Shown here in pieces: positions 1 to 64,000 of a DNA stretch of 64,000 bases (position 1 is its first letter; each line of letters starts with the position of its first letter). The notes under the pieces were generated by a model. That model did no database searches and was not told where the DNA came from. It saw nothing but the letters and a program-made list of their open reading frames with translations. The translations under genes were made by a program, and so were the position numbers. Source of the DNA: Dromaius novaehollandiae (taxonomy: Eukaryota > Chordata > Aves > Casuariiformes > Dromaiidae); the NCBI RefSeq assembly GCF_036370855.1, contig NC_088101.1:70782559-70846558 (forward strand), given 5' to 3'.

Positions 1-1015
1 TTTTTTTTAACTTTGTCATTTTCATACAATAGGCATCTATTCCTATATTTCTCTGGAGGAATGAAGTTCCAAACTACCTAAAAAACAAGAAGCTCAAAGA
101 ACATTATTTTCTTGTTGTGCTTGGCAGCCTATTATTTCCTCTCACTTCCTACTATTAAAGATCAGTATTTCTATTATTAAACTTGATAATTTAGATAAAA
201 TTAAAGTAATGAGAGAAAAACTTCAGAAAGAAATACTTGTATTCAAGTAGTTTTAAATGGAAATATGGAAAAGAACGGGGATTTTAGATCTTAGGAGTAT
301 GGAAAGGCCCCTTGTTGCCTATTTTAGTAGAAGATTGAATTCAAAGGCCTTGCTATTTAATTCCTTTTGTTTTAATGGTAGGAGTGGCTTTTAGTAGGGT
401 GAGAGACTCCTTTTAGCTTCCAGCATCTTGGAGACTTCTTAAGCACACGTAGGGTGTCTGCTTAGCCAAGGGAGACGAGATAAGACCTTAGGGTCCATCA
501 GGCTTATTCTCATTTGGCTGCTATCATTTGTTTGAATAACATAGGCCATTACTCTTTTCCTGAAATTGCTGAAAGATAGTGAATTCATAGATGAGTCAGT
601 AATGTTGATTTGGGAATTGAGGCTCACAATTCAAGAAATAGATCTTGGAGTCATCACTGACAATTTTCTAGAATCATTGGCTTCATGTGCAGCAGCAGCC
701 AGCAAAATGTGAGGCATCATGACATTATATTGACAAGACGGGGCGGGGGGGTGTTTGTCATTTTTGTCATTGTATAAAACCTTGGTGCATCCACATCCTC
801 AGTACTCTGTGCAGCTGGGTTTGCACCTTGCAAAGAACAGAGTGGAGTTAGAGTTGGGCAATGAAGATGATTATAGGGCTGGAGCAGCTCCCTTGCTAAG
901 CAGAACTAAATAAAAAGGCCAGGACTATTCATTTTGGAGAGAAGAATGAAGGTTGACTGAAGTTCTATTTGAGGTGTAGGTGGTGAATTGTGTGATGGGA
1001 GAATACTTATTTTCC

Positions 1016-1260
1016 AGATCTCACAGTACTTGGTCCAGGGCCGCTCACTAACAGGAAATAAATGAAGGAAGGGACTTTTTTCACATAGCAGATTGTGAAT
1101 GTCTGGAGCTGTCACAGGACGTTGTGGAGACAGACTGTGTCAGTGGGTTCAAAAAGGGCTTGGAAAACTTCCCGGCCGACAGGACCAAGGCTGATAGTAA
1201 GGACAGAGTGGGCAGGAGTGTACCCTCTGACATCCCTAACCCCATGATGAGGGGAATGAG
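1016..1260 (+). repeat. Old CR1-like LINE fragment
   Basis: The stretch around 1139-1260 reads like the body of ancient amniote CR1 elements. It has a 'GTGGGTTCAAAAAGGGCTTGGA' type segment near 1143, followed by a degraded 'gacaggaccaaggctgatag' and a 'catccctaaccccatga' stretch. Divergence is high and the borders are approximate. Confidence 0.4.
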
Positions 1261-4200
1261 CTGTGGGTAGTGGCCAGGCTGACGTGCTGTCTCTTACTAG
1301 GAGTGGAGTCTGTCACTGCTGTCTGTCACAGAGCTGGGCTCTGTGAACCATCCCTCTGACCCAGTGAGGCAGTTCATCATGTGTGTCTGTCCATCTCCAT
1401 AACACTCCAGAGTATTAATAGTGGATTCCTACATTAGCCTCATGTTTTTGTATAGGTCAAATTGTGATGCAGTACTGCACTGCCAGAACTGCGGGAGACG
1501 TAGACTAAACGTTTAAGCCAGAGGTGGCAATGGCTGTGGGCTTTCTCCTTTGCACAGGTGGGTGGGCTGGATGTTAAATGGAGAGATGTGGTGCTTTGCT
1601 TTTCCCTGCCCCACAGTGTAGCATCCAGCATGCTGATATTGAAATACCCTCTATGAGAGACAAGATGCAAGCTATTCAGATATTTTCTTTCCCTGCTCCT
1701 CCTTTTTGTCCACTTCTTCCTATACACACATGCACACTCTGAGATGAGTCAACAACTTTGTAAGCCAGAATGTGCTGCTTATACAGAGCAATGATAATAG
1801 TACATACTAAGAGAGTGCAGAAACACACAATTTAACTCCCTGAATTCTATTTTTTACAAGTATTATTTTTGATCTAAAGAAAAGGAACAGTCTCATTTCC
1901 AAAATAAATATATATTTAATTCTGTCCTGAGAAACAATATGATCCAGTTACTTTACCCTCTGAAATATGAAATCTCTTTAATTTTAAACAGCTGATCAGG
2001 AAATGTTTCTGCAGTAAATATGTTACCAGCAGTCCCAGGGTAGTTAGAAGACTACAACAGTGTAATTAAAAAAGAGAAGAAAAGCATCTGAAATTTCAGG
2101 AAACATCAGTATTTTTTTAAACACTGTTTCTTTGTATGATGAACTGAAGCACATTTTCTTTTTCACTGGTCTTTTAACCCTATTGGACTGTCTTCAAAGC
2201 CACTAGTAAAAGCAGATATATTGACTATGCCATGGCTGAAATTCAAGTGTCATGTTACCGAAGCACCTGTGTCTGACTTCCAAAATCACTCAAACTAATG
2301 CACTCAAACTAATTAACTGAGTTAGTCTCAAGTAAATAAAAAACAGATAACTGCTGTAATTGTAAACAGATGGCTTCAGAATGGGCAATTTCTAAACATT
2401 TTTAGAGGCTGTCATATAAGACTAATAAGTGCCTATTGCCTAGAAAGTCACAGGGAGTTCCAGCCTCTTACCAGTACAAGCCCTGGAAGCCGCGAGCACT
2501 AGGAGGATGCAGAGAGATGATACTGAGCAGCCCGATTCCTAGCGCTACCAAAGTACGTTACATCACTTCTAGTAGCATCATGCTGTAACCAGCAGTCCTC
2601 CTCTTCCTGGTGGAAGGATTGTTATACAAAGCATTTCTTTCTTTTACTAGGCATGCTTAATGTACAGTGCACCTTTTATACAGGGAACAGCATAAAATTT
2701 AGAATAGAATCTACTGATGGAGCTAGCTAGGGAAATTCAACTACTTCTATGTTAATTATACACTTTAATGACATTACTTACTTTAAAAACTATTTAAATA
2801 CAGGATTTTTCACAGCTTTAGGAAATACCTTTTACTACATCAATAGCTAGAATATAAATCACTACTGCTGAAGGAGAAACAAAAGTGGGATGAAAAACTG
2901 GCCTTGTTGGTTAAATATATTACTGCAGATCTCTAACCTTATTCCTTCCCACTTCATTCGTGTCACAGTAAAAGTTCCTAAAATACTTAAACTTTTTAGG
3001 TTGATGTTACCCATACTGGGGAAGTGAAAAAGATGTTAATTTAACTTCTTCCTACCCTTGATTTTTTTGCCTTCTGGGGCAAGGGGATGGTTAGCATAAC
3101 AATTACCAGCATATATTCTGGCTCTAGTTTTGCAAAGTCACTCCTGCTTCTTACACCTTATACATAAATTTGTACAAAAACTAAAATCTAAAGCATACAA
3201 TAATCCTGGACCATGGTGTCAGTCTGATCAGTTTGTCTTATGCTTTCAAATTGTTGCTTTCAGTCGTTGATTAAGAACAGCTAGTCTGTCATCATAGCTT
3301 TCTCCCGGAGTTTGGTTTCTCAGTCAGACACGACTGCATAAAAGCATAAACAATTCCTAGCCTCCAGCGAAATAGAAACAGTTAGCTCACAGGAGCACAC
3401 AGTCAGCTTTGCCACTTCTCAGTCAATGGCATGTGAAAACACTTCCTAAGACACAGACGCTTAACTGCTTCAAAGCAATTTAAGATTTACTGGGTAACAC
3501 ACATACTCGGAATGAAACGTGTGCGGTTTGTTTGAGGGACAGAATGGGACGTAGCCCCATTGAATGGACTAATGCTTTAAGACCAGAGTGTTGTTGCCAG
3601 GCAGTGACTCGCAGTTACTTTGGGCTTTTATGTCTCTGTAACATAAGCAAAGCATTTGGCATAGCTGTAGGTGTTGCGAGCATTACTTGATAAAGACTAT
3701 GGCAGTTCCTTGGAGAGGGAAATGATTATAGAGGCCTATTTGTATATTGTGGTCTGACAATATTATAGCACTTTGCATTTTGATGTGTAGTCCAAGCTAA
3801 CAATAAGGAATTCTCTTCAGAATTACACCAAATCCTAGTATGCAGTCTGTTATTGCTAATAGTGTTGGTTGGAGAATGGGCATACCTACTTAGTACATTT
3901 TCTAGTTTATATATGAAAGTAACATGCCAAATCTTGCGAGAAGCCTGAACCTTGAGCTTTTTCTGTCTAACACTTGCCCCACATTATTCAAGGTTTGCAC
4001 ATCTACTGCTCTAAGAAAATAGAAAGATTGTTCTTTAAAGTCACTCTGCATACGCTCTTCATAGTTTGTAACTTCTTGTAGTCTAGACTCCCAAGACCTT
4101 ATGTTCCTTATAGATCACAGAAAAAGAAAAAGCACACAGGCACTACCACTTCACTTAGCAATGGACAGAAATAGTCCGGAGGGGAACAAACCACTTGAAA

Positions 4201-5810
4201 AAGATTTCAACTTTCCTTACAGCAAGTGAGAGCACAGGTTCACATCTGAAGAGGTTACAAATCAAAGATATTAACCTTGCTCACTAAAGTCTTCTCTCTG
4301 TGCCGCCTAAACCTGCACTCAGTGTAATCACGTTTCCTACAACAAGGAAAAGACCAGAACAACACAGAAAGACTAAAAATCAGGAAAAGCAATAAAGGAA
4401 AGGGCGTGAAGACAAAGGACAGAAGCAGAAGAATGAGGTCACAAGGAAACACAGGTTAGGGGGAGGGAGCATTAGGGAGTATCCCAATTATTGAAGGTTA
4501 GGAGCTACGGTTAGTAAATGAGAAGTGTCCAGCTTGTTTCACTAAAATGTTAAAAAAAGCACTTATCATTCTAGATAGCATGCATAAAAATTTAAAAGCA
4601 TAAAAATCATGCTGCTAACAATACATGAAAAATACTGATGAACTGTTGCTTTAACTGTTAGGCAAGTTGTTTTTCCCTGTTGCTGTGAAGTAGGAAAAAG
4701 TTCAATCAAAATCGATCAATAGTATTTGAGCAATACAAAGTAATCCTGTTCTAGGTCATAGGCTTACAACTTCCTCAAGTAATTAGATGTCCTCAATTAG
4801 ACTGTTTACCCACATTATAAGCACTTTTGCATAGGTCTTCATACATGCAACAAGATTAATTAATAGCATACAGTTTAATAATTAAAGTTAACATTATACT
4901 TGAGCAGACTCCATCCTTGATAATTTGTGCTTAGGCCATGTGGCAGATTTGTTTTCCTGAAATTCAGCAAGTAAAAGCCATTAAGATAGTCACACTGCTT
5001 AAAGACCCCTTTAATAGCAGAAACTTTGTGTACAGCTATTTTATAGCACAAACATCACTCGCTGCCCTTAACTGCAATATGCTGTTTTATTTTTAGTATG
5101 CATAATTAGAAATATTTCCAAACTGTATCATTCTTGCAGCTCTTGAAACCTTTGAAAAGGATGTTGAGAGACTGTGAATTGCAGGTAGGACAGCTGTAGA
5201 TGTCTGCACATGGTAGGCAGTAAGAAAGAGATTAGAGATAAATAGGTTTGAAATAATTTGTAAGTGATAAGATAGTATTCCAAACTCTTCCTTTTTGTCT
5301 TATAAGTGTGTAAAATTACGTGCTTTATTTGGCAATGAGAAGTGTGACTCAGTTCCCATTTATGTCCCAGTTTGCTTAGTGATCCCCATATGGGCTGATT
5401 TCTTTTCCTTCCTGTAATACTTATTTTCCTAGATTTAAAACAAAGTAAAAACTGTCTATATATTAGTCCTTTTATGGCTTTATTAATTTAACAATAAGTT
5501 GGGTAGAGGTTCTTCCTTCATTCCTGCTCTGGGGTTTACTATAATCAATTCCTATCATTTGGGCGTGATTTAGACCAGTCTGCAGCACACTAGCGTTCCC
5601 GTGTGAACAGTGCTAGCAGGAGGCAGACCTATACCAGCAGCCGGCACAAGTTAACAGGACTCTAGCTACTCCTGCACATGAACAAGCCCCCTCTACCTTT
5701 ACACTGCAGCCAGGTCCTGATCTCAGCTGGTGTTTCGGGAACGTACTGCAATGAGAAATCAATATACATGAGCTACCACCACCTCATCTTGCCTCTTATC
5801 AGTATGCTTG

Positions 5811-5838
5811 GGGGGGGGGGGGGAGGGGCAGGGGAGAG
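5811..5838 (+). repeat. Poly-G / G-rich tract
   Basis: A run of about 13 G followed by AGGGGCAGGGG lies about 70-95 bp upstream of the candidate acceptor at 5907. G-runs next to splice sites can act as intronic splicing enhancers, and the homopolymer is prone to length variation. Confidence 0.7.
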
Positions 5839-5907
5839 AAAAAAAAATAGGGTACTAAAATGCTTCCCATTCTTCTCCCTTACCCACCCCCACTTCTTTT
5901 CTTACAG

Positions 5908-6091
5908 CACGCTACAAGTGAAAGTCTCGGAGCCGCAGAATTCAGTAGACTTGAACACAGAAAATGAACATTTGAAGTCCATAAAGATGTGCCTTAATCA
6001 GCCCACTGAGTGGAATCTGAGTTTTGCAGCAGCCTCCCTTGCCAGCTGTAAAGTTTTTAACCAAAATCTCAAAACTGATGAGAACAAATAG
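5908..6091 (+). CDS. Candidate terminal coding exon, possibly LCORL 3' exon
   Basis: A long C/T-rich tract (about 5868-5904) ends in TTACAG at 5902-5907, a strong acceptor. Behind it is an open frame of 60 full codons. It starts in phase 2, so the first base C completes a split codon. It opens with TLQVKVSEPQNSVDLNTENE and ends ...NQNLKTDENK with TAG at 6089-6091. The peptide is polar with a short alanine/serine patch and no domain I recognise. An AT-rich, 3'UTR-like stretch follows, with ATTAAA at 6783 and AATAAA at 6988. In mammals LCORL lies tail-to-tail with NCAPG, and this strand and position fit that arrangement. I cannot match the peptide to a remembered LCORL isoform, so it could be an alternative LCORL last exon, another transcript or a chance frame. 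The upstream exon would lie outside or undetected. Confidence 0.45.
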
Positions 6092-7010
6092 ATTGCAGCT
6101 GTTCTTGCACTATTATTTTGTACATTGTTCTTGATTTTTTTTCTGCTGAATAATGAGCATTTATTACATTGATCTTGAAATGATCTTGTGTGATTTGGCT
6201 TTATATTACTACTAGCATTATTCATTTTGATGTACTTTCTCTTTTTTTAAAACAGGAAGTTTCACATCTGACCATCATGAAAGTTTTGCAGTACAAATTT
6301 GTATCAGAATCAGATATTCCCCTTTACTAGTATTGTGATTTTTCTATGCTCTTTAAGTTTATTACTTCCCAGTTTTATTTTTGTGCACGAAAATTTTAAT
6401 ATATTATGTAATTTGTGACATAGGTCACCATGTAAAGATTTATGGTAATAACAATTCAAACAAATCTGTAACAGGTGGAGATTGACTACCTCGAAGCAAA
6501 GCAGTAAAAAGAGAAGGTAAATTATCTAAGGAGATCTCCTTCATAAACAGTTTGAAACATATTGAACAACCATTTATTTCTGCAGTATGCTATCATCTTC
6601 ATTTATCTTGAGAACTTTTGTGTGCCAGTGTTTAATGACTATAATGTCTAAATGAAAGGCCAACTCTACAGGAGAATCTCTTGAAAGACTGTCATTCAAC
6701 AGATCTGCATCTGCACTTTTTGAGGTTTCTGCTAAATGGTCTTTCTTCCCCTTTTGTTTTTATAAATTTATGCCTGCCACCAATTAAAATGGATGTAAAT
6801 GCTCTTCCTATTTCATTTTTTTCTTGTACTTTGGAAATTTAATGTAAACATCAAAATTATAAAATCTACTCAGAAAAAGTATGGTTGTAGTTGACTACGT
6901 CGTAGACATTTCAAGTTCTAAATCAGCTTTAGCAAGGTTAATGTACTTCATTCATCAAAACTATTATAGCTATAACAAAAATGTTAGAATAAAACTGTAC
7001 TATATATTTC
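6092..7010 (+). other. 3'UTR-like sequence after candidate exon
   Basis: AT-rich sequence with T-runs, without open frames, follows the TAG at 6089-6091. A variant poly(A) signal ATTAAA lies at 6783-6788 and a canonical AATAAA at 6988-6993. These fit a 3'UTR of about 0.7-0.9 kb. Transcription is not shown by sequence alone. Confidence 0.4.
6988..6993 (+). terminator. AATAAA polyadenylation signal (candidate)
   Basis: Canonical hexamer about 900 nt beyond the candidate stop codon on the same strand, followed by T-rich sequence. An upstream variant ATTAAA is at 6783. Confidence 0.4.
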
Positions 7011-7412
7011 TCTTTTCTGGAGTCATACATTCAACAGCTAGTGTAGAGATTCCTTAATTCTCTAAATTGTATATCCTTTACTTGCCAAGAGCCAATTTTC
7101 CAGCAGAAAATTTCCTTGGAAGACATTATATTCTATATAACAAGAGGTTTGGGTAGTCACTTAAAATTACTGTCTTATTTAACAAAATGAAGTTGCGATT
7201 CCTCTTTCTAAAAGTTTGTTAGTTTCAGAAAGAATCCAGTAATTAAAGATTCCTGTGAATTCAGGGAAGGCTGACAAGGTCCCACAAGGCCCCCATGAGG
7301 CCTATGTCCTTGTCCATATGGCTTATGGAGGAGATGCCATGAGGGTTTTCTCCATGTCAAACAAAGACTGAGTACATAGCACAGCTTTTTCATTACTGGG
7401 GTGTCTTACCTC

Positions 7413-7435
7413 AAAAAAAAAAAAAAAAAAAAAAA
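7413..7435 (+). repeat. A23 homopolymer flanked by near-identical 12-mers
   Basis: Twenty-three A residues are flanked by GGTGTCTTACCT on the left (7400-7411) and GGTGTCTCACCT on the right (7441-7452). See findings. Confidence 0.8.
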
Positions 7436-7837
7436 GGTGAGGTGTCTCACCTGTATTGTTGGCACATCACTCACCATTCATCTTTCAGTAGTGACCAGCC
7501 AAAGGAGACTCTAACAAAAAGAAAACATGGAGTTTGTTGTCTGAAGAGAGCTTGATTAGGCAACAAACAACAACAATCCTAAAGCTGATGTTAAGAAACA
7601 AAGATTACTGGGGAATAAATAAATGTTGGTAGGTCATTATATGTTTGCAAAAGACCGCTGCTAATTAATAATTCTTTAATATGGAAGCAAGTTCTCTAAT
7701 CCAGGTCCAGTTTGGCTCTTGCACTCAAGACATTCCACCTAACTCAGTCCCATTGCTACGCCCCAAAAATACTTGTAAGAAGGTAGAGAAGAAAAACACC
7801 ACAAAAGCCTGTATGTATCAAGACAGTGCCCTCCAAA

Positions 7838-7987
7838 AAAACAAAACAAAACAAACAAACAAACAAAAAACACACAAACAAAACAGCATCCAAAAATACC
7901 AAAGGCAATACCTTCTTGTGTTTAGCCAGGAAAGAGAGAGAGAGAGAGCAAGAGCGCGCGAGAGCGAGCGAGAGCGCGCGCAAAAAA
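7838..7987 (+). repeat. Low-complexity AAAC and GA/GC-rich tracts
   Basis: Consecutive AAAAC/AAAC repeats, then a (GA)n run grading into GAGCGCGCGAGAGCGAGC type sequence. The CGCG-rich part is unusual in the surrounding AT-rich DNA. Confidence 0.8.
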
Positions 7988-8551
7988 AGTGAGAGCAAGC
8001 GCCAGAGGGCATGCAAGTGAAGGAGAGCATGCAAGAACACATAGTAATTGGTTCAGAGGGACCAAGACACTGTGGTCTTTCATGCCAATTGGAATATTTT
8101 GGGGATAAAATTTGATGCCTTAATTCAGCGGGCAGGAAGTTAGGTACCCCAACTCTACAGAATTAAAGTAAATCAAAAATCAGTAACATTATTTTAGCTA
8201 TAAATAGTAATGCAAACTAACTCTTTCACTGCCAGGTAGCAAGCTAGATTTGCCTGGATTTGGCTCCCTATCTCCTTTGAATGCATCCAATTAAAATTGT
8301 ATGGGACTCTCTCAGAAATCCAGCTGCCTATATTTTTAACCTTGATTATTGCCAATAATCCACTTTGTTGCATTTTTTCACATACATCCAATCATGCTAC
8401 CATGTAATTTAGCAGCCATCTCTTCTCAAAAGAAGTAATTTTGCAAGAGTATACCCTGTGTTTTCCCTTGCACTGAAAACCCTTCACTTAGGCTAGAGGG
8501 CAGAGAAGAGTTGGAAATCACCCATCAGTTCCTGGTCAAACTTCCAGTGTG

Positions 8552-9040
8552 AAACAGGATCACAGGATAACTCAGGTTGGAAGGGACCTCCAGAGAACTG
8601 TAGCCCAACATACTTCCTAAAGTAAGGCCAGATTTGAGGTCAGACCAGGTTGCTCAGGGCTTGGACCAGCTGAGTCTTGAAAACTTATGTCAGAGACTTC
8701 GCAACCTCTCTGGGCAACCCGTTCTGCTGCTTGCTTCTCCTTATATCCAATCTGACCCCCTGTTGTTTCAGCTTATGCCTTTCATCCTCCCACCTTGTGC
8801 CACTGAGAGGAGCCTGGCTCCATCTTCTCAAACACTTTCTTGTAGGAACCAGGAACTGTGGTTGGGTGCCCTGGTAGCCACCTCTTCTTCAGATGGAACG
8901 AGCCCCACTCCCCCAGCCTTGTGTTAAAGGGAAGCGCTCCAGACCCCAACCAGCTGGCAGCCTTCCAGTGAACTTGCTCCAGTTTGTCTGTGTTTTTCTT
9001 GTGCTAACAGATACCAGTGAAGCCATATCCACAGCAGAGA
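8552..9040 (-). repeat. CR1 LINE 3' fragment, degraded
   Basis: Reads in the reverse complement orientation of CR1. It starts with 'atcacaggataactcaggttggaagggacc', passes 'caacctctctgggcaacccgttctgctgct' and 'gaggagcctggctccatcttctc', and ends near 'ccagtttgtctgtgtttttcttg'. This is the classic order of the avian CR1 3' region. Several substitutions and indels mark it as an older copy. The open frames inside it are repeat-derived. Confidence 0.8.
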
Positions 9041-10769
9041 CATGCACTGATTAACACAGGTGACTGATATGGGGCACCTGATCATTCAGTACAATAGCAC
9101 GCCCAAAGAGATCCCAGGGAGACAACCTGCAGCGTGGCCAGGCATGACAGGGAAGCAAGGCAAAACTCAAAAGTCTCCAGCTTATTTGGAACAGCATTTC
9201 CAGAGAAGCCTTTTAAAATTGTTATTATTCCTCATTTTGGAAACTCATTTTGACCAAAAGAACAAAGGGAACTACCAGCAGTTTTTGAAAGCCTAGTAAT
9301 GGCAGAAGAGAAACACACTCATTCTTTTCCTGGAGAGAGGAGAGAAAAAGACAGAAAACTTGTAACTAAATAATAAAAAAAATCTAAACTTTACAGCACA
9401 GGGGAAGGTCTGATTGATAGACAGCTGGGAAAAACTGAAGGATATACGTCACCCTTGTGAATGCTGCCTGAGCATAGTTCAAGGGGACAGGCAATGACTC
9501 TGATCTCAAGTGGTTGCACATCCACAAATTCACACTAGGAATACAAACTAGAATAAGTATTTGAAGGAGAAAAATTAACAAAGGAGGGAGCTCAAAGCTT
9601 AAAAATTCTGTTTAAAATCATGAATAAAAACCACTTAATCACAAAGTTATATAAGCTTCTAAATAGCAAATATTACAGCACAAAGAATGCATCATGGCAT
9701 TTCAGGGTCTGAAAGATTTCCGGCAAAAACTGAAAGGATGAAAAGCAGCATGATCCTGTCTCCATTTTCTATATGCAAATTTGAAAACAGCATATCACTT
9801 GGGGCATGGCACGTTGGGAACACCTCTTATTCACTAAGCCATCTCTGAGAATTACTGAAGATTTCTTGCAGTATATTAATTTATTTTAAATGGAAGTTCC
9901 CTAGAGAGCTGCATTCAACATGATTAGGTAACATGTCCACGTCAAGTAATCAACATGAGTTTTCTCTGACTGCCTTGGAAATTATACGAATGGTAACAAG
10001 AAGGACATAACTGATAGAGCGGTTTCCAAACCAAAGACTGTCTCAAATTTCCCAGAGTGAATCTGCACAGCCAACTAGAGTTCACTTTAGTCTTCCATTG
10101 TGTATGTAAAATTCATGACTATTCTTGAGTATAACATTAGAAAAAGGTTTGTGATCTTCAAAGCTATAAAGAAATCACAAGTATATGCCACTTTACAACA
10201 GCACTACACAGACCGTAAAGTATTTTATTTTCTGCTCTTTCTGTCCCTAAGTATTCCTTCCCTTATTGGATCTTCTTTTGTACCACAAATAATTTTACGT
10301 GCTTTTCTGAAAGCACTAGAGTGATTTCTTGTAACAAGGTCAAGGTCAGTGGCTGGCTTCCCATCTTAGATTTACAGAGTTAGTAACTTACAGTTTCACT
10401 GTTTTGACATTTACTTAAAATAAAGCAGACACATACATACATGTGTAGGAAGCATAATGCACAATTCAGACCAATTCTATTTTACATTAACATAAACCAT
10501 AAAACCTCCCTTGACAGTCACCAGAGATGCAGGCCAATAAATAGAGAAAGTAAGTGCATTAAAGGCAGGTACATTCAAAAGTGTTGCAGTCAAGAGCACT
10601 CACTCCATGTCAAATATTATCTTTGAATGATGTTAAAAAAAAAAAAAAAAAAAGAAAAACACTTTAAATATGTAACTCTCAATAAACAGAAGTATTAAAT
10701 ACCTACCACCAATAACAATCCTCATTTGAGGATAAAAAAAAAATTAAACAAGAAAATAGAGTTTTTTCA
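9041..10769. other. Intergenic between NCAPG 3' end and CR1
   Basis: No gene recognised. AT-rich sequence with an A-run near 10634-10651. The NCAPG transcript probably ends just above this stretch. Confidence 0.5.
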
Positions 10770-10772
10770 GGT

Positions 10773-10798
10773 TTTATTCTGAGAATAAGATTTTTATT
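10773..10798 (-). terminator. NCAPG: NCAPG polyadenylation signals
   Basis: Read on the minus strand, AATAAA occurs at 10793-10798 and again at 10773-10778, about 190 and 210 nt after the NCAPG stop. T-rich sequence follows. They imply a short 3'UTR of roughly 220-240 nt. Confidence 0.65.
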
Positions 10799-10984
10799 AC
10801 ATGAATGATGCACTTAATTTGGGAAAAATTATCAAAAGTCTATTAAAAAAATAAAAGAGTTCCTAGAAAAATCTGCAGTTTTAAATGATCATAATCATAG
10901 AAGTTAAATTGACTAACAACAAAACAAAGCTTATTTTTCAAGTCTGCTACTAACTACTTTAGGACACTTTCTCTACTTTTGTCT

Positions 10985-11111
10985 TCATGTATGTGCTTCT
11001 CTATTCAGAAGGCTTGAAAGATTCATTCTTGTTTTTTCAAGTGCTGCTGTTTTTGCTCGTCTTGAAGGCCTTGAACTTGACATCGGGACTGGTTCTGGAA
11101 TTTCATCACCA
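10985..11111 (-). CDS. NCAPG: NCAPG coding exon 21 with stop
   Basis: Residues 995-1036 and TGA (10985-10987): [37 protein letters not shown], then REAHT. Human ends at the same helix with a different short tail. Acceptor ATATTTCAG. Confidence 0.93.
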
Positions 11112-12317
11112 CTGAAATATAAAATATTTTAAATTAAGGCCAAAAAAGACTGTAAGAAAATTGAAAAGTATTTATATTAACAAGCTTAAAACCATGTATA
11201 ATAAAAACAGGGTCTTAAAAAGGAAAAATACTTCTTACTAGTTATATACTTCATATTTTAGAGAATAATATACTTATGTTTAAGTGATACAGCAGTATCA
11301 GAAAAGATAATCAAGTGTTTGTAGTTGCAAAATATGCAAAAAACCCCAAAAGATTAGGTGGAGAGTGGATCAAAGTGAATACACTGAATAAGTGAACTGG
11401 AAAGGTTGACCCTGATCAACCTAAGGTCCATGGGTTACCTGCATGAGAAAGCGAGCACAACTGAAAATTTTAAAGATAATGGCTTTTTAACAGTTATGGA
11501 CTATGTGATCTGAAGGGAAGGAATGTATTGTGTTTATTCATTTATCACTCATTCCTAGAAGCTTATCAATTAAGTGTTGAAAAAACGAGCAAAAAAACAG
11601 CAGCCAAATGTGAAAAATATCAGATTCTTTCACACTACAGTTATTAAATCAAAAAGTGGAAAAAGTGAATGGAAGAAAAGTAACGCAAGTCAGAAACCCA
11701 ACTCTAAGTTGAATAGAACATAAACTCTATGTACCAAACATATGCAAAAAATGAATTACTTGCTCTTAGGCAATGATAAGAAAATGTGAAGTTGTCAAAC
11801 CCGCCATTATCGTTCGCTGTCAGTTCAAATAAATATTTTTTCTTAAATATTTATCTCTGTATTAGGAATAGAGGATAAAAATGCAAGTTTGGGGGAGGAA
11901 AAACATGTGAATTAAATTCTCTTGCTAGAATTGACATCATACTTGCAATGGTGGAGAAGGAGGGATTTACCTTTCACTGGCAGATGTTACAGTTCTGTGA
12001 TTTTTTCTTCTGCTCACAGACCTAGCTTCTGCTGCTACTTTTCGCTGTCCTAGGTATAAGCAAAAGTCAGTTTTTATATCATGGAACTATTTCTTTTGTT
12101 AAAACAGTTTTGCATCTTAAAACTTTATTGAAGAAATATTATTTTGTTCTGATGTTTCATTTAAACACACAATATGTAGTCACCATATCAGATAGAATTT
12201 TTTAAACAGAAAGAAAAATACCCACAATCTACTTGTATTCACATAAAATGAACACCTCTACATTACTGTAAATTACTTGAAATTGTCTTGAAAACCTGTA
12301 GCCAGAGGGGTTTTTCT

Positions 12318-12354
<37 letters not shown>

Positions 12355-15300
12355 GTGGTGTTGGGAGTGGCTAACAGCACATTATAAAAAACTTAATTAT
12401 TTATATATAATTTTGCATAAGAAATCACATTTAAGCTGAATTTCTTCATTAACATCTATACAAGTGTAGTGACACTTAACTAAACAACAGTTAAGTCATT
12501 TTGTAATCACATACTGTCTGTGTATTTTTATGCATTTTAGTCAGTGTAGGTTAATCTGGATATTAAGCATATCTACAGGCCTCCACTATAAACTAAGAAA
12601 GAAAAGTAGTGCTTTGGGGATTGAATCTTTATTCATCTCCAAGTGCCTACACACCCTTACTCTCAATATATTTGTGAGAAAGAAACCATTTGGTCTGTCT
12701 CAAATTTTTAAAAAACACTTCTCATTTACAGTTTGAAGCTGTATGTCTCATATCAGAATTCATCCTGCAGTAAATACCAGGGCAATACTTACAAAGTATC
12801 AAAGACAGCCAACAGGGCCTTGCAAGCCACACTTCCAGCCTTTAAAGCAACTGGGAAAAGCTGCTTTATTCCACATAGGTTAAAGATCCATGCTTCCTAA
12901 GAGAAGTATCCTCTGTGTGCATTTAGCACATCATTTTAAATATCTGAATCCAGATAGATTCCTTGCCACAGAGAATTTGTAAAGTACATTTTAAATTTCA
13001 TACAACTTCACTGCAATTATTCTACAACTGGCTCCCATGTTTTTAAGAGAATTCATGACAGCAGCAAGACTGAATGACTGTTGACATTTCACTGATGCTG
13101 AAATAACATTAAGCATATAGTGGGAGCCAGGCTCTTCTCAGTGGTGTCCAGTGACAGGATGGGAGGCAACGGGCACAAACTGGAACAGAGGAAGTTCCAT
13201 CTGAACATAAGAAACAACCTTTTTACTGTGAGGGTGACTGAGCCCCGGAACAGGTCGCCTAAAGAGGTTATGGAGTCTCCATCCTTGGAGATGCTCAAAA
13301 GCATCTTGACACAGTCCAGAGCAACCTGCTGTAGGTGACCCTGCTTGAGCAGAGGGGTTGGACTAAATCTCTGGAGGTCCCTTCCAACCTCAACCATTCT
13401 GTGATTTATACTGCTCCAAAAGCTTCCACAAGAGAGACTATCTTTTAACAAATTAAATTTTAAAAAACTACAACATAGGATGAAGACTGAATTATTTTTA
13501 TGTGCATAGGTTTACAAAAACTAATAACTAATTCCTTTATTAAAAACAACTAGTATTACAGACAGAAAAGGCTAGGGCATACCTCTGCCAGCTTTGTTTC
13601 TGGTAGATTTCGATTTTGCAGTTGCTTTACTTTTAAATTCATTAACTGGAGTATGATCAGCTTCTTCATTATTTTCTGTTAATCACAGTAGTGCACAAAG
13701 AAATCATAGATGATCAACTTTTACTTTACCCAAAATACTGGTACTTAAAACTTTTGCTGTTATATAAAAAGCCATACAATCTCAAACCCACTTTTTCTGT
13801 AAATTAGATAAAGCTAGAAGGAAGCTTAAAATGTGATTCTAGCTATATCCCTACCCCAACATAGATAGATAAAATCTAAACTATCCTTTAGCCTCCTCTG
13901 AAAAATTCCAAGAATTCTAGGAAGTTTCTTTCTTGCACAATCTATGTTACTCCTAGAAAGCTTTTTTCCTAACACCTGATCTAGATCTCCTGTGCTGCAA
14001 CTGAAGGACAAAAAGTAATGGTTGTTTCCCTTTTTGCTTCACAGGTACCATATACATATTTGAAGAAGTAAACGTTCCTCTGCTTTCAGTGATCCCAAAT
14101 GTATGGGCAGCAGGGGAGGGAGAACATCATTTTTCTCCTACAGGATGCAAGGACGGTCTGCTTAAAAAGAGTGCTCAAAATTTCTTCTTCATTAGAAATT
14201 CAGACCAAAAAGTACTATTAGCTGTTAGCAGAAAACAGTTAAACTAGAAATAGGAAGTTGCGTTTTTGCATAAGCATGTCTCCAGTTCCCTATCCAATAA
14301 ATATTCAAACATATAAATATAGAAGATATACATAATTAAAATATTAGATACTTCCAGAAACAACACACTAAAGCTCTGAAATAATCCACTAGAAAAGAAA
14401 TAAATGCAAACAAAATAGTAGTCTTTGCTTAAGACAGTTGCATATCAAGATCTTTGCTTTAAGTAAGCCTAATCAAGTTTCATCTCATTGCTTTTCTACC
14501 AAAAACATTAGACTTCCTACGCCACCAACACAAAGTACGCTGCCAAGGCGTTTGAAACTGCGTAAGTTGTGCAGAAGGTGGACAGTCTTCCAGCTTCTTC
14601 CACTTCAAGCTCTTGAATAGCAATAAAAATAAATAGATAAGAACAATTCTGCCTCCAACAAATGAACTAGCAACAGGGAAAGGCACCAGTATCACACCCC
14701 AGACACTACAGATATCAACTACGTACTGCTATAATGGAACACAGTCTGCACGAAGCAGGCATAGCAACTTTGAGGTCCAAGAAAACACAAAGTACTTGAT
14801 TCTTTCTCTGAAATAGTAACTCACATTCTAAAAGGGAGTTTACAATCACTAGTATTTAGCAGACAGATGAATGCACCAAACTGCTACAGAAAGCCCACTT
14901 TAATATTGCCTTTGTTAAAAAGGAAGAATTGCAGGGGAGACCAAGTCTCAAAATACAACACTGGCTGTACTAGAGTATTATAGAAAATGAGATAACAGAG
15001 AAACTGATCAAAAACCAATAGAAAATGGAAGATACATCAGTATGAATATTTTAAAAAGCATGTATATTTAACAAATACTACCTTTTTCCCTTGTTTTCAA
15101 AAAGTAGATTCATTTAATAGAGAAAAACAAGACTTTTTTTTCACATAGATGTGCACAAGTCACCCACTTGTATATCTCCTACTAAATAACAGTTCTGCTG
15201 AATTACCTTCTTCATTTTGACTATTATTTTCAGTTAATGCAATGTCAGTTTCCTGTGTCCTTTCAGAGAAGCCCGTTTCCTCTGTCTTTTCAGAGTGGTC

Positions 15301-18300
15301 TTTGCCCATATTAGCATCTTTGCTTAAGTTTATCTTGATCTTCTCAATAGCTCTTTGGCACAATTTGTCTTTCACTTTCTGGGGAAGAGACATTTAAATG
15401 TTAAACATTGCTTATTTTTATAACTATTTCTGTTATCTATTAAGTTATTAATTGTATCATTCTTAGGGTAAATTTAGCTAATTCTGTGTGTCACATGAAG
15501 ATGATTACTCAGAATGAAAGGAGAAGCACTCTCTCCATCAACATCAGGCACTGAAACTCCCCCAAAAATTGTGAGAGACATGAAGAAACATTAAAAATAA
15601 AGTGACTGAACCTTTCCAGGCGAGTGCTGGAACATTCCTATTTCTAGATGATATGCTCAGAGTGGACTGGAATTCCTCTTGACATTACTACATGGCACTG
15701 TCTTCATCTGTCCCACTTCCAAATTTTACCGTAACCTCCATATTAATAAAAGCAGCAACAATGTAAAACTTTCCATCAGTCTTGTAATCCCTTCCCAGTT
15801 CATCTCAAACAAAGCATTTTTTTCCTGTTGCCCAATGATCTTAAAGGTAAGTTTAGGCGTAAACATTTTGGCTGTTAATTATCAACGAAAGATAAGCCAT
15901 CCAGGCTGTAAAGGCCTTAATATTGAATGTAAAAAAATAAACTACACCACAGCTATCAAAACAACCTATTGTATTCAATCGTATCAAGTTGCACACACTG
16001 TTTCAAGCTATTTTTATTATCTGTGATAGCTGAAATATTTAAATTATACAATGAACTCAGCTCAGATTTTTGTAAATACCTCATCAAAAATGAATTTTCA
16101 ATAAAGACTTGCTAACAGAGATATTCTGGTCATATTATCACAGTAAACAAAAGGCACGTTGGTTTTTAGCATATCAGAATATTAGACTGCTAGTGATTAA
16201 AATAGTAGCAGCCATGTTATTTATGTACTACCTCTAGAATCTCATCCAGCAGAAGCAGAAGATTCTCTGTGGAACAATTACTGAGTTCTAATGAATTTAA
16301 AGCTCTTGCATAAATACGAACATCTGGTGCAGTTGGGTCCATCAAAATTTCATTGCAAATTTTCATTGCCAAACTATCATGCACTGTTAAGTCCTATAAA
16401 GGAAAGAAATCAGATATTTCTGAAATTTAGTTGGAAGTTATTTACAAAAGACAACAAGATCATTCTGATTTAAGCAGCTAATGAATAATTTTACACAGTA
16501 AATACTTTCTTAATATGCAGTATTTTGAGTACATGTACTATCTGATCTTTATACTTTCCCCATTAAAGATAATTAGGGCTGGTGCAAGTTCCTACTAGCA
16601 TTATGTAACTACAACAGGGAATGGAAGTAGGGAGAGAAAAATTACAGTGAAAGATTTTGTTCCCTGTACTGTCACTTGCTTAGTCCATGGACACATGCAG
16701 GCTATGTGAGGGGCCCAGACAACCAGCTGGTGGTAAGTGAAGGGGGTCAATTCTTAATCTCTAGACACAAACCAAGTGCCTTCCTCCACTTCAACCCATT
16801 GCTATATACCTGATACTCTTGGGACTTTTTGGCCTGAGGTTTGAGTCCACTTGGTCTGCTCAGGTCCACTAACAGTTCAGAAACATTACTGGTATCTATT
16901 TCAGCCAAAGGTGAAGTGGCAGGAGCATTTAACAATGTTCGCAGAGTTGGAAGATAAGCTTCCTCAAAGCATTCCTGGTTAGACCTGTTTCAATTAAGTC
17001 ACAGATTAGTAGCATAATGAGACAAAATTAAAGTTTAATTCACCCCTAAATTTTTTCTTCTACAATGAAATTTCACAGACCCATTACAATACATTTAAGC
17101 TACCAATCAAAGCAGAGTGAACAGCCAACCTTATCAAAGACAGCCAGCAGGATCAAGATATCATCAAGACTGCATCATAAAACCGACTTCCTTCAGCTTT
17201 AGCTCATGGCCATTTCAAGCAAGTTTTAAGTAACGCTTCCTACCTCAGAACAGCTTGAAAGTTCATTCTTACTACTGGAAAAATCTAACTAATATATATA
17301 GGCAAGGGACAGAAACACACTTTCATACATCTATTTTTCTCCTGCTCATTCCTTCTTTCTGCTAGTATCTTTCTTCAGGGATACTTCTTCCTATGTAAGA
17401 AAGTAAGGAAGCCTGGCAAAAAAAACTGTGGCAGCTAACAAGACTTTGGAAAAAATACTTGTGCTTTCTTTTCTTCAAAAAGTTAAATACTCCTGCCAAG
17501 CAAGCCTAAAAATCATGTTGCACTTAAAAGATTCTGCAGCAAGTTATGTAAAGGTGTAGTTCCACAAGATGGGTCAAAACAATTTAACAGGTAACTACTG
17601 GCAAAAGAACAAGGTTTCACTTTACCAAATAGTACCTTGTACTGACTTTGGCACTTATTAGCCTGTTTGAACCAATTTAACTACAGGAGAAGACTAATAA
17701 AGTAAAAAAGAATTAAGAGGAAAAAAAACACACAGATACTGCTGGGTAGATGAGCCGAATCAGCTGACTGAAAGACCTTTTGAGCACTATGACTGGGGCA
17801 AGAAAGAGCAGAAGCAAGAGCTCTCCCTTTCTGCAGGTTTAAGCAGAATTTAAGCATATTCAGATTTCCTGCAAATTAAAAAAAAATCCAATAGCATATA
17901 GGCGCAAGGCAGATTAAGTTTTAGGTTTTAGGCCCCTGAGGTTGTCTGAGAGATTACTACTCAAAAAAAAAAAAAAAAAAAAAAAGAAACAAAAAAACCA
18001 CACACAACCAAAAAACACACAAAAACACAAAACCAACTATGAATAAGAATTGACCACTGGTTATAGCATCCTGTCCCTGTTATTGATGTGCCATGCCATT
18101 CTATTGGCATGACAAAATACCAAATATAGAAGTCAGCATCAACATTTGTTTCTCATACGAAGTTCAAATGTTTCATTTCAAAAAGTAACCCTCTTAACTA
18201 TAACTATGATCAGCCATAGAGTTTAACAGAGCAATACCCAGAAAACATAAACCGAATCAGTAAGGTTGGTGAGAAGTTCATACCAAAATCAGACATCAAC

Positions 18301-21300
18301 CTCAACAGAAACTGATTACCCAAATTTTCCTTTTCTAAATGGCAACTTTGCAGACAGCTCTGAATCAGCTGCCATACAAAGTAATAATTCTCTTTCGAAA
18401 ATACATTATTGGTAACTGAAGATACTCTGTGATGCATCTTACTGTGAACTATTTGTGATCCAAAATGCAGATAATGTTCAAGACTGAAGACTAACGAGGT
18501 TTCTTAACTAAACAACGATTCTGAATTAGTCAGCCAGACTAAGATTTAGGATTTTTTCCCCCTATTGATATTTCCACTTTTTTTCTTAAAGCATACTGTG
18601 CTTTCCTTTTCAAGTAAAAGGACAGAAGATTTTCTGTGAGGTGCCAGAAGAAATTGCTCCTCTTGCAAATGACTTTGAAATACGCAGAATTACTCTAGGG
18701 AGTCTTGGTAAAAGCTTAAGGTCATTATTGAATATCAGAGAGGCTGGAAGCATATTAAATTAGGTTTTCGCCTAATTTTCAACAGAATTTAAATAGGGAA
18801 GAAAACACTCTGGAAGAGACCTGTTTTTTTTCCTATTGCTTCTTTGACAACAGCAAAGACATTTTTCAGACTAACTCCCCTTTGAACTACTACTCTTGCT
18901 GTGGCAGTTTATAGGCCGTAAAAATTAAAAAAGAAATTATTTTGAAAAATAGATAAGGGATCACATAATATTCTTAAGTTAAAACTTAGCCATAAAAAGC
19001 AGAAAACGAACAGCAAGTTCAAATTGGCCAACACCACTAGCAGCAGCTCAAAGATAAGTCAAACTTTTTTTAAGCAAGCGAAAGGAGAATTGCTATTTAC
19101 ACTGCTGCCTGCTTACATAAATCCTCTACTTCCTCTGTCCACTCCCAAAACAAACAGGAGAATTTGAATCTGATATGAATTTAGTTTGGAGTATTCTTTG
19201 GTTTTAAAGAAGAACAGCCTAACTGCTTCTTTTATTTCTGCTTGGCACTATTTCCTTTTGAAGCATTACTGCTAGCTCCTCTTCAGGGAGGCTTCCAAGT
19301 TTAGCTGTAGTGCTCAATAGCGTAAGTAAAGCCTATCTTTTAAATTTGTTTTTAATACCTCGAGGAAAAGTTTCAATCATAGGTGTAAGAGAGAAGAAAA
19401 ATGGAGTGCCACAAAGGTAAAACAGTATTGGGCAATTTTCAGAATATTCATAGGTTGAGTTTATGCACATTCAGAAGTAATATGCACAGGAGACTGAATT
19501 AGACCTTTAAATCTAAATGGATGAATCTGAAGATCAAAGAGGGTTAAGAGCTAAATAAATGGCTAGGAGCTTAATAAAGGACATGGGAATTGTAGCTGCT
19601 GAACCCCAGGGAATAAGCCGAATGACTATTAGTCAAGTCTTCAGGTTTGGTACCCTCAAGTTCAAAAATCCCAGACTTTCTTTTGTTACTGTCCTGCAAT
19701 AAAACCATTTCCACTTTGTATATGACTGAAAAAGGTTCCTAAAGCTGCCAGTCCAGTGTATGTCTTTACATAACATTTTACAGAGTCCATACCTATTTGC
19801 ATAAGCAAATAAAGGGAAGAAAACTCCCAGACAATGTCTAAGCCGAGTATCCTCTTCAGTGACAGGATTATACCACAACAAAACAAGACGAGAAAGAAGC
19901 TTGGCACTAATTAGCCTCCCAGAGAACATCAATTTGGCTATGCCTTCTGCAGCTTCTGTCCGAAGTTCTGAAAACTAGAAAGAAGAGTTGATCATATATA
20001 CAACAAACACCACATTTTTCACTAATACATTGTAATAGTCTACATCCTATTTTGCCAGTCACCTCTGTACATTTACATATTTGCACCTGCACAGATTTCA
20101 AAGCTGACCTAAGAATAACGTTGGTCTTTATCAGTGACAAAGTTGTGGTAATTTTCTAGGGCAGTTATTTTAACATTAGTTCATTCATCTCACTTACGCA
20201 TCCTTTAATGTTTAATTGCAACGTGATCCAACAGAAAACCTTAAAGAAAAGAAAAAGTATTTCTTACCTCACTGTCTAAGAAACCAGAAAGAAGCTGTAG
20301 CAGACTGTGAATCGTAGCAGTCTCTTCTTCCTCTATTGTTCTAGTTTCTTCCTCGCAATTTTCAGTTGTAATCTGTACATCTTCACTTGGAGACTCATTG
20401 CTTCTTCTGGTTTTGAATGGTTCAATCCCAAACAACATTAGCTGATCAAAGATTGCTTTTAAAGCACTTAGCTTAACCTTGATATCATCTATTTGTAAAA
20501 CCTAGGTTTAATAAGGAAAATACAGGCAGAAGGTATTATGTAAATTTAAAGAAGCACTCTTACATTCCTAATTTCCTTGTCTTGGTAACATTTTATATAA
20601 AAAAAAAAAAAAGAGAGAAAGTTAACTTCTGATGGTGGCAGTTCCTTCATCCATCTGCCTATGCTGCTGTACAAGGGAAGTAGAAAGTGGAGTGGGTGGT
20701 TAAGTATGTGTGCACGCATGTGTGGAAGAGATGTAGTCTTATTGTGTTAACTTCTAAAGAGACATAATAGCACAAACAGGAAAAAAAAAATTGTTTGATT
20801 ACAGTAACTCCATAATGCTAAGCACTACACAAAAAACATGGTAAGACACCTGCTCTGAAATACTGTATTGCTTACTTAGAGAACAGTATGCAGAAAGACA
20901 AGATGGTATAATAAATGCAATGGTGCATATGTTACTATATATATATTTCAAATTAACATTCAAATAAAGCCAGACATAGTGGGTTAGTCTAGGGATCTAT
21001 TTAGCCCCACATCCTGTTTTAGCAGTGGCCAACACAAAGAATATGGGTTTGGGTATCCACAGAACCTAATTGCTTAAGTCTCACTGTTTCCTAAAACATC
21101 AGTCCTTCCTAAGCAAACAGACTGGCTTTTAACAAGATATACTCATTATGCAAATTAGAAACAATACTGCTTGCTAACTTCCTAGGAACCAGAAGTTCTG
21201 CCACTTTGGTGACTGAAGGCTTTATCATCTTGTCTGAGCCAAGTATGCCATCTCAATACCTTTTCCAAATCTCACCCTTTCTGGAAGTCAGTTACACACC

Positions 21301-24300
21301 TGCTGTCCCTTGTGTATCAGTTCTCTTGAGCACCTCAACCAGTGTCCCATATACACACGCACATACACAAGCTCTTAAAGCATGGTGACCACATACACTT
21401 CCCTCAAAGCCAGGGTTAGAGAAGTTAATGATAATGCCATCTTTTATATAATTAGCTCAGCATCAGAACATTTACCACAAAGATGGGAGATTATGCCATC
21501 ATCAGTTTGATGTGAGCCCAGCCAACATCTTCCATATCTCTGGACAGCAACCTAACTACTGAAAGTTGGCTAATCCAGGAAATAATTTTTTCTGCTCATC
21601 CTTCAGCAATTGGGCCCTAGCATAACCAGAAATGCAATATTCAGGAGACAACACTGTAAATATGAAACCCATCGTATAGGGACATGAACTCTGGGGAGAA
21701 AAAGAGTGCTTATCTCAGAAAATTAAAAAAAAAAAGTTTTAAATCCACTAACAGATGTTTGACCATACTATACTATACTATCAGCGAGATTTCTTTTGCT
21801 GGTTTGGATACTGCCTTATCCTCCAATTAAACAATTGGTAACTACTTCATACAGAATTAATAATGCAGAAATTAACTCATACACTCAGATTGCAGGTAAG
21901 TATGTAACAGAAATGGAGTGGGGGGAAAAAGTCACTACTTTTAGTTTGGTTTCCCAAGAAAGCAAGGCTTACAGAATCCTACAGCCTCTCTTTTCTACAT
22001 GGCAATAACTTAAGTGTTTGACTGACTTCAGTCAAATCTGAAAAGGGAAAAGAGATCTTAAGGATAGAGTTCCTACAAACTTTCAAGAAAACACGTGATC
22101 TTACATAAGGAAAGGCATGCTACTACCAGGATGCAGTATAAGCTTGATTAATAGACATCAGAAAAAACCTACATGAGATTACACCCTCCAGAACTAGATC
22201 TACAGGATACAAGGCATCATTGGTTCTCAGGTAACGTAACTATATAAGATAACTTACTATAGATACAAAACTAGTTTTATTTGCTAGGTAACAGGGACCA
22301 CCATTCCATTTCTCTGTCGTTTTTACCTGTAACAGCAATGCAAGGTGTTGTCGGGCAAATTCTTTGGTCTGAAGGGCACAGCAACCCAAACACAGAACTG
22401 CCATGTTTCTCACAGCCGGATGGACATTAGTTATTCCAGGCAGTATCTGAAAACAATTTTAGACTTTACAGTTGAAATACATAAGTTTAAAATATTGACT
22501 ATACTGTGTAAATGTGCTTACCCTGAAACTAAAAATAATTTAGTTAGATATGGGATTGTACCGTGGCAACTACTGCATACTCTGCTTATCTAGATATAAA
22601 ACAGAAACAGATTTTGAGTATCTTGATTAAAATTAGCAATAAAATAATGGCCAAATCGCATGAGTGTATTGCCCTGCATTTGTTTTTAATATTTAAACTC
22701 AGAACATTTGTTTTCAAACAGAATTGAGCTGAACATTCATTGTGAACTAAAAAACAAACCTACATATTTCTTCATAAAAATATTATCATTCTTGCAAATA
22801 AACAATATCCAGTTCCAAGTTGCAAAATACAGAAGCAACTTAACTCTCATGTACTTGGAATAGTTTTGAGAAGACAATGGTACAAATGCACACAAAAGAA
22901 GAGCCAGGCTAGAGAGAGGATGAATGCTATGCCAAGATCACATTATACTTGAACTCTCTAGTGAATGTGAAAGTTAAACAAATAAAATGACCCAAAACAT
23001 ATTATAAGTGAAAATCCAGCAGGAACAAGAATGTGGAAAGAGGATGTTGGAGAAAGAAAAAGGGGGAGATGACAACAAAGGTAAAAAATAAAGAAACACC
23101 CAATTAAATAGAGGTTTTGGGGGGATATATCAATACTAATTATGATTTCTTAGAATAGCATTCAGAAAGAAATCAGGAGTGGTTCCACAATATTTAAGGA
23201 AGTCAAGTCGGTTTTGCAATTTCTTTCCAGTTTGAATTCAAAGAATGTGCATACGGAGTCAAATCATCTAGCTCATTGTCCTGTTATCAACAGAGGTCAA
23301 AACTAAATTCTTTCAGAGTATTACATAAACAGATCAAGTTTATACTTCCCAGCAATTCTTGCTGATGTCCCAACAATTTGCAGCTGAGACACATCAGAGA
23401 TGGGAGTTTGCTCCTACCTACCCAATTACTCCACGAGATTTATTCTTCTTGAACTTGTTCAGTCTTCTATAAAATTTGTGCAAATATCCTGTGGCAAGGA
23501 AGTCCACATATTACATATTTTGTGAAGAATCACCTCATATTATTTGCTTTGAGCTTGCCACTTGCTGTCTTCATTGGATGTCTCTAATACTTATAGAACA
23601 CCATGATCAGCCAATCCTTATTCACTTTCTCTAAGCCACTCATGTCTCAAATGACAAGTGTTTTGTAGATCTCTATCATATCCTAAAGTCCTCTTCTCCA
23701 GGTTACAAAGAGATAGCCCATTTACTTCATCTAGAAGCTGTTCCATACCTTTACGATCCTTGCTGCCCTTCTCTAAACCACTTCCAGTTTTAACATATTC
23801 TTTCTAGATAGATGGGATAAGAATTGCACACGCTATTCAGATGTGGGTGCACCATGCATTCATACAGTGGCACACTGCTTTTTTCCATTTTGTTCTCTGT
23901 TACCTACCCAGGAGAGAGTTTAAATTGTCTTGAAGCAGCACAGTCAGTGACAGTTAAGAGCCTGTGATACTTAGAAACATTCATCTTGAAATTCCATGCT
24001 CTTCAGTACTAAAACTGAGAAGTATAGTTAGTAGACGATAAGAGGCCTACATTGTCACTGCCTTGATTTTGCAATCCAGAAACCATTTTAGTCTTCAAGA
24101 GAGAGAAAAAAACACTGTACAACAAAGCACCTTTGCTTGTACTAAAAAGAGATGAAAGAAAGGTCTTCATGAGCTCCAGTCTCTTCCAGATGAAGAGTTT
24201 TTGGTTAGCTCTAAAAACAAAACAAAAACACATTGAAAAAAAAAAAACCAACTTGAAATAGATCTAATAGCTTCAGCTAAAAGAAAATCCAAGTAATAAA

Positions 24301-27300
24301 AGTACCAGAAAGGGCAGTGAGCAGATACCCAACCATTGCATTTAGCGCAGTGCAACTCAGCACTGTCAAACATTGTCATACATTAGTCAAACATTTACAT
24401 TCCAGTATTATTTTGGTATCTCTCTGCAGCAGTTCTGGGATAGGTTCTGAGCTCAGGATAATGTATCGACTGCATGTCCAAGCCACTAGGTTCTGGGAAA
24501 GCTTAAAAGTTCCATGGCAGCACCACAGATACAGCAAAATGGTTCTGAAATAATCACAAACTGCCCTACCAGCAGCTCAGCACCAGCTATGCTATACCCA
24601 TCTTTATTATAAGTAAAATAGTGTTTACTACTACATACCAGAGATTCAATTATTTCATTCATGGTTGGACCAATTCCTTTAGAAAGGGACATCACCTTGA
24701 GAAGCTCATAACACATCATCAGACACTTCAACAGTGTTTCAGGATCATTCTTCAAGGAGGATCAGGGAAAAGAGAAAGAGGTCATTATTACAATTCCCTG
24801 CCCAAATAAACCTACTAAAATATATTATCTGTCCACTACGCATTTGCTATGAAAGAATGTTAAACAAAATCCACTCATAAGCAATTGATGAAAAGAGATT
24901 CAAATTCATCTTCCCAGTTAGTTAAGGTTAAAAGCAGTAAGGGTAAAACCTTTTTGTAATTCCTTAGGTATTCAAGGACAAAAGCATGGTATAACTGCAA
25001 TGCATTTTTGCTAGAGCACAGCAACACCTTCTACACACACGGAAGGAAAACACTAACAACATAAATGTCCATTTTCAACTTTAAAAATGTAGATGATATG
25101 AAGCCAAATTACACTTTCTTTTAAAACAATGAATAAACATCAAACCACAACAAGCACTTGCCAATAGAGAAAGGGAAAAAAAGAGACCTTCTCAACACGC
25201 ATTTCTTTAATTTCAGGTTGCTCTCCTTCTTTTATCAGGTCATTTTTTATGTGTTCCAACTCAGTTATTTTCTCCTTTAATATTGATGCTTGATTAAAAT
25301 CCTGCAGAGTAATGCATTCTTCCAAAGCTTCTTTTGCTTCAAAAATTTTCACTTTAATTTCAGCCAACTAAAATATAAAATACAAAGAAAATGAAAATTG
25401 CAACATTATAACCTACTTAGTATTAGCTAACAATACAATATTGACACTAGACAATAATATACCACTATAAAAAACTCTTATTTGCTAGATATGTTTAAGA
25501 AACAGGATGACAGCTATTTTTCTTCAATTAACTAAAATTTGCTCACCTTAAGCTGTCGCTTTCTTATTTCAGCAACATCAACAGGCTGGTCAACAGTAAC
25601 AATTGGCTCACGAACTTCTGAGACAATTTCTGCAATCTATTGTTACAAACAGAAAGTTACTGCCATTAATTTCAGTTTAAAATGTCAGATCTTAAACACT
25701 ATTTAACTTTTTCAGGTTTAAAATACCATCTTTCTGAAGCACTGAACATCTGTGCAGTTTTCCTCAACATTCAAGTCACTGCAATAAATCCTCAAAGAAT
25801 AAGACCACTACTTGAAAGTACACAGTTTAACTATGAAAGTCTAGTGTCTTCTATTCTTTAGCAAGGCAAGCGGGAGGAAAAAGGGAGGAAAAAGGGAGGA
25901 AAAAGGGAGGAAAAAGGGAGGAAAAAGGGAGGAAAAAGGGAGGAAAAAGGGAGGAAAAAGGGAGGAAAAAGGGAGGAAAAAGGGAGGAAAAAGGGAGGAA
26001 AAAGGGAGGAAAAAGGGAGGAAAAAGGGAGGAAAAAGGGAGGAAAAAGGGAGGAAAAAGGGAGGAAAAAGGGAGGAAAAAGGGAGGAAAAAGGGAGGAAA
26101 AAGGGAGGAAAAAGGGAGGAAAAAGGGAGGAAAAAGGGAGGAAAAAGGGAGGAAAAAGGGAGGAAAAAGGGAGGAAAAAGGGAGGAAAAAGGGAGGAAAA
26201 AGGGAGGAAAAAGGGAGGAAAAAGGGAGGAAAAAGGGAGGAAAAAGGGAGGAAAAAGGGAGGAAAAAGGGAGGAAAAAGGGAGGAAAAAGGGAGGAAAAA
26301 GGGAGGAAAAAGGGAGGAAAAAGGGAGGAAAAAGGGAGGAAAAAGGGAGGAAAAAGGGAGGAAAAAGGGAGGAAAAAGGGAGGAAAAAGGGAGGAAAAAG
26401 GGAGGAAAAAGGGAGGAAAAAGGGAGGAAAAAGGGAGGAAAAAGGGAGGAAAAAGGGAGGAAAAAGGGAGGAAAAAGGGAGGAAAAAGGGAGGAAAAAGG
26501 GAGGAAAAAGGGAGGAAAAAGGGAGGAAAAAGGGAGGAAAAAGGGAGGAAAAAGGGAGGAAAAAGGGAGGAAAAAGGGAGGAAAAAGGGAGGAAAAAGGG
26601 AGGAAAAAGGGAGGAAAAAGGGAGGAAAAAGGGAGGAAAAAGGGAGGAAAAAGGGAGGAAAAAGGGAGGAAAAAGGGAGGAAAAAGGGAGGAAAAAGGGA
26701 GGAAAAAGGGAGGAAAAAGGGAGGAAAAAGGGAGGAAAAAGGGAGGAAAAAGGGAGGAAAAAGGGAGGAAAAAGGGAGGAAAAAGGGAGGAAAAAGGGAG
26801 GAAAAAGGGAGGAAAAAGGGAGGAAAAAGGGAGGAAAAAGGGAGGAAAAAGGGAGGAAAAAGGGAGGAAAAAGGGAGGAAAAAGGGAGGAAAAAGGGAGG
26901 AAAAAGGGAGGAAAAAGGGAGGAAAAAGGGAGGAAAAAGGGAGGAAAAAGGGAGGAAAAAGGGAGGAAAAAGGGAGGAAAAAGGGAGGAAAAAGGGAGGA
27001 AAAAGGGAGGAAAAAGGGAGGAAAAAGGGAGGAAAAAGGGAGGAAAAAGGGAGGAAAAAGGGAAAAAATGACGACTGCAGATCCATGAGTAAGTTGAGCA
27101 ATTTCCATGCAGAAGTGCAACTTGTCAGTTCACAAAGTACTGCCTCCTCTAGGTCTGAACACATGCTTTAGAAAGAAAGACTGGTAAAAAGAGTACTGTC
27201 TTTCATCTTCTACTACTTAAGTCAAAATAGAACTAACAACATTGTAATTTAAAGGCCTATAAATCACCATATGTAATATAAAGAGCCATGTGACTGGTAA

Positions 27301-30300
27301 TTTAATTCCAAGCACAAACACATGCATAGAACTGGAAAAAGAACTAGGCTAAGGATTTTGTTTTCCAGTTGGTTAGGGGTTCTCTTTAAAGTCAGGCCCA
27401 TTATACTAACAAAAAAATAAATGAAATATAAGGAAAATTAAAGACAGAACGAGACAGTATAGTCTTAATCTGATTTTTCTTGTGCCAGATCACCTCATTT
27501 TAACATTAACTTCCTCTCAAGCTCTACTCAACCAACAAAACATACTGAATCAGTGTATTTTGCTAGGATTCTAATAGAAATGCACACAGTTATTATTAGC
27601 ACTGTACTACTATTACTGTACTACTATTACAGTACTATAATACTAGTGCTATACTGCTATTACCACAGCTCTTCCATTGTAATCCTGTTACAAACCCATA
27701 TCCTAGCCTTATCCACTGGATTGAGTTATCCAGAAGGGGTCTCCATCCATAAGTTTAGAATTTGCTTAAAATATTTGAGAAAAACAGTAGTCCATTTTTT
27801 AGGAGTTAAATTTTAAAAATTATACTCTACATAAGAACTCTATTAAATAAAATACTTGTCTTATAAGGGTTTCCAGTACTATTCTCAGCTAAAACGAGTT
27901 ACGAGAACTTACAAATTTGGAAATGTACATGATCCTTACTTTGAATGTTCCAGTCAAAACTATTTGAATTTAATATGGCAAAGGAGTTTGAAATGGGTTG
28001 TTAAAGTCTAGTATTTTCCTACTTTTAGGATTACATTTACAGCCAATCACTCTAAAAACAGATAGACTTCTTCAGGTAACCACAAAATGAGGCCATGCTG
28101 GTGGAAAAAAAAGGGGGGGGGGAAGGAGGAACGTAAACGCTTTTCCAGACTTAAAATATTCTAATTCTTGACATTTTTGTTACAATACTTGCAAAGACTG
28201 TGTGACACAGAAGGGGATGCGGGGCCCAGAAAACAACCAGTCTTTAGAAATACTTACAGTTTGAATCCTTCCATCATCATCTTTGATGATACTGAGTAAT
28301 CTTTCCACAAGCAGAGATATGAGGGCTGTTGAAGTGGTAGGTAGAATGAGAATCTTTTGTAAAACAGCTATCAGATGCTTCCTTCATTAAAAAGGAAAAA
28401 GAAAACAATCCATTTACTTTTTTAAGAAAATGGGAGACGCTTAAGAGCTAGTATTTTATCCACTTTGAGTTAGTCTGATGCATACCTTATAAGAGTTAAG
28501 TGCTGAATGTATTTTCTTATTTAGTAATGTTTGTCTTTTCCTGATTTTACCTGATTTCTCCTCATTGGAAAAGGCTGAAATCCCCCCCGCCCCCCCCTTT
28601 TTTTTTTTTTTTTGTAAATCAAATGCAACTATGAGACTATCAACAGGGTAGAACACCGTCATATAAATCATTTAGCTAGAAACTAAAAAACAAGGAGTAC
28701 AACTTTAATTATCCTGACAATCTAGAATTATGTGTAATGTATTACACTGAGGGTTCGAAACTATTGCCATTGAAATTTGTGCCATCATAATTTTTCTGAA
28801 AATGCCTATGATGATGTGAAGTAAAAGAGTCATCCAAATGATCTTCCTACAATTTGAACAGCCTTTTGGTACGAAGTTCCAAATTTATTCTGTCTCAATT
28901 AAAACAGTCCAATTCAGCTCAGCATCTAAAACATCTGTACCTCTTTAAGCCTTGGCACACTGGGCTTAAAGCACAAAAACCCCACAGGATATTTACTGTA
29001 AGTCAGTAAATCATCCATTTATCTCCTTTAATGTTGATATATTGAGTTCCAAAGGAACAGTCTTGTAATGTCCCAATCTCAGTAATTCTTTAGAAAAACA
29101 ACTGCGTTTGCCCTCCCCAAGCAACATTGTGTCTGCATTAAAACTTCTTTTTTCCATAAAACTAAGCAGACAGTATTTGGCACAATATTGGGAATAATTC
29201 CATTAGGGAGACACTGCCATTTTTTCAGCTAGCATAGAACTGTATTTTTTTCTGTTTGACCAGTAGAAACTCTATGCCTGTTCACATCTATGAAGTGAGT
29301 GTCATAAGATTAATAACACGGATATGATTTTTATTTTTTTTTAGTTTACCTTCCTCCCTCTTCAGTGGTATCCATGCAGCCTATAACATGAATCAGTTGC
29401 TGACCTATAAATTCTTTTGTCATCAGATTTTCAAAACAGGAAAAGTCTTCTCTTTGTTCTTCACTAAGAACTGGCATATTTTGAAGGTAACTAAATCCAA
29501 ATAGAACAAAGGTAATTACAGTCACTGTTGGAATGTCAACAAAACAAAAAACAAAACAAAAACTTTCATGTCCCACGTAGTTACCATAATTACAAACCTT
29601 TACATTCATTTTTGTGTTCTCCTTTTTCTAGACGAATAGCTCCAGAAAGTTATTTATGACAAATAAAGCACGGGTTAAAAACAATGTGCTTCTTTAAAAA
29701 AAAATCATTGTTTGAGAAAGCAAAACACTAAGAAAAGAAAATGCAAGTTATGCTTTTACGTGCACGTTTAGCTCTGTACCCCTGCATGTAGGCATCGGCC
29801 TACAAATAAATGTGTATGTGCACCATTTTTCGTGTGTGTATATTTATATATATATACACACACATATATAAAAGAGTACACATACACATATATACATACA
29901 TCTCATTAGGTTTTTTGCACATTCTGGTACTATGTATTCTACATATTGAAATATGTTATACTGCCTACAAAACACAAGGTACATGAAAATCACTGAAGTG
30001 TGCAGTAAATCATTTTAAATTATATATCTGATCAACTAAAACATCAGAGGAATAACAAAAATCTGTTGTCATATACACAAAGCCAGGTAGCCTAGAAAGC
30101 ATAATCAGCTTGCTCTATTTCTTCATTTTTCTAGAGTAATTGCTTTTTACTGAGATTTTATCCATTAGCTAGTGCACACATGCTCAGAAAAATCTGTTGT
30201 GATGCATACCCTGTATAAAATTCAAATACTTATGAGCTGTGAAAGAGATTGTTTATTTTCACCACAGCTTTGTGGTTACTTTTCAGCAACAGCTCATTAA

Positions 30301-32450
30301 ATTTAGCAAATTTTAAGAATTTCTTTAAAATTAGGAAAAATGCTTAAAAGTATCTGAAAATTACAACATAGGCAGCAGCATTTAACACTAATAATCTGCA
30401 CTAGGTAACAGTGAAGTATTGAAATAAAGTTTACAGGGCTTCATTTGCTCCTAAGGCTCAACAGCTTGTGGTTTCCTGCTCTTCCTAAATAGCAAACTCA
30501 TAGTGCAATAAATCCAGACATTGATTGTACAATTTCAAATCTTACCTGAAACAACTGGTGGAACAGCTCACCAATGAATAGTTTAATAGCTCACACTACA
30601 ACCAAGTACCAGCAAATCTAATTAATCTTACCCAGCCTCTTCCTGAGGGGGAAGATAATTGAAGGCATTTGAAATAAGATTGGATGGAAGAAAGAAAATC
30701 AGTTTTCTTAGAGAACAAATGTTTTATGGACTCTTAGATTAATTATGAATGAATAAATTTATAGCCGCCATACTGGATCCACATTTCTACATTAAAGAAG
30801 CATGGACACTTAATAAATGAAGTGTTTATGAAACGTTAGCCCATTTCACATAAAACGTGAAATGATTTGTATGAATACTACAGTACACTCTGCCCACTGA
30901 AGAAAGAAAAGAATATGCATAATTTTTAATTGGGAGCATCTATCAAAACAAAGCATTTTTCCTCCAGATCTGATTTATAATCATTTCAGGAAGCTTCACT
31001 CTACATTTCATGGCTTAACTGAGCAATATCTCAGTTAAGATTCCTCAGCAGTCTCCATTTTAATGGTGTTGCTCATAAATATGAATTCTGTTAACCCCTT
31101 AGGTTAAGATTCAAACTTTTCTGGATGAATATCCAACCGAGACAAAAAAAAAAATCACCTTTCTTCATTCTGGTAAAAGCCTGACCTCACAAAACACTCA
31201 CTGTTTTTTGCCTGGTTAAATGTTCTATAATTGTCTCATTTAGCAGCTCTACCACTGCTTTAGAACAGAAATTTTTGTGAGGCATGCCTGTCTGAACAAG
31301 GAGACAAAAGGGAGTGAACTGTCTCTTTCAAGAGCACTTTGGGACAGCAGCCCAATTTCTGTGAATTTTCACAAGTACAACAACAAAAAAGTACCATTTT
31401 CCAAAAACTCGGAAACTTTCTGCAAGTTCTTTGCCAAAGACACCACAATCTACATACTGATAGATGGACAAAGGATAGCTGTATATTACAGAACAATTAT
31501 TCTAGTATCTTAAATGGCAAAGAATTATATGCTATAGATCTACAAGTCCATCTTGCTCATAATTCACGAGAATAGAGTTTTCAAAATAATTTTCACATTA
31601 TAACTTTGTTCTTTTCAGTTTTTTTTTTAAAGTAGTAAATCCTCTCAAGCATCTCTTAAAAAAAAGTAAGGTTGAAAAGTTGAGTGTTCAAATGTTAGCA
31701 ACTGTCAGAACTAAAGCTGCCTACGCTTGTATTTCTGCATTCTAAAAGCACTGCAGCTCCCATTCATTATCAAATTACCAATTATCAGTTGAATTACAGT
31801 AATCGTGTGAATGTTCTTTATTTAACAGAATTGTAAACTATATGAACTTACCTTGCATTTACCTCACTGAAATTTAATCACTGAATAACTCTACCTATGC
31901 TATACTCCAGCAACATCCACATGCTATTACCATGTAACTAGAGCAAAGGGTAAAAACTTTAACCAGACTAGAGTGAAGGGTAAAATGTTCTTACATCCAG
32001 CACCTTTAAAATACATGCCTTTATAATACAATACCTTTATACCTTTATATAATACAATACCTTTAAAATACACACGAACAATTCTTAATCGTTCTCATTC
32101 AGTGCATTCTTAACTGCACAGTCTCCTGCTTTACTTCTGACTTTTCCAGAAGTTTCAGTATTTGTCTCTAATTCTGATATTCCTTAAAAAAAATTTGGCT
32201 TTGGAAGAAACCTAAATAGTTGAAGTAAAATATTCTCTATTTTTAATCCATTTTTGTGGTATTTAAGGAGTTTGCATTTAAATGCAATGTACCTTAACAA
32301 ATAATCTGCATATATAGCAGGTTCTGGCAACATCTGTTCTAGTAAATCTTCACCTTCTTCACCTTTTGATTTTAGGTATTCACAAAGAGATCTCCAATAT
32401 AACGCATTCTCAGCTGTTAAGTCTTCCAATGGAATCAGTTTCCTTAACCA

Positions 32451-32489
<39 letters not shown>

Positions 32490-35400
32490 GATAAATAAAA
32501 TAGTGACAAAGTCAAACACACAGAAATAGATTATTTGCTAAGACAAAAAAAAACTGTTAAAAATATCCTCCACAGAAGTACTTCAAGACTGAAAAAATAA
32601 CTTCCTCTTCATAAAGGAGCTCCTTGAGCCTCTCACTACATTGCGCTTTCCTATATTGTAAATTGAGGCTGTCTATTACCAGTTTGCAGAAAGATTCTGT
32701 TCAGACCTCCAGATCTCCTAGAGCAACCACCTATAACCAAGTACTTCAGCTCTATAAAACATTATCATAATTCCATTAAAATGCAGAAATGCAACAGCTT
32801 CTATTTATGAGTTCTGTCTCATCACCGTCAGTGGAACTTCAGCATTTATCACTTCCTTGAGTATTGTCTTACTTGCACACTATCAATAACGACATTGTTT
32901 TTCTTCTAAGTTATTCACAAAAAAAAAATCCAAAAGAGAACAGCAACTTGTAGATGAAAATTGATCTTTAGATGGTTTCCCATTAATCTGATGAGTCCTT
33001 ATTTAAAAGCCCATTTAATAAATATAAATCATAGACTTCAAAATCTAAGCATTTATCATACAAATATTGCACCACTCAAGCTGTAGTCAAAAACATCATA
33101 AAATAACAAGCCAAATCTTTTCCATAAATCAAAGAACTTAATTACAAGCTGAATAATTTCAGTCACTTCTGAAAATGTCATTAGCCTGACAGATCTATTT
33201 CTTCAAAAAATTACTTTCAATTCTCAGTTAACCCAATCCCTTATAATAAAATCCTTGTTTTGGGCAGGATCAAAGTCAGACTCAAATCCATAACTATAAA
33301 AATTCTTCCTTTGACCCTCTTAAAATATTGGCACATTTCCAGAGGCTGTAAGAAAGTTTTCTCCATTATCGTTGCTTTTTAAAAATTCAGACAGGCCCTC
33401 ATCTGTGGCTTTTGAGTGCAATGCATCTGCTAATTTAAAAACATCCATCATAAGCCACTATTGGAATGTAAGTCACATCACATTAAGTCATATCATAACA
33501 TTACACATTCCTTTCTCCAAAACAAAAAATAAATTTTTATTGATCATTTTATCAGTCACAATTTTTCATTTAAATTTATCATTTATTATCCGAGATTAGA
33601 CTGCTGCCACTGTTAATAATCATTTCACTCTTGTTTCTTCAGTTACCTCAACATTGTTTCTTTTTGCAACTTTTTGCTTCCCATAGCAATTTCCTATATT
33701 TTCCTATTTCTTGTGTGTTTTCATTGTCTTCTGCTTCTTTCCCTCTTCATTTTTGCTCTATGTATCTTAATATTGATCACACCATCTCCTCAGCTTAGGA
33801 ACTCACCTGGTCAAATTCCACCAAATATTAACACAGGGAAAGAAGCCTCAAAGATACTCAGTTCCTTCAAGCTCTGTTAACACAGGTCAGATACGCCCAC
33901 AGGAGACTGAAACACAAGTTCAGTAACTCTATTCTGATTGATCTACCAATTCTCCAAACAGTACAAGCATAACTGAACAAGCCCTAAGTTGGGCTGCCCA
34001 GCAAAAACACAGAGAGGAGCCAAACAGGACTATGAAACGTGTGAAAGAGACCAGAAGCATTACTAAAAGATGGAGGAGGAAGAGCAGGAAAAGAGCTTTT
34101 CAGTATCAAAAATTAAGAGTAGAGAAAAATCATGGTTTTGCAGGGGCAAGCCAGAGCACTGCCTTTATTGCAAACTGTAGAGACAGCACAAGGAACTAAA
34201 AGAAATTACACTGTGTTACTTCTGCTTCTCATAGAGACGCTTGTTTAGTTGATGAATTTACTCCCCTTCTTGAACTCTAAGATTGTGATTTTTGGGATGT
34301 CTTTGTAAACAAAAAGTCAAACACATTTTACATTCTTTTCTTCTTGCTTGATTTGGCACAGTGATTTTCAACTGCTGAACATAGAGCTTAAAAAAAATCC
34401 AGAACACAAAGACACAAACACCAGGGAGACATCATGCCTTATGCCACAACATCTGTCTTCTAATCACAATAGTTACCCTATAGTTATCCATTTGGATAAA
34501 GCTTCTAATTTAATAGTCTTATGATACAAAATATTCATCTTTTACACATGAAAACTGATCTGCATACCTGCTATCAAGGTTTTTACAGTTCTGAACGAAG
34601 TCACTAAGTGGAGATAACGAAAACACTGCATTTAGTACTGGGATGGCCACTTCAATGCAGTTTTCCACATCCAGTCGATGAAGGAGTTCTAAAACATCCC
34701 CCTCAGTCAACTGTAACCAGGCTTGAAGCAGTTTCTTCTTCATTACCTCCTTAACAGCATCTAATAATACAGCAGTTTAAACAGTTCAAAAATGTTAAAA
34801 AGGACAAAAAATACTAAGTTTTCAACATACAAAACAAATGATTTGTATGTCATTTTTGGAATGAAATTATATAGTAGATTTTATGTTATCTTTAAAAAAA
34901 AGAAAGAAGTTAAACAAGAACAATCCATGGAGCATTACTTTAAAAGTAAATAGTTGCTTATATTACAGTAACTGTAAGTAAATGTAGGACTTCCTAATGT
35001 TTGTGCTTGCATGGAATTTATTTGTGGTGTACACATACCTTTTGCATGTGCAACTGGAATCTTTTGAAGAGTAAACAGCTAACAATCTGTACTGTAAAGT
35101 GTCTTCCGATCACCCAAAAGGGGTCACTTAAAAAGCAAGATTGACCCACGCATCTTTTAATTCCCTCCCTCACTCAGAATCCCAAAGACAAAACCTCAAA
35201 AGGAGTAAGAGCAAAGCAAAGAAATTAGCCCGACCAAACATCTTGGGACCAAAAAAAAAAAGAAAAAAAATCTCAACATAAGAAAATGGCTTTTTTTCTT
35301 TTAATACTTCTCCATGCAGACTTACTTAAATGGCTAATCAGCTAACTGTTTTCAAATAAGCGCACCCAGATTTCTAGCTACAGAAAACTAAACAAACTGT

Positions 35401-38400
35401 TCATTCCTGAACTTGTTCCATTTACCAAATCTACAATTACAGCTGTTCAGTACAGGCACTGGCTGAACACTGGCCTATGCATTTTTTGAGGCAACACCAT
35501 TTTTTCCCACTGGGACTAGAAAAAGCCCTCCATCAAAAACCATTATAACTACAAACATCACCTTGACCCAGGAAACCCCTGAGCCACAAACTCTTGTTGA
35601 GCAAGGAAGTATTCTAGGGAAGCATTGCTATATACTTGTTCTGTTTTAGGCATTTAGGCTTTGGCCATTTCTGGAGGCAGGGTACTAGTATACAGACTTG
35701 TAGTCTGATCTGCTGCACAGAATTCTTATGTTTAACTCAATTATCTAAATAGATTGAGAAATTTCATCATGGTATTTTACACTCCCTCCTCCCCCTTGCC
35801 ACAATGAAAAAATATTTTCTGGATAACTGGAGCAAGACTTCAAGGGGAAAAGTATTTCTGGAGACATCTAGAATATATATATCATGAATACACAGAGAGA
35901 TTTAAGCAAGGAAACAAAGACTAATAGTTTGGCATAAGAAAAACAGGATACACATTGGGGAACAATTTAAGTAGGGTCTCAGGACTTTGTAGGAAACAGT
36001 ATCAAAGATAAAGGTAAACAGTAAAGTCTGCACACAGTGGCAACATTCATCTTTCCTGTTATAAATAACTCAGGACTATACCTTTCAGAATTCAAAAAGA
36101 GCTGTAATAAAAAGGCCTTGAAAAGAGCTAAATTAAGGTCCTCAGAACGAGAAAACCTCTTGAAGAAGAGGAAAGGCATGAACTAGTGGTAGAATGAAAG
36201 AGAATGAGACTGAGAACTGCCAGCTGACACTACCATTAGATGTACGGTAGAAATGTAGAACTAGGCAGAATCTGAACTGGTCTTCTAGGTGAAGATTAAT
36301 CATAAAGCCTTGCTCTGAAGCCGACATGGAAAACATTCTGAATTTTTACCTAGTAATCTTGAATGAGCAGGTTTCTCTTCTGTTCGTGTTCAAGTGCTTA
36401 TACACACAGGTTAGATTTCTCACGATTCACAACCAGTATATTTTTAAGCAAGGAAAATACTCAGTCAAATCCAACAGGGCTTAATATAGCCCTTCCAAAG
36501 TTTACAAATAATACAGTAACGCTAAGTAAAACTAGCGGCTTTTATTGTGAAATTCATGTTTGCTACCACTGCAAAAATAAGTCATGGTCTACTTAGGCAG
36601 GAATAAATTGACTCTCTCAGATGCATGTGACTTTTTTGACAACAGACATAATTATGTGTACGTTCTGAATGGCAGAATATTTTTTATATAAAAATGATAG
36701 TACGGAAGACTTCAAAAACAGAATAAAGCTGCTTCATGATGAAATGAATGAGGACCAACCAAAAATTTCTAAGATAAAAAAAATTCAAGCTAGTTAAATG
36801 AAAACCAAATCACCTGAGAAGATTTCTCTCAGAATGTACATGGGAAACATTTTCAAATAATTTTCAAAATTATATTAGTGTTAGATTTCAATTCTTCAAA
36901 ATAGTTACCATTACAAAAAAAATTGACATGAAGCATCTTTGCTTCGAAATACACAGGATTATGTAATACACTTTTCCACTTTTGTGTTAAATAACCTGTT
37001 ATCACAGGTTCTCCATACATCATCCCCACAATGTTAAAAAGTTTTATTTCTTAAACATTTTCTTTATTTAAAAAGATGATCTCTTACCTGATCTGTCATT
37101 AAGTCCTTGTTGTAACAACTTTACTCTCTGTGCTATTGACAGAGCTCTCATGTGAACTTTTTCTGCCAAAACCTTAAAAAAATTAAAGACAGTAAAATAC
37201 ATTTCTAAAAATTAGAACAATTGATTTTGCAAACTATTTGTGGCTCTAAATTCTCAGTGTTATCCATACACAGAAACTGTAAGTCAATACAAGCCTGTAA
37301 TACCTCTACCCTCAGTACTGTACCAGTAAGTTAACATGCAGATTCTTGTGCATGAAAAAAAATGTAAAATAAAATAAAGCTAGAAAATTGTCTAGAAATT
37401 TGGCTGCTCAGTTTGTTTCCATATCCTGCTGTTGCATGCAATTTTTTCTCCTTAAAAGTTCCAAGAGCCCTGAATACCAGCAATGAAACCAATGATGTAC
37501 ATTGATTAAAAGACCATGAACACAGAGATTCAGTTCAAAAACAGAAGTTAATCTAAATTAAGCAAGAACAGAAGATGGTTCTGTGCATACAAAAGACTAA
37601 ACATATTGTTTGATGAGTTGATCTTATCCTTCAATTTCTAAGCTGCTAGCACAAGAAATATACTTGGTACCATTCCTTCTTGCATAGCTTTAAATATAAA
37701 CATAAGTAATGCTGATACTTCACAGAACTGGAATAAAAAAGTTGCACGATATTTTACACTAGTACTACTGTGATCCTAGTTATTCATAATTCTCTGTTAG
37801 ACAATAACAGAGCAGAAAAACTGTTTCACAAACATCACCTAGTGTGTAGATAGAAATTAACAGATTGCATAAATTACCTTTCCTTTTACTTTCTGATCCT
37901 GATGACCTAAATTTTATCACATAAATACTTTCTCTCAAGAGAGCTCTACTGTAGAGTTCAGGGGTTTTAACTTGAAAACTGGCATTAAATGACTCTCGTG
38001 AAAATAGAAAAAGAATCTGGTAAGGGAAAATAAGTTGTTTTAACCAATCTTGTCATTTAACCAAAAAAAATTATAAAAGCATGAGGGTTTTTTTTTCCTA
38101 AATCAGTTTTTGAAATTAAGTGATATAATTTACCTCATATGCCAGCTTCCTGACAGCCTCCTTTACATCCATAGTGCGACCTACAATTTTGGGCAAAGTC
38201 CTTGCTGATGGAGCAATACATGACAGTACTGCACGCCTCACTTCAGAATTTGAATCATTTTCAAGCAATGTGTTGTAAACTGAAATTTAAAATCATAATA
38301 GTGTTTTTTAAGCGCTTGAAACAGTCACACTATAGAAAAACAGAAAATACTCAAAAAAAAATCAGATGTTACTAAAATCTCTACTTGTACGATGCTCATC

Positions 38401-41400
38401 CAAACTTAGGGAACAATTTAGGGTCACAGCCCCAAGAGTTTATGGCAATTACATACCAACCTTTGATCTCAAAAGAAATTCAACTGCAGAAATAAGATTT
38501 GCAGTTGTAAGTAGGATCTTCAGTTCATAAATCTGAAAATTGCTGCTCTAAATCCTACCTATAAACAACCACTTTGTCATTTACTGAACAAAAAAAGCGT
38601 CTAAAAGTTGGCTCCTTACGACTTCTCTATTCACTGGCAATATATATCCTCAATACCTTTGAGGGGGATCCTCAAATTTTCCTATAAATGGAAAATTGCC
38701 ATCTCCATTAAGCCTATGCAAATATATTTTTCAAAAGTAGTACAGCTATTAATCCATGTTGTTACACTCTTGCCCCTTCTTGAAAAGTAAAAGCAACAAC
38801 AAAAAGACAATTTAATCAAGGAATACTTGACTTATCCTTCTTTCTTTGTGACTATCTTAATTCACTGTGACATTTATATGCTCCTAGATAAGCAAATAAT
38901 CAACAAACATTTAGAAAATACTATTTCAAGTAACGTACCCTAGCAAAAAAACCAACCAATTTATTCTTTTCACAATAGAAAGCATGTAAAATTAAGTCAG
39001 CACACAGTTTATGTAAGAACAGCAGTGCTGGTTCAAACCTACAGTTCATCTACCATAGTACTGTTTCCTGAAAATGGGAGTAGAGGTTTAATCAACAATC
39101 TTATCGCCCATAACTAAACCCATAAATGGCACAGAAACCTGGATTTCAGAGGTATTTTCCTTTAAAGGGGCTTATCCATGAGCCACACAAGATTTGCAAA
39201 GAAACAGAAAGGAGCCAAAATAAAAGCATAGGCCAACAATGACAATAACGAGTTCACGTCTGACAGAACAGACAGACATCACTGGAGACACAAAACCAGT
39301 TTTTCCATTGTCATCTGTACCCCTCCAGGCATTTTTATAAAAATTCAATCCAACTAATAATATGAAAGGGGGCCTTAGAGAGTAAGGCCAAGCGTGTATC
39401 ATATCTCCATTCGACCCCACCAATATTTTCACCATCCTTCAGCTGCATTCAGTTCAAGGAATGCCCTGAGCGCAGTATGATTTGCCCATTAATGCAGTCC
39501 CCAAAATATCTCTCTTCCAAGCAGTTCCATCCTTTCCACTTGAACATGTGCAATGTTTGCATCTATAACATCCTCTGTCAAGAAGCTCTGCAAGTTGATT
39601 ACCTATTGCAGGACAAATCTCCTCTAAGATTTCGTTACTCAATGCTTTAGAAACAATTTAAGTCAACAAATCTTGTTCTAAACAAAAGCAAAAAAAAAAA
39701 GCAATACTACTTACTATTAACAACAGGACAGTTTTCATCCTTAGGATCTTGAAGTCTCGACAGGGCCAGGACAGCTTGAATTCTCACATTTGAAAATTTA
39801 TCTTTAAGTCTAATCAGCATAGCTTCATTAATTTTATCAAATAACTCATCATCAATCTGGGCATTCTCTGGCATATTTCCCAAAAGCTTGTTGACAAGCT
39901 GGCATGCTCGAAATCTAACTGCGTGGCTGTTTGCATTGTGAGACTTGGGGGGGGGGGGGGAGGAAAGGAAAAGTATTCTTACAATCATATTCTTCTCATT
40001 TCCAATATAAAGTCATCAATATGTACATACAAGTGGCTAACATTCCGTACAGTATATGAAACATGTCCTTCTGTATTTCAAAAGCTTTCCCTATTTCCAA
40101 GTTTATTTTTTGATATGATTAAAAAGTCACAGACCAGAAAAATTATAGCCCATCAGTTACATCACTGACTTTCACAAAAAAAAAAAAAAGCATGCTCACC
40201 ACTCAATGCAGACTGCACAGCATTAGCTAACTTACACCTCTGCCTCCATAAACATTCAAAAAGTGTTAGCAATAATGACTACTGCTATTGGCCTAAACAA
40301 ATATTTTTCCACGTTGAAATACTAGTCTAAAAAAATGTCATTTAACTTGTGTTTTTGTGCTATTGGAATTTCAATCTTCTTTATGTGTATAATGTATGCA
40401 ATAAACAGAAAATGAGTAATACATATACCAACCATACTTGTATGAAAGATCTTCCAGTAATTTTACTTCTCAAAAAAACAGTATCAATTCATCTCCATAG
40501 CACTTCCACAGTTTTGCAGTTATAAATGCGACTACAGTAAAGGCTTTAATGACACACTTGTGACAGCCAAATAAGAAAATTCCTGTTTTTTCATAAGCCT
40601 AACTTTAAAATAATTTTGAAGGTTCTGGTTTCCAAATATCAGTATAAGCATCAGCAAGTTTTCCCACTGTGTGAAGTCTTCATTTATCACATTAAAGACG
40701 TTATAATAACTATTACTATACCTCAAGCAGAAAGTTGAACACATAATTCAGAAGCAAATTATCTTCTCCTTCCTCGGTACTAACCCCCTCTTCCATGTCA
40801 TAAAATGAAGTAACAAATTTAGCCACAAAGTTGATCACTTGCTCCACTGCTGGTTCCCGCTTGTAGATTATCATAGCATACTTAAGGAAATGAACGAATT
40901 TTTCATGGAAATCTTTCTTATCTTCCAACTGAAAAAGCATCAGATCACAACAAACGATAACTACCAAGCTCACCTTTCCAAAGCAGTACAACAGGAAACT
41001 AGAATAAGTAGTTTTATAATTGACAGCTACCGCTTAAGTTTTTAGAGCGCTAAACCCGGCACCCCCACCGCTGGGCACTCTCCCCTGAGCATTTCGCTCT
41101 AACTGCCCCCGCCGGCGTGCATCGGGAAGGCTGGGCTCCGCGCCGGAGCTCACGTCTACGTGCGGACCCCTTCGCACCACAGCCGACGCCCCCAGCCCTC
41201 TAGCATCACACCTGCTCCTCCGGCATCCAAATGGCTTCCAGCTGTATCACTGCTGCCTGCCGCGGGTAGCTCTCATACGGTGCATAACAGCCAGGTTTTT
41301 GTTTGGTTGTTTTTTAAAGTTGCAGGGCTCTCCTGAGGCCTACCGGCTGCAGTGCTCGCTCGAGGGGAGACAAGGCCGCAGAGCCCCCCCGCCCTCCGAG

Positions 41401-41600
41401 GGGAGGCGCCGCCGCCGCCGGGCCCTCGCCACCCGCCCTCCGCCCGCGGCGCTGGCCCCCCGCGCCGGCACGCCCTGAGGCGGGCTCACCTGGCTGTAGG
41501 CGCTCCTCAAAGCCTCCACGAGCTTCGCGTGGCTCTGGTGGGGCTTCTGGGCCAGCTGAAAGGCTGCTTTGATCTGCAGGGGCTCCTTGTCCGCCCCCAT
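10985..41600 (-). CDS. NCAPG: NCAPG, condensin I complex subunit 3 (CAP-G), complete gene, 21 coding exons
   Basis: CAP-G is the HEAT-repeat, non-SMC subunit of condensin I. It works with SMC2, SMC4, CAP-D2 and the kleisin CAP-H to compact chromosomes in mitosis. I traced 21 GT-AG coding exons that join in frame to 3111 nt, 1036 residues; human NCAPG has 1015. Exon borders and phases agree with remembered human sequence throughout, for example [30 protein letters not shown]-like, [21 protein letters not shown] and [12 protein letters not shown]-terminal HEAT repeats cover roughly residues 1-460. A charged helical segment (about 463-552) corresponds to the region of the DNA-binding 'safety belt' in yeast Ycg1 (inference). 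The Cnd3-type C-terminal HEAT domain follows to about 880. The tail (about 881-1036) is polar and basic, with a Thr-Pro site at 946-947. The start ATG (41598-41600) has a good Kozak context, GCCGCCATGG. No frameshift or premature stop was seen. Confidence 0.96.
11971..12049 (-). CDS. NCAPG: NCAPG coding exon 20
   Basis: Residues 969-994 plus two bases: [20 protein letters not shown] then VTSASE. Basic tail, aligned to human GQRKV. Acceptor ATACCTAG, donor AAG|GTAAAT. Confidence 0.93.
12319..12349 (+). repeat. Poly-T run (about 31)
   Basis: Homopolymer in NCAPG intron 20-side sequence, upstream (in transcript sense) of exon 20. In the transcript it is an A-run. Length is likely unstable. Confidence 0.85.
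13118..13406 (+). repeat. CR1 LINE 3' end, well preserved
   Basis: Shows the diagnostic CR1 order: 'gtccagtgacaggatgggaggcaacgg', 'gaacaggtcgcctaaagaggttatggagtctcc', 'cttggagatgctcaaaa', 'ggggttggactaaat', then 'ccttccaacctcaaccattctgtgatt'. It is 5'-truncated, as is normal for CR1, and lies in NCAPG intron 19 antisense to the gene. It is the clearest avian marker in the window. The short open frames in it are fragments of the repeat. Confidence 0.92.
13583..13675 (-). CDS. NCAPG: NCAPG coding exon 19
   Basis: Residues 938-968: [20 protein letters not shown] then [10 protein letters not shown]. The Thr-Pro at 946-947 sits where human has YMTPLRG, a likely CDK site (inference). Acceptor TTAACAG, donor GAG|GTATGC. 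Confidence 0.93.
15207..15378 (-). CDS. NCAPG: NCAPG coding exon 18
   Basis: Residues 881-937 plus one base: [20 protein letters not shown], followed by a polar, glutamate-rich linker. Acceptor TTCCCCAG, donor AAG|GTAATT. Confidence 0.95.
16232..16393 (-). CDS. NCAPG: NCAPG coding exon 17
   Basis: Residues 827-880: [20 protein letters not shown], then [20 protein letters not shown] and EILE. Acceptor CTTTATAG, donor GAG|GTAGTA. Confidence 0.95.
16810..16984 (-). CDS. NCAPG: NCAPG coding exon 16
   Basis: Residues 768-826: [40 protein letters not shown] and [19 protein letters not shown]. Acceptor GAAACAG, donor CAG|GTATAT. Confidence 0.95.
16985..19792 (-). other. NCAPG: NCAPG intron 15
   Basis: About 2.8 kb without a recognisable gene; contains only the A23 run and AT-rich unique sequence. 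Confidence 0.8.
17963..17985 (+). repeat. A23 run followed by A/C-rich tail
   Basis: A23 then GAAACAAAAAAACCACACACAACC type sequence in the NCAPG intron between exons 15 and 16. It could be an old retroposon tail, but no body is recognisable upstream. Confidence 0.7.
19793..19974 (-). CDS. NCAPG: NCAPG coding exon 15
   Basis: Residues 708-767 plus two bases: [20 protein letters not shown], then [20 protein letters not shown] and [12 protein letters not shown] chose the TTCTAG acceptor 7 nt upstream of a competing TTTTCAG, because only it keeps frame and gives SELRT as in human. Donor TAG|GTATGG. Confidence 0.93.
20268..20501 (-). CDS. NCAPG: NCAPG coding exon 14
   Basis: Residues 630-707. 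Contains [37 protein letters not shown] and an acidic loop ([13 protein letters not shown]), ending LLSGFLDSE. Acceptor AACCTAG, donor GAG|GTAAGA. Confidence 0.95.
20502..22326 (-). other. NCAPG: NCAPG intron 13
   Basis: About 1.8 kb. A possible CR1-type relic at 20965-21120; otherwise unique AT-rich sequence. Confidence 0.75.
20965..21120 (-). repeat. Possible ancient CR1 relic
   Basis: 'tagtctagggatctatttagccccacatcctgttttagcagtggccaacac' resembles the 'gtccatctagcccagtatcctgtct..cagtggccaa' segment of old amniote CR1 copies. Strongly diverged. Confidence 0.35.
22327..22446 (-). CDS. NCAPG: NCAPG coding exon 13
   Basis: Residues 590-629: [20 protein letters not shown] then [20 protein letters not shown]. 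Acceptor GTTTTCAG, donor CAG|GTAAAA. Confidence 0.95.
23500..24000 (-). repeat. Ancient CR1 LINE relic
   Basis: Contains 'ctgtggcaaggaagtccacata', 'cttctccaggttacaaagagatagccc', 'gctgcccttctctaaaccacttccag' and 'agatgtgggtgcaccatgcattcatacagtggcac'. These occur in the order seen in reverse-complement amniote CR1 copies. Located in NCAPG intron 12. Confidence 0.6.
24639..24749 (-). CDS. NCAPG: NCAPG coding exon 12
   Basis: Residues 553-589: [20 protein letters not shown] then TMNEIIESL. This is about the start of the Cnd3-type C-terminal HEAT domain. Acceptor CTTGAAG, donor CTG|GTATGT. Confidence 0.95.
25188..25367 (-). CDS. NCAPG: NCAPG coding exon 11
   Basis: Residues 493-552: [20 protein letters not shown] then [18 protein letters not shown]. 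Strongly helical and charged, probably coiled coil. Acceptor ATTTTAG, donor AAG|GTCTCT, a less common donor. Confidence 0.95.
25547..25636 (-). CDS. NCAPG: NCAPG coding exon 10
   Basis: Residues 463-492: [20 protein letters not shown] then [10 protein letters not shown]. Acceptor ACAATAG, donor AAG|GTGAGC. This is the start of the charged segment that aligns to the safety-belt region. Confidence 0.93.
25637..28257 (-). other. NCAPG: NCAPG intron 9
   Basis: A 2.6-kb intron dominated by the minisatellite. The other 1.4 kb is unique AT-rich sequence, including a short imperfect TACTAT-type tract near 27600-27660 and an A/G tract near 28106-28127. Confidence 0.85.
25872..27059 (+). repeat. Perfect 11-bp minisatellite, 108 copies of GGGAGGAAAAA
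   Basis: The unit GGGAGGAAAAA repeats head to tail without a visible mismatch or indel. The span of 1188 bp is exactly 108 units. It lies in NCAPG intron 9, 235 bp upstream (transcript sense) of exon 10. The + strand is pure purine; the NCAPG transcript carries the C/U-rich complement. The ORFs of more than 400 codons that cross it have an 11-residue period because three units make 33 bp. They are artefacts of stop-free repeat sequence. Confidence 0.98.
28258..28381 (-). CDS. NCAPG: NCAPG coding exon 9
   Basis: Residues 421-462: [15 protein letters not shown] then [20 protein letters not shown]. Donor ACT|GTAAGT. The cattle growth-associated NCAPG variant I442M is reported in exon 9, so this is the corresponding region; exact alignment of codon 442 was not checked. 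The minisatellite lies in the following intron. Confidence 0.95.
28570..28613 (+). repeat. Poly-C / poly-T tract
   Basis: C7-G-C8 followed by a T-run of about 16 in NCAPG intron 8. Homopolymer borders here are likely error-prone in assemblies. Confidence 0.8.
29350..29490 (-). CDS. NCAPG: NCAPG coding exon 8
   Basis: Residues 374-420 plus two bases. Spliced after exon 7 it restores [17 protein letters not shown], matching human SYIQ. Continues [12 protein letters not shown] and ends DTTEEGG. Acceptor GATTTAG, donor AAG|GTAAAC. Confidence 0.95.
29491..32292 (-). other. NCAPG: NCAPG intron 7
   Basis: 2.8 kb of AT-rich sequence with a TA/CA-rich palindromic tract near 29836-29902. No other feature recognised. 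Confidence 0.75.
29836..29902 (+). repeat. (TG/TA)n-(TA/CA)n imperfect palindrome
   Basis: TGTGTGTATAT, TTATATAT, then ATATACACACACA forms an inverted repeat with a short AT centre, followed by further CA/TA repeats. It could extrude a hairpin. Confidence 0.7.
32293..32442 (-). CDS. NCAPG: NCAPG coding exon 7
   Basis: Residues 324-373 plus two bases. Begins [20 protein letters not shown] and ends [16 protein letters not shown]. The acceptor tract is T9 preceded by (AT)10. Reading through the donor (AAG|GTACAT) would break the frame agreement with exon 8. Confidence 0.95.
32443..34567 (-). other. NCAPG: NCAPG intron 6
   Basis: 2.1 kb with no recognisable element beyond the AT microsatellite at its 3' end. 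Confidence 0.7.
32461..32480 (+). repeat. (AT)10 microsatellite at exon 7 acceptor
   Basis: Ten AT units lie 19-38 bp upstream (transcript sense) of the exon 7 border, next to the T9 tract. This is where the branch point would be expected. Confidence 0.85.
34568..34760 (-). CDS. NCAPG: NCAPG coding exon 6
   Basis: Residues 260-323 plus two bases. Contains [20 protein letters not shown] and [15 protein letters not shown]. Acceptor TATTATTAG, donor CAG|GTATGC. Confidence 0.95.
34761..37087 (-). other. NCAPG: NCAPG intron 5
   Basis: 2.3 kb of AT-rich sequence; nothing recognised. Confidence 0.7.
37088..37172 (-). CDS. NCAPG: NCAPG coding exon 5
   Basis: Residues 232-259 plus one base: [20 protein letters not shown] then QQGLNDRS. 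Donor CAG|GTAAGA, acceptor TTTTTAAG. Confidence 0.95.
38134..38279 (-). CDS. NCAPG: NCAPG coding exon 4
   Basis: Completes codon 183 and runs to residue 231. Contains [20 protein letters not shown] and [18 protein letters not shown], a very conserved HEAT segment. Acceptor ATTTCAG, donor GAG|GTAAAT. Confidence 0.95.
39015..39640 (-). repeat. Ancient CR1 LINE relic
   Basis: 'gtaagaacagcagtgctggttcaaacctacagttcatctaccatagtactgt' matches the opening of old CR1 copies ('taagaacagccatactgggtcagacc..'). Later, 'catctataacatcctctgtcaagaagctctgcaagttgatt' matches the 'acatcctctggcaaggagttccacaggttg' part. The middle is poorly preserved. Located in NCAPG intron 3. Confidence 0.55.
39715..39943 (-). 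CDS. NCAPG: NCAPG coding exon 3
   Basis: Residues 107-182 plus one base. It begins [20 protein letters not shown] and includes [20 protein letters not shown] and [18 protein letters not shown]. Donor ATA|GTAAGT. The acceptor is preceded by a run of 14 C (see findings). Confidence 0.95.
39947..39960 (+). repeat. G14 tract (C14 in transcript) at exon 3 acceptor
   Basis: Fourteen G on the + strand. In the NCAPG transcript they form the C14 part of the polypyrimidine tract, 3 nt before the exon 3 junction. Confidence 0.9.
40722..40928 (-). CDS. NCAPG: NCAPG coding exon 2
   Basis: Residues 38-106. Acceptor TTTTTCAG, donor GAG|GTATAG. Contains [20 protein letters not shown], nearly identical to human, then an acidic patch ([12 protein letters not shown]) before [11 protein letters not shown]. 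The acidic loop is about one residue longer than in human. Confidence 0.95.
41490..41600 (-). CDS. NCAPG: NCAPG coding exon 1
   Basis: Residues 1-37, starting [20 protein letters not shown]. The donor is CAG|GTGAGCC, phase 0. The exon lies inside the CpG island. Human exon 1 also encodes 37 residues as I recall it. Confidence 0.95.
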
Positions 41601-41825
41601 GGCGGCCGCTCGGCAGCCCGGCCGCGGGGCAGAGCCGCTGTTCCCACACAAGCCCTACAGCGACCAGGCCACCCCTCGGAAAACCGCGGGGAGGGCACCC
41701 ACCGCAAGCGGGGCGAGCCTCCCGCCCGACGGCCGCGCCTCCTGCCCGAGCCGCGGGGCCGCCGCCGGAGAAGGACGCCGCCGCCGCGCGGGACCAGCAA
41801 CGGCCACGGCTCCCGCGCCCCCAGC

Positions 41826-41831
41826 TTCAAA
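41826..41831 (-). promoter_or_regulatory. NCAPG: CHR-type element TTTGAA
   Basis: On the transcript strand TTTGAA lies 226 nt upstream of the ATG, preceded by GCGCCTGG, which resembles a CDE placed a few bases before the CHR. CDE/CHR sites bind DREAM and MYB-MuvB complexes in G2/M genes. A hexamer can occur by chance, but the position fits. Confidence 0.5.
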
Positions 41832-41854
41832 CCAGGCGCGAGCGCCGCTCCCAG

Positions 41855-41864
41855 TCTCGCGAGA
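41855..41864. promoter_or_regulatory. NCAPG: TCTCGCGAGA palindrome (BANP-type motif)
   Basis: A perfect 10-bp palindrome, 255 nt upstream of the NCAPG start, inside the CpG island. This motif is known in vertebrate CpG-island promoters and is bound by BANP when unmethylated. Confidence 0.7.
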
Positions 41865-42090
41865 ACAGCGGGGGGCACCCGCGCGCTCGAGGCGCTTGGC
41901 GGGAGGGAAGGCGCTCAGGGCGGGGAAATGGCGGCGGGGAGCAGCGAATGGGTCGCGGAGCGGGCTGTCCTAAAAGCAGGCTCCGTTTTTTCCCTGCTTT
42001 GGCTGTGGAGTGCCCCAGGCGGGGGGCAGGAGCTCCGCGTTGCCGTGGGGGGAGCGCCCGGTGCTGGGCTGCCCCAGCGCACGGCAGGAA

Positions 42091-42125
42091 GGGCTGGGCT
42101 GGGCTGGGCTGAGCTGAGCTGAGCT
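42091..42125 (+). repeat. Pentamer array GGGCT x4, GAGCT x3
   Basis: Seven 5-bp units in tandem at the edge of the NCAPG CpG island. The units equal those of immunoglobulin switch repeats, but the array is very short. Confidence 0.85.
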
Positions 42126-42140
42126 GCCCGTCCGTGTGGG

Positions 42141-45100
42141 GCTCGGTCTGTTCCCTGCCGCTCAGGAAAAGCTGCGCTTAACCGACTAGTGTTGACCTAG
42201 GCGGTGGGGTGGACACGGCTGCTGCGAGCCAAGAAAAAAATGCAGTTTTAGTGGTTGAATGGGTGAAGATGCAAAATAGTTGAATAAGTCTGCCAAGTTG
42301 GTGCTGCCCTCAGCTACTCTCATGAAGTCCTCCCCAAACGTGATCATGGGGGGGGGGGGGAAAGGAAGTTGAATTTTGTAAGCTGGAGCCTTACACCAAA
42401 GTAATATGGGTAGCAAGCAAATGGAGCCCAGCCTCTGCCCAAAAATAGTAAAAGCTGTTTGGAGGGTGATCATTTTTTGAAAGTCACCAAAAGTACACAA
42501 CTACTGTATCTAGAGCAATATTTTTGCCTATTTAAAGTTAGCAAGTAAGAGAATTAAGTAACAAAGGGAATTAACTAAGTGATCAGTTACTTAGTTCCTT
42601 GGGTGAGCTAAGGAAGCTGAATGCAAGTTGCATGCTGTGTGTTTCTTACTGAAACATCTTTCTGCTTCATATCACCTATAAAGGGTGCTGAAAAGATGAA
42701 GGATAATATGGAAAACTGATGATTGTTGGGATGCACATTTCTGTTTTTTCCAGTTTCAAGTTTTTATTTGCATAAGTTTTCCCTTAAGTTTTCCCTTAAA
42801 TTTTCAAGCATTTGTTGTGAACCTAATGTTTTCCCAGATATCCTTTAACTTGGGAACAGTAAGAAATTCTGTCTCTTGTTGAAAAGTGAGAAGTTAAATA
42901 AGCTCAAACTCTAGAAACTTGTTGATTACAGATTCTACACTGTGAGATGGAGACTTGGTATTTTATGCCAGCCATATACAGGCAGGAATGACTGCATCAA
43001 AACAAAGCAGTGGATGATTAGTTGAGTGGAAACATTCTGACCACAGTAATTACAGACAGAATTCAGAAATGTAGGCAAAAATATTTAACTGTGCATTCTA
43101 GGAACATAAGGTATTTAACACCTATATGTATTAGGGCTTTTTTTTTTTAAAGCGTCTAATTACCTCAGGCAAGAGTAATTATTTATGAAGGATAAATGAC
43201 GTACTAGCAAATAAAAGTAGGTCAAATACACAGAACCCTTCCTGAAGAAGGGTCATTTTGGTCTTTCTAACCAAAAACATCTAACAAATAAAATAGATAA
43301 GCACTAGGGGTCAGTCTTGTTTCAGATCTGGACCAACCCACTATTTAAGTAGCAGATTTTTATCCACAAAATAATCAAGTGGTTTTCTGTTTACAGTTCT
43401 GTCAAGGATTATGGGGTGGATGATCTATATGTGGAGAATGGACAGTAGCAGCCGTATAGGAAAAGATAATTTTATTTTGTAGATTAAATTTAAAAATCGC
43501 TTGTTCATGTGGCAGGGAGGTTTTCTTTTACATATTGTACTACCACACATTTGTGTATGTTTAAAACAGATACCTACTTCTTAAAGATGAGTCATATGTT
43601 TTTTTTTTTATTAACTTGCCAAAACTATGGATTTGGGCTCATACCCTTCTGCTGCTCCAAGGGAACAGGGAGTCGTTTCTATATGCTCAGATACAGTAGT
43701 AGCATAGCATTGTATACGTTAAACAACTTTTTTTTCTAAATGAAGGGTGAAATCGATCTTGTGTTAGAGACTCACAAAAATACTATCATTAGCAGCAAAT
43801 CCTTGTTTGTTTGGGTTTTTTTGCAAGATCCTATTTTCTAAGGAATTTACTGGGACCTACAAATAGCAATCCTTCTTAAAATTTGGAAATATGTTTTTTC
43901 AATAACATGTAACTATTTTTCTATTTAAGATTTTGTACAGGAAAATAAATTTCAGTCAGCTTTTTTCCACAACAGAAGTCTGTTTATGGAGACAAGGATG
44001 GAAACAGGAAGAAAAGAACAGGTAAAATTTTGTGATTCTCATGACTTTACGAACCCAGGACTTTTCTTTTAAGTGAAACTAATACTGCAAACTCAATTAC
44101 TTTTGGCCTGCGTATGTTTGAAAGTCCAGTTGTTCCTGCCCACATCTCATATCTATAGATGAGGACTTTCCCTGGTGAATACCTTGCAGTCCCTGTGATG
44201 GATTTTATCCAGGTTTTCAGATTTATTTCTTCCAGTCTGTTTTAAATATTTCTGCTAGACTTTGCATTTCTAGGTAGAAATACAAGTCAGGTTTCTTCTG
44301 TAGCAACTTGAAGTCTAACCCTGTTAGACATGCTGGCTTTCAGGATAAATATGCCACAGGAATCCTGATTCCCAGTATCCTATTGATATTTCATGAGTAG
44401 GTTTATAACACACTGAAGCAGGGTCACAGATGTGGAGAAGGGCCTAAATGGTCAACGTAAAGTTTAACAGCCTCCTTGTGACACCAGATACTTATTTTGT
44501 TTAACTGATGGAGTGGTTTGCTCTCAGGGTTTTTGTGGGATGACTGTCAGGGCCCTGAGTGCACTAAAGTCCTTACTGGCCCTGACAAGTCTCACCTGGG
44601 GCTTCCACTCAAAGCCTCTGTGCCTGGGCCCTGGACCCCCATTTCAGGTCCAGCGGGGCCAGCCCTCAGTCCTGGCCTGAGCTAACTCAGAGTGCAGTGA
44701 GGGCCAGCAGCTCCCTGAAGGATGGGGAGCTGAGGGGGATATCGAGGCTGGCAGGCAGCAGGCCTTGCCTGCCAGGGCTCAGCTCTAGAGGGCCTGAGCG
44801 AGGTGAGCAGGACAGACCCAGCAACTGTGGCCAGCGGGCTTCACAACCGAGTTCTAACTGAGAAGAAAAGAAATGATGGAAATCAAAATCTTGGGTGCTG
44901 TTCCAGACTCTGGAGGGAAGTGTGCTCTAGTAACTCAAGATTTGCTCTTTGTCCTTAACAGTGACCTCATCAGCTAATGCTCTTTCGAGCTGTATCTCAC
45001 CTTTCTTCTGACCCACTGTTCTAGATTCATTCGCTTTTCGTTTTGAGTCCAGTTGTGTCTGCAAACAAACAAATTACCACGGACTAAGCTAAACTCACGG

Positions 45101-45261
45101 CATGCTATTTACTCAGTGGTAATTTCAGATATAGGTCACTGAGTAAAAATCATTTTTAGAATGGAAAGTTGTTGCTATCCTATTTAATACATATTCCAGG
45201 GCTTCTGTAACTGATGCATCTGGTGGGCTTCTCTTACAGTTACCACATTAAAAATATAAGC
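42141..45261. other. Intergenic between NCAPG and FAM184B, part 1
   Basis: AT-rich sequence without a recognised gene. It includes the GC-rich, CpG-poor block at 44520-44830. Confidence 0.6.
44520..44830. other. GC-rich, CpG-poor block
   Basis: About 310 bp of high G+C in an AT-rich setting, with many CAG/CTG and GCC/GGC words but very few CpG. This composition suggests an old methylated repeat or processed insert. No family is recognised and no long open frame exists. Confidence 0.4.
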
Positions 45262-45465
45262 TCACTAATGAGGCCATCATTATGCAATAGTAATCAGAAG
45301 TTCTGTTCATCACATTCCTCCAAAACTTGTGGCTTTAAAAGGCAGCTATAAAATTTTATGTACATTTTGGAAAAGTTAATATTTTCAGTCAGTGAGGAAA
45401 TCAATAGCATTTTTGGTGGGCTTTGAATCGAACTCTCAAATTCTGTTTGCTTTACAAGGTGGGGG
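45262..45465 (-). repeat. Dispersed repeat copy A (inverted relative to copy B)
   Basis: The reverse complement of this stretch aligns with 46778-46960. Shared parts are a 25-bp identical core at 45301-45325, 'attgatttcctcactgactga' and 'atgatggcct'. It includes TTCGATTC, a tRNA box-B-like word, upstream of the core. The open frames over A and B share the residues LISSLTE for this reason. Confidence 0.7.
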
Positions 45466-46648
45466 GAAATGAAAATTGTGAAACAGATATATAAACCCAT
45501 CATCATAATTGCCCAAGATGTACCAGTGTCAGAACCACTTGCCATTTTTCTTACATTCAACTATAAACAGGTTTTATTGGAAACAGGATACTGAACTGGA
45601 TGAACAGTATGGCTATTCTTATGAACCTTCTGATTGCTTCTTCTGTCTTTCCATTTCTTTCTATAGGAAAGAAATAACAGCCCTGAGTTCTGTATTCTGG
45701 GATTAAAGAAGCTACTCTGGCATGAAAATGAATTTAAATAGAGATTGATAATGCTAATAATGATTTATGATTTAAATTAGAATAGTATTTAGGAAGACAT
45801 CTGCTGTTGCTGAGACACTACCTTGCAGAGTTTTAAATTCATTTTACTGATAAAGCCTTGTAATTTGAATTATTTCAAGACAGTTAATGACTTACGATGC
45901 TGTTCTGCCGTTTTTAAATACAAAGTCTGTTGGGCTGGAAGGCAGCAGTAGAGCCTAATCTGGGGGATCAATTTAACTTTGCCCTCAGATATATTGAAAA
46001 AATCCCACTGGCTTCAGTGATACTGTCTTTCAGATAAATAATGGAAGAATTGATCTCTGCATCAATTGTCTTTTTTGAAAGCTGTGTGAAATACATGTAT
46101 TAACAAGGGAGCAAAAATACATTAAACATTTACAACAAAAATATTTTTTTTATATCTTGGAATGCACGGTGTGAGGATCTTTAGCTAATAGCTAATCTTA
46201 TCTTGTATGTGGCACAAATATTTTTATGTGTAGATATAAATAATGCTGGATTGATGGACTTCCATTTCAGTTGAGACAGTGATATAAACTGAATGAGTTT
46301 GATCTAGGTGGGTCAGGACGTTACTTAGGTTATACTAATGTTTAAATCATGCAGGGTGTTTAGAATTTGATATATGTCTTATAAAAGCCTACCTAAAATT
46401 CGTTTCGGTCATTTAAGCAGAAAGTTGATTTGTTTGGTGGCAAGGATTTTATAATAATGATATCCTGGATTGAACCTTCTCCCATTTGCCAACCCTGATG
46501 ATGTTGATTTAGAGGCTCTTTTAAAGACTTATTGACATCGACTGATCAACTATCAGAGAATGTTTCTTATCTCAGAGTCAGTCTTACGGACTTAAATGTA
46601 TGACAACACAAAGTGTTATTACGTTAACCCAGCAATGACAAATTATTT

Positions 46649-46712
46649 TGGTAGTGTAGTATAATGGTAAGAACTAAAAAGTTATTTACTTCACATGCAG
46701 GTTTTGGTCCTA
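46649..46712 (+). repeat. tRNA-like relic (box A / box B words)
   Basis: GTAGTATAATGGTAAGA resembles the D-arm (box A) of tRNA-Asp, and about 30 nt later GGTTTTGGTCC resembles box B (GGTTCGANTCC, 8 of 10 fixed positions). No acceptor stem or anticodon arm pairs well. Most likely a decayed tRNA pseudogene or the head of an old tRNA-derived SINE, since it lies just upstream of repeat copy B. Confidence 0.25.
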
Positions 46713-46777
46713 GTTGTTTCTTTTCTTTGATAGAGGGAGAAAGGCGTTATAAAAGCATTACAGAAGGGGAAAGTCAT

Positions 46778-46960
46778 TTGATTTTCTGGAGTCTGTATCA
46801 AAACTCATCAAAAGTGGTATTGATTTCTTCATTGACTGAGATCAGTGAATATTCCCCCAAATATATTATTAGAAAAGAGACCTAAATCACAAATTTTGGA
46901 GGAATGTGATGAACAGAATATCTGTTTTTATTTTACAATGATGGCCTAATCCTCCATCCA
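46778..46960 (+). repeat. Dispersed repeat copy B
   Basis: Partner of copy A. The 25-bp identical core is at 46894-46918, with 'attgatttcttcattgactga' upstream and 'atgatggcct' downstream. Family not identified; an ancient SINE is possible. Confidence 0.7.
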
Positions 46961-48880
46961 AGTAAGAAAAAGAACATCCTGTCATATAATGATGTTCTTC
47001 ATGCTATGATTTTCCAGATTCAAAGGTTGAGATGAGTGAAGTTCATAGAACAAAGGTCTCTGAACTGCAGTATGCATACCACAAGGCCCAGTTGGAAGGA
47101 CTGCAAAGGATGTAAAGTTTTCAGAAGCTATATATCTGCACATTCAACAAACAGCAGGTAGTGAAAATGGGAGGCATATAGTCATTTATTCATATATAGC
47201 TTGCTTCTGCTAATAAAAAAGTAAATTACTTAATGTACCTAAGCAGTAAAGCTATAGATCCATAATAAAGTTGCTCATATAGTTAAAAAGCCAGTAGGAC
47301 CAGGACCAGTTTCTCTGATAATTTTCTTAAAACTAATGCAGCAATGATAATTGAAACAGAAATTCATGTGCGTTTTCTGTTTAGGCTGTTTAATTTGTAT
47401 TTTTAACTGTATCTTTGCACATACTGCTTCAAGAACAATTTTATAATCTACCTATGTGTTTGACATGGCTCTCACAAAATATACACTTAAATAGCACACA
47501 ATTAAATTACCTTTGTGACATCTTTGCTTTGTCCTCTTTTCTAATCCATGAGTGATCCCTAGGTCAACTAGGAAAAAAAAAGTAGGTCAAGTTCTCATGG
47601 AAAAGCTCTGGCATTATCTGCTGAAATTCTGTCACTGAAACCAAGTATTTTCTTGAGTAGTGGAACTAACAAAACATTGAGTGTCTTATGAGTTTATGTT
47701 CTGTGGTTTCATTTTCTGGTGCAAGAACTCTGACTGAAGCCAAGTATTACTGACAGTTATTTCGTGTCATTTTTCATCTGTCTAGCAAAGAGTTGATTGC
47801 ATACTGCAGCCTTTGCCAAGGGGAGTATATGCGTGGGAACTTCATCCTCCACTGCTACCCCACTTCACAATAGAAACTTGATTATCCTTAACTCTTCTTC
47901 CTCCCTCAATCAGGACTGCATAGGTCAGTTAGTTAAAAATGATTGGGAATACAAGCATTTACATGCAAAATTTTTTTAAGAGTACCTCAAAATAAAGTAG
48001 TATGCAGAATAGCTATAGCTATCTAATATTTGTCTGAACTTCAGGATAAGAATAATTTATCAGTGACAAATTATGCTCTGCTAGAACACCAGCACACACC
48101 AAAAGCCTCAAATCTTTCCTTTCCTCCCGCTGCCCCAAATATATGAACTGCTAGCTTGAAAAAATCTCAGTCATTTTCCCAGTGTATCTGAAGATCTGAG
48201 CTCCTCTTTTCTGTGTATCCAGGCTTCATCCAGCCATGTGTTCAGGTCCAGGAATGTCCTCTGCCATTCAGCAGAGGAAACATAAACATGACTTGTCTTA
48301 CCTGTGTATTTGAGTGATAACATAGGTGACTTCTTATAAGTACTTTTGAAATGCTTTGCATTTTTCTTAATTTGATTTGTATTTTCACTCAATTTTCCTC
48401 ATTTTATGAGGAAAAAGTGCTTGTATAACGGCACTATCCCTTTTTGTGTGTTCTCTTGATTGTCCTAATAAACTTATCCATTTTAACCAAATTTGACAGA
48501 TAGTTAAGTTCCTACACTTTTCCCCCCCCGTCAAACTGGTGACCGGGTGGACAAGATACTATGACTACATTAACTGCATTAAACTTGTGTGAGTACACAT
48601 CTTACCAGGTACCAAGTAATGGGCAATGGAGCGTATTCCCTAAGCACAGGAAAAGCTTCCTGGAGTGAAGCTTCATTCTGCCTTACAGCTTTGGTGTCCC
48701 TTTTTCTTCTCTACCCCCCGCCTGCAGGCATTTTTTTTTTTGGGGGGGGGGGGGGAGTTGTCAGATTTTTTTCTTCTCGGACTGTCTGTTTTTAACAGTG
48801 CCTTGTCTCTTTTTGTCCTCACGGAGCATTTCTCTTTTCACAGTTTCTTTTTGCCCTGCTCTTAGCTGACGGGACACTCC
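46961..48880. other. Intergenic between NCAPG and FAM184B, part 2
   Basis: AT-rich, no gene recognised. Contains a T11-G14 tract at 48731-48755. I found no intact DCAF16-like frame here, although DCAF16 lies between these genes in mammals. Confidence 0.55.
48731..48755 (+). repeat. T11-G14 homopolymer pair
   Basis: Eleven T followed by fourteen G, just upstream of the FAM184B CpG island. Likely variable in length. Confidence 0.85.
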
Positions 48881-48884
48881 TGCC

Positions 48885-50235
48885 TTCCCACTTCCGATGG
48901 TCGTGAGGCGGCTCTCCTCCCCGCCGCAGCCAGCAAGGCTTCCGCGCTCCGGCCTGAGCAGCACGGCAGGGGCCGCGGGAGCGACGCTGCGCCGCGGCAG
49001 CCGCCGCCTCACCTACGCGGGCGCGGGCGGCCTGGGCCCCGCCCCGCTCCGCGGGTCCCTGGCGCCGGCTGCGGCCGCGCATCAAAGGGGGGCGGAGCAG
49101 CTCGCCGCTCCCCTTCCCCGCGCTCCCCCCCTCCCTCTTCTCCCCCTGTCTTCGCCCCTTCCCTGCTTCCCTTCTCCGTCCCGTTTCTTCTATTCTCGTT
49201 TAAACACGTCCGCTAACCCTTTTGCTCTTGCGTGACCCTTCACTGAATGGTTCTTCCTTTAAAATCATTTCATCTTAATAGCTTGGGTTTTTTTTTAACT
49301 TTTTATGTGTTTTTTTTTCTTTTGGTAGATTTAGAAGCCTTATCACTTGGAGCAGAGGGAAGGGCTGCAAATAAAGAAAAAAAAAAGGCCCAGCAGTCCA
49401 GACAGTATCCTTCCAGCACTTTTCCACCACGTTTTGTGCGTCTGAGGGAGACTCACCAGTCTGTCCCGCAGACAGGCAGAACCGCTTCATTCCGCCTTCA
49501 GCAGAGCGGCGAAAACTGAGCAAGCTTCTCCTCACCACTTCGTTGGCCCATGCAGACTTGGAGGTGATCTGCCAAAAAAGCAGAGTTGACAAGAAGCGCC
49601 AAAGCCGTCCTCTGAGGACGCGCCCGCCAAGTCCTTCGGCCGCCCACGCGCTTTAACCCGCAGCCGGCCCCGGGGGGGCTGCGCGGCCGCCGCAGCGGCT
49701 CCCGCGGGCAACTGGCGGCACCCAGCCCGCGGGCACCTTCTCCCTGCGGAAGCTCAGCCGTTTGAGGAGAAGGGGAGGGAAAACATCCCGTCGAGGGTGT
49801 TCGCGCACGCTGGTCGCTGCCTCCTCGCCCGGGTGCTCCGCTGAAGGACTGGGACGTCCGGCCGAGCGGGCGCGAGCAGCTGGGTTAAAACGTTTCAGGG
49901 CTCATGGCCTCCGGCGCGGGCAAGGCTCGGCAGCCCGGCGCCCGCAGCGGGGCGGGCGGCGGCAGCCCGGCAGCAGGATGCAGCCAGGAGGTTCACGTGA
50001 AAATGTGCAAGAAGATCGCGCAGCTCACCAAGGTAGGCGCCGGGCCGCGGGGCTCTCCCCGCCTTGCTGCCCGCTGCCCCCCCTGCGCGGCGGCAGAGGC
50101 GGCCCGGGCGGTCCCGCAAGGCGGCCGCACAAGCCCCCTTCCCCGCCGCCCTGCCGTGGCCCTCGCGGCTGCCGAGCGGCGCTCGCCACCAACAGCCCTA
50201 AGTAGCGCGCTGCGAGAGCGCAAAGAGCTCAAGCT
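48885..50235. promoter_or_regulatory. FAM184B: CpG island, FAM184B promoter region (two blocks)
   Basis: CpG-dense blocks at about 48885-49115 and 49600-50235 are separated by a C/T-rich then AT-rich stretch. The second block holds FAM184B exon 1. The first contains a GGGGGCGG Sp1-type box near 49088 and a strong minus-strand splice-donor word (see findings), so it might be a separate or divergent promoter. Confidence 0.75.
49904..50032 (+). CDS. FAM184B: FAM184B coding exon 1 (partial gene)
   Basis: Codes for 43 residues, from MASGAGKARQ to QEVHVKMCKKIAQLTK, then donor AAG|GTAGGC in phase 0. The block VHVKMCKKIAQLTK matches the end of exon 1 of vertebrate FAM184B, which begins MASAL... in human. 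An in-frame TAA at 49886-49888, 15 nt before the ATG, supports this start. The position and the divergent orientation to NCAPG also fit conserved synteny. FAM184B is a long coiled-coil protein of poorly known function. Later exons are not seen in the window, so intron 1 probably runs past 64000. The start has a weak -3 base (C) but G at +4. The paralogue FAM184A shares this motif but lies elsewhere in vertebrates. Confidence 0.88.
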
Positions 50236-53200
50236 CTGCAAAGACAGGAGTTCACGTTATCCGGCTCTTCGCCTAAATCGCGAAGGTTGTAATTCATTGG
50301 CGTTTTGTAGGTTTTTCGCGTAATATTGTTGCAAAGCTGGCGTGGTGCTGGCGTGTAACATTGCTCCGTTACCTTGTACTTACTTGTTACCGAGGGGCAG
50401 AAATAGAAGTGTATTAAGTTACCTCGGTAAGAGGCAGGAGCCGGAGAAGAGGCAGCGCTAAGTTGCGTAGTATGCTGTACTAAAACTTTTAACCAGTCCT
50501 GAGCAATACTGATAAATATTTTGAGCCTCTTCTACACCATGTTAAGAAGCAAGAGAAAATCTGTAGCAGGTGGCAGGGATCTGCTGTGCTGGTTTTATGC
50601 TGCGCCTTTGTCAGTGGGGTGGAAAAAGCTATTTCCTACCCCCGCTACTCCTGTAAAATACCGGCTTTTGCATGTTCTGTAAGCTTCCCTGAAACTGGTA
50701 AAGACACTTAATTTGTTTCATAATCTCTCCTCTCTTCACCAGAAATGAAAAAGCACCAACTGTAAGTATAGGATGAAGGTAAAACAATAGGAAATCATTA
50801 AAACGTTGAAGATAGCATGGCTTAGTGGTTGTAACTGCCATTATTCTCATCTAATGATGAGTGCATGTGATAACATATATCATGTGCAGGAATACTTATA
50901 TGGGGACTACATATACTTACGTATGCAGGTGCTCAGATTGTATTTTTATATGTAATACTTGTACACAATCTAATACTTACTTTTTGCCCATGAATGCACA
51001 TACCACATTTTAACATACATTTTGTTTAATAATTGTAAAGTGACCAAATTCATGTCAAATTTTTATTATTTCAAATACAATCATATTTTAGCAATGAGTT
51101 CTATAAAAATTCTTAGGGAGACGCACTGGTTATTTATTGGTACCATTCCTGCTGCCTCAGCCGCAGTGAAATGTGCTTGAAGGACAACAGCAAACTAGAA
51201 TAAGATTTCCTGTGTTGTCCCCTTGTTTTCTATCTGGTCACTGTCTTTGTTCATCTTTACCCTCCAAGTTATTTCCACCTACTCGAATTATCTGTTTCAC
51301 AGCATAGAAAATTTGCTGAATTAATGTGGGTTCATCCTTAAGTATCACTTTAAAAAAGTCCCCTTTTTATTAGAAAAGCAATAGCAATGCTTCTGGTTTT
51401 TGATAGCTGATTGTACTTCACAGTAACAGGAGCTGGAGAATCACCAGCTCGCTCTTGCTGATGGAGGACAACAGCAGCCTTACAGCATACTGGCAGGATC
51501 TGTGCAAAGAAGCTTGGGTTCAACTTCTCAGGTCTCAAGCTCAACTCACCGAACTCATTCTCTAGAGATTTCTGGGCCTTCCTTTCTATATAAAATGAAG
51601 ATTATTTTTAAAGCCTCTCTATATAATTGAATTTTGAGGTTAAAATATCATTCTCTTCTGAAAACATTATATTAATTTATAAAGCTTCTCTTTGTGTTAG
51701 GGAAAAATATTTTGAGAGTTATTTTATCAATGAAAAGGGGAAAAATTCACTCTAGTGCAAAATATTCTGGTGAAATTTTATTAAGGCCTTCATCAAATTA
51801 TATACTTTTTTTTTTCAGAATCTTATGCTAAATTTCTACTGTTAAAAGTTTGGAAGAATAATTTCTTTACTTTCATTAGAATTTATCCTCTGGATACTTC
51901 TAAGTCAGGATGATTTATGCCTGAAGCTCAAAAAAAAACTTCTGAAGAAAAATCATCCTGTTGTATAAAGTGATATACAAGAATCAGTTTTCTTTACCAT
52001 AAAACCACGCTTATAGAGAACTCCGGGCAGGATTGGAATTTTAATCATAGGCTTTCCCTTTTAAATTCTGGGTAGGGTAGTGCTATACCAACAGCAAACA
52101 TCCATACCAAAACTGAAACAGCAAAATCTGAGACCAGATTAGCTGAAGGAAAAAAATTCTCCAGTCAGCTTTTTTGTTATAGATCATTTTTGGCATAGGA
52201 ACATTGAGGACTTCTTTTTGAATCGCTCTCTTTTCTTGGCTATATTGCAGTTGGGATAATTATAATAAATTTTCCCTTAACTTTAAGTCACTCGCAGTGC
52301 TAATCTCTCCTGACTAGTGTGTAATACTGCTCTCTGTTCTGTAGCTACAGCTTCCTGCTTCAGTGATGTCAGTTTTTCAGTGATGGGGAAATAATGTTTT
52401 GTGAATGATCTAATTACTCAGCAACTCTGTATTGTGCCAGAAGGAGAAATTAATACAAAATGTTTAAATTAGGGGTAGGATACAGAGACTGCTTTGCATC
52501 CTGTTTCTCTACTGTATGGTCAGTAGTGGCCTCCACCTCCTACTATCAAAGACAAAGGAGCAGTTTGCAAAGGCATCGACAGCAGAACTGGACTGATAAG
52601 GCAGTAGCATCTTTCCATGAAGTGCTGATTACATGAGAAGGCATGGGCTGGGATTCTCCATAGATAGTCAAGACACTGAGATCTTGAAAGTTATGCCAGT
52701 TCTACTGCCTTGCTATTTCTGTTTTTGAGGAGGTAGATTATAGTACAGTTTTCCTACCTTTAGTCATGTGCATTTGTTTTTCTGTTCTGCACCTTTTTGG
52801 CTGTAGTTGCATAAACTACTGCTTTCTGTAGCCCATTTATTGGTGGCTTTAGATGCCTGGCCCTTGTACTCTCAAAGATTGTTTTTTGTTTGTTTGTTTT
52901 GTTTTGTTTTTTACCATTGACGGTTCACCGAGCACATTCAGTCTGTGCATGTTTGGTGGGCCCAACACCGACATAGAAGTATCAAACCTACTCTGTCCAG
53001 ACCTGCTAGTGCTGATCTGTCCTTGTGTTTGTTTTTGGGAGTCTTTGGGATGAAAGGTAGTAGCAGTTATCCAATAAATCAGAAGTGATGTAAAAGTACA
53101 TCAATTTGAAAATGTGAAAATGAATAATTTGAATTGCTCTATAATGGATGTGTAAGTGCTTGACATACCAGAATCTTTAATGAGCAGAGCTCATCTGAGG

Positions 53201-53526
53201 AGAGATTTAGAATTAGTGGATGCATAGGACTCCAGTCTGGAAAAATAATTCATGTGTTGAATACAGCATATTTGTAGGTTCCTCATGCCTTCTCCCCCCC
53301 ACCCGCCCAAAAAACCCTCAGGTAGCCCTTACATTTAGAGGCATAAGTGACCACAGGCCTTGTTTTACCACTGGAGATCCAGCTTCCTAAATCTGAAATA
53401 CACAAATGAAATCATGGCAGAGTTTTACTGTTCATTGTACAATTTGTGTTTTTTTCATTAAAGCCTCATCTCACAGTGCTAAATGAATATGTGAGACAAC
53501 CAGTTTTTGTTTGAAAAACATAAAAA

Positions 53527-53567
53527 AGATATATATATTTCTATATGTGTATATATATAAAAATAAA
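53527..53567 (+). repeat. TA/TG-rich simple repeat
   Basis: GATATATATATTTCTATATGTGTATATATATA type sequence in FAM184B intron 1. Confidence 0.75.
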
Positions 53568-56520
53568 ACCAAGGGGCTTTTTTGTCCCTGGATGTGAAGA
53601 GAAGATTGAAAACAGGAATTCTAGAGGCTAAAATGGAGATTAAAATAATTAATAATTATGGTTTTTTAATGCCTAAAGTTGGCAATATTGTGCACATAAT
53701 AACTTTGTTTCATGGATGTTTGTATACTTAATCTCTTAAAAGACAGAACTAGGCAGATTAGTGGAGCTGGGAGCCAGATCATGGCTTTGGTTAAGATCCT
53801 ACTATTGTCTCTTAGCAGCGTGCAAGAGACCAAAGTCTAAAGCTGATTTCTAGTTTCTGTTAATACATGCATACAGGCAGAGGTGGCACGTGACTTTAAG
53901 CTGCCTTGATTTGGTTGGATTGTCATCTTAAAATGAACATGAGAACCCAAGGTAAGATGACTGTGTTGATTAGTGTTAGAAATGAGAGCAGGATTCAAGG
54001 TAAAAGGACCTCAGGGTGAGACATAGCTAGAGAATCAGGTGCAAACTAGAAGGTATCAAGATGTGTCACAGGTTATAATAAAATAAGCCTTGAACATTCA
54101 CTTGATCCTGACTTACTGAGACAGTCTTCCTTGACCTGTTGCTTGACTCTACAGGCTCTAGCTTTGCAAGTGCTGGCCAGTACAAAGAAGTCATAGTAGC
54201 CAGGATACCAAGAAAAGGCTGGACCTGAGCATGGAACTCTTCTAATGAGAACGGTCTTCATTGAAAACCTGAAATTTTAGCAAAGTTTGTCAGTCACAAA
54301 CTACATAAAAAGTTTTAAAGACCTAGTAAGACTAGTGAGTTTGGGTGAGACCTGTCTAAGCCTTCAAGATTTTGACCTTAAAATCAGATAACATTGCATC
54401 TATTTCCAGCTGAACTACACTTTGAGTTTTCAGAAGAAAACCTGTAAGATTTATGAACTTACAGAAGTTGAATCAGAAAAGTTCAGCTTGCAAATGGAAA
54501 TGTCCATCTGTAGCTGTGACTCACAGATACAAATAATACAGTTCAGATATTTTTCTGCAAACCTAGTGCATTCAAATCAATAGGGACTTGAAGTGAGTGT
54601 GTTTTCCTGATTGTAGCAGAATGCATGACTTTGTGCTCATAATTAAGTGTAGTCTTCTCCATCAGAAATTCCAGCCTTGGCACACTAGGTTTCATGTTTG
54701 CCAAATCTTTGTATTTCTGATCTGTTTAGCTGTTTTAAATGCGTGGCAATTTTTATTAGAAACTTTGGGCTCACTGCTGCCTCATGCCATGGGTTTTTAA
54801 CATCCACTGGGTATTACAGGATTTTCATGTGCTTACTGATTCTCAGAACAGTCCTTTTCACTTGAGATAGGATGAGAAATGCAAATGAACTCTCAAAGAA
54901 GAGCGCTGAGGAGAGTGAATTAGTGTTCATTTAAGAGGCAGTTCTGGCAGGGCTGACAAGAACTAGATATATTGCAGGCATTCATGATATTCAGGCTTCT
55001 TTTTGAACTTTTTCTTCTTTTCTTTTTTCTTTTGGTTTGAGCCTGTGGGACTCAAACCAAACCTGCTGCTGTGGACTTCAGTCTCTGGAAGGAAGCCTAA
55101 TTTGAAAACAGGGTGGATGGTGACGTTAGCAGGTGATCAGAAAACTGCCTAAGCCACAAGACAGTCCTTTCATACTTCTGTTTCCTTCTTTGGGAGAAAC
55201 TCCTGATAGTTACCCTGAAACTCACTTTCCTTAGGGATCCATCTTACTCCATATTGGTTATTCAGGAGCTTTGTTTTAAGAGGCACATTTTTAATTGCAA
55301 TATTTCTGGTTAAGTAGATTATGTTAGTCAAAAAAATCAAGTGGCCTGGAACAAATTTTGTTTATGTATGTTGAAAACTATGGGTCTAAACAGAGGGACA
55401 GACAGAGTGCTGACACAGGGAAAAGCTAATTGCTGATAAAACACAGTAAGAAATTTTTTTTTTCTACAGGAGAACTGAATGTCTCATAGGCACACGTATG
55501 CTCCTCTTCTAGAACAAGAAGCATAAGCAGATGTCCTTTAATGACCAGTTGGAGTAGTTGAAAATGTTATATACTCCAACTGCCTAATCCCCCCAGTCAC
55601 CAGCTCAGTCAGCAGAATAGAAAAATGTGAACATTATTTAATAAGCTTCAGTGGGAAATCTGGCAGATAAGCAAAAAACACTTTCATTAGTTATTTAAAG
55701 AAAAATGTCTGATTTCTGCATGAAAGTGTGTGAGGTATATTCTCATATTTAGTTCCATTAGCTTCCTTCTACAGGTAGAAGTTTATGGAAGAATTAACAA
55801 GTGGCCTGGGATGCCTGTGAGGGTGTAAGCTATTTATTCCGCTCCGGTGTTTTGCAGCATAGCTCTATGCCAGATCTTTTAACCTACTTTGTTTTAGTGT
55901 CCAAAAAGACTTCTGGTAGGTTTAGGGATGAAATGTGATTAAATTACAATGGTTTACTCTGAAAGTGCCTTTCAAAACTGTGTGAGCACTTCTAACATCT
56001 ACCCATGTTTACAGATGAAGTGTGTTGCCTTTTCACAAAGTTTAAGCTAAGTTCATTGTTCTTATTTATTGTGATGCCTTAACAGTACTCGCTAATTAAT
56101 TCTTACAGCATCACAGCTGAAGTGCAGTTAGTTGTTACACTAGCAGAGCTCTGCTCTGAGGTTTCTTTGATCTCCGTTCTCCAGAGAGGTATTCAGTATT
56201 CTACAGAAATGAAGCTGAATGTAACAGCATAAAAACTAAGATCATGGTTTTGGAGCAGCAGTATTCTTCCTTGGGCAAGCAATATGCATACTGATTTCCA
56301 TGTAGACAAAGAAAGAGATCTTTTTATAAAGCTGCTTACACTATGTCCTAAAAAGACTAACCAAATCAACTATTGATATCCCCATGTACTTTACTTCTTG
56401 ATTTTATGATTTTATGTACATTTTTCTTCTGTATTTCAAAACTAGCATTATTTTTGCCTATCAGCTGACAAAAACATGCGAACTAATGCAAGATGTCTCA
56501 ACCTTATTGTCATAACTATC

Positions 56521-56990
56521 CTTTCCTTAGAGAACTAGAAGGGAACTCCTGGATCATTAAGTCCATGTGTTATGTCATCTTATTAACATATTGTGTTATT
56601 AAACTGCTCAAAAGCAGTATTAAAACCACTGTTCCTATTAGAAAGCATTCCAGAATCTCATTATTTAGATGGCTAGAAATATTCTTTCAAATTTATAAAT
56701 CTTGCAATACTCATTTTTATTTTCTCATACCTTGAATTAATTTACCTTATTCTTTTTTCCCCTCTCAGTTGCTTATTATTTTGATGCATTTAGAGGTAAT
56801 AATCATATCCTCTCTTAGCTTTTGCTTTACAAAGCTAACAAAGCAAAACCTCTCTGATTTTGTCTCATAAGAACTCTGAGTATTCATTCCTTGCACATGC
56901 CCTAATCTGAATTCATCTTCCTTGGGCCTAATTGCAAGAACCATATACTAAAGATAAACATGGATTCCAATTAGCTAGCAAAGATCTCGG
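56521..56990 (-). repeat. Ancient CR1 LINE relic
   Basis: Begins 'agaactagaagggaactcctggatcattaagtccatg', the usual start of old reverse-complement CR1 copies. It continues with 'attccagaatctcattatttag' and 'atcatatcctctcttagcttttgctttacaaa' in the expected order. Confidence 0.55.
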
Positions 56991-59900
56991 GGCAAAATTG
57001 AAAATGATGGAGAGGCACTGAAATGTGGCAAAACTGGGCTGAAATTATACCTTTGAGTTACATGACCCCTCAAAATTTCAAAACACTTTAAAATATTAAA
57101 GGGTTAAACCAGGATGTTTAGCAGTCTCGGGTTTTTCTCTAAGAATGTAGGCATTCTGCCCCAAGCACACTGAAGATCAATGGTTTATCATGCTTGTATG
57201 TTGTATCTACTGCTAGGGGTTCACGTTCGAAAATGATGATGTTACACTTGTACATTGCAGTGTCACACCATAGGTGTGTGTATGATAGCGAAGAATCTCA
57301 GCTTTCCCCAGGTCCCCAGTTCTGGGCTGCAATCTAAATGTTTTCTAAATGATTTTAGCTTTAAACTGCTCTCTTGAAAATTATGGATAGTGATGGATAT
57401 TCAGAAAATTTTGCCTTTTCTGTGGGTCTTCTTGGCATTTTTATGTATTAGAATTACCTTTTTGCTGTACAAATTTTTCAGTAACTTCACTGAGTCTACA
57501 GAAAATCAGACTGCTGTAGTAATCAACAACTAAAAGCTGGTTTTATAATGGAAATTATGGACCAAATTCAAACCACTATTTCAAGGAACCCTACTTAATG
57601 ATTTTATATAAAATGCCATGCATTTTATCAATATGCGCATTGCAGACAAAAGGTAATAAAATATGTGGTGATCCATTAATTGCACAAAAGAAAACTGCAT
57701 GGTTTTAGTCTTTTCATATTCTAGCTTTTCATCACTGCTGTACAAAAGTACCCTTGTCAGTGACTTTATAAACCGTACCTCTCTACTAACAATTTCTTAA
57801 GTGGTATATTGATGCCAGCATTTTACAATTGAGAAAATACCCAAATTAGAAGTCAATACTCAGAAGTCAACTCAGTTAGCTTAAGGCATTCTCAGGCCTT
57901 TAAATATTCCAGAGCAGTGGATTTAGCTTTCTGAACGTGTTATTGTGTTACATATGGTGTATGAAATACTTTTATCCATGCAGCATTGTGTTCTTTTTTT
58001 CCCTGAAGTCATGTCTTCATTAGGTAAGAGAGCTTACATTTTATTAATACAACTGTTGCACTGAAGTAGAACTGCAAGTTACCATGAGTATAGTGAGATC
58101 TTAATCACATTAGCAGTCTCAATGTAAAATGCACTTTTCTTTTTCTTAGGCACACACAACCAAACAGACCATTTCTATATGGTGCTGAAGGCTATTTAAG
58201 GAGTGGAGGGTACTCAGCCTTCAGCCTATGCTTTTAGTAGGAACAGATCTGCATGCAATTTTTCCCTGTTTGTGCTTAAAGCCATTCGGAACTGGAGTGT
58301 GAATATTCTTAGTCCAGTGCCAAGACTGAGATAATTTATCCTGCCCCTCAGCAGAGCATGTTAACTCAGGCCTGGCTTTGGTGATTCAGACTTGGTGTTT
58401 TACTTTCTGTACATTCACTTGTTTCCCAAAGGCTCAGGGGGTAGCAGAACATCACATAACCCTATTACTCAGGAGACATTACCTTTAACTCGTAAGGAAA
58501 CTACAAAGTGTCTGATGTTGAACAGGATTTTGTCTTAAGTTAATGAACTCCATGAAATTTATTTGAAGTAAGATCACACCTTTTTGATATAGCTGTCATT
58601 CAGGATTTGTATGACTTGGCCTTAAGACACTTAAACATAGCTTTAACTTAAAACATATATGTAGTTCCAGTAAATCATGAGTCAATTCATATACTTCAGT
58701 TCACTCATATGCTTGATTGTTTTTCAAGTTCAGAATTTGAGACATTCATCTATGTCATAGTGCTGTATGTCTGTTTGCAGATGTACTTTTAGGCAGAGTG
58801 ATTTTTTTTTCCGTTGTTACTTTTGGATATACCTGCCTTGCAGATTGCAGGGGCTGGCATGCAATCCTATTCTTACAGTTTAGCAGCTGTGTGCATTTGC
58901 AGCACTGCATGCACAGGCATAACCACATCCAGCTGTATTATTCAGTGTTGTTGCTGGTTGTAACAGTTCAAATAACTTATCTGAACAATACAGACAGCAT
59001 ACTGCAAGAACACAGCAGCCAGACATCTACAGGAAATCTTGTTAAATCTTTACTTTCAACTAAAACTTTCAGAAGTAAATGAGTGTCTTCCATTCAGACT
59101 GCAATACTGTGTCACCACTGCTTGTGTGGTTTTTGTGTTTTCCATATAGACCACATAAGTCAAAGCTGTTGCTCCCTTGTCCATTTTTTTAAGTTTTTCT
59201 ATCCTATTCTAGAAACAATATAAAAAGCTTTGGGCAGAGAAGTCTTCTATTTTAATTGCCTTTGGAAGTTAGAGCATTTGACTGTGCATATATGTTGGCA
59301 ATTAGATCGTTATATGAGAGCTATCTGTAAATATGAGATAAAAGTTGAGTATTTTGCATTTTTCATTTGGGAGGAAAGATGTGATAATAGGGATGTCTAG
59401 AATTGTGGCTGGTAATTTAAATGTTTTTGTTCAAACTATTAGTATTAAGTTTGTGCAGTCACTTCTTGAATCCACGTGAGCTTTCAGTGTTACAGCTTCC
59501 TGTAGCGCGATATCAATGCTTAGTCTGCATATAAGATGAAGAAATACTACATTCTGCTTTATTAATCTGCCACTTTCATTTGCTGTTTTGTAGTTCTTAC
59601 ATTGAAAAAGGTGGCAAATAGTCATTCTGTATCTACCTTCTCCATTCTACTTGTAATTGTAAAGACAATATGGATGAGATTCACTTAGAGGTTAGGGTAC
59701 TTTAATTTAGGAGTCTTAGTGTGCACTGTATGTCCAAGCTACCATTGTAATCAGTACAGCCTAGAGAGTAATTTAGCACAGCAACCATTAGGACTGAACT
59801 CCGTTTCGTGTATTATCTAAAACTGGCCCCATCTGAGATGTCCCAGCATACCCTGCCTAGTCCCAGAAAGGCACAGTTCTCCTGTAAAGCCCGTGGTATA

Positions 59901-60179
59901 TTTGACAACCTTGTGTGGATGTCTCAGGCAGCTATGGCATATTAAATGGCAACAGGTCCATGAATTTAGGCAACTGAATTGAGCCCTTGGTGTCTACTTC
60001 AGAGTGAGCTGACTTGCTCTCAGGTCTCTTACTGACTGGGTCTCTGTTGACTGACAGTAATAGGAGTTTAGACAATTAGCACACAAGTGAACACCTAAAT
60101 CTCAGTGTTTTAATCTCTAACAATATTATGTTTTTCACTTCTTAGTTGCCTCTTTTTCACAGAGTTCTGCTTTATTTTA

Positions 60180-60790
60180 TGACTTCTTGTGTAGAAACTT
60201 TTCCATAATTGATTATCCTTGTTGCATTTTAGCATACCTTTTTCCAGTTCTATTATACTCTTTTTGAAGAGGGAGGACCAAAACTGCATGCTGTATTCAA
60301 GATGCAGGCGTACAATGTGTCAGTGTATATGGAAACTTAGAATCGCTCTTTTAAAGTGCATTGCTTTCCATTTATCTGCAATGATTGCCTTTTAGTTTGT
60401 GAGGTTCTTCTGCAAATCCTGTAGTCAACTTTTCCTTTTGATACTCATTTCCTTTTCAAATTATTTATGAAGCTATTCAATACTATAGGTGCTAGTGCAG
60501 TTCCCTAGAGTGTCCACTGGTGATCTTCATTGTGAGAACTGACTGTTTACTCCTATGTTGTTTATGCAAAGACCTTTATTTTTGCCCTTAACAGCTTAGT
60601 TTCTTCAAGAGACTGTGGTGGGGAGCTCTGTTAAATGTCTTTTGGAAACCCAGGTAAATTACATCAACTATATCCACCTTGTCCAGACTCTTTGAAAGAA
60701 CTCAAAGAGATTATGAGACATGACTTCCCTTTACAAAAGCCATTTGGACTCTTGCCAAATATAGCCTTATTAATCAGAGTTGTAATTTAT
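60180..60790 (-). repeat. Ancient CR1 LINE relic
   Basis: Contains 'tccagttctattatactctttttgaagagggaggaccaaaactgcatgctgtattcaagatg', then 'ccctagagtgtccactggtgatcttc', 'gttaaatgtcttttggaaacccaggtaaattacatcaactatatcca', and 'catgacttccctttacaaaagccatttggactctt'. This is the order of reverse-complement amniote CR1. Most open frames here derive from it. Confidence 0.7.
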
Positions 60791-62839
60791 ATAAATGGAA
60801 ACAGGTTAGTACAAGATACTGCTCAGCAAAATTACCTTTTCATGAATTCTATCCAGTATATTTATAGGGGCAGAGAATATATTTAACCATAGGAAAATAA
60901 AGAGCATGAACTACATATTATTAGGATGAGAAAACTGCAAGGCAAATCTGACAAGTTTTGTCATCCCAGTAAATGGACACTGAAAAGCTTAATAAAAATC
61001 TCCACAGCCCTTAGCATACTGCTGCTTTTCTAAATGTGCATACAGCATAAGCTGTGAAGAAAATAGCAACAGCCTTTATGTTTATGAATACAGAAGCAGA
61101 GGATCAGAGAAACATTCACATGTAGCCCCACTTTTGAGTTTGGTTACAAGAGCAAAGAATTTAGATTCTGGTGCCTACAGTAGTAGAAACTGGGATTATT
61201 ACTACATGGATACCTGACAATTTTGATGGTTTCCTTTTTTTAGGCAGAAAAGTGTGTAGAATGTATAAAGAAATCTCTTTGAATTTTATAAAATATCTCC
61301 ATCAACATTTCAGCTGCAAGCTACCAGAGAGTAAGAATTTAATCCAATCCTGCGTAATGCATTTGTCTGGGTTAGGATGAAACATGCCTCAATTTATCTG
61401 CCCCTATCACAGATCCTCCACATTGGAGACAAAAGCAGCAATAATCTACATATGTCAAATAAATGATAATCTTTGTGTCCACAGAGAGATTGATTTGCCT
61501 GGGCAAAATTGCTTTCAACTTGGACTATTAATTAAATTGATGATTTTACTGTTTAAATCCCGATGATTCCAAATCCTGCTATATTTAAAGTAAGGAAATA
61601 CTTTGAAAAATAGGAATCAAGTGGAAATTTATTTGATTAATTTGATTGTTTACGCCATTTATTGTAACACTGGACAAAGTTGTTTTATGATTATTTGTAA
61701 TAAGATTTTTAAAGATCTTTTAAAAGGCTAAAGTTTCAGATAAATATCTAGAATAATTTTAAAAAGCCTATGAAACCACTGAGCATGCATCTGCAATTTC
61801 AGACTCTTTAAAGATATTTAAAAATCTAGGACTTGATGAAATATTTTCACAATATTGAGTTTTGATGTGGCAAATGATTTCTCTCATCATGGAATTGAGA
61901 TCTGTTTATTGAGATACATTAACTCATATTTTTCAAGCATGAAAGGAGATCATGTTTCTGGGCTATGAACCAATAAGATCTCCTAGAAGTTTTAGATATT
62001 AAGCAAAACAACAGATGGCTAAATTCTCAGTGAAATATATGGAAATAAGGCCTTTCCATTCCTTCTAGTAACATAGTTGTTGATTTCACTTCTCTACTAA
62101 AAATTCACCTACATTACAATGACCTTAAAACAGACAGAGGATGTAGATAAAAATGTGACTTCTGTCCAAGAAGTCTTTGATTTCTTGCATGTTAACTATC
62201 TGAAACAGCTTCATAAGATGTAGCTGAACTCATCCAGGACTGTAAAAGCCAGAGATTTATAAGGATATTAGAGATCTTACAGACTTCTGAGAGAACTTCC
62301 CCAAAATCAAGAGATTATATAAGGTGAATAGAAAACACTCTAAAATCTGATGCCTTTGTCTTACTTCTGTGTGTCCACATATGTTTACACATATATACAC
62401 ATGAGTGCATTTATTTTACCGATGAATAAGCATCATCTTTTCAGTGTTTTCATATAGTTCTGTGTATTTTTTTAACAGACACAAATTTTAGCTAGTTTAA
62501 ATTTCACTGAAAAATAATTCGATCCTCTGTGACAATATTTGAATACGAATTAATCTTATAAATACACTCTGGCTCAATTTGATTTACCACAGCCATAATA
62601 AAGAAATAGAAATATATTTCATGTAAATGTCATACTAACTGATTTTTATTCTACTTTGCAGTTATACACAAAATCTACCGAAAAAATTATCATACCTTTG
62701 CTATTTAGCTTTTGCAAAATGATTTCAAAGTTATTTAGTTAAGGGTTTTGACAGATAAGATGTAACATAATTCAGGAACTGTAAACAAAAGGTTTATAAC
62801 ACATCAGATTGTGGGGAGGCAGATGCTACAAAGATCTGG

Positions 62840-63130
62840 GTTAGAGCTTGCCTTATTTCACATTAATTAATGATGTGGAAGTGAAAATGAACAACATTAA
62901 AATTCACAGATGATACTAATTTGGGGGAGTCATAAACACCTAAACAAGATGGAAAGGAGGAAAAATGAATATAGATGGAAAACAAAAGAAATTGCATTTA
63001 GTTTGGAGAAAAGCTAGCTTTTTCCAAAAATATAAGAGAATGGAGAGAAAAAATATGCTGAAAGTGAATTGTAAGGAGAAGCATAGAAAACTGTACGTCT
63101 TGATTAAAATCTAGAGGACCAAAACAAATT
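62840..63130 (+). repeat. Possible CR1 RT-end relic
   Basis: 'ttaattaatgatgtggaagtgaaaatgaacaac..aaaattcacagatgatactaatttggggg' resembles the CR1 reverse-transcriptase 3' part ('aatgatctggaag..gcagatgatacgaa'). The reading frame is destroyed. Confidence 0.35.
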
Positions 63131-64000
63131 ATTGTTTTATAATGGTTGATGAGGAAATCCTGCATTAAGGTAGATGCATGTAATATCTTAATGCCCAAAA
63201 CATGTTTTGTTTTTTAAAGTGTTTGTAAGACAACACAAAGTGGCTATACAGAAGTGAAGGCATTATGAAGTGAAACATCAGTTCACAAAGGAGGGAAACC
63301 CCAGAGAGCGAAGAACAGAGAACATAAACAAGCTCTTGCCTGTGAGAATTCAAATCTGTCTCATCTAGTCAAAGTATAGGACTTTCCCCCAGCTCTGCAT
63401 AAGAAAGAAGAGCTGGAAAGTTAGTTATATATGTAGAAGAAATATCAACAACCAACCACTTAAATACCTGCAACAACTCATTACACCTATCGTACCTATT
63501 TTGGACACCGGTATTGGGAAGGGAAAAATTACTCTTTGGAGAAACTCAGCTGGCTAAGCTAGATTAGACATGTAATGATGAAATGGCTGATGGTCAATGA
63601 GATGAGTCCCATCTCTTGTATACAGAAAAGATGCTTCTGAGAACGAGGAAATACACAGGGTTTTTTTTTTTCTGTTTCCTTCTAGTAATTGCTAGTGGCC
63701 TCATCTGACCTCCTTCTCTAGTATTTCTGTTGCAGAACAGTCACGGAGTTTCCTTGTTGGAATTAGAGGAATCTTTAATATTTCCATGATTGTCTGGACA
63801 ACCTATTGTTTGAGATGCTAAGGGAGGCATTGCACACACCCAAAGTTATAGCAGAGGGATTTCTGGCCTCTTCAGAAAAGAGAAAAAAGGGCTTGAAGTT
63901 GAACAGACTTTATGAAACAGTCCCAGAAGATATCTGCCTTCAGCAATACATAGATGGGTTGTGGACTGCACGTGAGTTTCCCGGCAGAATAGTCTCTGTC

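Follow-up and report, generated by a model that had tools for sequence, protein, structure and literature searches.

A perfect 108-unit purine minisatellite in an NCAPG intron, probably made uniform by recent expansion or rapid homogenization

Several kinds of tandem repeats resemble the array described here. In the chicken assembly galGal4, 12310 minisatellite arrays of the 11-60 bp class, with a minimum of 50 units each, have been counted (PMC4992247). Some intronic arrays are reported to act on splicing. In UMUC3 cells, deleting VNTR6-1 from TERT intron 6 reportedly brought the full-length fraction up from about 45% to 71% (PMC11830802), and the intronic VNTR of ABCA7, which ranges from 12 to 427 or more units, is described in a review as favoring a cryptic splice site when the alleles are long (PMC8239992). 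The AAGGG repeat of RFC1 (CANVAS) is reported to form quadruplex and triplex structures in vitro, and r(AAGGG) is described in the RFC1 transcript (PMC10563062).

The array reported here lies within an intron of NCAPG, a minus-strand gene, between the exons counted 9 and 10. It consists of a perfect tract and a short edge:

25872..27063, + strand: perfect 11-bp tandem array, (GGGAGGAAAAA)108 followed by GGGA, with the purines on the + strand, the template for NCAPG
27060..27068, + strand: array edge GGGAAAAAA, which by its sequence resembles the unit without the inner GG; the purine run stops at 27068

Direct counting found 108 complete and identical copies of GGGAGGAAAAA at 25872-27059, and Tandem Repeats Finder (TRF) agreed, in line with the original prediction; the period runs on to 27063, giving an unbroken period-11 run of 1192 bp without a mismatch (108 units plus four bases, GGGA). 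TRF describes 25872-27063 as having period 11, 108.4 copies, 100% matches, 0% indels and a score of 2384. With its units arranged head to tail and a unit length within the range of about 10-60 bp, the array is by form a minisatellite. It is by far the longest tandem repeat of the window, meaning the whole 64-kb stretch of DNA that was analyzed; the runner-up among the 22 TRF rows spans 75 bp (17962-18036). A count allowing up to one mismatch found GGGAGGAAAAA 118 times in the window; 100 dinucleotide shuffles gave a mean of 2.43 and a largest value of 7. Beyond the array, the window holds one further exact copy, isolated and not part of an array, at 11893-11903. The homopurine run on the + strand is slightly longer than the perfect tract, 1197 bp (25872-27068). 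Interspersed variant units are common, though not obligatory, in minisatellites and are expected at such a length. By both the direct count and TRF, there are zero such units inside 25872-27063, and the sole deviating unit is a shortened one where the array ends on its high-coordinate side.

Six ORFs of 408-444 aa, three per strand, span the array (25837-27171) and encode 11-aa repeats. They cross it because the unit holds no stop, and they were treated as the mechanical outcome of a stop-free unit rather than as a coding repeat. The same intron also contains a short imperfect tandem stretch at 27601-27663 (TRF period 33, 1.9 copies).

Purity by itself cannot tell biology from a consensus or gap-filling error. 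The true array might be shorter, longer or more variable than it appears and have been made uniform during consensus building or gap filling. Its extreme purity would fit such an artefact, and there are reports that HiFi coverage of GA-rich DNA dropped in a human assembly (PMC9186530) and that simple repeats led to assembly gaps in a bird (PMC7757076). However, the window is without any N and the array boundaries are sharp, passing cleanly into dissimilar intron sequence on both sides, which is evidence against a filled gap; furthermore, 1.2 kb fits within a single long read. An assembly artefact is considered unlikely.

The position of the array relative to the gene is defined by the following features:

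15178..41600, - strand: range of the coding pieces attributed to NCAPG, comprising 17 peptide anchors and exon 5
28258..28383, - strand: NCAPG exon 9, followed by the donor GTAAGT; placed by structure match and splice signals, with an approximate 5' edge taken from the edge of the open frame
25637..28257, - strand: NCAPG intron, number 9 by the count of this analysis, 2621 nt; in transcript order 1194 nt, the array of 1192 nt, and 235 nt
25547..25636, - strand: NCAPG exon 10, with AACAATAG as the acceptor before it; placed by alignment of its first 16 of 30 residues and by splice signals

Nine of the 17 anchors have a database match (six to condensin subunit 3 and three to the Cnd3 domain); the other eight, and exon 5, were assigned through order, strand and splice signals. 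The intron number follows from the way the exons were counted here, with exons 1, 2, 5 and 8 set by order and splice signals without a database match. When seven joined exon peptides (350 residues) were compared with solved structures, residues 1-276 matched condensin complex subunit 3, chain 6igx_B, which we take to be a human entry, with an E value of 1.2e-118. The junction between exons 9 and 10 is gapless in this alignment, while the remainder of exon 10 and the seventh peptide piece are unaligned to 6igx_B. Three later NCAPG pieces match the Cnd3 domain (E 1.7e-50). These peptide anchors and splice signals bear out the predicted placement in an NCAPG intron, 235 nt before exon 10, and since the gene is on the minus strand, the + strand purines belong to the template.

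Elsewhere in the gene, just upstream of exon 3, 14 consecutive G continue into further purines (39947-39973), giving a C-rich pyrimidine tract in the transcript; the run may vary in length, though this is a guess. Two CpG-island-like stretches were observed, one at 41300-42120 (GC 0.74, CpG observed/expected 0.82) that contains the NCAPG start, and another at 48820-50260 (GC 0.65, CpG observed/expected 0.93); the background of the whole window is GC 0.38 and CpG observed/expected 0.28. The second stretch includes a minus-strand ORF at 49895-50197 with zero Pfam matches.

The array is probably an intronic minisatellite and candidate VNTR that began as a short purine seed and owes its uniformity to recent expansion or to a steady turnover of units. 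According to the proposed mechanism, such a seed would have grown, and units would have been added and lost by replication slippage or unequal exchange, leading to uniformity. The copy number would then differ between individuals, and the array would be spliced out along with the intron, having no selected function. Zero changes in 1192 bp place the divergence since homogenization at or below about 0.25% (95%), which at two substitution rates corresponds to a purity-based age bound of about 0.8-1.3 My.

The relation between turnover and purity was explored with a simple model in which tandem units are gained and lost while the array keeps a constant length of 108 units. With one mutation per 10 turnover events, perfection was seen at most 0.2% of the time. 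With one mutation per 100 events, it rose to 45% when blocks averaged 5 units and to 42% when they averaged 20, and was 0% when single units were gained or lost; with one per 1000 events, the values were 94%, 95% and 58%. Lowering the mutations tenfold below those giving 42-58% perfection yielded 94-99%. Under this model, a perfect 108-unit array would be common only if turnover exceeds mutation roughly 100- to 1000-fold or more. Because perfection reaches at most 0.2% at one mutation per 10 events, fast turnover or recent growth must be assumed, and either would suffice, with nothing more exotic required. The model, in needing turnover far above mutation, upholds the earlier suggestion that recent expansion or homogenization is the likely cause of the purity. 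The array is most likely an ordinary fast-turnover repeat whose main oddity is its purity.

The flanks were searched for traces of another origin. No word of at least 8 bases is common to both 200-bp flanks, hence nothing points to an insertion that duplicated its target site. The 40 bp adjoining each array edge have one 5-base word in common and no more, and within each flank the search yielded just a weak inverted pair of 17 nt and a direct pair of 12 nt. A transposon or insertion origin is unsupported by these flanks. Three tandem units of GGGAGGAAAAA gave 0 matches in a prokaryote collection and 0 in viral contigs, neither of which is built from animal genomes, and Rfam at the gathering threshold gave 0 matches in the window. 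A CR1-type end motif, looked for as a pointer to bird origin, is present as 3 single copies and 0 doublets. In a literature search matching the letters of the unit, no title among the matches listed concerns this NCAPG locus.

As pre-mRNA, the array is C/U-rich. The original prediction gave the transcript unit as UUUUUCCCUCC, which has the wrong reading direction; the unit of the sense RNA is UUUUUCCUCCC. The difference bears on protein binding. PTB sites have UCUU or CUCU cores, and UCCCUU is an hnRNP K-type site. The array pre-mRNA contains 0 UCUU, 0 UUCU and 0 CUCU, so that the predicted sink for PTB is not supported in the form proposed; the loose pattern YCUNN occurs 215 times, UCCCUU 107 times and UUUUU 108 times. 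If any protein gathered on this RNA, one of the hnRNP K/PCBP type would, judging from the motifs, fit better than PTB.

It can be imagined on this basis that the array tunes NCAPG splicing: its 108 pyrimidine units would gather poly(C)- or CU-binding proteins (hnRNP K/PCBP type, not PTB) or delay splicing, and their number would alter exon 10 inclusion or intron retention. The location 235 nt upstream of exon 10 is compatible with such a role, as are the many UCCCUU and UUUUU sites, the lack of any predicted self-structure in a 220-nt stretch of the array RNA, and the precedents of ABCA7 (PMC8239992) and TERT VNTR6-1 (PMC11830802). The latter is nevertheless an imperfect precedent, because the TERT sense RNA is the G-rich strand (PMC11830802) whereas that of the array is C/U-rich. 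The 235 nt between the array and exon 10 contain 19 AG dinucleotides, including that of the acceptor itself, and the array is therefore not the working polypyrimidine tract. Considering also that PTB cores are absent, we regard a splicing role as improbable and continue to favor a minisatellite, recently expanded or rapidly homogenized, that is probably without function.

Two unusual DNA structures, the quadruplex and the triplex, had been proposed for the purine strand, and both appear weaker than was implied. The usual G4Hunter cut-off is 1.2. The array scores 1.18, just below it; the telomere unit scores 1.5 and the RFC1 AAGGG repeat 1.8. ViennaRNA, run with its quadruplex option and RNA parameters, returned 0.0 kcal/mol and no fold for five units, and -38.7 kcal/mol for the AAGGG control. 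Thus, by neither the score nor a stable predicted fold does the array qualify as a G-quadruplex former, and the quadruplex claim is weakened to a borderline one. For the triplex, the homopurine run is present over its 1197 bp, but perfect mirror symmetry is absent; the best axis relates 9 of 11 positions, while AAGGG, AAAGG, AAAAG and GAA are all perfect mirrors. Quadruplex folding in vitro and an imperfect triplex are both possible.

A feature on which the original prediction was silent is the presence of 108 A5 tracts spaced 11 bp apart. These are phased A-tracts (tracts of 4-6 bp in phase with the helix), slightly off the helical repeat of 10.45 bp that was used. In an A-tract bend model, a crude one in which the bend angle and helical repeat are assumed values, the array has a mean end-to-end/contour ratio of 0.72 over 147 bp; 0 of 3127 windows elsewhere, taken every 20 bp, are as low, and this count is unchanged at bend angles of 6, 10, 14, 18 and 22 degrees. 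The DNA itself might then be the active element, its near-helically phased tracts forming a coiled, curved segment able to stall replication, promote its own expansion or influence local chromatin. The modelled curvature and the large number of tracts (elsewhere in the window, three phased runs of just 3-4 tracts were found) favor this idea. Triplex or quadruplex forms would be a less likely alternative to curvature, with the G4Hunter score giving some room to the quadruplex. On the other hand, invented repeats with 10- and 10.5-bp phasing are more bent than the array, with ratios of 0.65 and 0.38. Of the 462 ways to arrange 5 G and 6 A over 11 positions, 165 contain an A-run of at least 4, so the phasing needs no selection. 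The 11-bp phase also cancels against the 10.2-bp nucleosome period, where coherence is 0.02, compared to 0.20 at 10.0 and 0.48 at 10.5. With a curvature that is modelled so crudely, a mirror symmetry that is imperfect and no predicted quadruplex fold, active DNA seems quite improbable, and a fast-turnover minisatellite remains the preferred reading.

If real, the array would be a clean natural case for estimating the turnover rate of minisatellites, with an age of homogenization bounded by purity alone. Its location may also matter. For several mammals, associations of the NCAPG-LCORL locus with height, body length or weight are reported, and in chicken LCORL has been named as a body-size candidate (PMC10956266). 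A highly variable element at this locus could escape SNP arrays and short reads, and it might confound association signals or account for them; that the array varies there is a guess. The most far-reaching proposal is that this pure, recently expanded and superhelically coiled array of near-phased A-tracts in a condensin-subunit gene would adjust NCAPG output according to its length, either via exon 10 splicing during transcription or via the chromatin around it, at a livestock body-size locus. We consider this highly speculative and very improbable.

Compared with the systems described above, the array shares with vertebrate intronic minisatellites and VNTRs an 11-bp unit and a long tandem arrangement (PMC4992247), a likeness of class rather than to individual arrays, and it differs in being without unit variants over 108 copies. 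Like the ABCA7 VNTR, it is an intronic array on the scale of up to hundreds of units; however, the ABCA7 unit is about 25 nt, against 11 bp in NCAPG, and a splicing effect is reported for the ABCA7 array (PMC8239992). TERT VNTR6-1 has a 38-bp unit about 3.5 kb from exon 7, a quadruplex predicted in the sense orientation and a shown effect on splicing (PMC11830802), while the NCAPG array has an 11-bp unit 235 nt from exon 10 and a pyrimidine sense RNA. With RFC1 AAGGG it has in common that both are intronic, pure purine/pyrimidine tandem repeats, but AAGGG has mirror symmetry and G3 runs at even spacing (PMC10563062), whereas the NCAPG array mirrors at 9 of 11 positions, has a borderline quadruplex score and carries its purines on the template strand. 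Taken together, ABCA7 and TERT VNTR6-1 would be the nearest systems by action, and the RFC1 repeat is the nearest by composition.
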